DNA from: Saprospiraceae bacterium
GTDB taxonomy: Bacteria; Bacteroidota; Bacteroidia; Chitinophagales; Saprospiraceae
Direction: 5' to 3'
NCBI GenBank assembly: GCA_026993525.1
Contig: JALWSS010000154.1
Span: 1-48,694 of the forward strand
Length of the DNA: 48,694 nucleotides
The notes beneath the pieces were generated by a model. That model was not told where the DNA came from. It made no database searches and saw only the letters and a list, made by a program, of their open reading frames with translations. The position numbers and the translations under genes are program-made. Positions 1 through 48,694 of the stretch are shown piece by piece. Within the stretch, counting starts at the first letter, position 1. Each line of letters starts with the position of its first letter.

Positions 1-25
1 GATGGGCCGGACAGGTTCAATTCCT

Positions 26-258
26 GAGTCCACTGCAAAAAGTGGTATTTCCAATTGTGACGGAAAGTTGATGAATGATTGTTTAATAATTGAATATTTA
101 ACCATCTGTAGTACAATCAACGACGTATCTCAATCCCGAGAGAAGCTCGGGAAAAAAAAACATTCAATCCCGAAAGCCGATACCGAAAGCTTTCGGTATC
201 GGCTTTCGGGACCAAAAACATGGGTTCCTTCGAAAATGGGGGTTTTTGCAGTGCACTC
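26..258. repeat. Inverted-end element, copy 1
   Basis: The left end (26-41, GAGTCCACTGCAAAAA) and right end (243-258, TTTTTGCAGTGCACTC) are inverted copies with one mismatch. The same two ends, in the same order, bound 41348-41568. The interior is not shared between the two copies. This resembles a small non-autonomous element or a cassette between fixed ends; no transposase is present and a target duplication is not obvious. Confidence 0.55.
168..211. repeat. Perfect 44-bp palindrome
   Basis: The two 22-bp halves are exact reverse complements with no loop; the sequence begins TCCCGAAAGCCGATACCGAA. Near relatives lie at 41601-41643, 28063-28105, 46704-46745 and 4711-4774, always between genes. 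It is one of the CCCG...CGGG-ended palindromes that recur in this window. Confidence 0.85.
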
Positions 259-409
259 TTTCCTCAGTTCCTCAATTCCTCAAATCCTCAGTTCCTCAAA
301 TCCTCAGTTCCTCAAATCCTCAGTTCCTCAAATCCTCAGTTCCTCAATTCCTCTCCCGACGAATGTCGGGACTCAGTTCCTCTCCCGACGAATGTCGGGA
401 CTCAATTCC

Positions 410-1669
410 TCACCTCTTCAGCTTCGCAAAGAGGCGTTTCAGCAGGTTTCGTTTTTCGGTGGTGATTCTCACCGTACCGGTCATTTCGTGGTGAAATTTC
501 AATGCCATTCCCTGTGTGGTGGTCAGGCCCTGGGTAAGATCGAGCAGGGCCGGATAGGCCCCGTTTTCTGCGGCCTCTGCCACATTGGTTAGCCTGGCTT
601 CCAGCTCGCCGTATTGTTGCCAGGGGTAGGCTTCCAGGCGGATGCGGGCCTCCAGGCCGGGGGCTACTTTTGCGATGGCATTGGCGGGAATCCAGGCCCG
701 GCAATGCGGCACTTCGCCCTCCCCGGTTTTGGGAACGATACGCAGGATCACTTCGCCTGCGGCAATGACCTGACCCTTGCGTCGCTGTTGTGGCATCTGC
801 ACCTTGCCACCGGCAGGGGCTTCGGGGATGTGGCTGTTTTTCCAGTTTTCGATGGATGCTTTCAGCTCCAACAACGCTGTTTCGAAGCCGAGCCGGGCAG
901 CCTTGCCCGCTTCCTCATGCAGCTGCTGCAAGTCCAGTATCCGGGCTTCCAGTTGTTTGCCCATCAAGCGGTTTTTAAGCATCTCCGTTTGCAGGGTTTC
1001 CAGCTCCCGTTTTTTCCGAAGGTAAAATGCGCTGGTCTGCAGGAATTCCGATTCGCTCAGTGAATGCCGGGCCAGCAGTGTGCTGTCTTTTGCGACATTG
1101 TCAGCAGCCAGTTGCAATTCCTCCCGGAGGGTTTGCTCTTGTCTTTGCAACGACACCGCCAGTGCATTTTGTCCGGCCACCTGGTTTCTCAGGTTTTTCA
1201 GGCGACTTTGGTACAAAACGTCGTTTTCGTGGTCGGTCAGCTGTCGGGCAGCCTTGCGTACGGCGATGAAAGCGGCCTCGATGCTGCCCAGGTGCAGGGT
1301 CCGGCTCCATTTGCCAAAGACAGCGGCCATCAGGTTCAGGTCACCGGTGTTTTGCAGGCTGTTTTCCAGCGTTTTCACATCCCTGAAAACTGCATCGGAT
1401 TTCCACAGCAAAAGCGGATCGCCAACGCTTACCGTTTCGCCATCTTCCACCAGAAGTTCACCGATGGTGCGGGTTTCCGATGCCACCACCCTGAACGGTG
1501 GCTGTTCGGTGGTCAGCATGGCCGGGGCCTCCACCACATCGGCGTAGCTGATCAGCGCGGCCGCCAGCACCAGCAGGGCCATTGCCGCCAGTACCACCCA
1601 GAGCCCCCAGCGCATGCCCCAGCCAGGCGGCTTGCCGATGATGTGATCCAAATCGTTTTCTTGATTCAT
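410..1669 (-). CDS. HlyD-family membrane fusion protein (periplasmic adaptor)
   Basis: This 419-residue protein should link an inner-membrane ABC exporter to an outer-membrane channel. A short cytoplasmic N-terminus precedes one transmembrane helix at about residues 20-42. A split lipoyl-like segment follows, with VASETRTIGELLVEDGE near residue 65 and APAGGKV near residue 290. Between the halves lies a long helical hairpin (about 130-280) rich in Leu, Glu and Lys, and the C-terminus is a beta-barrel-like region. Length and layout fit HlyD/EmrA-type adaptors. It lies 141 bp downstream of the C39-ABC transporter on the same strand, so the two are probably cotranscribed. The ATG at 1669 places the helix normally. 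The substrate cannot be read from this protein. Confidence 0.85.
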   Translation of the reverse strand: MNQENDLDHIIGKPPGWGMRWGLWVVLAAMALLVLAAALISYADVVEAPAMLTTEQPPFRVVASETRTIGELLVEDGETVSVGDPLLLWKSDAVFRDVKTLENSLQNTGDLNLMAAVFGKWSRTLHLGSIEAAFIAVRKAARQLTDHENDVLYQSRLKNLRNQVAGQNALAVSLQRQEQTLREELQLAADNVAKDSTLLARHSLSESEFLQTSAFYLRKKRELETLQTEMLKNRLMGKQLEARILDLQQLHEEAGKAARLGFETALLELKASIENWKNSHIPEAPAGGKVQMPQQRRKGQVIAAGEVILRIVPKTGEGEVPHCRAWIPANAIAKVAPGLEARIRLEAYPWQQYGELEARLTNVAEAAENGAYPALLDLTQGLTTTQGMALKFHHEMTGTVRITTEKRNLLKRLFAKLKR

Positions 1670-1810
1670 ATTTCCGTTGTGTTAGGGAGAGGGATGAGGG
1701 ATGATCCCGACATTCGTCGGGAGAGGGATGAGGGATGAAAGAGCTAGCCCTTCAAAACCTTCAAAAACCTCAATCCCGAGCTTGCCTCGGGACAAAAACC
1801 TCAAAAAACC
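1670..1810. repeat. Short repeat spacer inside the exporter operon
   Basis: It contains GGGATGAGGGATGA-type units, a CCCGACATTCGTCGGG hairpin near 1709, a GATGAAAGAGCTAGCCC module related to those at 4.2, 23.4 and 39.6 kb, and AACCTCAAAA units running up to the end of the transporter gene. No gene seen. Confidence 0.7.
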
Positions 1811-3985
1811 TCAAAAACCTCCTTGTGCTTTCACCAGAGCCCGGTAATGTCCGTTCAGTTGCAGCAATTCCTCGTGAGTTCCCTGTTCGACAATGCTGCC
1901 GTCTTTCATCACCAGGATCAGGTCGGCGGCTTTGACGGCAGTCAGCCTGTGTGCTACCAGCACCACCGTCCGGTCCTTGAAAAAATTATTCAGCCGTTCC
2001 AAAACAAGGCTTTCGGTGCGGGCATCCAGTGCGTTGGTCGGCTCGTCCAGAAAAAGGAAATCCGGATTTTTATACACCGCCCGGGCGATGAGCAGGCGTT
2101 GGCGCTGGCCCTGGCTGAGGCGTTCGCCCCGGGGACCGGTTTCAGTCTCAAAACCCTTTGGTTGTTGGCTGATGAAATTGTTGAGGCAGGCTGTGTGTGC
2201 TGCCATTCGCAGTTTTTCCGCATCAATATTTTCGGGTTTTTCTTCGCTTTCTGCAATGTTGTCGGCAATGGTTCCGGAAAAAATATATCCGTCTTGCAGC
2301 ACCGATCCGCAGTGCCGGTGCCAGGTGCTTTCGTCCAGCTCGTCGAGTGGTGTTCCACCAATGAAGAGCCTGCCGCTTTGCGGAACGTAAAGCCGTAAAA
2401 GCAGCTTGAGCAGGGTGGTCTTTCCACACCCGCTTTCCCCGACGATGGCGGTGGTTTTTCCCGAAGGAATAATAAGAGATATATCCTGCAAAACCGGCTC
2501 AGCCATTGGTGAATACCGGAAATATACGCCCTTCATTGCGATGTCACCAATGGGTATTTCGGTGATACCGTTCGGAGCAGTTTTTTCTTTTGTCGTCGCA
2601 ATTTCCTGCAACCTTTCGAGGCTGATGCGGGCGTCCTGGCCTGCCTGCACAAAAGAGATGATCTGTTGCAGGGGCACGTTCAGTTGCCCGATGATGAACA
2701 TGACGGCCAACAGCATGCCGAAGCTCAGTTGCCCTTCGATGACGGCCAGGGCCACCAGTGCCGTGATCACCAGGTCTTTGGCCTGGGATATGAAAACTGC
2801 ACCGGCCTCCTGCCATTGAGCCACCCGCAGGGCGTGCAGGTTGGCGTCGAAGAGCCTGGCCTGAACGGCGGCCCATGCCAGCCGGCGTTTTTGCTGACTG
2901 CCTTCCAGCTTGATTTCACGGATGCCTTCAAACATTTCCAGCAGGGTGTTCTGGTTCATGGCTGCGGAGGCAAACTGTTGCCTCTCGGCAGCAGCACGTT
3001 TGCGAAGAAAAAGCAGCAGCCACCAACTGTACAGCAGCCCTGCCACTGCGAAGACGAGAAAAACCTGAAAGCTGTAAAGGGCCAAAACCAGGGCAAAAAC
3101 CACCAGGGTGAACGCCGAAAACAGGATGCGAACCATGCCCGCCGTCAGAAAGGACTCTATCCGGTGGTGATCGTTGGTGCGTTGCATCAGGTCGCCGATG
3201 ATCCGGCTCTCAAAAAATGCCAGGGGCTGCCTCATCATTTGCCGAAGGAAATCCCCGAGCATGTTCACATTGACGCGGGTGCCGATGTACAGCACGATGC
3301 GGTCTTGCAGGAAGCGCACCAGCAACTGGCCGCTGAACAGCATGAACTGCCCCGCAAGGATGAACCAGATGAAGCCCGGATCCCGGTTCCGGATGCCAAT
3401 GTCAACCACCGCCTGCGTCAGAAATGGCAGCGTGAATTGAACCAGACCGGCCATCAACAGGGCCAGCAGTACCTGCAGTAGTAAGCGGCGGTAGGGCAGA
3501 AGGTATTGCAGCGCCCCCCCCCAGCCGCCGCCACCTTTTTCTTTTCCTTCGGTAAATGACGGACCGGGTTGCAAGAGCAGCGCCCGGCCTTTGGGTTCGG
3601 CATTTTTCCAGCGTTCGATGAAATCCCCGATTCGGAGTTTGAGCTTGCCGCCGGCCGGATCGGCAACGGAAACGGTTTTTTTGCCAATTCTGTACAGCAC
3701 CACAAAGTGGGCTCCTTCCCAGTGGATGATACAGGGCAGGGGAGCCTGCCGCAGGCCGGGTTGTCCGCCGTTTTCGTCAAAATCAAGCGCTGCCACCAGC
3801 GCTTCAAAACCCGCTTTTTGCGCCGCCTGCTGCAATCCGGCCATGCTGACCCCACTGCTGTCAGGGTGGGTCAGGCTCCGCCACCGGCCCAGCGACCAGC
3901 GCAAACCGTACCACGCTGCCACCATCCGCAGGCAGGCAGCTCCGCAGTCGCTTGAATCGTGCTGTGGAAAAAAAGGAAAGCGCAT
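1811..3985 (-). CDS. Peptidase-containing ABC transporter (C39 peptidase + permease + ATPase)
   Basis: This 724-residue exporter has three parts. The N-terminal C39 peptidase has all expected catalytic residues: Q8, C14 (in SSDCGAACLRM), H93 (in GAHFVVL) and D109 (in VADPAGG). A six-helix permease spans about 165-430. The nucleotide-binding domain has Walker A GESGCGKTT (about 515), signature LSQGQRQRLL (about 620), Walker B FLFLDEPTNALD and an H-loop VAHRL. Family members cut a leader after a double glycine and export the peptide. I chose the ATG at 3985 because it puts the Gln-Cys motif at the expected distance; an upstream ATG at 4027 adds 14 residues. No double-glycine precursor gene was seen nearby, so the substrate is unknown and might be distant, or the product of the adjacent megasynthase. 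Confidence 0.93.
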   Translation of the reverse strand: MRFPFFPQHDSSDCGAACLRMVAAWYGLRWSLGRWRSLTHPDSSGVSMAGLQQAAQKAGFEALVAALDFDENGGQPGLRQAPLPCIIHWEGAHFVVLYRIGKKTVSVADPAGGKLKLRIGDFIERWKNAEPKGRALLLQPGPSFTEGKEKGGGGWGGALQYLLPYRRLLLQVLLALLMAGLVQFTLPFLTQAVVDIGIRNRDPGFIWFILAGQFMLFSGQLLVRFLQDRIVLYIGTRVNVNMLGDFLRQMMRQPLAFFESRIIGDLMQRTNDHHRIESFLTAGMVRILFSAFTLVVFALVLALYSFQVFLVFAVAGLLYSWWLLLFLRKRAAAERQQFASAAMNQNTLLEMFEGIREIKLEGSQQKRRLAWAAVQARLFDANLHALRVAQWQEAGAVFISQAKDLVITALVALAVIEGQLSFGMLLAVMFIIGQLNVPLQQIISFVQAGQDARISLERLQEIATTKEKTAPNGITEIPIGDIAMKGVYFRYSPMAEPVLQDISLIIPSGKTTAIVGESGCGKTTLLKLLLRLYVPQSGRLFIGGTPLDELDESTWHRHCGSVLQDGYIFSGTIADNIAESEEKPENIDAEKLRMAAHTACLNNFISQQPKGFETETGPRGERLSQGQRQRLLIARAVYKNPDFLFLDEPTNALDARTESLVLERLNNFFKDRTVVLVAHRLTAVKAADLILVMKDGSIVEQGTHEELLQLNGHYRALVKAQGGF

Positions 3986-4845
3986 GAACCCGGGTTTTGT
4001 GACGAAGAAAATCAAAAATTGGGGCAAAGTGTGTACAGCATCAGGAATATGTCAGCAGGCTGGCGATGAAAGGGACAAATGATCAAGTACCAGCCCTTTT
4101 GATCCAATGAATCCAAACTGCAACCACCTGCTCCCTGACGAAGCCAGCCTGGCTGTCAGACAGGGCAGCCCCGAAGGGGGAGTAGAGAGTAGGGAGTAGG
4201 GAGTAGAGAGTAGAGAGTAGGGTTTGGAGGTACTAGCCCTTTCATCCCTCCCCCGATGGCAATCGGGGCATCCCTCATTCCTCACCCCTCATTCCTGAGT
4301 AGGGAGTAGAGAGTAGGGAGTAGAGAGTAGAGAGTAGGGAGTAGGGAGTTGGGAGTTGGGAGTAGAGAGTAGAGAGTAGAGAGTAGAGAGTAGGGTTTGG
4401 ATGTACTAGCCCTTTCATCCCTCATCCCTCATTCCTCATTCCTCATCCCTGAGTAGGGTGTAGGGTGTAGGGTTTGGAGGTACTAGCCCTTTCATCCCTC
4501 ATCCCTCACCCCTCACCCCTCATTCCTCATTCCTGAGTAGGGAGTAGAGAGTAGAGAGTAGGGTTTGGAGGTACTAGCCCTTTCATCCCTCCCCCGATGG
4601 CTATCGGGGCATCCCTCATTCCTCATCCCTCATTCCTCATTCCTCATCCCTCATTCCTCATCCTGCCGGAGGCAGTCCCGAACTTGTTTCGGGATCATCC
4701 CTCATCCCTACCCCGTGCCGATGCCGATCCCGTCCCGAAATCCTTCGGGATCGGGATTCGGCATCGGCACGGGGCATCCCTCCTCCCTGATTCTCCCCTC
4801 TGGCTTAATTGTTGAACTTTGGCGGTGAACAACCGTTGGCAGACT
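3986..4845. repeat. 860-bp divergent spacer made of minisatellites and palindromes
   Basis: No gene was found between the divergent transporter and TolC-like genes. The spacer alternates GAGTAGG/GAGTAGA heptamers with CCTCATT/CCTCATC heptamers. It contains four copies of a module reading GGTTTGGAGGTACTAGCCC (starting near 4218, 4395, 4470 and 4564), which is the inverted form of the module repeated at 23.4-24.2 kb and 39.6 kb. It also has CCCCGATGGC-type hairpins near 4250 and 4593 and a long inverted repeat at 4711-4774 with CCCCGTGCCGATGCC ends. No clear TAnnTTTG motif serves the TolC-like gene. Confidence 0.75.
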
Positions 4846-5586
4846 ATGCAGACCAGACTTTACGAGGCTTTTACCTGTTTTTTATTGTTTGTATTCAGCA
4901 TGACCGTGCAGGCGCAGGTTGATTACGACCGCATCGTGCCGCCGCCGGGGAGCAGGCCGGCCACCTTTGAAGATTACCTGGTGCAACTGGCCTGGACGAA
5001 CAATCCGGAAACCACCATCATGGATTTGCGGAAAGGAAAAGAGCAGAAAGAAGTGGAGCTCAAGCGCCAGTCCTGGAAAGACGATGTTCAGTTTGGATTC
5101 AACATCAACGAGGTGAGCCTGGCCAATGTCCTGAACCCCAGTGCTGACAACCTGATCATCTATCCCCTGTACCAGTTCTCCACCTCTGTGAGCCTCGGCA
5201 CCTTTACGACGAAAAAGAAAGAGCGGGAAATAGAAGAACAGGATGTAAAAATCGCCGATGAAGAGGCCAAACTCCACAAGCTGCGCATCCGGGCCGAGAC
5301 CCTCAGCCGTTACCAGAAACTCCTGCTGGCCATCGAAACTTTGAAACTCCGCACCAAAGCCGAGGAAGATGCCCTGAATACCTACAATTTTGTGAAGCGG
5401 TCTTTTGAGAAAATGGAGGTCACCCTCGATGACATGCTCCGTGCTTCCGCCAATTACACGGATGCCACGGAAAAACGCCTGGCCGCTGCCACCGACGTCG
5501 AACTGGCCCGCCTGGCCCTCGAGGAAATGATCGGCGTGAAGTGGGAATCCCTCGCTCGTGTGCGTGAACGGTATGAAAATCAGTGA
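4846..5586 (+). CDS. Half-length TolC-family outer-membrane efflux protein
   Basis: This 246-residue protein begins with a clear signal peptide ending VQAQ, so it is exported. It then shows one outer-membrane-efflux-protein repeat: FEDYLVQLAWTNNPE, a YQFSTSVSLGTF beta segment, a long helical hairpin (KKKEREIEEQ onwards), then VTLDDMLRASANY and ARLALEEMIGV. TolC proteins normally carry two such repeats in 430-500 residues; here the second is absent and the following DNA is only repeats. It may be a natural short form or a truncated gene. The ATG at 4846 directly precedes the signal peptide; a TTG at 4819 would add nine residues. With the adaptor and ABC gene it could form a tripartite exporter, by inference. 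Confidence 0.75.
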   Translation: MQTRLYEAFTCFLLFVFSMTVQAQVDYDRIVPPPGSRPATFEDYLVQLAWTNNPETTIMDLRKGKEQKEVELKRQSWKDDVQFGFNINEVSLANVLNPSADNLIIYPLYQFSTSVSLGTFTTKKKEREIEEQDVKIADEEAKLHKLRIRAETLSRYQKLLLAIETLKLRTKAEEDALNTYNFVKRSFEKMEVTLDDMLRASANYTDATEKRLAAATDVELARLALEEMIGVKWESLARVRERYENQ

Positions 5587-5858
5587 GCTGTTTTCAGTTG
5601 GCGGTTGGTAGTTGGCGGTTGGTAGTTGGCGGTTGGCGGTTGGCGGTTGGCAGTTATCAGTTGGCAGTTGGCGGTTGGCGGTTGGCAGTTGGCGGTTGGC
5701 AGCTGGCAGTTGGCGGTTGACAGTTGGTAGTTGGCGGTTGGCAGTTCCTCAACCGATAACCGACAACCGACAACCGATAACCGATAACCGATAACCGACA
5801 ACCGATCCCGAGGCAAGCCCGGGAATAACCGACAACCCCCAACAACCTTCATAATCCC

Positions 5859-5920
5859 TGCCCTGTCCCTGTCCCTGTCCGCCGCCCGTCTGGCCGCCGG
5901 ACAGGGACAGGGACAGGGCA
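5859..5920. terminator. 23-bp-arm hairpin between tolC-like and megasynthase genes
   Basis: The arms 5859-5881 and 5898-5920 are perfect 23-bp reverse complements made of CCTGTC/GACAGG units around a 16-nt loop. There is no T-run after it, so termination is only possible, not shown. Its position suggests it separates transcription of the TolC-like gene from the megasynthase. Confidence 0.4.
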
Positions 5921-5968
5921 GGCTCCATAATCCTCCATAATCCTCTCCCAAAAACCCCACTAAAAACC

Positions 5969-5976
5969 TACATTTG
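5969..5976 (+). promoter_or_regulatory. Candidate Bacteroidota -7 element for the megasynthase
   Basis: TACATTTG matches the Bacteroidota TAnnTTTG -7 consensus exactly. It lies about 130 nt before the ATG at 6109. A TTTG -33 partner at the normal distance is not evident, so the call rests on one half-site and position. Confidence 0.4.
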
Positions 5977-6108
5977 GTTCCCGGCACGATGTTCGACGGA
6001 AAAGGGCGTCCCCTCCGCTTTTAACTTAACTTTTCCGGACCAGGCCTTTACTTCCACACACTGTTTCAGCATCCACCCCCCGCATTGTGGAACACGAAGA
6101 AGACTACT

Positions 6109-9100
6109 ATGAGATACGGCACCATTGAACCCATATCCTTTCCTGCTGGTAGTTGTTTGCACGAGCTGCTGACAAAACAGGCGCAAGCGCAGCCTGAAAA
6201 AACCGCATTGATTTTCCGGAACGGAAGCATGTCCTTTTCCGATCTGGACCGCCGGTCCACGGAGCTTGCCACTGTGCTTCAGGAGGCAGGTGTGGGGTTG
6301 GAAGATTTCGTTGCCATTTACTGTGAGCGTTCTTTTGAGCTCATCGTCGCAATTTTCGGCATTCTGAAAGCCGGGGGCGCCTATGTTCCCATTGATGTGG
6401 ATTATCCCAATGACCGGATGGCGTTCATGGTGGAAGATGCCGGTGCGAGAGTGATTCTGACCCAGCGCCACCTGGCCGGCCAACTGCCCGACACCGGTGC
6501 GGGGGTCATCTGCCTGGACGAGCCTTTGGCGGTCGGTGGGCAGGCTTTTCAGAAGCCCGCCGTTGAGCCCCACAACCTTGCCTACATGATCTACACTTCG
6601 GGTTCCACCGGAAAGCCCAAAGGGGTAATGATCAGCCACGAAAACGTGTGCTACCAGTTGCAGGGGCAGCAGGCCATTGCGCCGTCGCCAATTGACAAAA
6701 TGCTGCTCACCGTCAGCATCAGCTTCGATGTTTCGGTGCTGACCATTTTCTGGTCTTTGCTGCAGGGAGCCACCCTGGTATTGCCCGAACAGGGCGAAGA
6801 AAAAGACATGGTCAGGCTGGCGGAGACCATCCGGCGCAATGCCGTGACCCACACCATGACCCTGCCATCGCCGTACACGCTGTTGCTGGATCAGGCACCG
6901 GCGGGCAGCCTGGATTCGCTCCGGCTGGTCAATGTCAGCGGGGAGGTTTGTCCGGTGTCGCTGGCGCAACGGCACGAGCAACTCCTGCCCAACACCCAGC
7001 TATACAACCTGTACGGCCCCACCGAGGCCACGGTGAACTGCACGTTTTTTACCTTTCCAAAAGGGTTCGATGCGGACAAAGCGCCCATCGGCATTCCCAT
7101 TCAGGGCTATGAGATATTCATTTTGGATGAAAACCTGGAACCCGTTGCCGGAGGTGAAGTGGGAGAAATCTACATCGGAGGCAGGGTGCCGGTGGTGGGC
7201 CGTGGATACTGGAACCGACCCGCACTGACCGCAGAACGCTTCATCGAAAGGCCTGCCCGGCTGGGCATTCCTGAGCACCCCCGGGCCCGCACCCTGTACA
7301 AAACCGGCGACCTGGCCCGCTGGATGCCCGATGGCAACATCGAATTTCTCGGGCGCTCAGATTTTCAGGTCAAATTCCGGGGCTTCCGGATAGAACTGGG
7401 GGAGATAGAAGCTGCACTCCAACAACACCCTTCCGTGAAAGAAACGGTGGTGTTGCTGCGGGATGAGCACGACCTGGCCAGGCAAAGGCTGGTGGCCTGG
7501 CTGACCTTGCACGATGGCAAAAGGGCGACGGTAACCGAATTGCGGGAGCACCTGGCCACCCGACTGCCGGAGTACATGCTGCCTTCGCAATTCGTCTTTC
7601 TGGATAAAATGCCGCTGACCACCAATGGCAAGTTTGACCGCAAGGCCTTGCCCGACCCACCGGCACAGCGCCCCCATTTGTCGGTGCTGTACGAAGCTCC
7701 CGGAACCGAACTTGAAAACTACTTGGCCGCCAGGTGGGAATCCCTCCTCGGCATTGCCCCCGTGGGGCGAAACGACAAATTCTTTGAGCTGGGTGGCAAC
7801 TCCATCCTGGCAGCCCGTTTCCTCGGCGAGCTGATGGACGCGACCGGAGCCAGCATCTTCATCACCTCCATTTTCGACCACCCGACGGTGGCGGAGTATG
7901 CGGCCTTTCTGGAAAAGAACTACCCTGAGGCGGTGGCCGGGCTGGTCAACCTCTCACCTTCGGAAAATGCGGGTGGCGGGGCTGCCGGCGAGCGCCTGAC
8001 CGATGAGGAGATTGCTGAATTTCCAAAACTGGTTCCGGTTCACCTCTCAGAAGCTTCTTTCCCTTCGGTAAATGGCGACCCGGATGTGGCACCACTTTTC
8101 ATCCTGGCCCCGCCCCGCTCCGGCACCACGCTGCTCAGGGTGATGCTGGCCGGCCACCCGGCGCTGTTTGCCTGCAACGAACTTCAGTTGCTGCACTTCG
8201 AAACATTGCGCCAGCGAAGCGAGGCCTATGCCGGCAAGTTCAAATTGTGGACGGAAGGGCTGATCCGGGCCGTGATGGAGCTCAAAAATTGCGACGCCGA
8301 AGCGGCTCAATACCTCCTGCACCAACTCGAAGAAAAAGGTACCACCACTGCTAAAATGTTCCGGCTCTTGCAGGAATGGTCGGGAGGCAGAACGGTGGCC
8401 GACAAATCGCCCAGCTATGCGCTGGACCCGCTCGCCCTGCAAAAGGCCCTGCACGATTTTCCGAAGGCGAAATTCATCCAATTGGTGCGCCACCCCTGGT
8501 CCATGGTGCGCTCTTTTGAAAAATACCACATGGACCAGGTGCTGTACCTGCATTCGCACAGCCTGCCGCCCTGGAAGCTCGGAGAGTTGGTCTGGCTGCA
8601 CAGCCAGCGAAACGTCAGCAGGTTTTTGGAGACGGTGCCGGAAGGGCAGAAATCAGTCATGCTATACGAAGCGCTGGTGAGCCAACCCGAAAAGACGCTC
8701 CGCCGCATGTGCGATGAAATCGGCCTCGAATTTCATCCGGGCCTGCTCAACCCCTACCAGGACCTCGACAAAAAAATGACCGACGGCATCTACGCCGACA
8801 GCCGCTCCATGGGCGACACGCATTTTGACCGGCAGAAGGGCATCAATGCCCAAAAGGCGGAAGAGTGGAAAGGGGTTTTGAATGACAATTTCCTCGCTTC
8901 GCAAACCTGGGAGATGGCGGAGCAACTCGGCTACGAAGCCATTGACCGAAAAGAAGAAGCAACCGCTCCGGAATCACTTCCTGAAGCAACCGGGCCCCGG
9001 AAAGATTCCCGCATCGCCATCATCGGAATGGCTTGCCGGGTGGCCGGTGCCCGCAATGTGGAGGAGTTTTGGAAACTGCTAAAAACCGGTACCGATCCGG

Positions 9101-12100
9101 GCAGGAAGATCACGCCCGATGACCTTGCTGCTGAAGGCCTTGCCGGGGTTTCGGAACGACAGGTGCTGCGCACTTATGCACTGGAAGGCCCTTACGATTT
9201 CGACCACAACTTTTTCGGTCTGCATCCCCGGGAAGCCGCCATGATGGACCCCCAGCACCGCCATTTTCTGGAAACGGCCTGGGAAGCCCTGGAAACGGCC
9301 GGCTATGACCCGCTGCGCTACGACGGGCGCATCGGCCTGTTCGGTGGCGTGGCCCGTAACACCTATTTTCTTCGCAATGTGATGGGGCATCCGGAACTGC
9401 TGGAGGCCGCCGGCGGCTACCAGGAGATGCTGGCTTCCGACAGCTCGTTTTCCGTGACCCGTGTGGCTTACAAACTCAACCTGAAAGGCCCGGCTGTCAA
9501 CGTTCAAACGGCTTGCTCCACCGGCGGGGTGGCCCTGCACCTGGCCTGCCAGAGCCTTCACAACGGCGATGCCGACATGGTCCTGGTGGGCGGTGGCCGC
9601 ATCCAGAGCCCCGTGCTGGCCGGCTACGAATACACCGACGGCGGCCCCCTCTCCGACGATGGCTACCTCCGTGCCTTTGACGCCGGTGCCAGCGGCATGG
9701 TGCAAGGCCACGGCATGGCCATGTTGCTGCTCAAACCCCTGGTAAAAGCCCTGGCCGATGGCGACCACATCTGGGCCGTGATTGACGCCACGGCCATCAA
9801 CAACGACGGTGCCGACAAGACCGGCATTACCGCTCCCAGCAGCGCCGGGCAGGCTGCCGTAATCGAATCTGCGCTCCGCAAGGCTGGCCTCAGCGCCGGG
9901 GATATCAGCTATGTGGAGGCCCACGGCACGGGCACCTACATTGGCGATCCGATTGAAATTCAGGGCCTTGGCACCGCTTTCCGGCGTTTTACGGAACGAA
10001 AAAACTACTGTGCTGTCGGCTCGGTAAAAACCAATGTGGGCCACCTGGATGCCGGCGCCTGCCTCATCGGTGTCATCAAAACGGCGCTGGCGCTGTACCA
10101 CGGAGAACTGCCCGCCACGCTGCATTTCCGGGAGCCCAACCCGCAAATAGACTTTGCCAATTCTCCTTTCTTCGTCAACGACCGGCTGCGGCCCTGGCCC
10201 CGGAGCAACGGGCCCCGGCGGGCAGGGGTGAGTTCGTTCGGTCTGGGCGGCACCAATGCCCACATCATCCTGGAAGAGCCGCCGGCCGTGGAGCCATTGC
10301 GCAGCGAGGGAGGGCCGGAATTGCTGTTGCTCTCAGCCCGTACGGAAAACGGATTGGCAAGGCTGCAAGCCGATTTCGCAAACTACCTGGAACGACATCC
10401 CGATGCCCCCATCGAGGCGGCAGCCGCTACCACCGCCACCGGGCGGAGCCATTTCAGCCACCGGGCGGCTTTTGTGGCCGGTGCCGGCAGGCCTTTTTCT
10501 TCGCCTGCGGCAATGGGGCAGGTGGAGCCGGGTGCCAAAGCCGCAGCATTGTTGTTCCCCGGCGGCGGGGCCCAATATGTCAACATGGGCCGGGGTTTGT
10601 ACGAGTCGGAGCCCGTTTTCCGAAGGGAAATGGACCGCTGTTTCGATTTGCTGAAAGAACAGCACGACCTGGACCTCCGTGGCCTTGTGTATCCCGAAGA
10701 CAAGCATGACACTTCACCAATCGCAGCACCGGCAGCGGGCCTGGCAGCACTGTTCGCCGTTGAATACGCCACTGCCCGCCTCTGGCAACATTGGGGCATC
10801 GAACCCGCAGCGCTCCTCGGCCACAGCATGGGCGAATATACCGCCGCCTGTATAGCCGGGGTGATGGACCTCGATACTGCGATCGGATTGGTGGCGGTGC
10901 GGGGTAAGCTGTTTGAAAGCCTGCCCGCTGACGGCGCCATGCTCAGCGTGCCGCTTCCGGAGGATGAACTGAAAGCCTGGCTGGAACCGGAGCACTGCAT
11001 CAGCGTCATCAACCGGCACGACAGCCTGGTGGTGAGCAGCACCTCCGAAGGCATAGACCGCCTGCACAACAAGCTCGAAGCCGCCGGCATCGAATGCACC
11101 CGCCTGCACATCGCCGTAGCGGCGCATTCACCGCAGGTAGAACCCATTCTGGAGGCCTTCGGAAAATACCTTGCTTCGGCAAAACTGGCGGCTCCCGCCA
11201 TCCCCGTTGTTTCCAATGTGACGGGCACCTGGCTGACGGACGAGCAGGCCCGTTCGGTGGACTATTGGCTCAGTCACCTGAGAAATACGGTTCGCTTCCA
11301 CGATTGCCTGAGTACCCTGTTCGGATTTTCCGAAGAAAAACCGCTGACCTTTCTGGAATGCGGGCCGGGACAGACGCTGGCAGGTTTTGCCCGGCTGCAC
11401 CCACTCCGGAAGGGCCAACCCGTTTGGGCCAGCATCCGGCACCCCCGGGAGCAGATCGAAGACCGGGATTTCATTCTGACAACCCTGGCCCGGCTTTGGG
11501 TGCAGGGCTTTGAAATAAAATGGCAGCAGTTCCATGCTCACAAAAACTGGCGCCGCCTCCCGTTGCCAACTTATCCCTTCGAAAAACACCGGCATTTTAT
11601 ACCTCCTGCAACCGGGGCCGCCCGGCAGGCTCCTGATTTGCCGGAACTCAACACCGTACCATCCACCCCTGTCATTTCAAAACCAGCCATGAGTCAACCC
11701 ACCAAAACCCGCAAGGATGTCCTCATTGACGAGGTGCGCAACATCCTGTACGAGCTGAGCGGCATGGATCCCGAAAGCATGGACCCCGCCGCTGCATTTC
11801 TGGAGCTCGGCTTCGACAGCCTGTTTCTCAGCCAGGCCGTCATTCGCTTCAACAAGCGTTTCAGCAGCCGGCTCTCCTTCCGGGCCCTCTTCGAAGAAGT
11901 GCCAACCATCGAGGCCCTGGCCGCCCACCTGGATGAGACCCTGCCGGCCGGCGTTTTTGAACCGGAGGTCACTCCCCCGGCCCCCCTCGGGGAGGAAGTT
12001 CCCCAGACGCAGCAGCCCGGGCAACCTCTCTCAACTTCTCTCAACCCCTCTCAACAATCTCAACAGCTTCAACAGCTTCAACAGCTTCAACAGCTTCAAT

Positions 12101-15100
12101 CCCGGAACAAGCCCGGGATCGTGAGCAGCGCTCACGACCAACAATCTCAACAGTTTCAACAGTTTCAACAATCTCACCAATCTCAACAGTCTCAACAACC
12201 CACACCAGGCTCCCCCCTGGCTGCACTCATCCAGCAGCAGTTGATTTTGATGCAGCAGCAACTGGATTTATTGAAGGGTACCACTCAACCCCTTCAACAA
12301 TCTCAACAGTTTCAACAATCTCAACAATCTCAACAATCTCAACAGTCTCAACAATCTCAACAATTTCAACAATCTCAACAGTTTCAACAATCTCAACAAT
12401 CTCAACAATCTCAACAGTCTCAACAACCCCAACAACCTCAACAACCTCAAAAACCTCAAGAGATCGTTCGCTCCACCAAAGGGGTGACGGCCAAGATGAG
12501 CAATTACGCCAGGATCAAGGCGGCGGAAGAATTGCCGGAGCGGCAGCGGAAGGGCCTGGAGGATTTCATCCGGCGTTACAACGAGATGACGGCCACTTCC
12601 AAAAAGATGCAGCAGCGCCACCGGCAGTTTTACGCCGATCCGCGCAGTGTGACGGGTTTCAGCAAGTTGTGGAAGGAGGTGGTGTACCAGGTGGCATTGA
12701 AAAAGGCCAAAGGCTCCCGCATCTGGGATGTGGATGGCAACGAATACATTGACTATGTGATGAGCTACGGCGTGGGCCTCTTCGGCCACATGCCCGATTT
12801 TGTGGAAGAGGCCGTGGCGGCTGCCCTGAAGCGGGGCAACTCACTGGATGTGTTGCCGCCGGAAGCCACCGAAGTGGCTCGCATCATTTGCGAGATGAGC
12901 GGCATGGACCGGGTCACCCTGGCCAACACCGGCACCGAGGCGGTGCTGGGTGCCGTGCGGGCAGCCAGAACCGCCAGCGGCCGGGAACGCATCGCCGTGT
13001 TTGACACCGACTACCACGGGATGATTGACCAGTTCCTGGTGCGAGGGGTACACCTGAAAGACAAATCGGTGTCGCTGCCATCCTCGCCGGGCATACCTTC
13101 TTTCCTTGTGGAAAACAACCTGGTGCTGGATTACGACGATCCGTATGCGCTGGAGAAGCTGAAAGCCAACCTCCACGAGCTGGCAGCGGTGGTCATAGAG
13201 CCTGTGCAGGCGCAGAACCCGCACTGGCAACACGACGAGCTCATCCGGCAGGTGAGGGAGCTCACCCGGGAAGCCGGCGTGGCGCTCATTTTTGACGAGA
13301 TCATCAACGGTTTCCGCCTGGCCAAAGGAGGAGCCCAGGAGTGGTTCGGCGTGGAAGCCGATATCGTGGCCTATGGCAAAAGCATCAGTGGTGGCCTGCC
13401 CTTGTCAGCCGTTGCCGGCAAGGCCAGATACATGGAGGCTTTTGACGGTGGCATGTGGCAGTACGGTGATGACAGCAGCCCGGAGGGCATCGTCACCTAC
13501 TTTGCCAGCACCTTCATCAAAAACCCCATCAGTGTGGCAGCGGCCTATGCGGCCATGCAGGAATTGGAACGGCGCAGTCCTGAATTGCAGGAAGAACTGA
13601 ACGAGCGGGCCGGGCGCTTTGCGGAGCGGATCAGAGAGATATTCCTGAAAACGAAGGCGCCCTTCATGATCCAGACCTGCTCCTCGTTTTTCATGCTCAA
13701 AACCGCCGACAACAACCCGCTCAGCCGGCTTTTCAACTACTTCCTGCGCATGCGGGGTGTCAACGTCCGTGAGCGGCCCTGCTTCATCTCCACCGCCCAC
13801 ACCGATGAAGATTTTGAGCGCACCTACAAGGCCTTTGAGGAGGCCATCCAGGATATGTTCGATGCCGGTTTGATAGAACCCTGGGAGGGCGAGGACCTCA
13901 ATGTCATCATCCCGCCCAAAGTGCGCCGCCATTCGGATTACCCCCTGACACCGGGGCAGGAGGAGATTTTCGTGACCGGTCAACTGGGCCGGGAGGCTTC
14001 CCTGACTTACAACGTGGGCACCGAAATCCGGCTGGAGGGAGACCTGAACCGGGAAGCCCTGGAAACCGCCCTCCGCCAACTGATCAGCCGCCATGAGGCC
14101 CTGCGGACGACCTTCCTCAAAGACGGCAGTCGCCAAAAGCCACTTCCGGTTTTTGACCCCGAATTGCCATTCACGGATCTGTCCGCATTTGCCGAAGGAG
14201 AAAAAGAACAACAACTGAAAGCCCTTCACAAGGCTGAAACCGACACGCCTTTTGACCTTGAAAACGGGCCCCCGGTCAGGTTCCGCCTGGTGAAATGGAG
14301 CGGGCAGGACCACCGCCTGCTGATCACCGTGCACCACATCGCCGTGGATGGCTGGTCATTGGGGCTGCTCACACGTGACGCGGGCCGGCTGTACGCAAGG
14401 GCCTGCGGCTCAGCGGTTTCTTTGCCTTCGGTAAAACAACTGGGAACCTATGCACTGGAGCAAAGAGAATTTTTGCAAAGCGAGGATTTCCACAAAAACC
14501 TCGAATACTGGAAACAACACCTGACCCCGCTGCCACCACCCCTGCAACTGCCCACCGACCGGAAACGGCCTTCGCTGAAAACCTGGCGCTGCGACGTGGC
14601 CACCCTGCACATCGAAGCGGATCGTTTCAGACAGATCAGCAAAGTGGCAGCCCGGCAGGGAACCACCTTTTACTTCTACGTTTTTGCCGCCTTCGGCGCT
14701 TTTCTTCACAAACTTTCGGGCCAGGAGGATTTCGTGCTGGGAATGATCGCTGCGGGCCACAACCTGCCCGGCAACGAGCATCTTACCGGCCACGCCGCCA
14801 ACCTGCTGCCCATCCGATTGCGACCCGATGGCAACGAAGCCTTTGGCAACTTCCTCAAACGAACCCGCAGCACCCTGCTCGACGCCTTCGAGCACCAGAA
14901 CTTCACCCTGGGAGCCCTGTCGGGCGAAATGGAACTGCCGCGGGACCCGTCCAGGCCCTCGCTGGTGTCCGTGCTGTTCAACCTGGACAGCCCGCTGGAC
15001 CAGCTCGAATTTGGTGCGCTGAAAGCCGGCACCCGGCCCATTCCCCGCCGTTACGAGACTTTTGACATCTTCGTCAACATCAGTCCGCTGGCCGGTGGAG

Positions 15101-18100
15101 CCGGGCTGAATGTGGAGTGGAATTTCAACGCAGACCTCTGGGACAAAAGCACCGTGGAAAGCTGGCTGCAATCATTCGGCACTTTGCTGGAAGGCTGCAT
15201 GCAAGACCCCGGCACACCCGTCGGAAAATTGCCGCTCATGGACCCGCCTTCGCTGCGCAACTGGCTGCAGCGGGGTTCCGGCCCGGCCATGGATTTCCCG
15301 AAGGAAACACTGCACGCCCTGGTTTCAGAGCAGGCCCGGAAGACCCCGGACCGGGTGGCTGTGGCATGCGAAGGCCGGAGCCTCACCTACCGGCAACTGG
15401 AGGATACTTCCAACCAACTGGCCCGGCACTTTTCTGACAAAGGCCTGCTGCCCGGCACCTTTGCCGCTGTGCTGGCGGACCGCAACGAACTGCTGCCAGC
15501 CGTGCTGCTGGCGGTGCTGAAATGCGGCGCTGCCTACCTGCCACTGGACCCGGCCAACCCCGCCGAAAGACTGCGCTTTTTGCTGGATGACAGCGGAGCC
15601 CGCTTGCTGATCAGCGAGAGCCGGTTCAAAGGAACACTGCCCCGGGAGCCGGAGATCAGTTCCAGCTTCATTGACGAAGAAAAGAATGAATGGCAGGGCC
15701 TGCCCACCCAGGCGCCGGCCATTTCTGCCAAACCCGACGATTTGGCCTACATGATCTACACCTCCGGCTCCACCGGCCGGCCGAAAGGGGTGCCCATCCG
15801 GCACCTGCAGGCGGTGCACCTCATCACGGCCATGCGGAAGGTGCTGGATTTCAGCGAAAAGGAGACCGTGTTTGCGGTCATCTCGGTCACTTTTGATCCC
15901 TCTGTGCAGGACATTTTCATGACCCTCAGCAACGGGGCCAGGCTGGTCATTGCACCCACCGAAGTGGTGAAAAACGGTTACCTGTTGGCGCAGCAACTGG
16001 AGGCCAGCGGGGCCACATTCCTGCAAGCCACCCCCGTCACCTGGCAGATGCTGGTGAGCAGCGGCTGGCAGGGCCTGCCCGGGCTGAAGATGGTGTCCGG
16101 CGGCGAGGGGCTGAGCCGCGAACTGGCTGCCGAACTGCTCAAACGGGGCGCCCGGCTCTGGAATGCCTACGGCCCCACCGAAACGACCATCTACACCCTT
16201 GCGAAAAAAATAACCGGACAAGCCCTCGATGAACCCCACCTGTCGGGGTACGTGCCCATTGGAAAACCATTGCCCGACACGCAGGTGTTCATCCTGGACA
16301 AACACCTGCAACCCGTACCGGACGGCATGCCGGGAGAGCTGTACATCCAGGGCCTGTGCGTGGCCGCAGGCTACCACAGGCGCCCGGAAAAAACCGCCGT
16401 GGCCTTCATCAACCACCCTGATTTTGGTGGAGACAAGCTCTACAAAACCGGTGACCTGGTGGTGCGCCATCCCGGCGGCGATGTGGAGTACATCAACCGC
16501 CTCGACAACCAGGTGAAATTGCGGGGCTACCGCATCGAGCTGGGTGAAGTGGAGGCGGTCCTTCGGAAAATGGAGGGCCTGCAAGATGGCGCCGTGGCCC
16601 TCCGCACCCTGCCCAACGGCGAACAGGGCCTCGTTGCCTACGTGGTGAAAAAGCCCGGCGTGAACGGCATCCCCATCAGGGATTTTCTGAAGAAACAACT
16701 GCCGGAGTACATGGTGCCGGCCGTAATCATGGAGCTGGACGCACTGCCGCAAACCGCCACCGGCAAGCTGGACCGCCGGGCCCTTCCCAACCCCGATGCA
16801 AAATTGATGGAAAACAGGGCCGGCTACGAAGAACCGCTGGGCCCAATGGAAATCCTGCTGGCCCAGGTATGGAAAGAACTGTTGGGCCTGGAGCGGGTGG
16901 GCCGCCACGACAATTTCTTCGAACTGGGCGGTCACTCCCTGCTGGCGGTCAGGCTCCTGTCAGCCATCGAGGACAAAACCGGCGTGCGGCTGCCCCTGGT
17001 TTCACTGGCCGGAGAGGCCACCATTGCCCGCCTGGCCACTTTACTGGCAAGCCCAAAAAAGGATGACACACCATCGGAAACGGCCCGACCGGTGGTGGAT
17101 GAAAGCAGCGACATCAAAACGGTGCCGCTGACGGAGGGCCAGCGTGAGATACACGTTTCACACCACTTTTCACCGGAAGCGGCAGCTTCGTTCAACATCG
17201 GCTCCGCCATCCGGCTGAAAGGCGAGCTGAACCTGGAAGCATTGACTTGGGCCATCCGCACCCTGGCGCAGCGCCACGAAGCCCTGCGCACCAGCATTGA
17301 CGGAGGGGGGGAATTGCAGCACATCCATCCGGCAGCGGCTCTGGAACCGCAACTGCTGGACTTCAGCAGCCTGCCCGTTGCGCAGCGAGCCAAAAAACTG
17401 GAGGCCCTGAAAAAGGAGCAGCTCAAAACGCCTTTCGACCTGGGCAAAGCCCCGCTGGCCCGCTTTTTCATCGTCAGAATGGATGAGCTGGAGCACGTGG
17501 TGCTTTTCGTCATGCACCACATCGTGCTCGATGGCTGGTCGGTGGGTGTTCTCACTGCCGATCTGGGCCGCATGTACGCCGTCGAGTCGGGCTACAGCCG
17601 GGAGCAGTTGCCACCGGTGCAGCAGTTGTCAGATTTTGCCCTTCGGCAAAAGGATATGCTGAATTCTGAGGCCTTCGCCGCTGCGCGGCAATACTGGTTG
17701 CAGCAGTTCGAATCGGGTGTGGAGCCGCTCAACCTGCCGCTGGATCACCCTCGCTCGGCTGACACAGGCTGGGAGGCCCATTCGCAATCCGTCATTTTGC
17801 CGAAGGAAAAAATAGAAAGAGCCAGGGTGTTGGCGGCAGGGCAGGGCGCCACACTGTACACCTTCATGTACGCCGCCTTCCAGGCCTGGCTGAGCCGCTG
17901 GTGCCAGCAGGAGGAAACGGTCATCGGCGTGGCAGTCAGCGGAAAGTCCATCGTCGAATGGCAAAACCTGGTGGCCCACCGCACACACTTGCTGCCGGTG
18001 CGGGGAAAAACGGACCCGGCGAAGAATTTCAGCCAACACCTGGAAAATGCCAACCTGCAACTGCTCAGCGCTTTTGACCACCAGGAGTACACCCTCGGCA

Positions 18101-21081
18101 CGTTGGTCAAAGAAATCAGCCTCAAAAGGGAGGCCGGCCGCAACCCGCTCGTCTCGGTGGTCTTCAACATGGAAACCATGGACCGGAGCTGCGATTTCGG
18201 TCCGTTGGAGGTGCAATCGGACTTCATCGAAGGCGATTACAAACTCTACGACCTGCTGGTGCAGCTCAAACCTGCACCCGGCAGCGAAGGGGCTATTCAG
18301 TTGAAGTGGTTTTACAACAAAGACCTTTTTGAAAGCGCAACCATCCTGAAGAACCTGCAAGCTTTCAGCGCTTTCTTCGAAAAACTGACGGCTGAACCCG
18401 ACAGGCCTTTGCGGGAAATTGACATTTTGCCGAAGGAAGAAAAAGAGCGCCTGCTGGGCTTTGGAACGGGCGAAAGCATGCCCTGGCCGCAGCCCGGCCT
18501 GCCACAGACCCTGCACGAATGGCTTTCCTTCACTGCTTCGCAGCAACCGGAAGGCGTCGCCGTGGTTTGCGGAGCGGAACAACTGACCTTTGATGAACTC
18601 GACCGGAAATCCAACCGGATTGCCAATCACCTCCTCAGCCTGGGCTTCGAGGCCGGGGCCTATGCCGGCGTGTTGCTGGAGCAGTCGCTTGATATCCTGC
18701 CGGCCATCTTCGGCGTGCTCAAAGCCGGGGGCGCTTATGTGCCGCTGGATGCTTCCAACCCGGCAGAGCGCCTGCGAAACATCGCCTCCGATGCGGGCAT
18801 CAGCCACCTGCTCACGCATTCGTCGGTGATGCACAAGAGCTTTGGCATGAGCGCCGGTCTGCTGGTGCTGGATGCCCTTGCCTGGGAGGAATTGCCCGGC
18901 GAACGGCCGCAGCTCAGCGTTCGGCCTTCGGCCAATGCCTATGTGATCTACACCTCAGGTTCCACCGGCCGGCCGAAAGGGGTGGCCATCCGGCACGAAT
19001 CGGCCCTGCACACCCTGGCTGCCATCAACCGGCACCTGGGCGTCGGCCGGGATTCGGTGTTGTTTTCCGTATCCAGCATGGCCTTTGACATGAGCATACC
19101 CGACTACTTCCTGCCGGCTACCACCGGCGCCCGGCTGGTGATGGCCACCCCGGAAGAGCGCCGGGACGGTTTCCGGCTGGCGGCGGCCATTGACGGGCAC
19201 CGGCCCACCCACATGCAGGCCACGCCCGCCACCTGGCGCATCCTGTTGCTCAGCGGCTGGCAGGGAAGTGAACGCTTGTGGGCCATTGCCGGAGGCGAGG
19301 CCCTTCCAAAAGAACTCGCTGCGCAATTGCTGGGACACACCCGTGAGCTCTGGAACGGCTACGGCCCCACAGAGACCACCATCTACGCCACCTACCAACG
19401 GGTGGACAAAGACCTGCTCCGGCGCCAGCCCGGCGATGCGGTGCCCATCGGCAAGCCCATCGCCAATGTGCAGTTGCGGATCGTTGGCAAAGATGAAAAC
19501 ATGGTGCCTGTGGGAACACCCGGAGAGCTGCTCATCAGCGGGCCCGGCGTTTCAACCGGCTACCTGGGCAGACCGGAACTGACGGCAAAAGTCTTTGTCA
19601 AAGACGAAAACGGACAGACCTGGTACCGCACCGGCGACCTCGTCCGCTGGCTGCCGACGGGAGAAATTGACTTCCTCGGCCGCATGGATGGCCAGGTGAA
19701 GATCAGGGGCTTCCGCATCGAACTGGGCGAAATAGAAGCGGCCCTGCACCAGGTGCCGGGCGTGGAGCAGGCCGTGGCCGGTGTTGCCAATGACCCCGCC
19801 GGCGAGCTGCAGCCTGTCGCCTGGCTGGTGATGCAGCCGGATGCAGATTTTGACGAAAAAGCATTTCGCAATTTCCTTCGGAAAAAACTGCCGCCTTACA
19901 TGGTGCCCGCTGCCTTCGTGCAAATGGATGAGCTGCCGCTGAACAACTCGCTGAAAGTGGACCGCAAGAACCTGCCGGCTCCCGTTTGGGAACAAAAGCG
20001 CAAGGCCAACACCCGCACCAAAGCGGAAAGCGAAACTGAAAAAATGCTGGCCCGACTCTGGGAAGAGGTGCTGGGTGTCAAAAACCCCGGCATTGACGAA
20101 GACTTTTTTGAAATGGGCGGGCACTCGCTCAGCGCCGTCAACCTGCTGTCACGCATCCACAAGGCCACCGGCCGGCAACTGCCTCTGACGGTGTTGTTCC
20201 GGCACGCCACCATCCGGCAACTGGCCGCATTGCTGGACGAGGAGGATGCAGCCCCGGCGGCTTTTTCTTCCCTTGTTCCCATTCGCCCTGCGGGCAACAA
20301 GCCACCGCTCTTTCTGGTGCACGGCGGCGGACTGCACGTGCTCTTTTACCAAAACATGGTGCGGCACCTGGAACCCGACCAGCCCATCTATGCCCTGCAG
20401 GCCCGCGGCCTGGACGGCAGTGCCGAACCGCACGACAACATAGAGGATATGGCAGCACATTATATCGAAGAGATCAGGTCTGTGCAGCCACACGGGCCTT
20501 ACCTGCTGGCAGGTTATTCGCTGGGTGGCATCGTGGCCTGGGAGATGGCTCGCCAACTGTTGGCCGACGGTGAAGAGGTGCCCTTCCTGGCAGTTTTTGA
20601 CGCCGTAGCCAAACAGGAGGCCGGCGGCTCAGCCACTAACTGGAAAAAGAAACTGAAGAAAACGGGCTTCAACCTGGGACTGCTGCTGAAAAACCCCATC
20701 GCCGCCGTGGAGTACAAATCGCAGATGCTCAAAAACCGGGTGGACAACATCGCCGGAAAACTGCGCGTGGCCTACATGGACACCAAAACCAAAAAGGTGG
20801 AGGAAGGCTACCTTCCCTTCGGTAAAGAGGTGTACGAAAAAAGCATGGAGGCCTATCACAAATACCGGCTGGAACCCCTGGATGTCCAGTTGGATTTGTT
20901 CAAAGCCCGGGAACTGATGTTCTACGTAGCCGACCCCCGGCACTACGGCTGGACCAAATACGCCCGAAAAGGCGTACGTGTCCACAACATAGATGGCAAC
21001 CACCTCACCCTCTTCGACCGGGTACATGGCGAGGAAATTGCGAAAATTGTGCAACGAAGACTGGAGGAGGTGTCAGGGTGA
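6109..21081 (+). CDS. Single-protein hybrid NRPS-PKS with embedded sulfotransferase and aminotransferase
   Basis: A 4990-residue assembly line in one protein. Order with key residues: A1 (16-518), PCP1 (S565), sulfotransferase (660-945), KS (965-1390; C1136, H1272, H1312), AT (1475-1840; S1573 in GHSMGE), ACP (S1904), Gln-rich linker (1965-2121), class III aminotransferase (2140-2595; PLP Lys2424), C1 (HHIAVDG 2742-2748), A2 (TSGSTG 3218), PCP2 (S3610), C2 (HHIVLDG 3803-3809), A3 (TSGSTG 4282), PCP3 (S4673), TE (S4804 in GYSLGG, H4965). All main catalytic residues are present. There is no KR, methyltransferase or epimerase. Microcystin McyG/McyE use a comparable A-PCP-KS and ACP-aminotransferase-C logic. 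Expected chemistry: starter, one malonyl-type extension, beta-amination, two amino acids, release. The ATG at 6109 is preferred over a TTG at 6085. By-eye specificity codes: A1 D-V-L-T-N-S-L-V-N-K, A2 D-P-Q-A-M-S-A-I-Y-K, A3 D-M-P-A-A-A-G-I-Y-K; substrates not assigned. Confidence 0.96.
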   Translation: MRYGTIEPISFPAGSCLHELLTKQAQAQPEKTALIFRNGSMSFSDLDRRSTELATVLQEAGVGLEDFVAIYCERSFELIVAIFGILKAGGAYVPIDVDYPNDRMAFMVEDAGARVILTQRHLAGQLPDTGAGVICLDEPLAVGGQAFQKPAVEPHNLAYMIYTSGSTGKPKGVMISHENVCYQLQGQQAIAPSPIDKMLLTVSISFDVSVLTIFWSLLQGATLVLPEQGEEKDMVRLAETIRRNAVTHTMTLPSPYTLLLDQAPAGSLDSLRLVNVSGEVCPVSLAQRHEQLLPNTQLYNLYGPTEATVNCTFFTFPKGFDADKAPIGIPIQGYEIFILDENLEPVAGGEVGEIYIGGRVPVVGRGYWNRPALTAERFIERPARLGIPEHPRARTLYKTGDLARWMPDGNIEFLGRSDFQVKFRGFRIELGEIEAALQQHPSVKETVVLLRDEHDLARQRLVAWLTLHDGKRATVTELREHLATRLPEYMLPSQFVFLDKMPLTTNGKFDRKALPDPPAQRPHLSVLYEAPGTELENYLAARWESLLGIAPVGRNDKFFELGGNSILAARFLGELMDATGASIFITSIFDHPTVAEYAAFLEKNYPEAVAGLVNLSPSENAGGGAAGERLTDEEIAEFPKLVPVHLSEASFPSVNGDPDVAPLFILAPPRSGTTLLRVMLAGHPALFACNELQLLHFETLRQRSEAYAGKFKLWTEGLIRAVMELKNCDAEAAQYLLHQLEEKGTTTAKMFRLLQEWSGGRTVADKSPSYALDPLALQKALHDFPKAKFIQLVRHPWSMVRSFEKYHMDQVLYLHSHSLPPWKLGELVWLHSQRNVSRFLETVPEGQKSVMLYEALVSQPEKTLRRMCDEIGLEFHPGLLNPYQDLDKKMTDGIYADSRSMGDTHFDRQKGINAQKAEEWKGVLNDNFLASQTWEMAEQLGYEAIDRKEEATAPESLPEATGPRKDSRIAIIGMACRVAGARNVEEFWKLLKTGTDPGRKITPDDLAAEGLAGVSERQVLRTYALEGPYDFDHNFFGLHPREAAMMDPQHRHFLETAWEALETAGYDPLRYDGRIGLFGGVARNTYFLRNVMGHPELLEAAGGYQEMLASDSSFSVTRVAYKLNLKGPAVNVQTACSTGGVALHLACQSLHNGDADMVLVGGGRIQSPVLAGYEYTDGGPLSDDGYLRAFDAGASGMVQGHGMAMLLLKPLVKALADGDHIWAVIDATAINNDGADKTGITAPSSAGQAAVIESALRKAGLSAGDISYVEAHGTGTYIGDPIEIQGLGTAFRRFTERKNYCAVGSVKTNVGHLDAGACLIGVIKTALALYHGELPATLHFREPNPQIDFANSPFFVNDRLRPWPRSNGPRRAGVSSFGLGGTNAHIILEEPPAVEPLRSEGGPELLLLSARTENGLARLQADFANYLERHPDAPIEAAAATTATGRSHFSHRAAFVAGAGRPFSSPAAMGQVEPGAKAAALLFPGGGAQYVNMGRGLYESEPVFRREMDRCFDLLKEQHDLDLRGLVYPEDKHDTSPIAAPAAGLAALFAVEYATARLWQHWGIEPAALLGHSMGEYTAACIAGVMDLDTAIGLVAVRGKLFESLPADGAMLSVPLPEDELKAWLEPEHCISVINRHDSLVVSSTSEGIDRLHNKLEAAGIECTRLHIAVAAHSPQVEPILEAFGKYLASAKLAAPAIPVVSNVTGTWLTDEQARSVDYWLSHLRNTVRFHDCLSTLFGFSEEKPLTFLECGPGQTLAGFARLHPLRKGQPVWASIRHPREQIEDRDFILTTLARLWVQGFEIKWQQFHAHKNWRRLPLPTYPFEKHRHFIPPATGAARQAPDLPELNTVPSTPVISKPAMSQPTKTRKDVLIDEVRNILYELSGMDPESMDPAAAFLELGFDSLFLSQAVIRFNKRFSSRLSFRALFEEVPTIEALAAHLDETLPAGVFEPEVTPPAPLGEEVPQTQQPGQPLSTSLNPSQQSQQLQQLQQLQQLQSRNKPGIVSSAHDQQSQQFQQFQQSHQSQQSQQPTPGSPLAALIQQQLILMQQQLDLLKGTTQPLQQSQQFQQSQQSQQSQQSQQSQQFQQSQQFQQSQQSQQSQQSQQPQQPQQPQKPQEIVRSTKGVTAKMSNYARIKAAEELPERQRKGLEDFIRRYNEMTATSKKMQQRHRQFYADPRSVTGFSKLWKEVVYQVALKKAKGSRIWDVDGNEYIDYVMSYGVGLFGHMPDFVEEAVAAALKRGNSLDVLPPEATEVARIICEMSGMDRVTLANTGTEAVLGAVRAARTASGRERIAVFDTDYHGMIDQFLVRGVHLKDKSVSLPSSPGIPSFLVENNLVLDYDDPYALEKLKANLHELAAVVIEPVQAQNPHWQHDELIRQVRELTREAGVALIFDEIINGFRLAKGGAQEWFGVEADIVAYGKSISGGLPLSAVAGKARYMEAFDGGMWQYGDDSSPEGIVTYFASTFIKNPISVAAAYAAMQELERRSPELQEELNERAGRFAERIREIFLKTKAPFMIQTCSSFFMLKTADNNPLSRLFNYFLRMRGVNVRERPCFISTAHTDEDFERTYKAFEEAIQDMFDAGLIEPWEGEDLNVIIPPKVRRHSDYPLTPGQEEIFVTGQLGREASLTYNVGTEIRLEGDLNREALETALRQLISRHEALRTTFLKDGSRQKPLPVFDPELPFTDLSAFAEGEKEQQLKALHKAETDTPFDLENGPPVRFRLVKWSGQDHRLLITVHHIAVDGWSLGLLTRDAGRLYARACGSAVSLPSVKQLGTYALEQREFLQSEDFHKNLEYWKQHLTPLPPPLQLPTDRKRPSLKTWRCDVATLHIEADRFRQISKVAARQGTTFYFYVFAAFGAFLHKLSGQEDFVLGMIAAGHNLPGNEHLTGHAANLLPIRLRPDGNEAFGNFLKRTRSTLLDAFEHQNFTLGALSGEMELPRDPSRPSLVSVLFNLDSPLDQLEFGALKAGTRPIPRRYETFDIFVNISPLAGGAGLNVEWNFNADLWDKSTVESWLQSFGTLLEGCMQDPGTPVGKLPLMDPPSLRNWLQRGSGPAMDFPKETLHALVSEQARKTPDRVAVACEGRSLTYRQLEDTSNQLARHFSDKGLLPGTFAAVLADRNELLPAVLLAVLKCGAAYLPLDPANPAERLRFLLDDSGARLLISESRFKGTLPREPEISSSFIDEEKNEWQGLPTQAPAISAKPDDLAYMIYTSGSTGRPKGVPIRHLQAVHLITAMRKVLDFSEKETVFAVISVTFDPSVQDIFMTLSNGARLVIAPTEVVKNGYLLAQQLEASGATFLQATPVTWQMLVSSGWQGLPGLKMVSGGEGLSRELAAELLKRGARLWNAYGPTETTIYTLAKKITGQALDEPHLSGYVPIGKPLPDTQVFILDKHLQPVPDGMPGELYIQGLCVAAGYHRRPEKTAVAFINHPDFGGDKLYKTGDLVVRHPGGDVEYINRLDNQVKLRGYRIELGEVEAVLRKMEGLQDGAVALRTLPNGEQGLVAYVVKKPGVNGIPIRDFLKKQLPEYMVPAVIMELDALPQTATGKLDRRALPNPDAKLMENRAGYEEPLGPMEILLAQVWKELLGLERVGRHDNFFELGGHSLLAVRLLSAIEDKTGVRLPLVSLAGEATIARLATLLASPKKDDTPSETARPVVDESSDIKTVPLTEGQREIHVSHHFSPEAAASFNIGSAIRLKGELNLEALTWAIRTLAQRHEALRTSIDGGGELQHIHPAAALEPQLLDFSSLPVAQRAKKLEALKKEQLKTPFDLGKAPLARFFIVRMDELEHVVLFVMHHIVLDGWSVGVLTADLGRMYAVESGYSREQLPPVQQLSDFALRQKDMLNSEAFAAARQYWLQQFESGVEPLNLPLDHPRSADTGWEAHSQSVILPKEKIERARVLAAGQGATLYTFMYAAFQAWLSRWCQQEETVIGVAVSGKSIVEWQNLVAHRTHLLPVRGKTDPAKNFSQHLENANLQLLSAFDHQEYTLGTLVKEISLKREAGRNPLVSVVFNMETMDRSCDFGPLEVQSDFIEGDYKLYDLLVQLKPAPGSEGAIQLKWFYNKDLFESATILKNLQAFSAFFEKLTAEPDRPLREIDILPKEEKERLLGFGTGESMPWPQPGLPQTLHEWLSFTASQQPEGVAVVCGAEQLTFDELDRKSNRIANHLLSLGFEAGAYAGVLLEQSLDILPAIFGVLKAGGAYVPLDASNPAERLRNIASDAGISHLLTHSSVMHKSFGMSAGLLVLDALAWEELPGERPQLSVRPSANAYVIYTSGSTGRPKGVAIRHESALHTLAAINRHLGVGRDSVLFSVSSMAFDMSIPDYFLPATTGARLVMATPEERRDGFRLAAAIDGHRPTHMQATPATWRILLLSGWQGSERLWAIAGGEALPKELAAQLLGHTRELWNGYGPTETTIYATYQRVDKDLLRRQPGDAVPIGKPIANVQLRIVGKDENMVPVGTPGELLISGPGVSTGYLGRPELTAKVFVKDENGQTWYRTGDLVRWLPTGEIDFLGRMDGQVKIRGFRIELGEIEAALHQVPGVEQAVAGVANDPAGELQPVAWLVMQPDADFDEKAFRNFLRKKLPPYMVPAAFVQMDELPLNNSLKVDRKNLPAPVWEQKRKANTRTKAESETEKMLARLWEEVLGVKNPGIDEDFFEMGGHSLSAVNLLSRIHKATGRQLPLTVLFRHATIRQLAALLDEEDAAPAAFSSLVPIRPAGNKPPLFLVHGGGLHVLFYQNMVRHLEPDQPIYALQARGLDGSAEPHDNIEDMAAHYIEEIRSVQPHGPYLLAGYSLGGIVAWEMARQLLADGEEVPFLAVFDAVAKQEAGGSATNWKKKLKKTGFNLGLLLKNPIAAVEYKSQMLKNRVDNIAGKLRVAYMDTKTKKVEEGYLPFGKEVYEKSMEAYHKYRLEPLDVQLDLFKARELMFYVADPRHYGWTKYARKGVRVHNIDGNHLTLFDRVHGEEIAKIVQRRLEEVSG
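8086..8943 (+). other. Sulfotransferase domain within the megasynthase
   Basis: Residues 660-945 of the synthase form a PAPS-dependent sulfotransferase of the Sulfotransfer_3 type. The 5'-phosphosulfate loop is APPRSGTTLL (667-676) and the 3'-phosphate-binding segment is LVRHPWSMVRSF (792-803). It lies between PCP1 and the KS, so it faces the loaded starter or a later product. In curacin CurM a sulfotransferase acts on a beta-hydroxyl before a decarboxylating thioesterase; here there is no KR to make that hydroxyl, so the same chemistry is unlikely. Sulfation of a hydroxyl on the starter or the finished product is the simplest inference. Confidence 0.88.
12001..12471 (+). repeat. In-frame minisatellite encoding a Gln-rich linker
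   Basis: Between ACP and aminotransferase the gene is made of repeats that read as QQL, QQS, QQF and QQP. The cleanest run is 18 consecutive nonamers from 12295 to 12456 (CAACAATCT, CAACAGTTT and similar) with no indel. The spacer before the PPTase gene has the same CAACAAT core, but in mixed 8- and 9-bp units that would break frame. The linker (about 155 residues) should be a flexible tether. Confidence 0.9.
12097..12138. repeat. 42-bp double-hairpin element inside the megasynthase gene
   Basis: Two adjacent hairpins, TCCCGG...CCCGGGA and CGTGAGC-AGC-GCTCACG, are translated here as residues 1997-2010. Copies of exactly the same length lie in spacers at 21327-21368 and 46865-46906. In the codon phase used here, the 21327 copy contains a TAA stop while this copy does not. 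Confidence 0.85.
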
Positions 21082-21151
21082 GGGATGAGGGATGAGGGAT
21101 GAGGGGTGAGGGATGAGCTTGCCCGGCTGAACAGACGGGGGATGAGGGAAC

Positions 21152-21184
21152 ACGTTTACTAAACCTCGAAGGTTTAGTAAACGT
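21152..21184. terminator. 15-bp-arm hairpin after the megasynthase gene
   Basis: The arms 21152-21166 and 21170-21184 are perfect reverse complements (left arm ACGTTTACTAAACCT) around a CGA loop. It lies 71 bp past the stop codon. No T-run follows, so its role as terminator or mRNA end-stabiliser is inferred. Confidence 0.45.
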
Positions 21185-21188
21185 AGAA

Positions 21189-21274
21189 AACTACCTCACC
21201 CTCTTCGACCGGGTACATGGGGAAGAGATTGCGAAAATTGTGCAACGAAGACTGGAGGAGGTGTCAGGGTGAGG
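21189..21274 (+). pseudogene. Duplicated 3' tail of the megasynthase thioesterase
   Basis: These 86 bp repeat 20998-21083, the last codons plus stop of the megasynthase gene, with four substitutions and no indel. Three changes are silent (in the Gly-Glu-Glu codons), and the fourth turns the codon of the putative catalytic His4965 into Tyr. No upstream thioesterase sequence precedes the copy, so it is a non-functional remnant of a duplication or of a lost second gene. Confidence 0.85.
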
Positions 21275-21539
21275 AACCGAAGAACCGAAGAACCGAAGAA
21301 TCGAGGGATGAGGGAACACAACAATTCAATCCCGGATCAAGTTCGGGATCGTGAGATAAGCTCACGACCATCAATAATTCAACTCCCGAAAGCTTTCGGG
21401 ATCAACAATCTCAACAATTCAACAATTCAACAATCTCAACAATTCAACAATTCAACAATCTCAACAATTCAACAATCTCAACAATTCAACAATTCAACAA
21501 TCTCAACAATTCAACAATTCAACAATTTCAACAACCCAA

Positions 21540-22190
21540 ATGCACCTGCAAGTACTGAATATCAACGACATCGGTCCGGCTCAGTGGGAGTGCTGGCAGG
21601 ACCTGCTCAGCGAGGCGGAAGTGCAACGGGCGGCCCGCTACCGCATGGCCGTTGACCGGAAGACTTTCGTGGCGGGCAGGGGCGTGGTGCGCCAATTGGC
21701 GGCTAAGTTGGCTGGCGTTGCCGAATCGGAGATCAGCATTTTGACGACAGAAAAAGGGAAACCCTTTGCAGAAGGCTTGCAGGATCGCTTCCAGTTCAGC
21801 ATTTCCCATTCTTCAGAATGCCTGGCACTGCTGTGGCACGAAGGGCCTGAGCCGGTCGGCGTTGACATTGAAAAGTTGCGGGAAGGGTTCGATTACAGTG
21901 GAGTGGTGCACCATTATTTTTCCGAAAATGAACGCCGGCAAATCAACTCCGCCACGGACTTCTTCAAATTCTGGACCCGCAAAGAGGCACTCCTGAAAGC
22001 CCTCGGCACCGGCCTGGTGGATGATTTGAAGGGGGTGGAGGTGGACCAACACGCAACTTCAGACCAGGGGCATGCCTTCCAGTTCATCACCGTGCATTCA
22101 GACAAAGCAGTTATCAGTTGTGCAATTCCCAATGGTTTCGAGCTGTCAGAATCACAATTCCTTTCAGAAAAGTTTATTCTTGCTGACTGA
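21540..22190 (+). CDS. Sfp-type 4'-phosphopantetheinyl transferase
   Basis: This 216-residue enzyme should move phosphopantetheine from CoA to the carrier serines of the megasynthase. Seen motifs: FVAGRGVVRQLAA (about residue 42), KGKPF, FSISHSSE, the Mg-binding VGVDIEKLRE (about 104) and FFKFWTRKEALLKALG (about 141), the signature of the Sfp/Gsp family. Length fits the family. It starts directly after a minisatellite at ATG 21540 with no Shine-Dalgarno site, on the same strand as the synthase 458 bp upstream. The glycosyltransferase gene follows after 21 bp, so those two are likely cotranscribed. It may also serve other carrier proteins in the cell. Confidence 0.95.
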   Translation: MHLQVLNINDIGPAQWECWQDLLSEAEVQRAARYRMAVDRKTFVAGRGVVRQLAAKLAGVAESEISILTTEKGKPFAEGLQDRFQFSISHSSECLALLWHEGPEPVGVDIEKLREGFDYSGVVHHYFSENERRQINSATDFFKFWTRKEALLKALGTGLVDDLKGVEVDQHATSDQGHAFQFITVHSDKAVISCAIPNGFELSESQFLSEKFILAD

Positions 22191-22211
22191 TATATTCAGG
22201 CTAATTCCACC

Positions 22212-23330
22212 ATGCACATCCTCCTCACAGAACCCTTTTTCACGGGCAGTCACCGGCAATGGGCGCAGGGGCTGGCAGGCCGCAGCCGGCATCACTTCGA
22301 GCTGCTGACCTTGCCGGGCCGGCATTGGAAATGGCGGATGTACGGTGGGGCGGTGGAACTGGCCCGGCAGTTCAATGATCTCGAGGCTGTACCTGATCTC
22401 ATCCTTGCAACGGACATGCTGGATGTGGCCACTTTTCTGGCTTTGACCCGTGAGAAAAGTGCCGGCATCCCGGTGGCGGTGTATTTCCACGAAAACCAGG
22501 TCACCTACCCCTGGTCACCAACCGATGAGGATGTGAAGCTGGGCCGTGACAACCAGTACGGATTTGTCAACTACACTTCAGCATTGGCAGCAGACAGGGT
22601 GTTTTTCAATTCTCATTTTCACAAGAATTCATTTCTCGAAGCACTGCCGGATTTTTTGCGCCAGTTCCCTGATTGTCAGGGCCTGGATAACATTCCACAG
22701 ATAGCTGCAAAGTCTGAGGTGCTTCCTCTGGGGCTGAACCTGCGGATTTTTGATGAGTACAAAACCCGGAAACAGCACAGCAAACCGGTGCTGTTGTGGA
22801 ACCACCGCTGGGAGTACGACAAAAACCCGGAGCTGTTTTTCCGGACGCTGTTTCGCCTGAAAGCGGAGGGGGTTTCCTTCCGGCTGATTGTTTTGGGTGA
22901 GGCCTTCGGAAAATACCCGCCCATTTTTGACGAAGCAAAAGCGAGCCTGATGGATGAGCTGATCCACTTCGGGTATGCGCCGGATTTTGCGACCTATGCC
23001 CACTTGCTCTGGCAGGCGGACATCCTGCCCGTCACCAGCCGGCAGGACTTTTTCGGTGGCAGTGTGGTGGAGGCTGTCTATTGCGATTGCTACCCTTTGT
23101 TGCCGAAACGCCTGGCCTATCCGGAACATCTACCGGAGGCTGTTCACGCTGCTCATTTTTACGAAGATGAGGACTCCTTTTATACGGCATTGAAAAGACT
23201 GCTGCAAACCTGGAACGAGCTGCCGGAATTTTCCGGAGCGCAATACGTGAAAAAGTACGACTGGCAAAACCTCACCGCCGTCTATGATGAGGCGCTGACT
23301 TCCCCCTACTCTTTAAAACCACAGAGTTGA
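22212..23330 (+). CDS. DUF3524 glycosyltransferase, similar to tRNA-queuosine alpha-mannosyltransferase
   Basis: A 372-residue GT-B type enzyme. The N-terminal half matches the DUF3524/GTDC1 pattern: LLTEPFFTGSHRQWAQGL at the start, LPGRHWKWRM, DLILATDMLDVATFLAL, YFHENQVTYP, DNQYGFVNYTSALAADRVFFNS. The C-terminal half is a glycosyl transferase group 1 region with LLWNHRWEYDKNPELF and TSRQDFFGGSVVEAVY. The animal homologue (QTMAN) adds mannose to queuosine in tRNA-Asp; the bacterial role is less certain and could be tRNA or a natural product. It follows the PPTase gene by 21 bp. The last codons (SPYSLKPQS and stop) are made from the first unit of the downstream tandem array, so the C-terminus has probably been altered by repeat activity. 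Confidence 0.85.
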   Translation: MHILLTEPFFTGSHRQWAQGLAGRSRHHFELLTLPGRHWKWRMYGGAVELARQFNDLEAVPDLILATDMLDVATFLALTREKSAGIPVAVYFHENQVTYPWSPTDEDVKLGRDNQYGFVNYTSALAADRVFFNSHFHKNSFLEALPDFLRQFPDCQGLDNIPQIAAKSEVLPLGLNLRIFDEYKTRKQHSKPVLLWNHRWEYDKNPELFFRTLFRLKAEGVSFRLIVLGEAFGKYPPIFDEAKASLMDELIHFGYAPDFATYAHLLWQADILPVTSRQDFFGGSVVEAVYCDCYPLLPKRLAYPEHLPEAVHAAHFYEDEDSFYTALKRLLQTWNELPEFSGAQYVKKYDWQNLTAVYDEALTSPYSLKPQS

Positions 23331-24292
23331 ACAGGGTAATCCTGCTAAACCCCATAATCAAGGAATGAGGGATGAGGGATGAGGGATGAATGGAGCTAGC
23401 TCCTCCAAACTCTACACCCTACACCCTACACCCTACACCCTACACCCTACACCCTAAACTCTACTCCCTACTCCCTACTCTTTAAAACCACAGAGTTATA
23501 GGAGTTGAAAACAGAGTTGAGCAGAGTATTCCTGCTAAACCCCATAATCAAGGGATGAGGGATGCCCCGATAGCCATCGGGGGAGGGATGAATGGAGCTA
23601 GCTCCTCCAAACTCTACACCCTACACCCTACACCCTAAACTCTACTCCCTACTCCCTACTCTTTAAAACCACAGAGTTATAGGAGTTGAAAACAGAGTTG
23701 AGCAGAGTATTCCTGCTAAACCCTATAATCAAGGAATGAGGGATGAGGGATGAGGGATGAGGGATGAGGGATGAGGGATGAATGGAGCTAGCTCCTCCAA
23801 ACTCTACACCCTACACCCTAAACTCTACTCCCTACTCCCTACACCCTACTCCCTACTCTTTAAAACCACAGAGTTAAAGGAGTTGAAAACAGAGTTGAGC
23901 AGAGTATTCCTGCTAAACCCCATAATCAAGGAATGAGGGATGCCCCGATAGCCATCGGGGGAGGGATGAAAGGGGCTAGCTCCTCCAAACCCTACACCCT
24001 ACACTCTACACCCTACACCCTACTCCCTACTCTTTAAAACCACAGAGTTAAAGGAGTTGAAAACAGAGTTGAGCAGAGTATTCCTGCTAAACCCCATAAT
24101 CAAGGAATGAGGGATGCCCCGATAGCCATCGGGGGAGGGATGAATGGAGCTAGCTCCTCCAAACTCTACACCCTACACCCTAAACTCTACACCCTACACC
24201 CTAAACCCTTAACTCTACTCCCTACTCCCTACTCTTTAAAACCACAGAGTTATAGGAGTTGAAAACAGAGTTGAGCAGAGTATTCCTGCTAA
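23311..24292. repeat. Tandem array of about 170-200 bp composite units
   Basis: Six units start with CTTTAAAACCACAGAGTT at 23311, 23480, 23661, 23858, 24032 and 24234. Each continues with a GAGCAGAGTATTCCTGCTAA-like segment (altered in unit 1), an AATCAAGGAATGAGGGATG segment, often a CCCCGATAGCCATCGGGG palindrome, the module GAGCTAGCTCCTCCAAAC (GGGCTAGCTCC in one unit), and CTACACC/CTACTCC heptamers of variable number. Unit length varies from 169 to 202 bp. The first unit overlaps the glycosyltransferase stop and lacks about 25 bp. The spacer to 24360 holds no gene. Confidence 0.9.
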
Positions 24293-24360
24293 CCGGCAAC
24301 AGACAACAGACAACAGACAACAGACAACAGACAACTGCCAACAGACAACTGCCACAACTC
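24293..24360. repeat. CAACAGA heptamer repeat
   Basis: About eight CAACAGA/CAACTGC heptamers lie between the composite array and the stop codon of the GH127-type gene. This is another 7-bp-period repeat, distinct in sequence from its neighbours. Confidence 0.75.
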
Positions 24361-26823
24361 TCACCGCCCCTCCATCAACCTCAACTCATGCAAGCCAACG
24401 GGGGCACCTTCCTGCCCGACGATGACCAGTTTGATTCTATTCGTCATCACTTCGTCGAAGTGGCATTTGCTCCAGGTGTCGGCCAGAATGGGGCAGTCGG
24501 GTCCGTGGATGGGGGCTACCCATTTGCCTTCCTGTAGAAACTGCAAGCTCCAGGAGGCTGGCAGTTTGCAGTCCTGGCCGGTGAACCACCAGGCGTGCAA
24601 CTCGCTGATTTTCATCGTCTCCCGGGATGTCGGGACAGTATTTGGCAATTCGATCAGGATTTCAACGGTGTCCTTTGCCGGAAACCGGACATAGGTGCTT
24701 TCCAGGTCTTCAGAACTGTTTGGCGTCCAGCGGTCTTTCAGGTAGGCCGCCTTCCCTCGGCTGCCTTCGGGGATGCTGATGCTGGTTTTTTCAATGAGGT
24801 TGGGGGCGGGTTTCTTTTTCGGTGCAGTGGCATTGTCGGCCAGCCAGACGGCCATGTTGTCGGCGCCCCGGTTGGCCCAGGCGTAGTAGGGGATGGCTTT
24901 CAGCCAGAGTGGTTTGCGGGTGGGGTTGTTGCCGTAGGGTTCTTGCAGGAGGGTGCCGGCCAGGCTCATGGTCTGCACGCCGTTGAGGAAGTTGGGTTCG
25001 AAGCGGGTGCTTACGGGTTTGCTGAAATCCACCCAGGTGTAATGGATGGCCGGATCGTCCTGGTCTTTGCCCTCGATGCAGTAAACCAGCGGCCCCCGTT
25101 GGAGGGCTTTGCGCCCCAGATCGGCTTTTACGGCGGGGTGTGATTTTGCGAAGAAAATATCCATGGGGAGGCGCATGGAGAGCCGGTCGTTTTTCTTCCA
25201 TTTCCGGTTGATGATGGCGTAGCCGTTGCGGATTTCCGGGGTGATGTCCTTTCCATTGAGGCGGAAATACAACCGCTCAGTTGATTTGTTGCTGAAGCTG
25301 TACAAGTCGCCTGGGAAGGCATCGCCTCGGGCCCAGCCGGGTATGCGCACCCGGAGTTCAAAGGTGTTGGGTTTTTCCGGTTCCACAATGATGTTGACTT
25401 CGCCGTCCCAGGGGTAGTTGGTTTGCTGGCGGATGGTGACGGGGACCACCTGGAGTCGGCTGTTCACATTTTTTACCGTGGTTTTGCTTTCTGCAAAGAG
25501 GTTGACGAACACGGTGTTGCCCCATTTGGCGTAGATGTAGCCGGGCAGAGAGGGGAAAAAACGGGCGATGTTGGAAGGGCAGCAGGCGCAGGCAAACCAG
25601 GCGCTTCGCTCGTGGTTGCGCAGCGAGGCAAGCGGATTGTCGTAAAAAAAGCGATCACCGGAAAAGCCGAGCCCGCTGTTCAGGGCGTTGTACAGGGTGC
25701 GTTCCAGCACGTCAATGTATTTGGCGTTGCCGGTCAGTTGGAACATGCGCTGGTTCCACAACACGAAGCCGATAGAGGCGCAGGTTTCGGCGTAGGCGCT
25801 GAAGTTGGGCAGGTCATAGGCTGCCGTGAAGCCCTCGTTGCTTTGCGAAGAACCGATACCCCCGGTGAAATAGACCTTGCCCCGGATCACATCTTCCCAA
25901 AGGGCGTTCAGGGCTTCCACATAGCCGGTGTCTTTGGTGAGCGAGGCCACATCGGCCATGGCGGAATAGAGGTAGCAGGCCCGGACGGCGTGTCCTTTCA
26001 CCTCCCGTTGTTCCCGTACCGGCAGGTGGTTTTGCATGTACTCGTCGCCGTAGCCCCTTTTCTCCAGAAAGAAGCCGGCCATGTCCAGGTATCGCTGTGT
26101 GCCGGTGAGTTGGTAGAGTTTCACCAGGCCGATTTCTATCTCTTCGTGGCCGGGCACTTTTTCCAGTTTGCCGGGGCCAAAGGTGTTGCAAACCAGGTCG
26201 GCGCTTTTGAGGGCCACATCCAGCAGGTTGCGTTTGCCGGTAGCCAGGTGGTGGGCCACGGCAGCTTCATAGAGGTGCCCCAGGTTGTACAGTTCGTGGC
26301 TGTGTTGGTCGGTTAGTTGCCAGCGCTCCGTGCCGGCCATGCGCAGGCCCGTGCCCTTGCTTTTATCGTCGGAACGGCCGTCCGGATTTTTTTCGTAAAT
26401 GCTGCGCCAGGAGTACAGGTAGCCGTCGGGTTCCTGGGCAGCGGCAATTTTGGCGATGAGGCTGTCCAGTTGCGCATCGAGGGCTGCGTCGTATTGGTGC
26501 CGGAGGGCGTAGGCAGCGCCTTCGATGATTTTGTAAACATCGCTGTCGTCAAAAGGATAGGAAGAGCAAAAGGCGCCTTTTTCATTGCCGGAACCTGTCC
26601 CGACATCTCGGGAGGCGAGTTCAAAATTGCGGATGCGGCCGGTTTCTTCGCATTGCCGCAAGGCGAAGGGAATGGTGGTTTTGCAGACGGTTTCTATCCG
26701 GGGTGCCCAGAATTTGTCCGTCACTTTCACGTCGGTAAACGGTACGGCTTTGATGTCCCGGATGAGGATGGAATTTTGACCGAAGGCAAAAACAGGCAGC
26801 AGGCAAAGCAGGATGGTTCTCAT
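24361..26823 (-). CDS. GH127-type beta-L-arabinofuranosidase (DUF1680), exported
   Basis: An 820-residue glycoside hydrolase with a signal peptide ending VFAFGQ, so it acts outside the cytoplasm. The N-terminal (alpha/alpha)6-like domain contains FTDVKVTDKFWAPRIE, CSSYPFDDSDVYKIIEGAAY and QEPDGYLYSW. The zinc and nucleophile set of the family is present: E346-T-C348 and C412-A-C414-C415, matching the Glu, Cys and CxCC pattern of HypBA1. A beta-sandwich region follows. It should release beta-L-arabinofuranose or a related sugar from plant- or alga-type glycans. The gene is downstream of the epimerase gene; an alternative ATG at 26859 overlaps that stop codon as ATGA, but the ATG at 26823 gives a normal signal peptide. 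Substrate within the family is not certain. Confidence 0.9.
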   Translation of the reverse strand: MRTILLCLLPVFAFGQNSILIRDIKAVPFTDVKVTDKFWAPRIETVCKTTIPFALRQCEETGRIRNFELASRDVGTGSGNEKGAFCSSYPFDDSDVYKIIEGAAYALRHQYDAALDAQLDSLIAKIAAAQEPDGYLYSWRSIYEKNPDGRSDDKSKGTGLRMAGTERWQLTDQHSHELYNLGHLYEAAVAHHLATGKRNLLDVALKSADLVCNTFGPGKLEKVPGHEEIEIGLVKLYQLTGTQRYLDMAGFFLEKRGYGDEYMQNHLPVREQREVKGHAVRACYLYSAMADVASLTKDTGYVEALNALWEDVIRGKVYFTGGIGSSQSNEGFTAAYDLPNFSAYAETCASIGFVLWNQRMFQLTGNAKYIDVLERTLYNALNSGLGFSGDRFFYDNPLASLRNHERSAWFACACCPSNIARFFPSLPGYIYAKWGNTVFVNLFAESKTTVKNVNSRLQVVPVTIRQQTNYPWDGEVNIIVEPEKPNTFELRVRIPGWARGDAFPGDLYSFSNKSTERLYFRLNGKDITPEIRNGYAIINRKWKKNDRLSMRLPMDIFFAKSHPAVKADLGRKALQRGPLVYCIEGKDQDDPAIHYTWVDFSKPVSTRFEPNFLNGVQTMSLAGTLLQEPYGNNPTRKPLWLKAIPYYAWANRGADNMAVWLADNATAPKKKPAPNLIEKTSISIPEGSRGKAAYLKDRWTPNSSEDLESTYVRFPAKDTVEILIELPNTVPTSRETMKISELHAWWFTGQDCKLPASWSLQFLQEGKWVAPIHGPDCPILADTWSKCHFDEVMTNRIKLVIVGQEGAPVGLHELRLMEGR

Positions 26824-26855
26824 GGCTGGTTGATGTTGTCGGGTGAAGGATCCGC

Positions 26856-28049
26856 TCATTCAGTGTTGGCGATGCCGAATGTGTAAGCGGTCGTCGTGCG
26901 GTACGTTTCACCGGGCCGCAAAACGGTGGAGGGGAAATCGGGTTTGTTGGGCGAGTCGGGGAAGTGCTGGGTTTCCAGACAGAGGGCCCATCGGTCGTTG
27001 TAAACCTGGCCGTTTTTGCCGGTGAAAGCTCCGTCGAGGAAGTTGCCGGAGTAAAATTGCATGCCCGGCTCGGAAGTGAGCACGGTCATCTTTCTTCCGC
27101 TGTCGGGTTCAGTGATTTGGGCAGCCAGTTGCAGGCTGTGGCCATCTTCGTCCCTGTTCAGCACCCAGCAGTGGTCGTAGCCCTGGGCTCTATTCAGTTG
27201 TTCGTCGGCTGCGCCAATGTCTTTTCCAATGGCTTTGGCCGTTCTGAAATCGAAAGGCGTGCCGCTCACGTCGGCCAGTTCACCCGTCGGAATGAGGTTT
27301 TCATCCACCGGCAGGTAGCGGTCTGCGTTGATCAGGAGGTGGTGGTCCAGCACGTCCCGTTTTCCTCCCGTCAGGTTGAAATAGGAGTGGTGGGTCAGGT
27401 TGACGACGGTAGGTTTTCTTGTTCGGGCGGCGTAATACAACACGAGCTCGTTGCTGTCGGTCAGGATGTAAGTCACCTGGCAAAGCAGCTCGCCCGGATA
27501 GCCCTCTTCCATGTCAGCGCTCCAATACCATAGTTTCACTCCCACCCCGGGGTGTTGGGTTGGGGAGTCGGTTTCCGGTACTTCCGGCAGGGATTCCGCA
27601 CCCCAGATCACTTTGTCAAAACCTTTGAGGCCACCGTGGAGGTGGTTGGGGCCGTCGTTGGCGGCAAGGTTGTACACCTGGCCGTCCAGTTCGAACCTGG
27701 CACCACCGATCCGGTTGGCATAGCGACCTACCGTGCTTCCAAAATAGGGGTTGTCTTCCCGCAGGTATGGTTCCAGCGAATCGTACCCGAGCACCACGTC
27801 GTCAAAATGTCCATCGGCGTCGGGTACTTTCAGTGAAACCAGCGTGGCACCGTAGTTCATCACCCGGGCTTCCATGCCATTGGCATTGGTGAGGGTGTAA
27901 ATTTCTACGGCCTCTCCGTCGTGGGTCAGCCCAAACGGAGCTTTGGTAACAGAAGCTTTCTTCATTGCTGTATCACTTGACTGTTCAGCGGTTTTGTCGC
28001 TGCCACAAGCAGCAATGGTCAGGGCGAGTATGGCTAATACGATTCTCAT
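26856..28049 (-). CDS. galM: Aldose 1-epimerase (galactose mutarotase), lipoprotein
   Basis: A 397-residue mutarotase that interconverts alpha and beta anomers of free sugars. The N-terminus is a lipoprotein signal with lipobox IAAC (Cys15), so it is probably anchored in the envelope. Family motifs: NYGATLVSLKVPD, GSTVGRYANRI, NHLHGGLKGFDK, the catalytic-His segment THHSYFNLTG, and the C-terminal LETQHFPDSPN carrying the catalytic Glu. The gene runs directly into the GH127-type gene (ATGA overlap with its upstream start), which suggests coupled expression: one enzyme frees sugars and the other equilibrates the anomers. Upstream is a short spacer with a palindrome and heptamer repeats. Confidence 0.93.
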   Translation of the reverse strand: MRIVLAILALTIAACGSDKTAEQSSDTAMKKASVTKAPFGLTHDGEAVEIYTLTNANGMEARVMNYGATLVSLKVPDADGHFDDVVLGYDSLEPYLREDNPYFGSTVGRYANRIGGARFELDGQVYNLAANDGPNHLHGGLKGFDKVIWGAESLPEVPETDSPTQHPGVGVKLWYWSADMEEGYPGELLCQVTYILTDSNELVLYYAARTRKPTVVNLTHHSYFNLTGGKRDVLDHHLLINADRYLPVDENLIPTGELADVSGTPFDFRTAKAIGKDIGAADEQLNRAQGYDHCWVLNRDEDGHSLQLAAQITEPDSGRKMTVLTSEPGMQFYSGNFLDGAFTGKNGQVYNDRWALCLETQHFPDSPNKPDFPSTVLRPGETYRTTTAYTFGIANTE

Positions 28050-28225
28050 CTTTTGCAGTTAGCCCCGATACCGAAAGCCGATAGCTATCGGCTTCGGTAT
28101 CGGGGTCGATTCTCGGTTCTCGGTTCTCGGTTGTCAACTGACAACTGACAACTGACAACTGACAACCGACAACAGTCAACTGACAACTGATCCCGGGTGA
28201 AGCTCCGGGATCAACCGTCAACAAC
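28050..28225. repeat. Palindrome and CAACTGA heptamers
   Basis: A 43-bp near-perfect palindrome (28063-28105, CCCCGATACCGAAAGCC start) is followed by GGTTCTC units, then CAACTGA heptamers (about 28136-28190) and a TCCCGG...CCGGGA hairpin. No gene. It lies between yfhO-like and galM genes. Confidence 0.75.
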
Positions 28226-30754
28226 TTACTTCTTCCTTCTGCCGGCTTTTCGGCCTTGTTTTTTAGTGGGGGCGGGGCTTGTTTCCTTCGGTAAATTGGC
28301 AGCCGGGGGAAATTCATAATTCCTGGCAAACCAATAGATACCAAAAGCTGCCAGCAAGATGGCCACGATGGATGCGATGAGGCTGACACGCTCTCCGTTG
28401 TAATAGGTGGCGGGCTCGAAGATCATTTTTACTTCGTGCCGGCCGGCCGGAAGCACAGCTGCTCTGAGGGTGAAGTCGGCTTTGAATATATCGCCGTTTT
28501 TTTGGCCGTCAATGTAAAGGCTCCAGCCTTTGGAGGGCGGGTAGAACACCTCCGAGAACACTGCCAGTTGGTCGGCGGCGGCGTTGTAAGTGTAAATCAT
28601 GGTATCGGGGTGGTAGTGGGTCAGCCGGATGGCGGCCGCACTGTCGTAATTCATCCGGAAATTGGCGAGGTGCTCGTCGGCGATGGGTTTCTGGACAACC
28701 ACGGTGGTGCGGGGATTCAAACCGGCCAGTGCGGCAATTTCTTCATCGCCGTTGGCAACCGTCTGAATATCCCTGACGAACCAGGCATTGCCCAGGGCAT
28801 CTTCGTTTGGCAGTACCTGGTCGTTTTGGGTGATGAAGTATTTGCAATTGAACATGCCGTAAATGTGGCGGTAAGTGCCGGGGTCGCCGAGGTACCGCTC
28901 GATCAATTCCTGGTAGCGCATGAGTTTGGCTGCGTGATAGCCTCCCATGCTCTTGTGGTGGTAGCTGGTGAGCGCATTGGCGAAAGGATTCCGCCTGAAA
29001 TCGGCCACCCGGTAATGCGGGTCCGGGTCTTTTTTGATCTGCTCATCGGCGGCCGTGGCAGCAACGATGCTCCGCTTCTGGGTGGAGTCAATAAAATCAT
29101 CGCTGTTGATGAATCGTGTTCCAACGCCCCAGATGTCAATCACTGCAATGGCCCCGACAGTGATCATGGTCACCAGCGATTTCAATTTGCCGAGGGCATA
29201 TAGCCACAAAGCTCCAAAAGCCAGTGCCACAAAGAGGAGTGAGCGCAAGGCGTCGGCACGCAGCAGTGCCGCCCGGTCTTCCGCCACAGCTGCTGCCAGT
29301 TGGGCCGGGAAGTTTTCGCCGGTCTTTTGGTAGTCGAGCATAAAGCTGAGCAACAAGCCAAGTACCACCAGTCCGCCGGTGATCAGGCCGGCGTTTACAA
29401 CAGCCTTTTTCTTCAGATCAGCATCGGTTCCGGAACTGAGCAGGTGGTGCAGCCCCAGTATTCCGACGAAAACGATGTAAAAATTGGTAATGCCCAGGGC
29501 CATTGTCACCGCCCTGAATTTGTTGAACAGCGGGAAGTAATCGAACAGGAAATAATTGAGTGCGCTGAAGTTTTTCCCCCAGGCCAGCATGATGGTAAGC
29601 GCTACCGAAACGGCTGAGAACCAGAACAAGGGCTTGTTTTTATGGAACAGAAAAAACATTCCGAGGAAAAACAAAAGAATGAGCGCAGCACCCATGTAAA
29701 CCGGCCCGCCGGTGAAGGGCTGGTCGCCCCAGTAGTGGGTGGTTTGCTGGGCCAGGCTGGTGGCTTCTTCCACGCTTTGCATTTGCCGAAGCGCCTGAAT
29801 GGTTTTGCTGGAAGGGTCGCTGGCAAAGCTCTCACCGCTGCTGCCTCCTGCAAAGTTGGGGATCAGCAGGTTCCAGGTTTCCAAAACACCGTAGCTCCAT
29901 CCAAATGCGTAATCCTTTGAAAGCCCCCCGCCTTCAGCGGCGGTGCTTCCACTGCTGCCCGATTTTTGGGTCAGCTCGGATTTGCCCCGGATGGTTTCAG
30001 CTGCGTATTCTTTTGTGGTCAGCAGCCGGCCGGTACTTGTTGCAGCACCGATGATCACGCCCAACAATACAATTGCCGAGGCTTTGATGAAATTGTTCAA
30101 AGTCTTTTTGCGGATGGCGTCCACCAAAAAAACCACTCCGAAAACGGCCAGTGTCAGGAAGAAGTAATAGGTGATCTGCACGTGATTGGCGTACACCTGC
30201 AATCCGGTAAATAATGCCGTGAGCCCGCCGCCGAGCCACCATTTGCCCCGGTAGGTCAGGATTATTCCCGCCAGCACCGGCCCCATGTAGGCAGTGGCGA
30301 TCAACTTGGTGGAGTGCCCTGCTTCGAAGAGCGCCATGTGGTTGGCCGCCAGGCCGAAACCAAGTGCCCCGACAATGGCCAGCCGCCAATCCACCCGCAT
30401 GACCACCAGCAGCAGGTACATTCCCGCCATCAACAGGAGCAGTCCCGTGTGCGGAGGAGCCATGCCGTTGCCCAGCAGAAGTGCTTTGAACACCGGCTTG
30501 ATGAGGCTGGTGGTGGGGTACAGTATCTGGTACACGGGCATGCCGGCAAACATGGAATTGGTCCACAAGGGCCATTCCCCCGTTTGCTCGTGGATGGCAC
30601 GGGCCTCGGTTTGCATGCCCAGCGCCTGGATGTTATCTGACTGGGAAAGTTGTTTGCCTTCAAAGACGGCCGGCGCAAAACGAATGAACGCCACAGCCAA
30701 CAGAAAGAAGTAAGCGAGTAAATGCGGTAAAAGTTTGCGGATTGAACTATTCAT
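28226..30754 (-). CDS. YfhO-family polytopic membrane protein
   Basis: An 842-residue inner-membrane protein of the YfhO family, with about a dozen predicted membrane helices. They begin at residues 10-30 (HLLAYFFLLAVAFIRFAPAVF); a large soluble domain spans about 560-780 and a final helix lies near 800. The early segment GKQLSQSDNIQALGMQ and WPLWTNSMFAGMPVYQ matches the family, and GWSLYIDG with RHEVKMIFEPATYYNGERVS is typical of its C-terminal end. In Firmicutes YfhO is tied to glycosylation of lipoteichoic acid; in Bacteroidota the role is unknown but may involve a lipid-linked sugar. It is upstream of galM on the same strand. Confidence 0.85.
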   Translation of the reverse strand: MNSSIRKLLPHLLAYFFLLAVAFIRFAPAVFEGKQLSQSDNIQALGMQTEARAIHEQTGEWPLWTNSMFAGMPVYQILYPTTSLIKPVFKALLLGNGMAPPHTGLLLLMAGMYLLLVVMRVDWRLAIVGALGFGLAANHMALFEAGHSTKLIATAYMGPVLAGIILTYRGKWWLGGGLTALFTGLQVYANHVQITYYFFLTLAVFGVVFLVDAIRKKTLNNFIKASAIVLLGVIIGAATSTGRLLTTKEYAAETIRGKSELTQKSGSSGSTAAEGGGLSKDYAFGWSYGVLETWNLLIPNFAGGSSGESFASDPSSKTIQALRQMQSVEEATSLAQQTTHYWGDQPFTGGPVYMGAALILLFFLGMFFLFHKNKPLFWFSAVSVALTIMLAWGKNFSALNYFLFDYFPLFNKFRAVTMALGITNFYIVFVGILGLHHLLSSGTDADLKKKAVVNAGLITGGLVVLGLLLSFMLDYQKTGENFPAQLAAAVAEDRAALLRADALRSLLFVALAFGALWLYALGKLKSLVTMITVGAIAVIDIWGVGTRFINSDDFIDSTQKRSIVAATAADEQIKKDPDPHYRVADFRRNPFANALTSYHHKSMGGYHAAKLMRYQELIERYLGDPGTYRHIYGMFNCKYFITQNDQVLPNEDALGNAWFVRDIQTVANGDEEIAALAGLNPRTTVVVQKPIADEHLANFRMNYDSAAAIRLTHYHPDTMIYTYNAAADQLAVFSEVFYPPSKGWSLYIDGQKNGDIFKADFTLRAAVLPAGRHEVKMIFEPATYYNGERVSLIASIVAILLAAFGIYWFARNYEFPPAANLPKETSPAPTKKQGRKAGRRKK

Positions 30755-30822
30755 CGGTTGTGTTTTGTTGAAACCAGCGCCGGATGGTTATTCCTGTTTT
30801 GCCTCTTTGTTTCCGGCGGCGC

Positions 30823-30830
30823 CAAAGGTA
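30823..30830 (-). promoter_or_regulatory. Candidate -7 element for the yfhO-like gene
   Basis: On the minus strand this reads TACCTTTG, an exact TAnnTTTG match, 69 nt before the start codon. No TTTG -33 box at the usual spacing was found. Confidence 0.45.
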
Positions 30831-30897
30831 AGGAGAGATATCAGTTTAATTTGCCTTGTGGCAAAGATTAAACGCCTGCGGCTGGCAGCCGGAGGCG

Positions 30898-31068
30898 GGT
30901 TTAGCAACCTTCGGTTGGTTTAGCAACCTTCGGTTGGTTTAGCAGCCTTTGGCTGGTTTAGCAACCTTCGGTTGGTTTAGCAGCCTTTGGCTGGTTTAGC
31001 AGCCTGCGGCTGGTTTAGCAACCTTCGGTTGGTTTAGCAACCTTCGGTTGGTTTAGCAGCCTTTGGCT
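30898..31068. repeat. Nine 19-bp tandem hairpin units
   Basis: Nine exact-length units of 19 bp. The two main types are GGTTTAGCAACCTTCGGTT and GGTTTAGCAGCCTTTGGCT, plus one with TGC in the loop. Each unit can form a 5-bp stem: CAACC/GGTTG or CAGCC/GGCTG. The two stem types differ by paired changes that keep pairing. The rest of 30755-31285 has no gene; it contains a promoter-like motif for the yfhO-like gene on the left and AT-rich DNA on the right. Confidence 0.9.
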
Positions 31069-31285
31069 GGTTTGAAGTTTGGCTAGGTAAAAGTTGTGTT
31101 TTATGAGGGGGCCAATGTGGTGAGAATGACATCTGTTGATTATTCATTCAGTAAAATGAACCGGAGGGGTATTGAATCATATCATTCTATTTCTTCAGAA
31201 TCATTTCAAAATTCATTACATTGTCCTCTCTCCTGTCAATAGCTTGGTTCTTCGCACAATTCAATACACATTAAAACCTGCTGCC

Positions 31286-32083
31286 ATGAGAATGCGGTCA
31301 ACTGGAATCATCGCGGGCGTTATTTTCTTCTTTTTGCTTAGCACCAGTATTGTTTTTGGCCAAAAGCAATATTTCGTTTTGCAGGAAATAGTCCATAACA
31401 GGACCGATAACAGATCCACACTTCCCTCCCGAATCGAAGTGGATTCAAAAGGTGGATTCGTTGAGTTTTCTGTAATGTATAGAGGTAATTGTACAGAATA
31501 CTACCGTGTCGAATTCACGTTTGATCAAGACATGCGTGTGTTGGAACAAGAGAAGGATTATTCTTTTACATTAAGAACCCAACGGGTTAAAGGCAAATGC
31601 GAAATATATCCCATTAGAGATCCATATGCGCAGGCTGGAGCCGCAAATGGTTCTAATTCAGCTCTAATTGCCGGGACATCATACAGGCCTTTGGTCAATG
31701 GCATGGGCATGTCCAGTGGATGGGATCGGCTTTATGTAAACGGGACATTAAGCGGAGCTAAAACAGGGAGTCTCAGAGGTTCCTTCAGAGGAGCAAGAAC
31801 CAATAAGCCTGGGGCTTATTCATTCCTCAATTTTTCAATCGATGGAGCTTCAAATATAGACTACGACCAGAGCTTCCATTATGAAATACTCTTTATCTAT
31901 AAGATTGTGGATTCGCCCCCTTCCGCCCCCGAAATAAGTGAAATGTCGTGTCCTCCACCAGATTGCAGTGGCTTTCCAGGTACCGTGCCTGTTTGGAATT
32001 TTCAGACCCAAAGGGGGGAGTGTTGGTGTCCTGAAGGTATGGTATGGGACAAAATGACGGCAAGATGTGTTAGAGCCAATTGA
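31286..32083 (+). CDS. Secreted protein of unknown function, AT-rich gene
   Basis: I do not recognise this 265-residue protein. It has a signal peptide ending SIVFGQ, then a region rich in beta-prone residues (QYFVLQEIVHNRTDN, FVEFSVMYRGNCTEYYRVEFTF). The short C-terminal segment has several cysteines: MSCPPPDCSGFPG, RGECWCPEGMVWDKMTARC. That tail resembles small disulfide-rich binding or anchoring segments, with no assignment possible. The ATG at 31286 precedes the signal peptide; an in-frame TTG at 31172 would add 38 unlikely residues. The gene is visibly more AT-rich than its neighbours (one 60-bp stretch from 31441 has 20 G+C), which suggests acquisition by transfer. Confidence 0.7.
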   Translation: MRMRSTGIIAGVIFFFLLSTSIVFGQKQYFVLQEIVHNRTDNRSTLPSRIEVDSKGGFVEFSVMYRGNCTEYYRVEFTFDQDMRVLEQEKDYSFTLRTQRVKGKCEIYPIRDPYAQAGAANGSNSALIAGTSYRPLVNGMGMSSGWDRLYVNGTLSGAKTGSLRGSFRGARTNKPGAYSFLNFSIDGASNIDYDQSFHYEILFIYKIVDSPPSAPEISEMSCPPPDCSGFPGTVPVWNFQTQRGECWCPEGMVWDKMTARCVRAN

Positions 32084-32161
32084 TGTTTTCTTCTCCAAAA
32101 TTGGGATCCATACCATTGAAAGCCCTTATTAACTGCCGATGGTGTCTGATCCAGAAGTAAT

Positions 32162-34015
32162 TCACATCTCTATACCAATACTCACCTTGAAATATCTTCC
32201 GGGCATGGGCCGGGAGTCAATCACTTCGTAATTCTTGTTCAGAATATTGTTGATGGAAATGGCGGTGGAAATCGGCCACTGGCCCGGTTTCCATTCTCTC
32301 AGGAAATGAAGATGAATGATTGAAAACGGATCCAGACTGTTTTCCCTTTTGTTGTGGGGGGTGGTGTATATCCTGCTGGTGTGGTTCCATTGCAGGATGG
32401 CTTTGTTGCTTCCTCGCTGCGCAATGAGTGTATAGTTGGCCGTGATCAAAGGGGTGTAAATGAGCTGATGACCCAGGCCCGGCGCATAGTTTCCAAGGGA
32501 GGAACTGCGGTTGAAATTGACTGTGTAGCTGTTTTTCAGGTTCCAGTCCCGGAGTTTTTTGTCGAATCCCCCTTTTATGCTAAGCCCCCTTGACCAGATT
32601 TCATCGATGTTCATGGGTTGCCAGATCGAACCAAACTGGACCCAGAGGATTCTGTTGGCCACTGTCGTACTGTGCAGCCGAAAGTCAATGAACACATCTT
32701 CATCCGAGAGTTTCAGTCCCCATTCAAATCCGTAGCCTTTTTCGGCTGTCAGGTCAGGGTTGCCTTTGGCAAAAGCATCTTGCCAGTACAGGTCGTTGAA
32801 GGTGGGGATGTTGTAGCTTCGGCTGAAACGAAATGTCGTTACTGCTTTATCCGCCACCCTCCAGTTGATACCTGCACTCCCGGTCAGGGGAACGGCCTCG
32901 CCATCCACCAGTTCCTGCCGGATGAAGACCTCCAGGAAAGTCTTTTCCGAAGGGCTGAAGTATTTCCAGCCGGCCACGGCAGCCAGGGTGTTGCGTTGTT
33001 GATCACCGGTTTCACGGGTGTTGGCCTTCTGGTGCTGCCCCTGCAGTTTCAGGATCAGTTTGTTGTGGCCAAAGTAGCGCTGCTGCACCACATCGGCCAC
33101 CCAGGTGTTGGAGCGGCTGCGTGAAGAGTCTATCAGGTCGCTGAAAAAGAGCAGTTTTTCCCTGAAATAACCGGCCTGCAGGGTGGTCATGCCCGATTCC
33201 TGGCGGCTGTTGATGCGGACGCCGGCCCGCAGCACCTGGTCATCCTGCTGGGCGTGCGAGTTGGCTTCGGTGCGCGAAGGGGGTATTTGCCGGCTCACAT
33301 CCTGGTACCAGAAAAAGGTGTTCAGTTCACTGCGGGCATTCAGCCTGAAGCGGTTGGTTTGCGACAAGCCGGAATGTCTCAATACGGCATTCTCCTGGCG
33401 GTGTCCGTCCGGTTTCACCGGGAAGTCGTTTTGGGCGGTCTGGTTCCACAACTTCAGGCCTGCGGCTGTTTTTTTCTTCGCAAAACGGAGAGCTGCCTTT
33501 TGGCGAAAATCCGAATAACTGCCAGCGCTCAGTGCAAGCCTTGTCTGCCATCCTTCGTCAAATTTCAGCCTGTCATTCAGCATCAACGTGCCTCCAATGG
33601 CACCATTTCCGTACAGGCTGCTGCCCCCGCCGTCGAACAATGCCACATCATCCGTCAATCCCATCGGAAAGAGCGAATAGTCAATGACCCCATTCATGGG
33701 ATTTTTGATGTTGAAACCGTTCCAGACCACTGTGCTGTGATTGGCCCCGGTGCCCCGGAAGGCACTGGTGGCAAGGCTCCCGCTCCCATAAGTTTTCAGA
33801 AAGAAGCCCATCTGGGGCAATACCTCCGCTCCAGTACCCAGACTGTTCAGCAACTGCAATGAAGTGTCCGGCCGGTGAATGGCAGCCGTACTGAACACCT
33901 GCACCGATTTGTCGGCACTGACCTGTACCTCCGGCAAGGTCAGGGTGTCCGTTTGGGCTGCCAGGTTTTGTAAAAAAACGAAGCCTGGCAGAATTGCGAA
34001 GTAGAGACGTTGCAC
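32162..34015 (-). CDS. TonB-dependent outer-membrane receptor (BtuB-like)
   Basis: About 617 residues from a GTG start at 34015. The start region reads as a signal peptide ending NLAAQ. A TonB-box-like/plug region follows (LPEVQVSADKSVQ, TYGSGSLATSAFRGTGANHSTVVWNGFNI, GGGSSLYGNGAIGGTLML), then a 22-strand-type barrel. It should import a large or scarce nutrient (siderophore, cobalamin or glycan) using TonB energy; the ligand is unknown. An open frame continues upstream to ATG 34111, but its extra 32 residues are encoded by two 21-bp palindromes (34005-34064) and contain DVAVQRL twice, so they look like repeat sequence. The lptD-like gene lies just upstream on the same strand, suggesting an operon. 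Confidence 0.88.
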   Translation of the reverse strand: MQRLYFAILPGFVFLQNLAAQTDTLTLPEVQVSADKSVQVFSTAAIHRPDTSLQLLNSLGTGAEVLPQMGFFLKTYGSGSLATSAFRGTGANHSTVVWNGFNIKNPMNGVIDYSLFPMGLTDDVALFDGGGSSLYGNGAIGGTLMLNDRLKFDEGWQTRLALSAGSYSDFRQKAALRFAKKKTAAGLKLWNQTAQNDFPVKPDGHRQENAVLRHSGLSQTNRFRLNARSELNTFFWYQDVSRQIPPSRTEANSHAQQDDQVLRAGVRINSRQESGMTTLQAGYFREKLLFFSDLIDSSRSRSNTWVADVVQQRYFGHNKLILKLQGQHQKANTRETGDQQRNTLAAVAGWKYFSPSEKTFLEVFIRQELVDGEAVPLTGSAGINWRVADKAVTTFRFSRSYNIPTFNDLYWQDAFAKGNPDLTAEKGYGFEWGLKLSDEDVFIDFRLHSTTVANRILWVQFGSIWQPMNIDEIWSRGLSIKGGFDKKLRDWNLKNSYTVNFNRSSSLGNYAPGLGHQLIYTPLITANYTLIAQRGSNKAILQWNHTSRIYTTPHNKRENSLDPFSIIHLHFLREWKPGQWPISTAISINNILNKNYEVIDSRPMPGRYFKVSIGIEM

Positions 34016-34064
34016 CGCAACGTCTAACCCAACAAAAATGCAGAGACGTTGCACCGCGACGTCT
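34005..34064. repeat. Two 21-bp palindromes at the TonB receptor start
   Basis: Copies at 34005-34025 and 34044-34064, 39 bp apart. Each has AGACGTTGC, an ACC loop and GCAACGTCT (one mismatch in the second). They cover the GTG start codon of the receptor and would be translated as DVAVQRL twice if the upstream ATG were used. The element type is familiar from spacers in Bacteroidota and cyanobacteria. Confidence 0.85.
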
Positions 34065-34115
34065 TTGGGTACAAGGGGGTGACCAGCGTGTGTTGTTGGT
34101 TCAGTTTTCATAATG

Positions 34116-36842
34116 CTATCGCCGGAAGCGTGAAGAGTCTTGTATGCCTTTTCGGTAAGGGATGTTGATGAAATCGAGTTTGCCGGGTTTTACCCGAAGG
34201 TAAAAACTGTAGGTGCCGTAAAGCGGTTGCCAGTTGAAGCCCATCTCCCAGCAGTGCAGGTCTCGGTAGAATCCAAAATCCGGGTAGGTGACCCTTTTGG
34301 CCAGAAAATCATAGCCGAAGTTGCCCACGGTGATTCGCCAGTTGGGTGTGAGTTGGATGTTGCCCCGGCTGGAGATGCTGTGGGTGGTGATCCGGGTGGT
34401 GTCACTGCCGTTGACAAAGCTGTGCCTGACCGCGAAAGTATGGGAAATGGAAAAGTCCTCGAACAGGTCGAAAATGTCGCCACTGTAAGGGTTCTTGTTA
34501 TCCGAAGGATTGGTGTTGGCCACGCGCACATCGGTTTTCACCCCTTTGATCAGGTCTCTCAGGCGGCCCACGGTCATGTTGGTGTTGAAGTTGAAATCCC
34601 AGTCGTTCAGGCGGAGCAGTTTTTTGTTGGTGTTCCAATAAAATTCATTGATTCGACCGCCGGTTTCGAGGTTGCGGGCATAGGGGTCGAAGGTGATGCC
34701 GAAGCGGAAGGTGGTGATGTTGTTGAGGAAAGCGGTGTTGCCGTTTATGCGCACCTGGCTGAAGTTGAGGCTGTCGGCAGCGAAGTTGTAATTGCCCGAC
34801 ACCGATAGGCTTCGGAACAGGTTCACTTTTTCAGCCACGGTATCCCGCCGGCCTTTCCACTTGGCTTCAAAAATGTTGTTGATGCTGTAGGTAAGCGCCA
34901 TTCGGCGGCCGGTAAAAGAGGGCCGCTCAAAGCCACTCACTGTGCTGTTTTCGAAGATGGAGTAGGTAATCTCTTCGTCGCTGGTCAAATCCTTGCGCAC
35001 CGATTTGAAATAGCCCCAGTCCGGGTTGGTGTAGTCTGGTGAAAAGCTGAAGCCGATGTTGGGAGTCATCACATGGCGGAGCCCCCGCAGGCGGCCTTTT
35101 TTGAAAAGCAAGGTTCCGAAAATTTTGGTGCTGATGCCCACTCCCATGTTGTATTGCCGGTAGGGTTTCAATCCAAAGCGCTCATCGTCAATGATTTGAC
35201 CGAAGGAAAGCGTGTCGTACACCACGGTGAATTCGGTGGAATCGTCGTTGTACACAATGGTGGAGTCAAGTTCCAGTGTCGGGTCGAAGGATTTATTGAC
35301 GGTCTTGAAGTACCAGACTTCTTTGTAAGTGGCATTTGGAGAGACCGTGAAATATTTGAGCAAGTTGAAAGAGGTGCTGGTGGTCAGGTTGTGGCGCACG
35401 CCGTACTGCGCATCGTCGAGGGTTTGTTTGGTGAACAGGGTGGTATCTGTGGCCTGGAACTGATTGCGCACTTCCGAAGAATACCGCATCTGGATGGTTT
35501 CGTACCACTTTTGTTTGCCCGACGGTTTTTTTCTTTTGAAAGGGTAGAGCGTTTGCGTCTGAAAACTCAGGTTGGGGAAGCTGATGCTCACCTTTCGGGA
35601 AACGGTGTTCTGGCTGTGGCTGAAATTGGCGCTCAGGTCAAAGGGTGCATCGAAACGCTGGCGCCAGCTCATGTTGGAGTTGAGTGAGCTTTCCAGTTGC
35701 GAGCGGGCATCGGTGAGGTTCTGGCGCTGGTAGTTACCCGTTTGCAGGTTAATGGAACCACCGATGGTGCGGTAGGGGTGCGCCCGGCTGTCCTGTGAGT
35801 GGTTCCAGCGAATGCTCATGGAGGGCTCAAATTTGCTCACGCCTTCCACTTCTGTTCTGAGGTATGCCACGCTCAGGTTCAGGTTGCCATTGTACTTGTA
35901 GCGTTTGCGGTAGTTGGAATTGGCATGCAAACGCACAGAACCTTTCATGTAAACGTCGGTGGTAAGTTTGAGGTCCCAACGGTCGGAAAACGGAAAATAC
36001 CAGCCGATTCCCTCCAAACCGAAGCCATAGCTTTCGCTGTATTGGTAATCCTGAGGAAAGAGCAGGCCCGTTTTGGCGCCGATCTTCAGAGGGAAGAAAC
36101 CAAAGGGCAGCCACAACGGCGTGGGCACCCCGCCGATCTCCAGGTTGGAAGGCCCCACCACGGCCACCTTGTCCGGGATGACCTTTTGCTTTTTGCTTCG
36201 GATGCCAAAGTGGGGGTGGTCGAGGTCGCAGGTGGAAAAGATGGCGTTGCTGTTGTAGATCACATCGGTGCGGGTGCTGTCATCGCCGGCGCCGATGAAT
36301 TTGGCCTTGGTGCCCACCACGTTCATTCCCTCCTGTTTGGTGATGGCATCGTAAATAATACCCTTGGAGCTCTGGTAATTGTACTTCATCCGGCTGGCGG
36401 TGAAATCCTGGCTGCCTTTTACGAAGTGCGGTTTGCCGCTCAGCAAACCCTGGAAGTTCTTTCGGCCTTCGGCCAACATGATGCTGGAATCCCAGTCTAT
36501 GACGATGTAATCCGCCTGGATGCTCATGTCCTCGTACTTCACCTCCGCCTGTTGATAGAGGTGGATCTGCTTTTTGCCAAGGCTGAACAGCATGGAATCC
36601 CGGGCGGTGTACTCTACGGTTTGCTCCACCGCATCGGGCGAAATCTTCACCTTTGACCAGTCGATGCCGGAGGGTGCCGTTGCCTGTTGGGGAAGCGAAT
36701 CGGGAGGGGTTGCAAAGGTCTGCAAAGGAATGGTGTCCGTTCTTGCCGGTGGCGGGGCAAGTGGCTTGCGGGGTTGCTGTGCCCATCCTTGCAGGGCCGA
36801 AAGCATTAGTAGCGAAACAATTATGTTTACTTTTACGTCCAA
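34116..36842 (-). CDS. LptD/OstA-like lipopolysaccharide assembly outer-membrane protein
   Basis: About 908 residues. After a signal peptide (IIVSLLMLSALQGWAQQ) comes a proline-rich linker. An OstA/LptA-like beta-jellyroll domain follows (YTARDSMLFSLGKKQIHLY, VKYEDMSIQADYIVID, AEGRKNFQG), then a long barrel domain beginning near PLWLPFGFFPLKIGAKTG. It should insert lipopolysaccharide into the outer leaflet of the outer membrane. Length and order fit the Bacteroidota LptD group. No ATG lies next to the signal peptide: a TTG at 36842 gives a good start, while the first in-frame ATG at 36890 adds 16 residues. The amidase gene is divergent, with about 160 bp between the chosen starts. Confidence 0.88.
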   Translation of the reverse strand: MDVKVNIIVSLLMLSALQGWAQQPRKPLAPPPARTDTIPLQTFATPPDSLPQQATAPSGIDWSKVKISPDAVEQTVEYTARDSMLFSLGKKQIHLYQQAEVKYEDMSIQADYIVIDWDSSIMLAEGRKNFQGLLSGKPHFVKGSQDFTASRMKYNYQSSKGIIYDAITKQEGMNVVGTKAKFIGAGDDSTRTDVIYNSNAIFSTCDLDHPHFGIRSKKQKVIPDKVAVVGPSNLEIGGVPTPLWLPFGFFPLKIGAKTGLLFPQDYQYSESYGFGLEGIGWYFPFSDRWDLKLTTDVYMKGSVRLHANSNYRKRYKYNGNLNLSVAYLRTEVEGVSKFEPSMSIRWNHSQDSRAHPYRTIGGSINLQTGNYQRQNLTDARSQLESSLNSNMSWRQRFDAPFDLSANFSHSQNTVSRKVSISFPNLSFQTQTLYPFKRKKPSGKQKWYETIQMRYSSEVRNQFQATDTTLFTKQTLDDAQYGVRHNLTTSTSFNLLKYFTVSPNATYKEVWYFKTVNKSFDPTLELDSTIVYNDDSTEFTVVYDTLSFGQIIDDERFGLKPYRQYNMGVGISTKIFGTLLFKKGRLRGLRHVMTPNIGFSFSPDYTNPDWGYFKSVRKDLTSDEEITYSIFENSTVSGFERPSFTGRRMALTYSINNIFEAKWKGRRDTVAEKVNLFRSLSVSGNYNFAADSLNFSQVRINGNTAFLNNITTFRFGITFDPYARNLETGGRINEFYWNTNKKLLRLNDWDFNFNTNMTVGRLRDLIKGVKTDVRVANTNPSDNKNPYSGDIFDLFEDFSISHTFAVRHSFVNGSDTTRITTHSISSRGNIQLTPNWRITVGNFGYDFLAKRVTYPDFGFYRDLHCWEMGFNWQPLYGTYSFYLRVKPGKLDFINIPYRKGIQDSSRFRR

Positions 36843-37001
36843 ATTTGATGTTTGGATTGGTTGTTGGTGCCGGAATTCCGGAGCCACCAACCTGATAAAA
36901 CCGGCAATTGCCTCAGACTACTTATCCGGAGCTTCGTTGAAAGGCAGACCAAAACGCTTTTTCTGCTTTCAGCAAATCCGAAACCCGAGACCATTTTCGC
37001 T

Positions 37002-38402
37002 ATGATGAAAGCGTTACTCGTCATCCCAACGATCATCCTTGCCTTTTGGGTTCAGCATTTACCCGATCCTAACGCCCGGCAGGCCACTGCAAAAGACGCC
37101 GGCAAAAATATCAAAGCTGAGGAACATGCTCATGACCCCGTCAAATTGACGACCATCGTCATTGACCCCGGCCACGGTGGCCACGACCCCGGCTGCCTGG
37201 GCGCTCACAGCCGCGAGAAACACCTCGCACTTGCCATTGGGAAATATTTTGCCGAAGCGCTGAAGAAAAACTATCCCGACCTGAAGGTGATCATGACCCG
37301 CGACAAGGATGTGTTCATCCCGCTGGAGCAACGGGCCCAAATTGCGACGAAAAGCAAAGCCGACCTTTTTGTTTCCATCCATTGCAATTTCATTCCGAAG
37401 AGAAGCAGTGTTTCAGGAACGGAAACCTATGTGCTGGGGCTGCACGCCACGAAGGAAAACCTCGAAGTTGCAAAGCGGGAAAATGCCTCCATCCTTTACG
37501 AAGACAATTACATGGAAACCTACGGCTACGATCCCAATTCCGCCGAAGCACACATCATCTTTTCCATGTACCAGAATGCCTTTCTGGAACAAAGCATCCG
37601 CTTTGCTGAAAAAGTACAGAAACACGCTTCGCTGGAGGCTTCCAGAAAAGACCGAGGGGTGAAGCAGGCCGGATTTCTGGTGCTGCGCCACGCCACCATG
37701 CCCAGCGTACTGGTGGAAGCCGGGTACCTCAGCAATGCCACTGAAGAGAATTTCCTTCGGTCAAAAAAAGGGCAGGTGGAAATGGCCAACGCACTGTTGG
37801 TGGCCTTTGCGGAGTACAAAAATGAAATGGAGGGCTTTTCCGAAGGAAATGCTTTTGTTCCGAAAAAACTGGTGGTGGATGAAGCCACGGGTAAGGCCGA
37901 CCTCGCCGAAGCCGTTAGACCCGAACCCGTTGCGAAGCGAGAGGAAAAGAAAAAAGGGGAACCAAAGATTGAAAGCATGCCTGACCCCCAGGTTGATAAA
38001 CCAGCCGGCACTGCCATTGCTGTTTCAAAGCCGGAGCGCAAACCGAACCCCAAACCACTGGATGCCAGTCCGGAACCACGAAATGATGCTTCGGCCATAA
38101 TCCCTGTCAAGCCGGTGAACAGCAGTGATTCCGGATATAAAGCAGAGCTTACCCCCATGTATTGTGTGCAACTGGCCGCTTCTGCCACGCCGCTCGATGT
38201 CAGCTCAGGAAAGTGGAAAAAACTGGATTTTACCGTAGAGGTCATCCGGGAAGGTGGCATGTACAAATACCAGATACGCAATTTTACCTCCCGACCTGCG
38301 GCTGATGCTGTGAGGAGGCAGGTGCGCAGCGCCGGTTTTTCAGACGCATTCATGGTGGCTTACCTCGGCGACAAAAAGGTAAATCCCTATACCCTGAAAT
38401 AG
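37002..38402 (+). CDS. N-acetylmuramoyl-L-alanine amidase (Amidase_3) with SPOR-like tail
   Basis: This 466-residue exported enzyme cuts the bond between MurNAc and the peptide in peptidoglycan. The signal segment is MMKALLVIPTIILAFWVQH. The Amidase_3 domain (about 47-280) has zinc ligands in IDPGHGGHDPG, SREKHLALA and SIHCN, and the catalytic Glu in VLVEAGYLSN. A Pro/Lys/Glu-rich linker (about 300-385) leads to a C-terminal SPOR-like domain (YCVQLAASATPLD to VAYLGDKK) that may bind denuded glycan at the division site. The ATG at 37002 (MMK) was preferred; a longer frame begins at 36852 but lacks export features. It is divergent from lptD. Confidence 0.93.
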   Translation: MMKALLVIPTIILAFWVQHLPDPNARQATAKDAGKNIKAEEHAHDPVKLTTIVIDPGHGGHDPGCLGAHSREKHLALAIGKYFAEALKKNYPDLKVIMTRDKDVFIPLEQRAQIATKSKADLFVSIHCNFIPKRSSVSGTETYVLGLHATKENLEVAKRENASILYEDNYMETYGYDPNSAEAHIIFSMYQNAFLEQSIRFAEKVQKHASLEASRKDRGVKQAGFLVLRHATMPSVLVEAGYLSNATEENFLRSKKGQVEMANALLVAFAEYKNEMEGFSEGNAFVPKKLVVDEATGKADLAEAVRPEPVAKREEKKKGEPKIESMPDPQVDKPAGTAIAVSKPERKPNPKPLDASPEPRNDASAIIPVKPVNSSDSGYKAELTPMYCVQLAASATPLDVSSGKWKKLDFTVEVIREGGMYKYQIRNFTSRPAADAVRRQVRSAGFSDAFMVAYLGDKKVNPYTLK

Positions 38403-38439
38403 CACTTCCCGGCAGGATTTGAATTTATCGTCCTGCACA

Positions 38440-38471
38440 CGCCACACCGGGTGTGGCGAATGCCTATTTTT
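38440..38471 (+). terminator. Rho-independent-like terminator after the amidase gene
   Basis: A perfect 9-bp-arm hairpin (38440-38448 CGCCACACC with 38450-38458 GGTGTGGCG) is followed eight bases later by a run of five T (38467-38471). It lies 38 bp past the amidase stop. The T-run overlaps the promoter motif of the next gene. Confidence 0.6.
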
Positions 38472-38472
38472 G
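38465..38472 (+). promoter_or_regulatory. Candidate -7 element for the MCE gene
   Basis: TATTTTTG matches TAnnTTTG and lies 60 nt before the ATG at 38532. The only nearby TTTG (38418) is too far upstream for a standard -33 box. Confidence 0.35.
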
Positions 38473-38531
38473 CGCCGCTTTTCAAAAAGTACTTCAAATC
38501 TCAACTACACCAAAAGCACAACCCGACTAAC

Positions 38532-39560
38532 ATGCGGAAAGAGACTAAAATTGGCCTGTTTGCCCTGATCACCCTGGCCCTGGCCATTTGGGGGTTTCAA
38601 TACCTCAAAGGATTCAACATCCTGAGCCCGAAAAACACGGTAAAAGTTGTTTACGAACGGGTGGACGGATTGCGGATATCCACACCGGTGTTGCTCAATG
38701 GCCTGCAGGTTGGCCTGGTGGCCGACATCCGCCAGGATAAAGATGACCTGCACCGGATACTCGTGACCCTCGAACTTGACAAAGGGGTGAAAATCCCCAA
38801 GAATGCAAAAGCCAACATTGTTACTACCTCGTTGATGGGGGGCAACGTCGTTGATCTGGTATTCACCGGGTCTTGTTCGGGCGACGACTGTGTGCAGGAT
38901 GGAGATGTAATAGAAGGCAAGGCATTGAGCATGCTGGCTTCCATGGCCGATCCCTCAGAAGTGGATCAATACATTCAGAAAATCAGCAGTGGACTTCAAT
39001 CGGTGATTGACACGCTGAATACCCGCCTCAAAGACAGCCGGGAAATTCAACAGAGCGTTCAGGATGTCCGCAGCATTCTGACCAACCTGAACAACACCAC
39101 CGGCCAACTGGACCAAATGATGACCGGCCCGGTGAAAAATTCGGTGGAAAATATCGAAGCGCTGACCACCACCTTGCGCAACAGCAATGCACAAATAGAA
39201 ACCATCCTCAACAACGCTGCCGGCCTCACCACCGACCTCAACAACGCCAACCTGGATGAAGTGGCCACCGATGCCAGAGAAGTGATGGCCCAGCTCAAGA
39301 CTACCCTCCAAAGCAGTCAAAGTGCTGTATCGCAACTGGAAGGAATGCTGGCCAAAGTGAAAAACGGCGAAGGCGCTGTGGGCATGCTACTCAACGACGA
39401 ACAGTTCGCCAAAGAGGTGCAACTCACCGTGAAGCACCTGGAACTGCTGCTCCAGGATGTGCGCCTCCATCCCGAACGCTACCGCCGAATCCTGTCGAAA
39501 AAGAAAGACCCCTACACCAGGCCGGTGAAAGACCCGGGAATTGAAGAACCGAAGAATTGA
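38532..39560 (+). CDS. MCE/MlaD-family lipid-transport protein
   Basis: A 342-residue protein with one N-terminal transmembrane helix (about 6-24, IGLFALITLALAIWGFQYL). A single MCE domain follows at about 33-115 (VKVVYERVDGLRISTPVLLNGLQVGLVADI, TTSLMGGNVVDLVF), then a long helical tail (about 135-300) rich in Gln, Asn and Thr, typical of MlaD/PqiB-type proteins that form hexameric lipid tunnels or tethers. In a Gram-negative cell it should carry phospholipids between inner and outer membrane with an ATPase and permease, which are not adjacent here. The ATG at 38532 gives the helix; upstream residues in the open frame come from the terminator region. It lies downstream of the amidase gene. 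Confidence 0.9.
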   Translation: MRKETKIGLFALITLALAIWGFQYLKGFNILSPKNTVKVVYERVDGLRISTPVLLNGLQVGLVADIRQDKDDLHRILVTLELDKGVKIPKNAKANIVTTSLMGGNVVDLVFTGSCSGDDCVQDGDVIEGKALSMLASMADPSEVDQYIQKISSGLQSVIDTLNTRLKDSREIQQSVQDVRSILTNLNNTTGQLDQMMTGPVKNSVENIEALTTTLRNSNAQIETILNNAAGLTTDLNNANLDEVATDAREVMAQLKTTLQSSQSAVSQLEGMLAKVKNGEGAVGMLLNDEQFAKEVQLTVKHLELLLQDVRLHPERYRRILSKKKDPYTRPVKDPGIEEPKN

Positions 39561-39701
39561 TCCCCCCACCCCCTACTCAGGGATGCCCCATGCCGATAAT
39601 TATCGGCATCGGGGGAGGGATGAGGGATGAGGGATGAAAGGGCTAGCTCCTCCAAACTCTACACCCTACACCCTACACCCTACACCCTACACTCTACTCC
39701 C
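39561..39701. repeat. Spacer with palindrome and composite-repeat module
   Basis: It contains a 20-bp perfect palindrome (39590-39609, ATGCCGATAATTATCGGCAT), GGGATGA heptamers, the GGGCTAGCTCCTCCAAAC module also found in the 23.3-24.3 kb array, and CTACACC heptamers. No gene. It separates the convergent MCE and murB genes. Confidence 0.75.
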
Positions 39702-40715
39702 TCACCAGATATTAACTTCTGGCTGTAGATCAATGGCGAATTTTTCCAGAATATCGTGTTGAATTTCCCGGGCCAGGTTCAGTATGTCAATACCGGATGC
39801 ATTTCCGTAGTTGACCAGGACAAGGGCCTGTTTTTCGTGAACACCGGCATCGCCGATACGGCGGCCTTTCCAGCCGGCTTTTTCGATGAGCCAGGCGGCG
39901 GCGAGTTTTACCTGCCCGTCATTTCCCGGAAGGGGAAAAGCCGGCAGGTCGGGGTAGTTTTCTTTGAGTGATTGGTATAGTTGAACAGGCACTTCCGGAT
40001 TCTTGAAAAAACTACCGGCATTGCCGATTCGGGCGGGGTCGGGTAGTTTGGATTGACGGATGGCGATGACCGTTTCGCTCACCTCACGGACGCCCGGATC
40101 GGTAATCCCTTTGTTGCGAAGCGAGTCCGCCAAAATGCGGTAGCTCAGATTGAGGGTGGGGGATTTTGAAAGGCGCAACCACACCCGGGTGATGAGGCAG
40201 CGGCCCTTCAGCTCATTTTTGAAAATGCTGTTGCGGTAGCCGAAACGGCAATCTTCGGCCCTGAATATCCGGCGTTCGCCCCGTTCCAGGTCGCAGGCTT
40301 CCAGTTTTTCAAAAACGTCTTTCAGCTCGGCGCCATAGGCACCAATGTTTTGAATGGGGGCTGCTCCGACGGTGCCGGGTATCAGCGACAGGTTCTCGAG
40401 CCCTCCGAAATTATGCGCCAGCGACCACAGCACCAGCTCATGCCAGAGTTCACCGGCACCGGCTGAGATGATCACCTCCGTTTCCGTCTCCTTTTCGACG
40501 TGAATGCCTTTCAATTCATTGCGCAGTACCAGGCCGGGCAGGTCTTTGGTCAATAAAACATTGCTGCCGCCACCCAACAGGTGCAGCGGGGCTATATTTG
40601 CACGCAAAATTGTCCGAAGGTCTTCTTCGCTTCGCAAAATGGCAAACCGCTCCGCCCTGGCCGCTATGCCAAAGGTGTTGTAAGGTTTCAGCGATATGCC
40701 GGACTGGATTTTCAT
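39702..40715 (-). CDS. murB: UDP-N-acetylenolpyruvoylglucosamine reductase
   Basis: This 337-residue flavoenzyme makes UDP-MurNAc in peptidoglycan synthesis. FAD-binding motifs: SLKPYNTFGIAARAE, LLGGGSNVLLTKDL, LIPGTVGAAPIQNIGAYG. The catalytic Ser lies in RIGNAGSFFKNPEV, and the catalytic Glu is probably in VHEKQALVLVN. The layout is like the E. coli-type enzyme, with CRFGYRNSIFK in the substrate domain. The ATG at 40715 starts MKIQSGISLKPYNTF; an upstream ATG at 40748 would extend into the divergent gene, so it was rejected. Only 21 bp separate it from the divergent gene at 40737. Confidence 0.96.
   Translation of the reverse strand: MKIQSGISLKPYNTFGIAARAERFAILRSEEDLRTILRANIAPLHLLGGGSNVLLTKDLPGLVLRNELKGIHVEKETETEVIISAGAGELWHELVLWSLAHNFGGLENLSLIPGTVGAAPIQNIGAYGAELKDVFEKLEACDLERGERRIFRAEDCRFGYRNSIFKNELKGRCLITRVWLRLSKSPTLNLSYRILADSLRNKGITDPGVREVSETVIAIRQSKLPDPARIGNAGSFFKNPEVPVQLYQSLKENYPDLPAFPLPGNDGQVKLAAAWLIEKAGWKGRRIGDAGVHEKQALVLVNYGNASGIDILNLAREIQHDILEKFAIDLQPEVNIW
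40593..40600 (+). promoter_or_regulatory. Possible -7 element for the 161-residue protein gene
   Basis: TATATTTG is an exact TAnnTTTG match on the plus strand inside the 5' part of murB, 137 nt before the ATG at 40737. The 21-bp space between the divergent starts is too short for two promoters, so at least one must lie inside the other gene. Weak evidence. Confidence 0.3.
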
Positions 40716-40736
40716 GGCACAAATAAATGAACTTAC

Positions 40737-41222
40737 ATGCGAACCCATTTTGATCGGTTTCTGTCAATTTTCCCGGAGGTTAAACTCCCCGTCAACATCA
40801 GCGAGGAGAGCATCCACACCCTCAGCCAGGAAAACAATGCCCTGCCGGAGCGCCTCATCAACGAATTCCTCATGCCCTACGAGGACAATGTGGATGACCT
40901 GACGGAATTTGTGGCATGCTTCAGAATTGCCGGCATCAAGGACTTTCACGCCATCGTCTATTGGAAAGCGACCCTTATGAATTACCAGTACGTTTTGGCT
41001 ACCTTTACCAAAAGCGGACTGCTCATTGACAGGTCCGTGATCGCAGGTACCTATTCCGACGGCAAAGTGATCACCCGATCTTTTGCCCGCATTGACGACG
41101 ACTGGTCCATCACCATCGTGTCAGGCCAAACGGAAGGCTCAGAGGAAAACTACGACGCCTCCTCCAGCCGTACCATCGAAATGGAACTGTTGCCGGATGG
41201 CAAGATTGTGCCGCTTGAGTGA
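40737..41222 (+). CDS. Conserved-looking cytoplasmic protein of unknown function
   Basis: I do not recognise this 161-residue protein. It has no signal peptide or membrane segment. The N-terminal half is helical and acidic (FPEVKLPVNISEESIHTLSQE, LINEFLMPYEDNVDDLTEFVACFR). The C-terminal half looks like a beta-sheet fold (FHAIVYWKATLMNYQYVLATFTKSG, IDRSVIAGTYSDGKVITRSFARIDDDWSITIVSG). Codon use resembles neighbouring core genes, which supports a real gene. It is divergent from murB with 21 bp between starts. Confidence 0.75.
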   Translation: MRTHFDRFLSIFPEVKLPVNISEESIHTLSQENNALPERLINEFLMPYEDNVDDLTEFVACFRIAGIKDFHAIVYWKATLMNYQYVLATFTKSGLLIDRSVIAGTYSDGKVITRSFARIDDDWSITIVSGQTEGSEENYDASSSRTIEMELLPDGKIVPLE

Positions 41223-41666
41223 GGATTGGGGGGATTATGGGGATTATGAAGGGTTATGAAGGGTTATGAAGGGTTATGGGGATTATGACCCCGATATTCA
41301 TCGGGGATGAAGGTTATTGAGGATTATGAGGAGCCCCTTCAGTTCCTGAGTCCACTGCAAAAAGTGGTATTTGCGTCAAAAGAGGTTATTCCTTCTGGAA
41401 AAATGTCGGACAGAGTCCGACAAGATATGGTCCCGGACAGAGTCCAGAACCAGCGTCACTGCTGGCGCCGGACTCTGTCCGGTGCCTCTTCCAGCCGGAC
41501 TCCGTCCGGCATGTGAGTATTCAAATTCCCGTCGGGATTAATGAATTAAGGGTTTTTGCAGTGCACTCAGTTCCTCAGTTCCTCAATTCCTCAATTCCTC
41601 CCCCGAAAGCCGATGCCGAAAGCTTTCGGCATCGGCTTCGGGGCTCAATTCCTCAACACCAAAAAA
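41223..41666. repeat. Spacer with inverted-end element and palindromes
   Basis: No gene. The contents are GGGTTATGAA decamers (about 41240-41290), an ATTCATCGGGG hairpin near 41294, the inverted-end element (41348-41568), CCTCAGTT/CCTCAATT units, and a 43-bp palindrome at 41601-41643 beginning CCCCGAAAGCCGATGCC. Confidence 0.75.
41348..41568. repeat. Inverted-end element, copy 2
   Basis: It has the same ends as the block at 26-258: GAGTCCACTGCAAAAA at 41348-41363 and TTTTTGCAGTGCACTC at 41553-41568. The interior differs: it is a nest of CGGACAGAGTCC / GGACTCTGTCCGG hairpins. Both copies are followed by CCTCAGTT-type minisatellite. No coding capacity. Confidence 0.55.
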
Positions 41667-42254
41667 ATGAAATCTTTTGAACAGGAAATAAAGGCGTTTT
41701 TGCAGGATCGGCAATTGCAGTACCGGGACAATTCCTCATCATTCAAGAGGCTGGATTTCAGTATTCAGGTCAATGAAAAGATCATTTTCTATTTCGACGC
41801 CAAAGAAAAGCGCCAGCACTACAACCTTCGCAACTGGAACATTCCCGGCAAAGAAGCCGAAGAACACACCTTTATCATTGACGACCTGGCAGCCCGTAAA
41901 ATCCTTGCCTACGCCCCTTATTCCGGAATGATTGTACGTGACAACCTCCGGGGCGTTTACTTTTTCTTCAGCGTACTGGACCTCTTCCTCATGCCCAAAA
42001 AGCGGGTGAACCGACCAATTAAGAAAGAAAAACACACCCTCAAGGGAAAATGGATCATTGACCTGCACAATGGCGCCCGTTGTAATTCCATGGAGGAATG
42101 CTGGCAGCGCATCCTGCAATACGTCGAAAAAAGGGAAGACCTCTTCCTGAATATCCTGGAATGCTACGGCAACTACCCCGGAGAAAACATCGGCCAGTCA
42201 GGTGAAGTGCGCCGCCCCGAACACTGGGACACCGATGTGAAGGAAACGAGGTGA
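41667..42254 (+). CDS. Unknown protein with possible PD-(D/E)XK nuclease-like core
   Basis: This 195-residue protein begins MKSFEQEIKAFLQDRQLQY. Residues about 28-55 read LDFSIQV, then IIFYFDAKEKRQHYN; an Asp followed by a hydrophobic strand and an (D)xK pair is the pattern of PD-(D/E)XK nucleases, but the match is short. Later segments are FIIDDLAARKILAYAPYSGMIV, YFFFSVLDLFLMPKKRVNRP, and a Cys-containing WIIDLHNGARCNSMEECWQRIL. There is no signal peptide. The ATG at 41667 is preferred because the upstream open frame is repeat translation. Function is not assigned; neighbours give no clue. Confidence 0.7.
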   Translation: MKSFEQEIKAFLQDRQLQYRDNSSSFKRLDFSIQVNEKIIFYFDAKEKRQHYNLRNWNIPGKEAEEHTFIIDDLAARKILAYAPYSGMIVRDNLRGVYFFFSVLDLFLMPKKRVNRPIKKEKHTLKGKWIIDLHNGARCNSMEECWQRILQYVEKREDLFLNILECYGNYPGENIGQSGEVRRPEHWDTDVKETR

Positions 42255-42397
42255 AGCAAGGTCCGGGATGAGGGATGAGGGATGAGGGATGCCCCGTGCC
42301 GATAATTATCGGCATCGGGGGAGGAATGAAAGTGCTATCCCTCCCTACTCCCTACTCCCTACTCCCTACTCTCTACTCCCTACTCCCTACTCCCTAC
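42255..42397. repeat. Palindrome and CTACTCC heptamer spacer
   Basis: GGGATGA heptamers, an 18-bp palindrome (42297-42314, TGCCGATAATTATCGGCA) and CTACTCC heptamers lie between two convergent genes. The palindrome core is identical to that at 39591-39608. Confidence 0.75.
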
Positions 42398-42871
42398 TCA
42401 ATACCCCACTCCCAGTTTCTTGTACACGAAATGCAGCAGCCACGCCGGGCCGACCAGCAGAAACTGGACATCTTCCAGAAAGCTGGGTTTTTTACCTTCG
42501 ATTTTGTGGCCGATGAACTGGCCGATCCAGGCCACCACGAAGATGATGAGAGAGGTCAGGGCCAGTTGGCCGGCGTCGTTGCCGGCGGAAGAGTAGATTT
42601 GGTGTACCCCCCAGATCATGGCACCGCCGATGATCACAAACCCTAAAAACATGGTCATTGACAGGCGCAGGTAGTAGAGCAGCGCCAGGGCCAGCACCAC
42701 GAAACCCCAGTTGGTGAACAGCGTGCGCTCAACGGGAAAGGGGATGGCGTACAGCATTCCGAAGAGGCTGAACATGATGGTGGGAACACAGATCCAGTGG
42801 ATGAATTTGTTGGTTGGGTTTTGGTGGCTTTCGCCGTATTTGCTGAGAAGTGCATCAATGGTTCTTGCCAT
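42398..42871 (-). CDS. Mpo1-like (DUF962) membrane protein
   Basis: A 157-residue protein of the Mpo1/YGL010w family, which in yeast is an iron-dependent dioxygenase in alpha-oxidation of 2-hydroxy fatty acids. Family features seen: YGESHQNPTNKFIHWICVP with its conserved His residues near the start, four hydrophobic segments (about 30-50, 56-78, 80-95, 105-120), AWIGQFIGHKIEGKKPSFLED, and a C-terminal LLVGPAWLLHFVYKK. Length fits. The bacterial substrate is unknown. An exact TACATTTG motif lies 18 nt upstream of the ATG. Confidence 0.88.
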   Translation of the reverse strand: MARTIDALLSKYGESHQNPTNKFIHWICVPTIMFSLFGMLYAIPFPVERTLFTNWGFVVLALALLYYLRLSMTMFLGFVIIGGAMIWGVHQIYSSAGNDAGQLALTSLIIFVVAWIGQFIGHKIEGKKPSFLEDVQFLLVGPAWLLHFVYKKLGVGY

Positions 42872-42888
42872 AGCGAATGAGTTTTGCC

Positions 42889-42896
42889 CAAATGTA
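42889..42896 (-). promoter_or_regulatory. Candidate -7 element for the Mpo1-like gene
   Basis: The minus strand reads TACATTTG, an exact TAnnTTTG match, ending 18 nt before the start codon; this implies a short leader. The -33 box is not recognisable. Confidence 0.5.
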
Positions 42897-42930
42897 GTGC
42901 AGGCAACTCAATTCTCCCAATGGCGCCGGC

Positions 42931-43788
42931 TCAATGTGGGAATATCTCCTGCGCCATTTCCACGGCAGTCAGGAACTCATCCATGTTCAGGCCGGTTTCG
43001 ATGCCTTTCTCCCGGAAGTACCAGGCCATCAGTTCGGTGGGCATGTTGCCGGTGAGATCGTCTTTGGCCATGGGGCAGCCACCGTACCCTTTGATGGCTC
43101 CGTCAAAACGGCGGCAGCCGCTTTCGTAAGCAGCCACCACTTTTTCTTTCCAGTTGTGGGGGGGGGTGTGCAGGTGGGCGCCAATTTCCATGTCGGTGCC
43201 TTCGTAATGGGGCAGGATGGAGTTGAAAAGGTATTGGATGCTGGCGGGTTTTGACACCCCGATGGTGTCGGAGAGCTGAATGATCCGGATGCCCAGTGCG
43301 GCCAGCTTGTCCACCCATTTGATCACTTCTTCGGCGTTCCAGGGGTCGCCGTAGGGGTTGCCGAAGGCCATGCTGATGTAAATGACCAGCCTTTTTTTCG
43401 TCGCTTCGCAAATGGCCTGAATTTCCCTCACCCGGTCCAGCGATTCCCCGATGGTGGCGTTGGTGTTTCTGATCTGAAAGGTTTCGGAAATGGAAAAGGG
43501 ATAACCGAGGTAGCTGATCTCATCAAATTGCGAGGCGTCGTTGGCGCCGCGGGCATTGGCAACGATGGCCAGCAGTTTTGACCTGGTCCGGCTGAGGTCC
43601 AGATTTTTCAGCACGTCGGCGGTGTCGCGCATCTGCGGGATGGCCTTCGGTGAAACGAAACTGCCAAAATCAATGGTGTCAAAGCCGACCTTGAGCAACT
43701 GGTTGATGTAGGCCGCTTTCTTCTCCGTCTCGATGAAGGGCTTCAGCCCCTGCATGGCATCCCGTGGACACTCTATCAGTTTTATCAT
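42931..43788 (-). CDS. Hydroxymethylglutaryl-CoA lyase
   Basis: This 285-residue TIM-barrel enzyme splits HMG-CoA into acetyl-CoA and acetoacetate in leucine degradation and ketone metabolism. Family motifs: IECPRDAMQGL at the N-terminus (Arg-Asp pair), the metal-binding GAHLHTPP (His-x-His), and the Cys loop GYGGCPMAKDDLTGNMPTE. The order matches HMGL-like lyases rather than homocitrate or isopropylmalate synthases, which are longer. The ATG at 43788 starts exactly where family members start; the frame extends to an ATG at 43851 with 21 extra residues. The gene runs head-to-head with the small membrane protein gene. No other leucine-degradation gene is adjacent. Confidence 0.92.
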   Translation of the reverse strand: MIKLIECPRDAMQGLKPFIETEKKAAYINQLLKVGFDTIDFGSFVSPKAIPQMRDTADVLKNLDLSRTRSKLLAIVANARGANDASQFDEISYLGYPFSISETFQIRNTNATIGESLDRVREIQAICEATKKRLVIYISMAFGNPYGDPWNAEEVIKWVDKLAALGIRIIQLSDTIGVSKPASIQYLFNSILPHYEGTDMEIGAHLHTPPHNWKEKVVAAYESGCRRFDGAIKGYGGCPMAKDDLTGNMPTELMAWYFREKGIETGLNMDEFLTAVEMAQEIFPH

Positions 43789-43955
43789 TACCAGGTCTGA
43801 TTTGTTAGGGTGCGTAAAGGTACTCAAAGCCCCTGCTGTTTTCGATGACATTTGTGGGGATTTACACCCTTTTGACGGAATGGTGCCGCACGGCTCTGGC
43901 CGGAATTGTACCTTCGCAAGCGGATTCCAAATTCCTGTCCCACAAATCTTGTGAA

Positions 43956-44168
43956 ATGAAAAAAGCAGCCTGGCTCACCATTGGATTTTTACTGTTTTTT
44001 ATTGGTTTTCTTTCCGTTATCCTCAACATGGTCGGTGTGGAATTCATGTTCCTCACCTGGCTCGATCATATTAGCGGACTGTTGGCTTTCATCGTCAAAA
44101 TACTGATGATCATAGGTGGCATAGTGATCCTCTACCTCAATTCCACCAATTGGCGGGATGAAGCCTGA
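43956..44168 (+). CDS. Small two-helix membrane protein
   Basis: A 70-residue protein starting MKKAAWLTIGFLLFFIGFL, with two hydrophobic segments (about 5-26 and 37-63) around a short loop (EFMFLTWLDH). It ends in a polar NSTNWRDEA tail. I do not recognise a family. The ATG at 43956 fits; the frame reaches further upstream to 43845 but without a membrane pattern. A TACCTTCG sequence at about 43908 is one base off the TAnnTTTG motif. The GHL10 gene follows on the same strand. Confidence 0.65.
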   Translation: MKKAAWLTIGFLLFFIGFLSVILNMVGVEFMFLTWLDHISGLLAFIVKILMIIGGIVILYLNSTNWRDEA

Positions 44169-44259
44169 AACACTGTGCGTTTTCCCGTCAGAAGGCTACC
44201 TTTATCCCGGTTTCCGTGCCATTGCCGGAAGCAAACTAATTGACCAAACTGAGTTCAAC

Positions 44260-45840
44260 ATGCTGTTTCAATCCCTCCCCCGAAAGCTTTTGGGGGTCGT
44301 CCTCATCGTTCTGTTCTCCTTTTCTTTTCTTTTCGTCGCAAAATCGCAGGAAATACCCCCCAAACGTGAGCTTCGTGGCGTATGGGTTGCCACTGTGTCA
44401 AACATTGATTTTCCTGCCAGTCCGGTGCGCTCTGCCGACGCATTGCGAAGCGAGTGGGAAGAAAAACTGGACGAGCTTGCCGGTGCCGGTTTCAATGCCG
44501 TGTTTGTGCAGGTGCGGCCCGCAGCAGATGCCTTTTATCCTTCCGGACTGGCCCCCTGGAGCCGTTACCTCACCGGAAAACAGGGGCGCCCCATCGAGGA
44601 AGATTTCGACCCCATGAAGATGATGATAGATGAAACCCGGGAGCGGGGAATGGCCTTCCACGCCTGGCTCAATCCCTACCGGGCTTCCATGGACACCCTG
44701 CTGAACCAGCTTTCTGAAGAGCATCCGCTCAAACAACACCCGGAATGGATGGTGAAATACGGTGGGCGCCTGTACCTGAACCCGGCATTGCCGGAGGTGA
44801 GGAATTACGTCACTGAGGTCGTACTGGAACTGCTCATGAAGTACAGGCTCGACGGCATCCATTTCGACGATTATTTCTATCCGTATCCGGCCGGTGAGCC
44901 GTTTCCCGATGCGGAGGATTTTGTCAGGTACGGCTACGGTTATCCCACCATTGATGCCTGGCGCCGCAGCAATGTTGACAAGCTGATCGCCCAGGTTTCG
45001 GGTATGATAAAGGCCATCGCACCGGAGGTGCAATTTGGGGTGTCGCCTTTCGGGGTGTTCCGCAACAAGGCCGTTGACCCGCTGCTCGGCTCTGATACCC
45101 GTGCTGCCGTCACCACCTACGACGACCTGCACGCCGATGTGCTGCACTGGCTGAAAAACGGTTGGGTGGATTACATCGCTCCGCAATTGTACTGGAACAT
45201 CGGCTACGAACCGGCCGACTACAAGGTATTGGTGGCGTGGTGGCAGGCGCACCGGGAGGGCCGACCCGTTTTTGCCGGAATGGCCGCCTACAAGGTGGGC
45301 AACAATGCGGAACCGGCCTGGCATTCACCGAAGGAAATACCCGGGCAGATCCGCCTCAACCGCTCACTGCCGGGTGTGGGGGGGTGTGTGTTTTACAATG
45401 CCAAATCGGTGCTGAGCAACCCGTTGGGTATGCTTGACTCGCTGCGCAACAACTACTTCCGAACCACCGCGCTGCCCCCTGAAATGCCCTGGATGGACCT
45501 GTCCGAGCCCCCCGTTCCGAAACTGGAAAAGCCGAAATGGAAAAAAGACACCCTGCACATAAAAGTGAAAATTGCCAAACCGGAAATTGCCTCCCAGGTG
45601 GTGGTGTACCGTTTTGAAGACCGGCTCCCGGGCGATTATTTCAACCCTGAGAATATTTACAGGGTCATCCGTGTTCCTGAAAACGGCATTTGCCATTTCA
45701 CCGATACCGGCATCGAAGCAGGGAAGTATTATACCTATGCCGTGTCAGCAATGAATCATCAGAACACGGAGAGCATTCTGAGCAATGCGCAAACGGTTTT
45801 GCTGAAAGGCAAAAGGCTGAAAGTGATCAAACAAAAGTGA
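44260..45840 (+). CDS. GHL10-family glycoside-hydrolase-like protein (DUF187)
   Basis: A 526-residue exported protein with a signal peptide ending VAKSQ. The TIM-barrel GHL10 domain (about 35-350) has ELRGVWVATVSNIDFP, GFNAVFVQVRPAADAFYPS, FHAWLNPYR, YLNPALPEVRNYV and DGIHFDDYFYPYP, which carries candidate acid residues. A fibronectin-like C-terminal region follows (VVYRFEDRLPG, GKYYTYAVSAMNHQNTES). Relatives such as YngK are thought to act on bacterial surface or peptidoglycan sugars; the substrate here is unknown. The ATG at 44260 precedes the signal peptide. TACCTTTA at 44197-44204 is a near match to a -7 box. Its TGA at 45838-45840 abuts the stop of the convergent dehydrogenase gene with no gap. 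Confidence 0.9.
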   Translation: MLFQSLPRKLLGVVLIVLFSFSFLFVAKSQEIPPKRELRGVWVATVSNIDFPASPVRSADALRSEWEEKLDELAGAGFNAVFVQVRPAADAFYPSGLAPWSRYLTGKQGRPIEEDFDPMKMMIDETRERGMAFHAWLNPYRASMDTLLNQLSEEHPLKQHPEWMVKYGGRLYLNPALPEVRNYVTEVVLELLMKYRLDGIHFDDYFYPYPAGEPFPDAEDFVRYGYGYPTIDAWRRSNVDKLIAQVSGMIKAIAPEVQFGVSPFGVFRNKAVDPLLGSDTRAAVTTYDDLHADVLHWLKNGWVDYIAPQLYWNIGYEPADYKVLVAWWQAHREGRPVFAGMAAYKVGNNAEPAWHSPKEIPGQIRLNRSLPGVGGCVFYNAKSVLSNPLGMLDSLRNNYFRTTALPPEMPWMDLSEPPVPKLEKPKWKKDTLHIKVKIAKPEIASQVVVYRFEDRLPGDYFNPENIYRVIRVPENGICHFTDTGIEAGKYYTYAVSAMNHQNTESILSNAQTVLLKGKRLKVIKQK

Positions 45841-46602
45841 TCAGCGCAGGTAGCTGGCACCGTTCACATCCACGATGCTGCCGGTGATGTAAGGGCTGGC
45901 ATCCGAGGCCAGAAAGGCAATTACTTCGGCAATTTCGCCAGGGGAAGCAGCCCGGTTCAATGGGCTCTGGCTTTTGATGGCCATTCCCGTGGGCCCCTCC
46001 AACAGCTCTTTTGCCATGTCCGTTTCCACAAATCCCGGTGCCACTCCGGTTACAATTATGTTGTAGGGCGCCAGTTCCTTTGCCAGTGATTGCGTCAGCG
46101 AATTGAGGCCGGCTTTGCTGGCGCCGTAAGCGGTGTGTTCCGGTTCGCCCCGGTAGGCGCCCCTGGATGTGACGTTGACGATTCTGCCGCCGCCCTTTTC
46201 CATCATGTGTTTGGCAGCCAGGAAACAGACGTTGGCAGCGCCGAACAGGTTCAGGCCGATGGTGGCCTCCCAGGCTTGCAGCCAGTCACCATATTCCAGT
46301 TCCGCAATGGCGTGCCGGAAGAAAATGCCCGCATTGTTGACCACCACATTCAGGTCGCCAAATTCCGACAATACCACATCCATCATTTGCTTAACCGCTT
46401 CGGGATTGCTCAGGTCCACCCGGACGGCCATGTGGCCTTCACCGTCCAGTTCGGCCACCACCTTTTTGCCGGCTTCGGTGTCCTGGTTGAAAGTGATGCA
46501 CACCCGGGCGCCCCTTCGGGCCAGTTCTTGTGCCGTGGCTGCGCCAATGCCCCGGCTGCCACCCGTAATGAGTACATTTTTCCCTTCGAAATCTCGTAGC
46601 AT
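45841..46602 (-). CDS. Short-chain dehydrogenase/reductase, 3-oxoacyl-ACP reductase type
   Basis: This 253-residue NAD(P)-dependent enzyme has a Rossmann start VLITGGSRGIGAATA, the NNAG motif, a catalytic Ser in VNVTSRGA, Tyr and Lys in AYGASKAGL, and the C-terminal PYITGSIVDVNGASYLR. The layout is FabG-like; whether it serves fatty acids or another alcohol is not determined by sequence alone. It lacks FabG neighbours such as acpP. The ATG at 46602 is chosen; a frame extending to 46635 adds 11 residues. It converges on the GHL10 gene with adjacent stop codons. Confidence 0.9.
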   Translation of the reverse strand: MLRDFEGKNVLITGGSRGIGAATAQELARRGARVCITFNQDTEAGKKVVAELDGEGHMAVRVDLSNPEAVKQMMDVVLSEFGDLNVVVNNAGIFFRHAIAELEYGDWLQAWEATIGLNLFGAANVCFLAAKHMMEKGGGRIVNVTSRGAYRGEPEHTAYGASKAGLNSLTQSLAKELAPYNIIVTGVAPGFVETDMAKELLEGPTGMAIKSQSPLNRAASPGEIAEVIAFLASDASPYITGSIVDVNGASYLR

Positions 46603-46972
46603 GGTTCCAGGTTTAGGTGTTCGTGAAAATCGCAATTCTTTCTAAACCCCTGAGCGCACTGCAAAAAGTGCGCTCAGGGGTTTAGAGAGGTTGATCCCGA
46701 GTCTCCCGAAAGCCGATGCCGCAACTATCGGCATCGGCTTCGGGATCGGGAGGTTGAGAGGGGTTGATCCCGGGACAAGCCCGGGAGGTTTAGAGAAGTT
46801 GAGCTCGGTCGCCCATATACCTCCGGCGAATGACGGGATCGGGGGACTCAACTCCTCAACAATTCAATCCCGGATCAAGTCCGGGATCGTGAGACAAGCT
46901 CACGACTTTCAACAATCTCAACAATTCAACAATCTCAACAATCTCAACAATCTCAACAATTCAACAATCAGT
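46603..46972. repeat. Spacer with strong hairpins and CAACAAT minisatellite
   Basis: No gene. Contents: a 19-bp-arm hairpin (46642-46685), a 42-bp palindrome (46704-46745), a CCCGGGACAAGCCCGGG hairpin near 46769, the 42-bp double-hairpin element (46865-46906), and mixed 8/9-bp CAACAATT/CAACAATCT units up to the stop of the GH109-type gene. Confidence 0.8.
46642..46685. terminator. 19-bp-arm perfect hairpin
   Basis: The arms 46642-46660 and 46667-46685 are exact reverse complements around a GCAAAA loop. The core ACTGCAAAAAGT is shared with the inverted-end elements at 26 and 41348. It lies upstream of the dehydrogenase start and downstream of the GH109-type stop, so it could end transcription from the latter. 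There is no long T-run. Confidence 0.4.
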
Positions 46973-48364
46973 TTATGGATTCGCCATCACTCCCAATTTT
47001 CGCTCTTTCTTCCACAGGCCCCTGGTGAAATCGGGGAATTTGATGGGGACGCTGCCCAGTTGTATGCTCAGTTCAGAAAGCGGTGTTACCACCGACCAGG
47101 CGGCGGCATCGTAAACATCCATGTCGAGTGGAACGCCCTTGTTGAAGCAGTCCATGAGCCGCCAGAGCATGACGAAGTCCATACCTCCATGGCCGCCCTG
47201 TTTTTGGGCCTCTTTTTGGAGTTTGGCCCACAGCGGGTGTGCGTAGCGCTCCCTGTATTCCTGGTATTTCTCCTTTTTCAGGTATCCGTGACCTTCTCCA
47301 TTGACCGACATTCGGCTGGGATATCCCACGTGGAAAGCTTTGGTACCTGCCAGCAAGTTGATGCGGTTGTAGGGCCTGGCGGTGACCACGTCGTGCTGAA
47401 CCAGGATGCTTCGTCCTTTGGTGGTTTTGATGAGGGTATTGACCATGTCGCCGTGGGCAAAGCCGGTTTTACCAAAGAACTCATTGTCGGGTTCAACGGT
47501 GGCGGCGTGTTCGTCCAGGCCGGCCTGCAGGCTGCTCATGGCCACCATGTGATTGAAGCGGTCGCCCCGGTCAATGTCCATGTACTGTGCTACCGGGCCG
47601 AGGCCGTGGGTGGGGTAGAGGTTGCCGTCTCTGACCAGGTGATGCCTTATTCTCCATTGGTTGTAGTAATAGGTTTTGCTGAACATCAGTTCGCGCAGGT
47701 CGTGTATGTAAGCACATTCGGCATAGGTGAGCGTTCCGAAAACGCCGCTTTCGGCCATGTTGAGCAGCCAGAGTTCTTCCTCTCCGTAACACACATTTTC
47801 CAGCATCATGCAGTTGCGTTGGGTCTCTTCGGCGGTGTTCACCAGCTTCCAGCAGTCTTCCACCGTGAGGGCCGCCGGCACCTCCACACCAACGTGCTTT
47901 CCATGTTGCATGGCATACAGCGCCATCGGCACGTGATTTTCCCAGGGGGTGGCTATCAGTACCAGGTCAATGTCGTCTCTTTTGCAGAGTTCCTTCCAGC
48001 CGTCTTCCTGCCCGGCGTAAATGGAAACGTTTTTCGCACCTTTTGAAGTCAGGTAATCGACACATTCTTTCACCTTTTGCTCCCGGATGTCGCAAATGGC
48101 CACCAGTTCAGTTTTTTCAGGCGATAGGGCATGCACCAGCCGGGCGTGCTCGAAACCCCGGTTTCCCAGGCCAATCACTGCCGTTCTGACTTTTTCAATG
48201 GGATCCACCCGCAGGCCGATCACTGGCTTTCCGGTCATGGGTTTTTCTTCGGAAACACGGTTGAGAAGTTCTTCCGTGTTCCACTTGGAAATGGTGCCGG
48301 CCGGCAGGCCCAACAGGGCTGCAAAAGCCCCTGCATTGCGAAGAAAATTGCGTCGTGAATTCAT
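46973..48364 (-). CDS. Gfo/Idh/MocA oxidoreductase of GH109 type (alpha-N-acetylgalactosaminidase-like), Tat-exported
   Basis: A 463-residue NAD-dependent enzyme. The N-terminus is a twin-arginine signal (RRNFLRNAGAFAALLGLP), so it is exported folded with its cofactor. The Rossmann domain has TAVIGLGNRGFEHA and VAICDIREQK. The catalytic half carries MMLENVCYGEEELWLLN, AYIHDLREL and the GNLYPTHGLGPVAQYMDI segment typical of GH109. GH109 enzymes remove alpha-N-acetylgalactosamine by an NAD-assisted redox mechanism; other members of the wider family act on other sugars, so the substrate is inferred. Length fits. It lies at the window end between two repeat spacers. Confidence 0.88.
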   Translation of the reverse strand: MNSRRNFLRNAGAFAALLGLPAGTISKWNTEELLNRVSEEKPMTGKPVIGLRVDPIEKVRTAVIGLGNRGFEHARLVHALSPEKTELVAICDIREQKVKECVDYLTSKGAKNVSIYAGQEDGWKELCKRDDIDLVLIATPWENHVPMALYAMQHGKHVGVEVPAALTVEDCWKLVNTAEETQRNCMMLENVCYGEEELWLLNMAESGVFGTLTYAECAYIHDLRELMFSKTYYYNQWRIRHHLVRDGNLYPTHGLGPVAQYMDIDRGDRFNHMVAMSSLQAGLDEHAATVEPDNEFFGKTGFAHGDMVNTLIKTTKGRSILVQHDVVTARPYNRINLLAGTKAFHVGYPSRMSVNGEGHGYLKKEKYQEYRERYAHPLWAKLQKEAQKQGGHGGMDFVMLWRLMDCFNKGVPLDMDVYDAAAWSVVTPLSELSIQLGSVPIKFPDFTRGLWKKERKLGVMANP

Positions 48365-48402
48365 GGTGTTGGAGGATTATAGAGGATTATGAGGATTATG
48401 AA

Positions 48403-48694
48403 GGTTATCGGTTATCGGTTATCGGTTATCGGTTATCGGTTGTCGGTTATCGGTTGTCGGTTGTCGGTTATCGGTTATCGGTTGTCGGTTGTCGGTTGTC
48501 GGTTATCGGTTGTCGGTTGTCGGTTGTCGGTTATCGGTTGTCGGTTGTCGGTTGTCGGTTATCGGTTATCGGTTGTCGGTTGTCGGTTGTCGGTTATCGG
48601 TTATCGGTTGTCGGTTGTCGGTTGTCGGTTGTCGGTTGTCGGTTGTCGGTTGTCGGTTGTCGGTTATCGGTTGTCGGTTGTCGGTTGTCGGTTG
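48403..48694. repeat. Heptamer array GGTTATC/GGTTGTC reaching the window end
   Basis: Forty-one complete 7-bp units plus five bases, with no net indel and only an A/G switch at position 5 (GGTTATC or GGTTGTC). GGATTATGA-like units precede it (48370-48402). The array continues past the window edge. Reverse-complement versions lie at about 5750-5805. No gene. Confidence 0.9.

Follow-up and report, generated by a model that had tools for sequence, protein, structure and literature searches.

The window, a stretch of 48,694 bp, is an entire contig of a Saprospiraceae genome of 5.16 Mb in 230 contigs. A single frame spanning 14.97 kb without an internal stop encodes a hybrid NRPS-PKS megasynthase of 4,990 residues; an alternative opening of the frame, TTG, lies at 6085. 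Its Pfam matches (three AMP-binding, two Condensation and four PP-binding domains, plus KS, AT, Aminotran_3, Sulfotransfer_3 and Thioesterase) follow the order A-PCP-ST-KS-AT-ACP-AMT-C-A-PCP-C-A-PCP-TE in one protein (Table 1), as proposed in the initial annotation. That the main catalytic residues are intact was likewise borne out by a motif scan, which finds them in all domain types: three A3 motifs (YTSGST) and four carrier protein serines, the C-H-H residues of KS, GHSMGE and VAVRGK in AT, GKSISGG in AMT, two HHxxxDG motifs in the C domains, PPRSGTT, RHP and NELQLL in ST, and GYSLGG with a C-terminal H in TE. Neither a methyltransferase family nor a KR is among the Pfam matches of the megasynthase. 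The Condensation family has two matches genome-wide, both within this gene.

Table 1. Features of the megasynthase locus (positions in the window)
Feature	Position	Strand	Basis
Hybrid NRPS-PKS megasynthase, 4,990 aa	6109..21081	+	translation, Pfam, motifs
A1, starter adenylation domain, code DVL(T/M)NSLVNK	6160..7668	+	Pfam, code alignment (position 278 ambiguous)
PCP1 (FFELGGNS)	7696..7923	+	Pfam, motif
ST, CurM/OLS-type sulfotransferase; PAPS motif PPRSGTT, invariant Glu of NELQLL	8071..8943	+	Pfam, motif, structure match
KS	9001..10308	+	Pfam, motif, tree
AT (GHSMGE)	10531..11478	+	Pfam, motif
ACP (FLELGFDS)	11761..12003	+	Pfam, motif
Gln-rich linker, nonamer arrays and one in-frame 25-base element (12101-12125)	12004..12558	+	repeat analysis
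AMT, MycA-type class III aminotransferase	12556..13788	+	Pfam, solved-structure match, motif
C1	13906..15258	+	Pfam, motif
A2, clade with Gly-type A domains; part of extra module	15310..16818	+	code, trees
PCP2	16846..17088	+	Pfam, motif
C2	17110..18468	+	Pfam, motif
A3, clade with Gly-type A domains	18526..20028	+	code, trees
PCP3	20026..20253	+	Pfam, motif
TE, type I thioesterase (GYSLGG)	20290..21078	+	Pfam, motif, structure-sequence matches
4'-phosphopantetheinyl transferase (PPTase), conserved neighbour	21540..22190	+	Pfam, locus comparison
Short OEP-family outer-membrane efflux protein	4819..5586	+	Pfam, locus comparison

Repetitive DNA is found both within the gene and around it. The linker between ACP and AMT (184 aa, 39% Gln) contains arrays of a nonamer, unit TCAACAATC, and an in-frame copy, with 3 mismatches, of a 25-base element that has 40 copies in the genome and none in a reversed control. 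Alignment of the nonamer arrays to the intergenic arrays at 21402-21534 requires frequent gaps of one base. The linker of the relative L035 is different and Gln-rich (28%), and those of 17 same-family relatives contain at most 19% Gln. Tandem repeats with units from 7 bases up fill the intergenic regions 4178-5806, 21402-21534, 23361-24349 and 48403-48694; a 25-base intergenic unit has 72 overlapping places in the genome at up to 2 mismatches (reversed control 0), and the in-gene linker is not among them. In addition, 86 bases over the 3' end of the megasynthase gene (20998-21083) recur downstream, beyond the end of the open frame, at 21189-21274 with 95% identity.

The dedicated PPTase noted in the initial annotation does lie next to the megasynthase, and a PPTase adjoins the line in 21 of the 29 distinct loci with enough downstream sequence. 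To the left, the window encodes the short OEP protein, a C39-type ABC transporter and an HlyD protein. Of the 28 lines with sufficient upstream sequence, 10 have a relative of the OEP protein next to them, and this protein is a possible exporter of the product. The right side encodes a protein resembling tRNA-queuosine mannosyltransferases, together with sugar, envelope and other general genes; among ten proteins scanned there, one had no match. Twenty chosen neighbours at other loci are mostly glycosyltransferases, MBOAT proteins, GDSL lipases, transporters, hydrolases and pieces of additional synthetases. Neither the window's genes nor these 20 neighbours revealed a conserved tailoring enzyme near the lines; the former are transport or general genes and the neighbour types at other loci are common to few loci, and a tailoring role for the neighbours was rejected.

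Comparison with other genomes revealed not a stand-alone oddity but a lineage-wide line, whose named relatives confirm the Bacteroidota origin. Of 150 same-family genomes searched with the ST domain, 23 match, the window's own included. In 19 of the 23, again including the window, the match falls in a frame of 932 to 5,036 residues, and in four in a small stand-alone protein. At E 1e-30, a draw of 395 Bacteroidota genomes yielded two matches: the source genome of the window and a second from the same family. Seventeen relatives were fetched, of which 14 carry a complete A-PCP-ST-KS-AT-ACP-AMT-C-A-PCP-TE in one frame and three are cut 5' by the contig end. Since relatives carry the same domain order, chance is excluded for the order in the window, which reflects homology. 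The relatives' architectures were called with models and BLAST queries built from the family's own domains, so that KR, DH, E or methyltransferase domains in them would stay invisible. Two Saprospiraceae lines (L046, L048) have tandem carrier domains ahead of AMT.

AMT is followed by one C-A-PCP in 16 of the 17 fetched relatives and by two in L018. Over the 35 distinct loci where this region is visible (L047 and L068 end too early to judge), the extra C-A-PCP occurs in three: the window, L035 and L072, the last being the same contig as L018. L035 is the closest relative, 89% identical to the window according to both the ST and the KS tree, and its order runs ...C-A-CP-C-A up to the contig end; the extra C-A-PCP of the window is therefore no artefact of one assembly. 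The core line of the lineage is without a second C-A-PCP, and that of the window is a rare extension.

Among named GTDB records (best 80 of 212), ST-KS-AT-CP-AMT lies in a single frame in 34, tandem CP or AT counted. All 34 are titled Saprospiraceae, Saprospirales or Bacteroidota/Bacteroidetes/Bacteroidia, and many are the same contigs as the 17 fetched relatives. A split line, with A-CP-ST and KS-AT-CP-AMT-C... on two genes, is present in seven of the best 80 of 212 records: Trueperaceae (L058), gammaproteobacterial (L070), Gemmatimonadetes (L076), Pedosphaera (L078 and L081), Nitriliruptorales (L090) and Anaerolineae (L113). These labels represent six phyla beyond that of the Saprospiraceae lines, and as the hosts are MAGs, contamination of the bins is possible. 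At the gammaproteobacterial locus (L070:3377-8035) the split line comes after a protein that combines formyltransferase, AMP-binding, luciferase-like monooxygenase and PP-binding domains, and a second sulfotransferase, encoded as a stand-alone protein, lies behind the line. In an ST tree of 86 rows, all AMT-bearing lines, fused and split (best 80 of 212), fall into one 47-row clade (SH-aLRT 98) that also includes fragments and L057. A KS tree of 32 rows, prepared like the quick A-domain tree after setting aside Saprospirales near-copies (21 loci), joins the AMT-bearing lines in one 25-row clade (SH-aLRT 99). Both trees indicate that the line has been inherited largely as one unit. L057 itself is an A-PCP-ST protein with starter code DSACIAEVWK; its ST groups within the Saprospirales clade, although its locus showed no KS.

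The starter had been described as amino-acyl or aryl-acyl. A1 scores as an amino-acid adenylation domain (TIGR01733) and carries Asp235 and Lys517, a pair that the accessible portion of PMC12283262 gives as the rule for alpha-amino-acid A domains. An alpha-amino acid is thus the expected starter, and an aryl or fatty one was discarded. The code of A1, common to the window and its group I relatives, has six of ten letters (D, V, S, L, V, K) in common with the Ser code DVWHISLVDK (L097, L109). Most other Saprospiraceae lines (group II) have DGLTSAQVGK, a code that appears Tyr-like, or close variants of it. In a careful A-domain tree of 100 rows, with Saprospirales near-copies (26 loci) set aside, groups I and II cluster with A domains of the DSA(T/C)IAEVWK type (support 100/99), and the join of this assemblage with the Ser domains is weak (83/43). 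The quick tree (support 86) suggested that A1 had arisen by drift from Ser domains like those in split relatives; the careful tree did not bear this out, and Ser was then also dropped as a settled identity. As the code is Ser-like and the tree join weak, the Ser reading is plausible, and a Ser-like starter is our first choice for the window.

The codes of relatives bear on the substrate of ST. Five of the seven starter codes of split lines in the AMT clade are readable: Ser in L058, L070 and L113, Thr in L081, and one without class in L076. Outside the Saprospirales lines (best 80 of 212 loci), the A domain just before PCP-ST reads as Thr in 12, Ser in six and Hse in one of 34 cases, and the other A domains of the same loci as Thr in four and Ser in three of 51, the readings being near matches to codes named in the accessible portion of PMC12283262. 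Ser/Thr/Hse codes therefore stand before PCP-ST in 19/34 cases against 7/51 elsewhere (Fisher p 7.5e-5), or, counted by locus, 19/32 against 5/29 (p 0.0014); the p values are indicative, because the codes were already known when the classes were picked, and the rows are related to one another. At position 301, one of the six rows read as Ser (L055) carries Gly in place of Ser, and 15 of the 34 domains before PCP-ST (best 80 of 212 loci) are not Ser/Thr/Hse, one of them being Gly. Set aside before counting were A1 and terminal A domains from Saprospirales, any row with two or more gaps, and the five misparsed rows L083, L107, L058 minus strand, L091 and L098 first; position 278 is misread in some rows (Thr codes come out as DFWQ... 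and Gly-type rows show A there), so the other nine positions were used. The Ser/Thr/Hse codes of relatives suggest that ST probably sulfonates the side-chain hydroxyl of the starter on PCP1.

The best solved sequence matches of ST are the CurM ST (4gbm, E 1.7e-58) and the olefin synthase ST (4gox, E 3.8e-54), the next being at 3.5e-6. An AlphaFold2 model from a 14-row alignment (pLDDT 88.5) has the same two structures as its top matches (TMt 0.89 and 0.92), and compares with tyrosylprotein sulfotransferases at 0.51-0.64. Alignment and model took in 14 of the 19 ST-matching lines; 66 columns are invariant in the 14, as would be expected under selection for activity, including most of the PAPS motif and the Glu of NELQLL, a candidate base. 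An APS kinase for PAPS supply is encoded in the genome. In the ST tree the CurM and OLS domains form their own branch with one PKS ST, separate from the A-PCP-ST ones. Among the best 80 of 212 loci, ST is found after A-CP in many contexts, ahead of KS, C or TE; in L108 a related ST stands in the order KS-AT-CP-ST-TE. An Anaerolineae locus (L095) has ST after three successive modules (KS-AT-CP-ST, C-A-CP-ST, C-A-CP-ST). Modules of C-A-PCP-ST-TE or A-PCP-ST-TE occur in L077, L088, L089 and L097, with Thr, Hse-like, Gly-like and Ser codes; such modules are the NRPS counterpart of the ACP-ST-TE of CurM and might release peptides as enamides, though the TE of L097 has no CurM-named match.

The beta-amination logic of the initial annotation stands: the order is KS-AT-ACP-AMT-C in one protein, and AMT, with its PLP lysine, is of MycA type. 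Its best solved match is mycosubtilin MycA (E 1.7e-94, full length), followed by glutamate-1-semialdehyde aminomutases from 3.2e-55. The AT presumably selects malonyl. A2 and A3 fall in a 20-row clade of the careful A tree that holds all seven Gly-type A domains (support 100/99), but their code letters at positions 236 and 239 are changed. The A domain that follows AMT in split lines reads as Gly in L058, L070 and L076 and not as Gly in L078, L081 and L113, judged by the partly accessible code source. TE matches thioesterases of NRPS, fatty acid and polyketide synthases. None of the 32 solved matches of the window TE, nor of the 42 of the TE of the C-A-PCP-ST-TE relative L097, is named CurM, and a CurM-like release was rejected on this basis.

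Together, these features make it somewhat probable that the gene encodes a self-contained line with a hydroxy-amino-acid starter, sulfonation, malonyl extension, beta-amination, addition of two residues and release by TE. The PPTase would prime the four carrier domains, and A1 would load on PCP1 an alpha-amino acid whose side chain bears a hydroxyl, a Ser-like one being the first choice. Judging from its position, its family and the codes of relatives, ST would then move a sulfonate from PAPS onto the hydroxyl of the residue held as PCP1 thioester. KS-AT would add one malonyl unit to give a gamma-amino-beta-keto thioester, whose ketone AMT would convert to an amine; with a Ser starter, the enzyme families predict a 3,4-diamino-5-(sulfooxy)acyl unit. 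The two C-A-PCP modules, with A domains that group with Gly-type ones, would add two residues before TE frees the product. We lean towards a sulfate that stays on the product, on grounds of parsimony: no extra enzyme is needed and TE has no CurM match.

The sulfate could instead serve as a leaving group as in curacin A. Its expulsion, by elimination or through attack of the newly formed amine, would leave a dehydro residue or a small nitrogen-containing ring, an outcome we regard as possible though on the improbable side. Chemically, a seryl- or threonyl-PCP is the same kind of beta-hydroxyacyl thioester as the CurM substrate, and ST belongs to the CurM group in sequence and fold, in which, according to the accessible parts of PMC3908369 and PMC6274090, sulfonation makes a leaving group; for this group sulfate loss has the better chemical precedent, and the order in L108 fits it. 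However, no TE follows ST here, neither TE has a CurM-named match, and no conserved tailoring enzyme was seen nearby. Sulfate is retained in the products of the Planktothrix oci lines. These lines, as described in the accessible text of PMC2533009, pair ST with a glycerate-loading domain, which also speaks against loss. In a bolder form of the argument, which we hold to be doubtful, A-PCP-ST would be a general NRPS module for beta-hydroxyl activation of PCP-bound Ser or Thr, the sulfate being expelled later, in this widely transferred line, by a beta- or gamma-amine to leave a strained nitrogen ring or dehydro unit. Were this true, sulfate expulsion would be a new route to nitrogen rings and dehydro units built into chain initiation. 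The occurrence of A-PCP-ST with C, TE or KS after it raises the question of whether peptide synthesis makes general use of sulfonation of PCP-bound Ser/Thr for editing or activation.

A Tyr-like starter, with ST making a sulfated phenol and hence a sulfated aminostatine-like unit, is unlikely. The group II code and the joining of A1 with AEVW-type domains, given our presumed Tyr reading of AEV-type codes, argue for it, as does the distant relationship of the ST group to tyrosylprotein sulfotransferases, but the window code DVL..SLVNK is nearer the Ser code. It is rather improbable that ST is idle or acts on a later intermediate, the product being an unsulfated beta-amino peptide: position by itself is no proof of substrate, and retention of ST in relatives proves little because ST was the search query, yet the invariant columns with most of the PAPS motif count against an inactive domain. 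Fragmentation of the genome and the repeats in the gene and just downstream could point to a frame or extra module produced by misassembly. This is very improbable, as there is no stop in 14.97 kb, and was set aside because L035 independently shows the same order and extra module up to its contig end.

No description of the line was found in the full-text literature searched, whose coverage is partial, in keeping with the earlier view of an undescribed compound; nor, with the same partial coverage, was there a match combining Saprospiraceae, NRPS, PKS and sulfotransferase, and the accessible text of two gene-cluster papers that name Saprospiraceae (PMC9765116, PMC10233909) makes no mention of it. 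The assembly line is real, conserved and apparently undescribed, and it combines known parts in an order that is new: a starter module for an amino acid, equipped with a CurM-type ST, precedes an aminating module of MycA type. Since one gene and a PPTase seem to constitute the whole pathway, direct expression and testing are feasible, and the product may be widespread, given the recurrence of the line among Saprospiraceae and, in split form, in MAGs labelled with other phyla.

With the microcystin McyG/McyE scheme, to which the initial annotation likened it in shortened form, the line shares the sequence of starter, C2 extension, amination and amino acids. McyE-type proteins have a C-methyltransferase between AT and AMT, whereas the window has no methyltransferase family among its Pfam matches and a different starter, and the code of its A domain after AMT presumably differs from the Glu code of McyE. 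The nearest solved relatives lie elsewhere, in MycA for AMT and in CurM and the olefin synthase for ST. MycA resembles the window in its full-length AMT match and in the placing of AMT between ACP and C, but its chain is primed with a fatty acid by an acyl ligase. The window has no such fatty-acyl ligase starter of the mycosubtilin/iturin kind; it begins with an amino-acid A-PCP and ST, and one protein runs through to TE. In mycosubtilin, the accessible part of PMC3870968 describes an AMT at the PKS/NRPS interface that inserts an amine from Gln into the polyketide intermediate. Similarity to CurM and the olefin synthase (curacin A, Synechococcus 7002) lies in ST sequence and fold. In curacin biosynthesis the CurM ST sulfonates a beta-hydroxyacyl-ACP, and ST-TE stands at the end of the line, with decarboxylation (accessible parts of PMC3908369 and PMC6274090 for the former, PMC6274090 for the latter). 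Against this ACP-ST-TE at the chain end, the window has PCP-ST at the start, followed by KS, and as no KR is among its Pfam matches a Ser or Thr starter would supply the hydroxyl. Compared by description, the Planktothrix oci cyanopeptolin synthetases share with the line an ST linked to N-terminal modification, but glycerate is loaded there and an amino acid here, and no AMT is described in the accessible text of PMC2533009.
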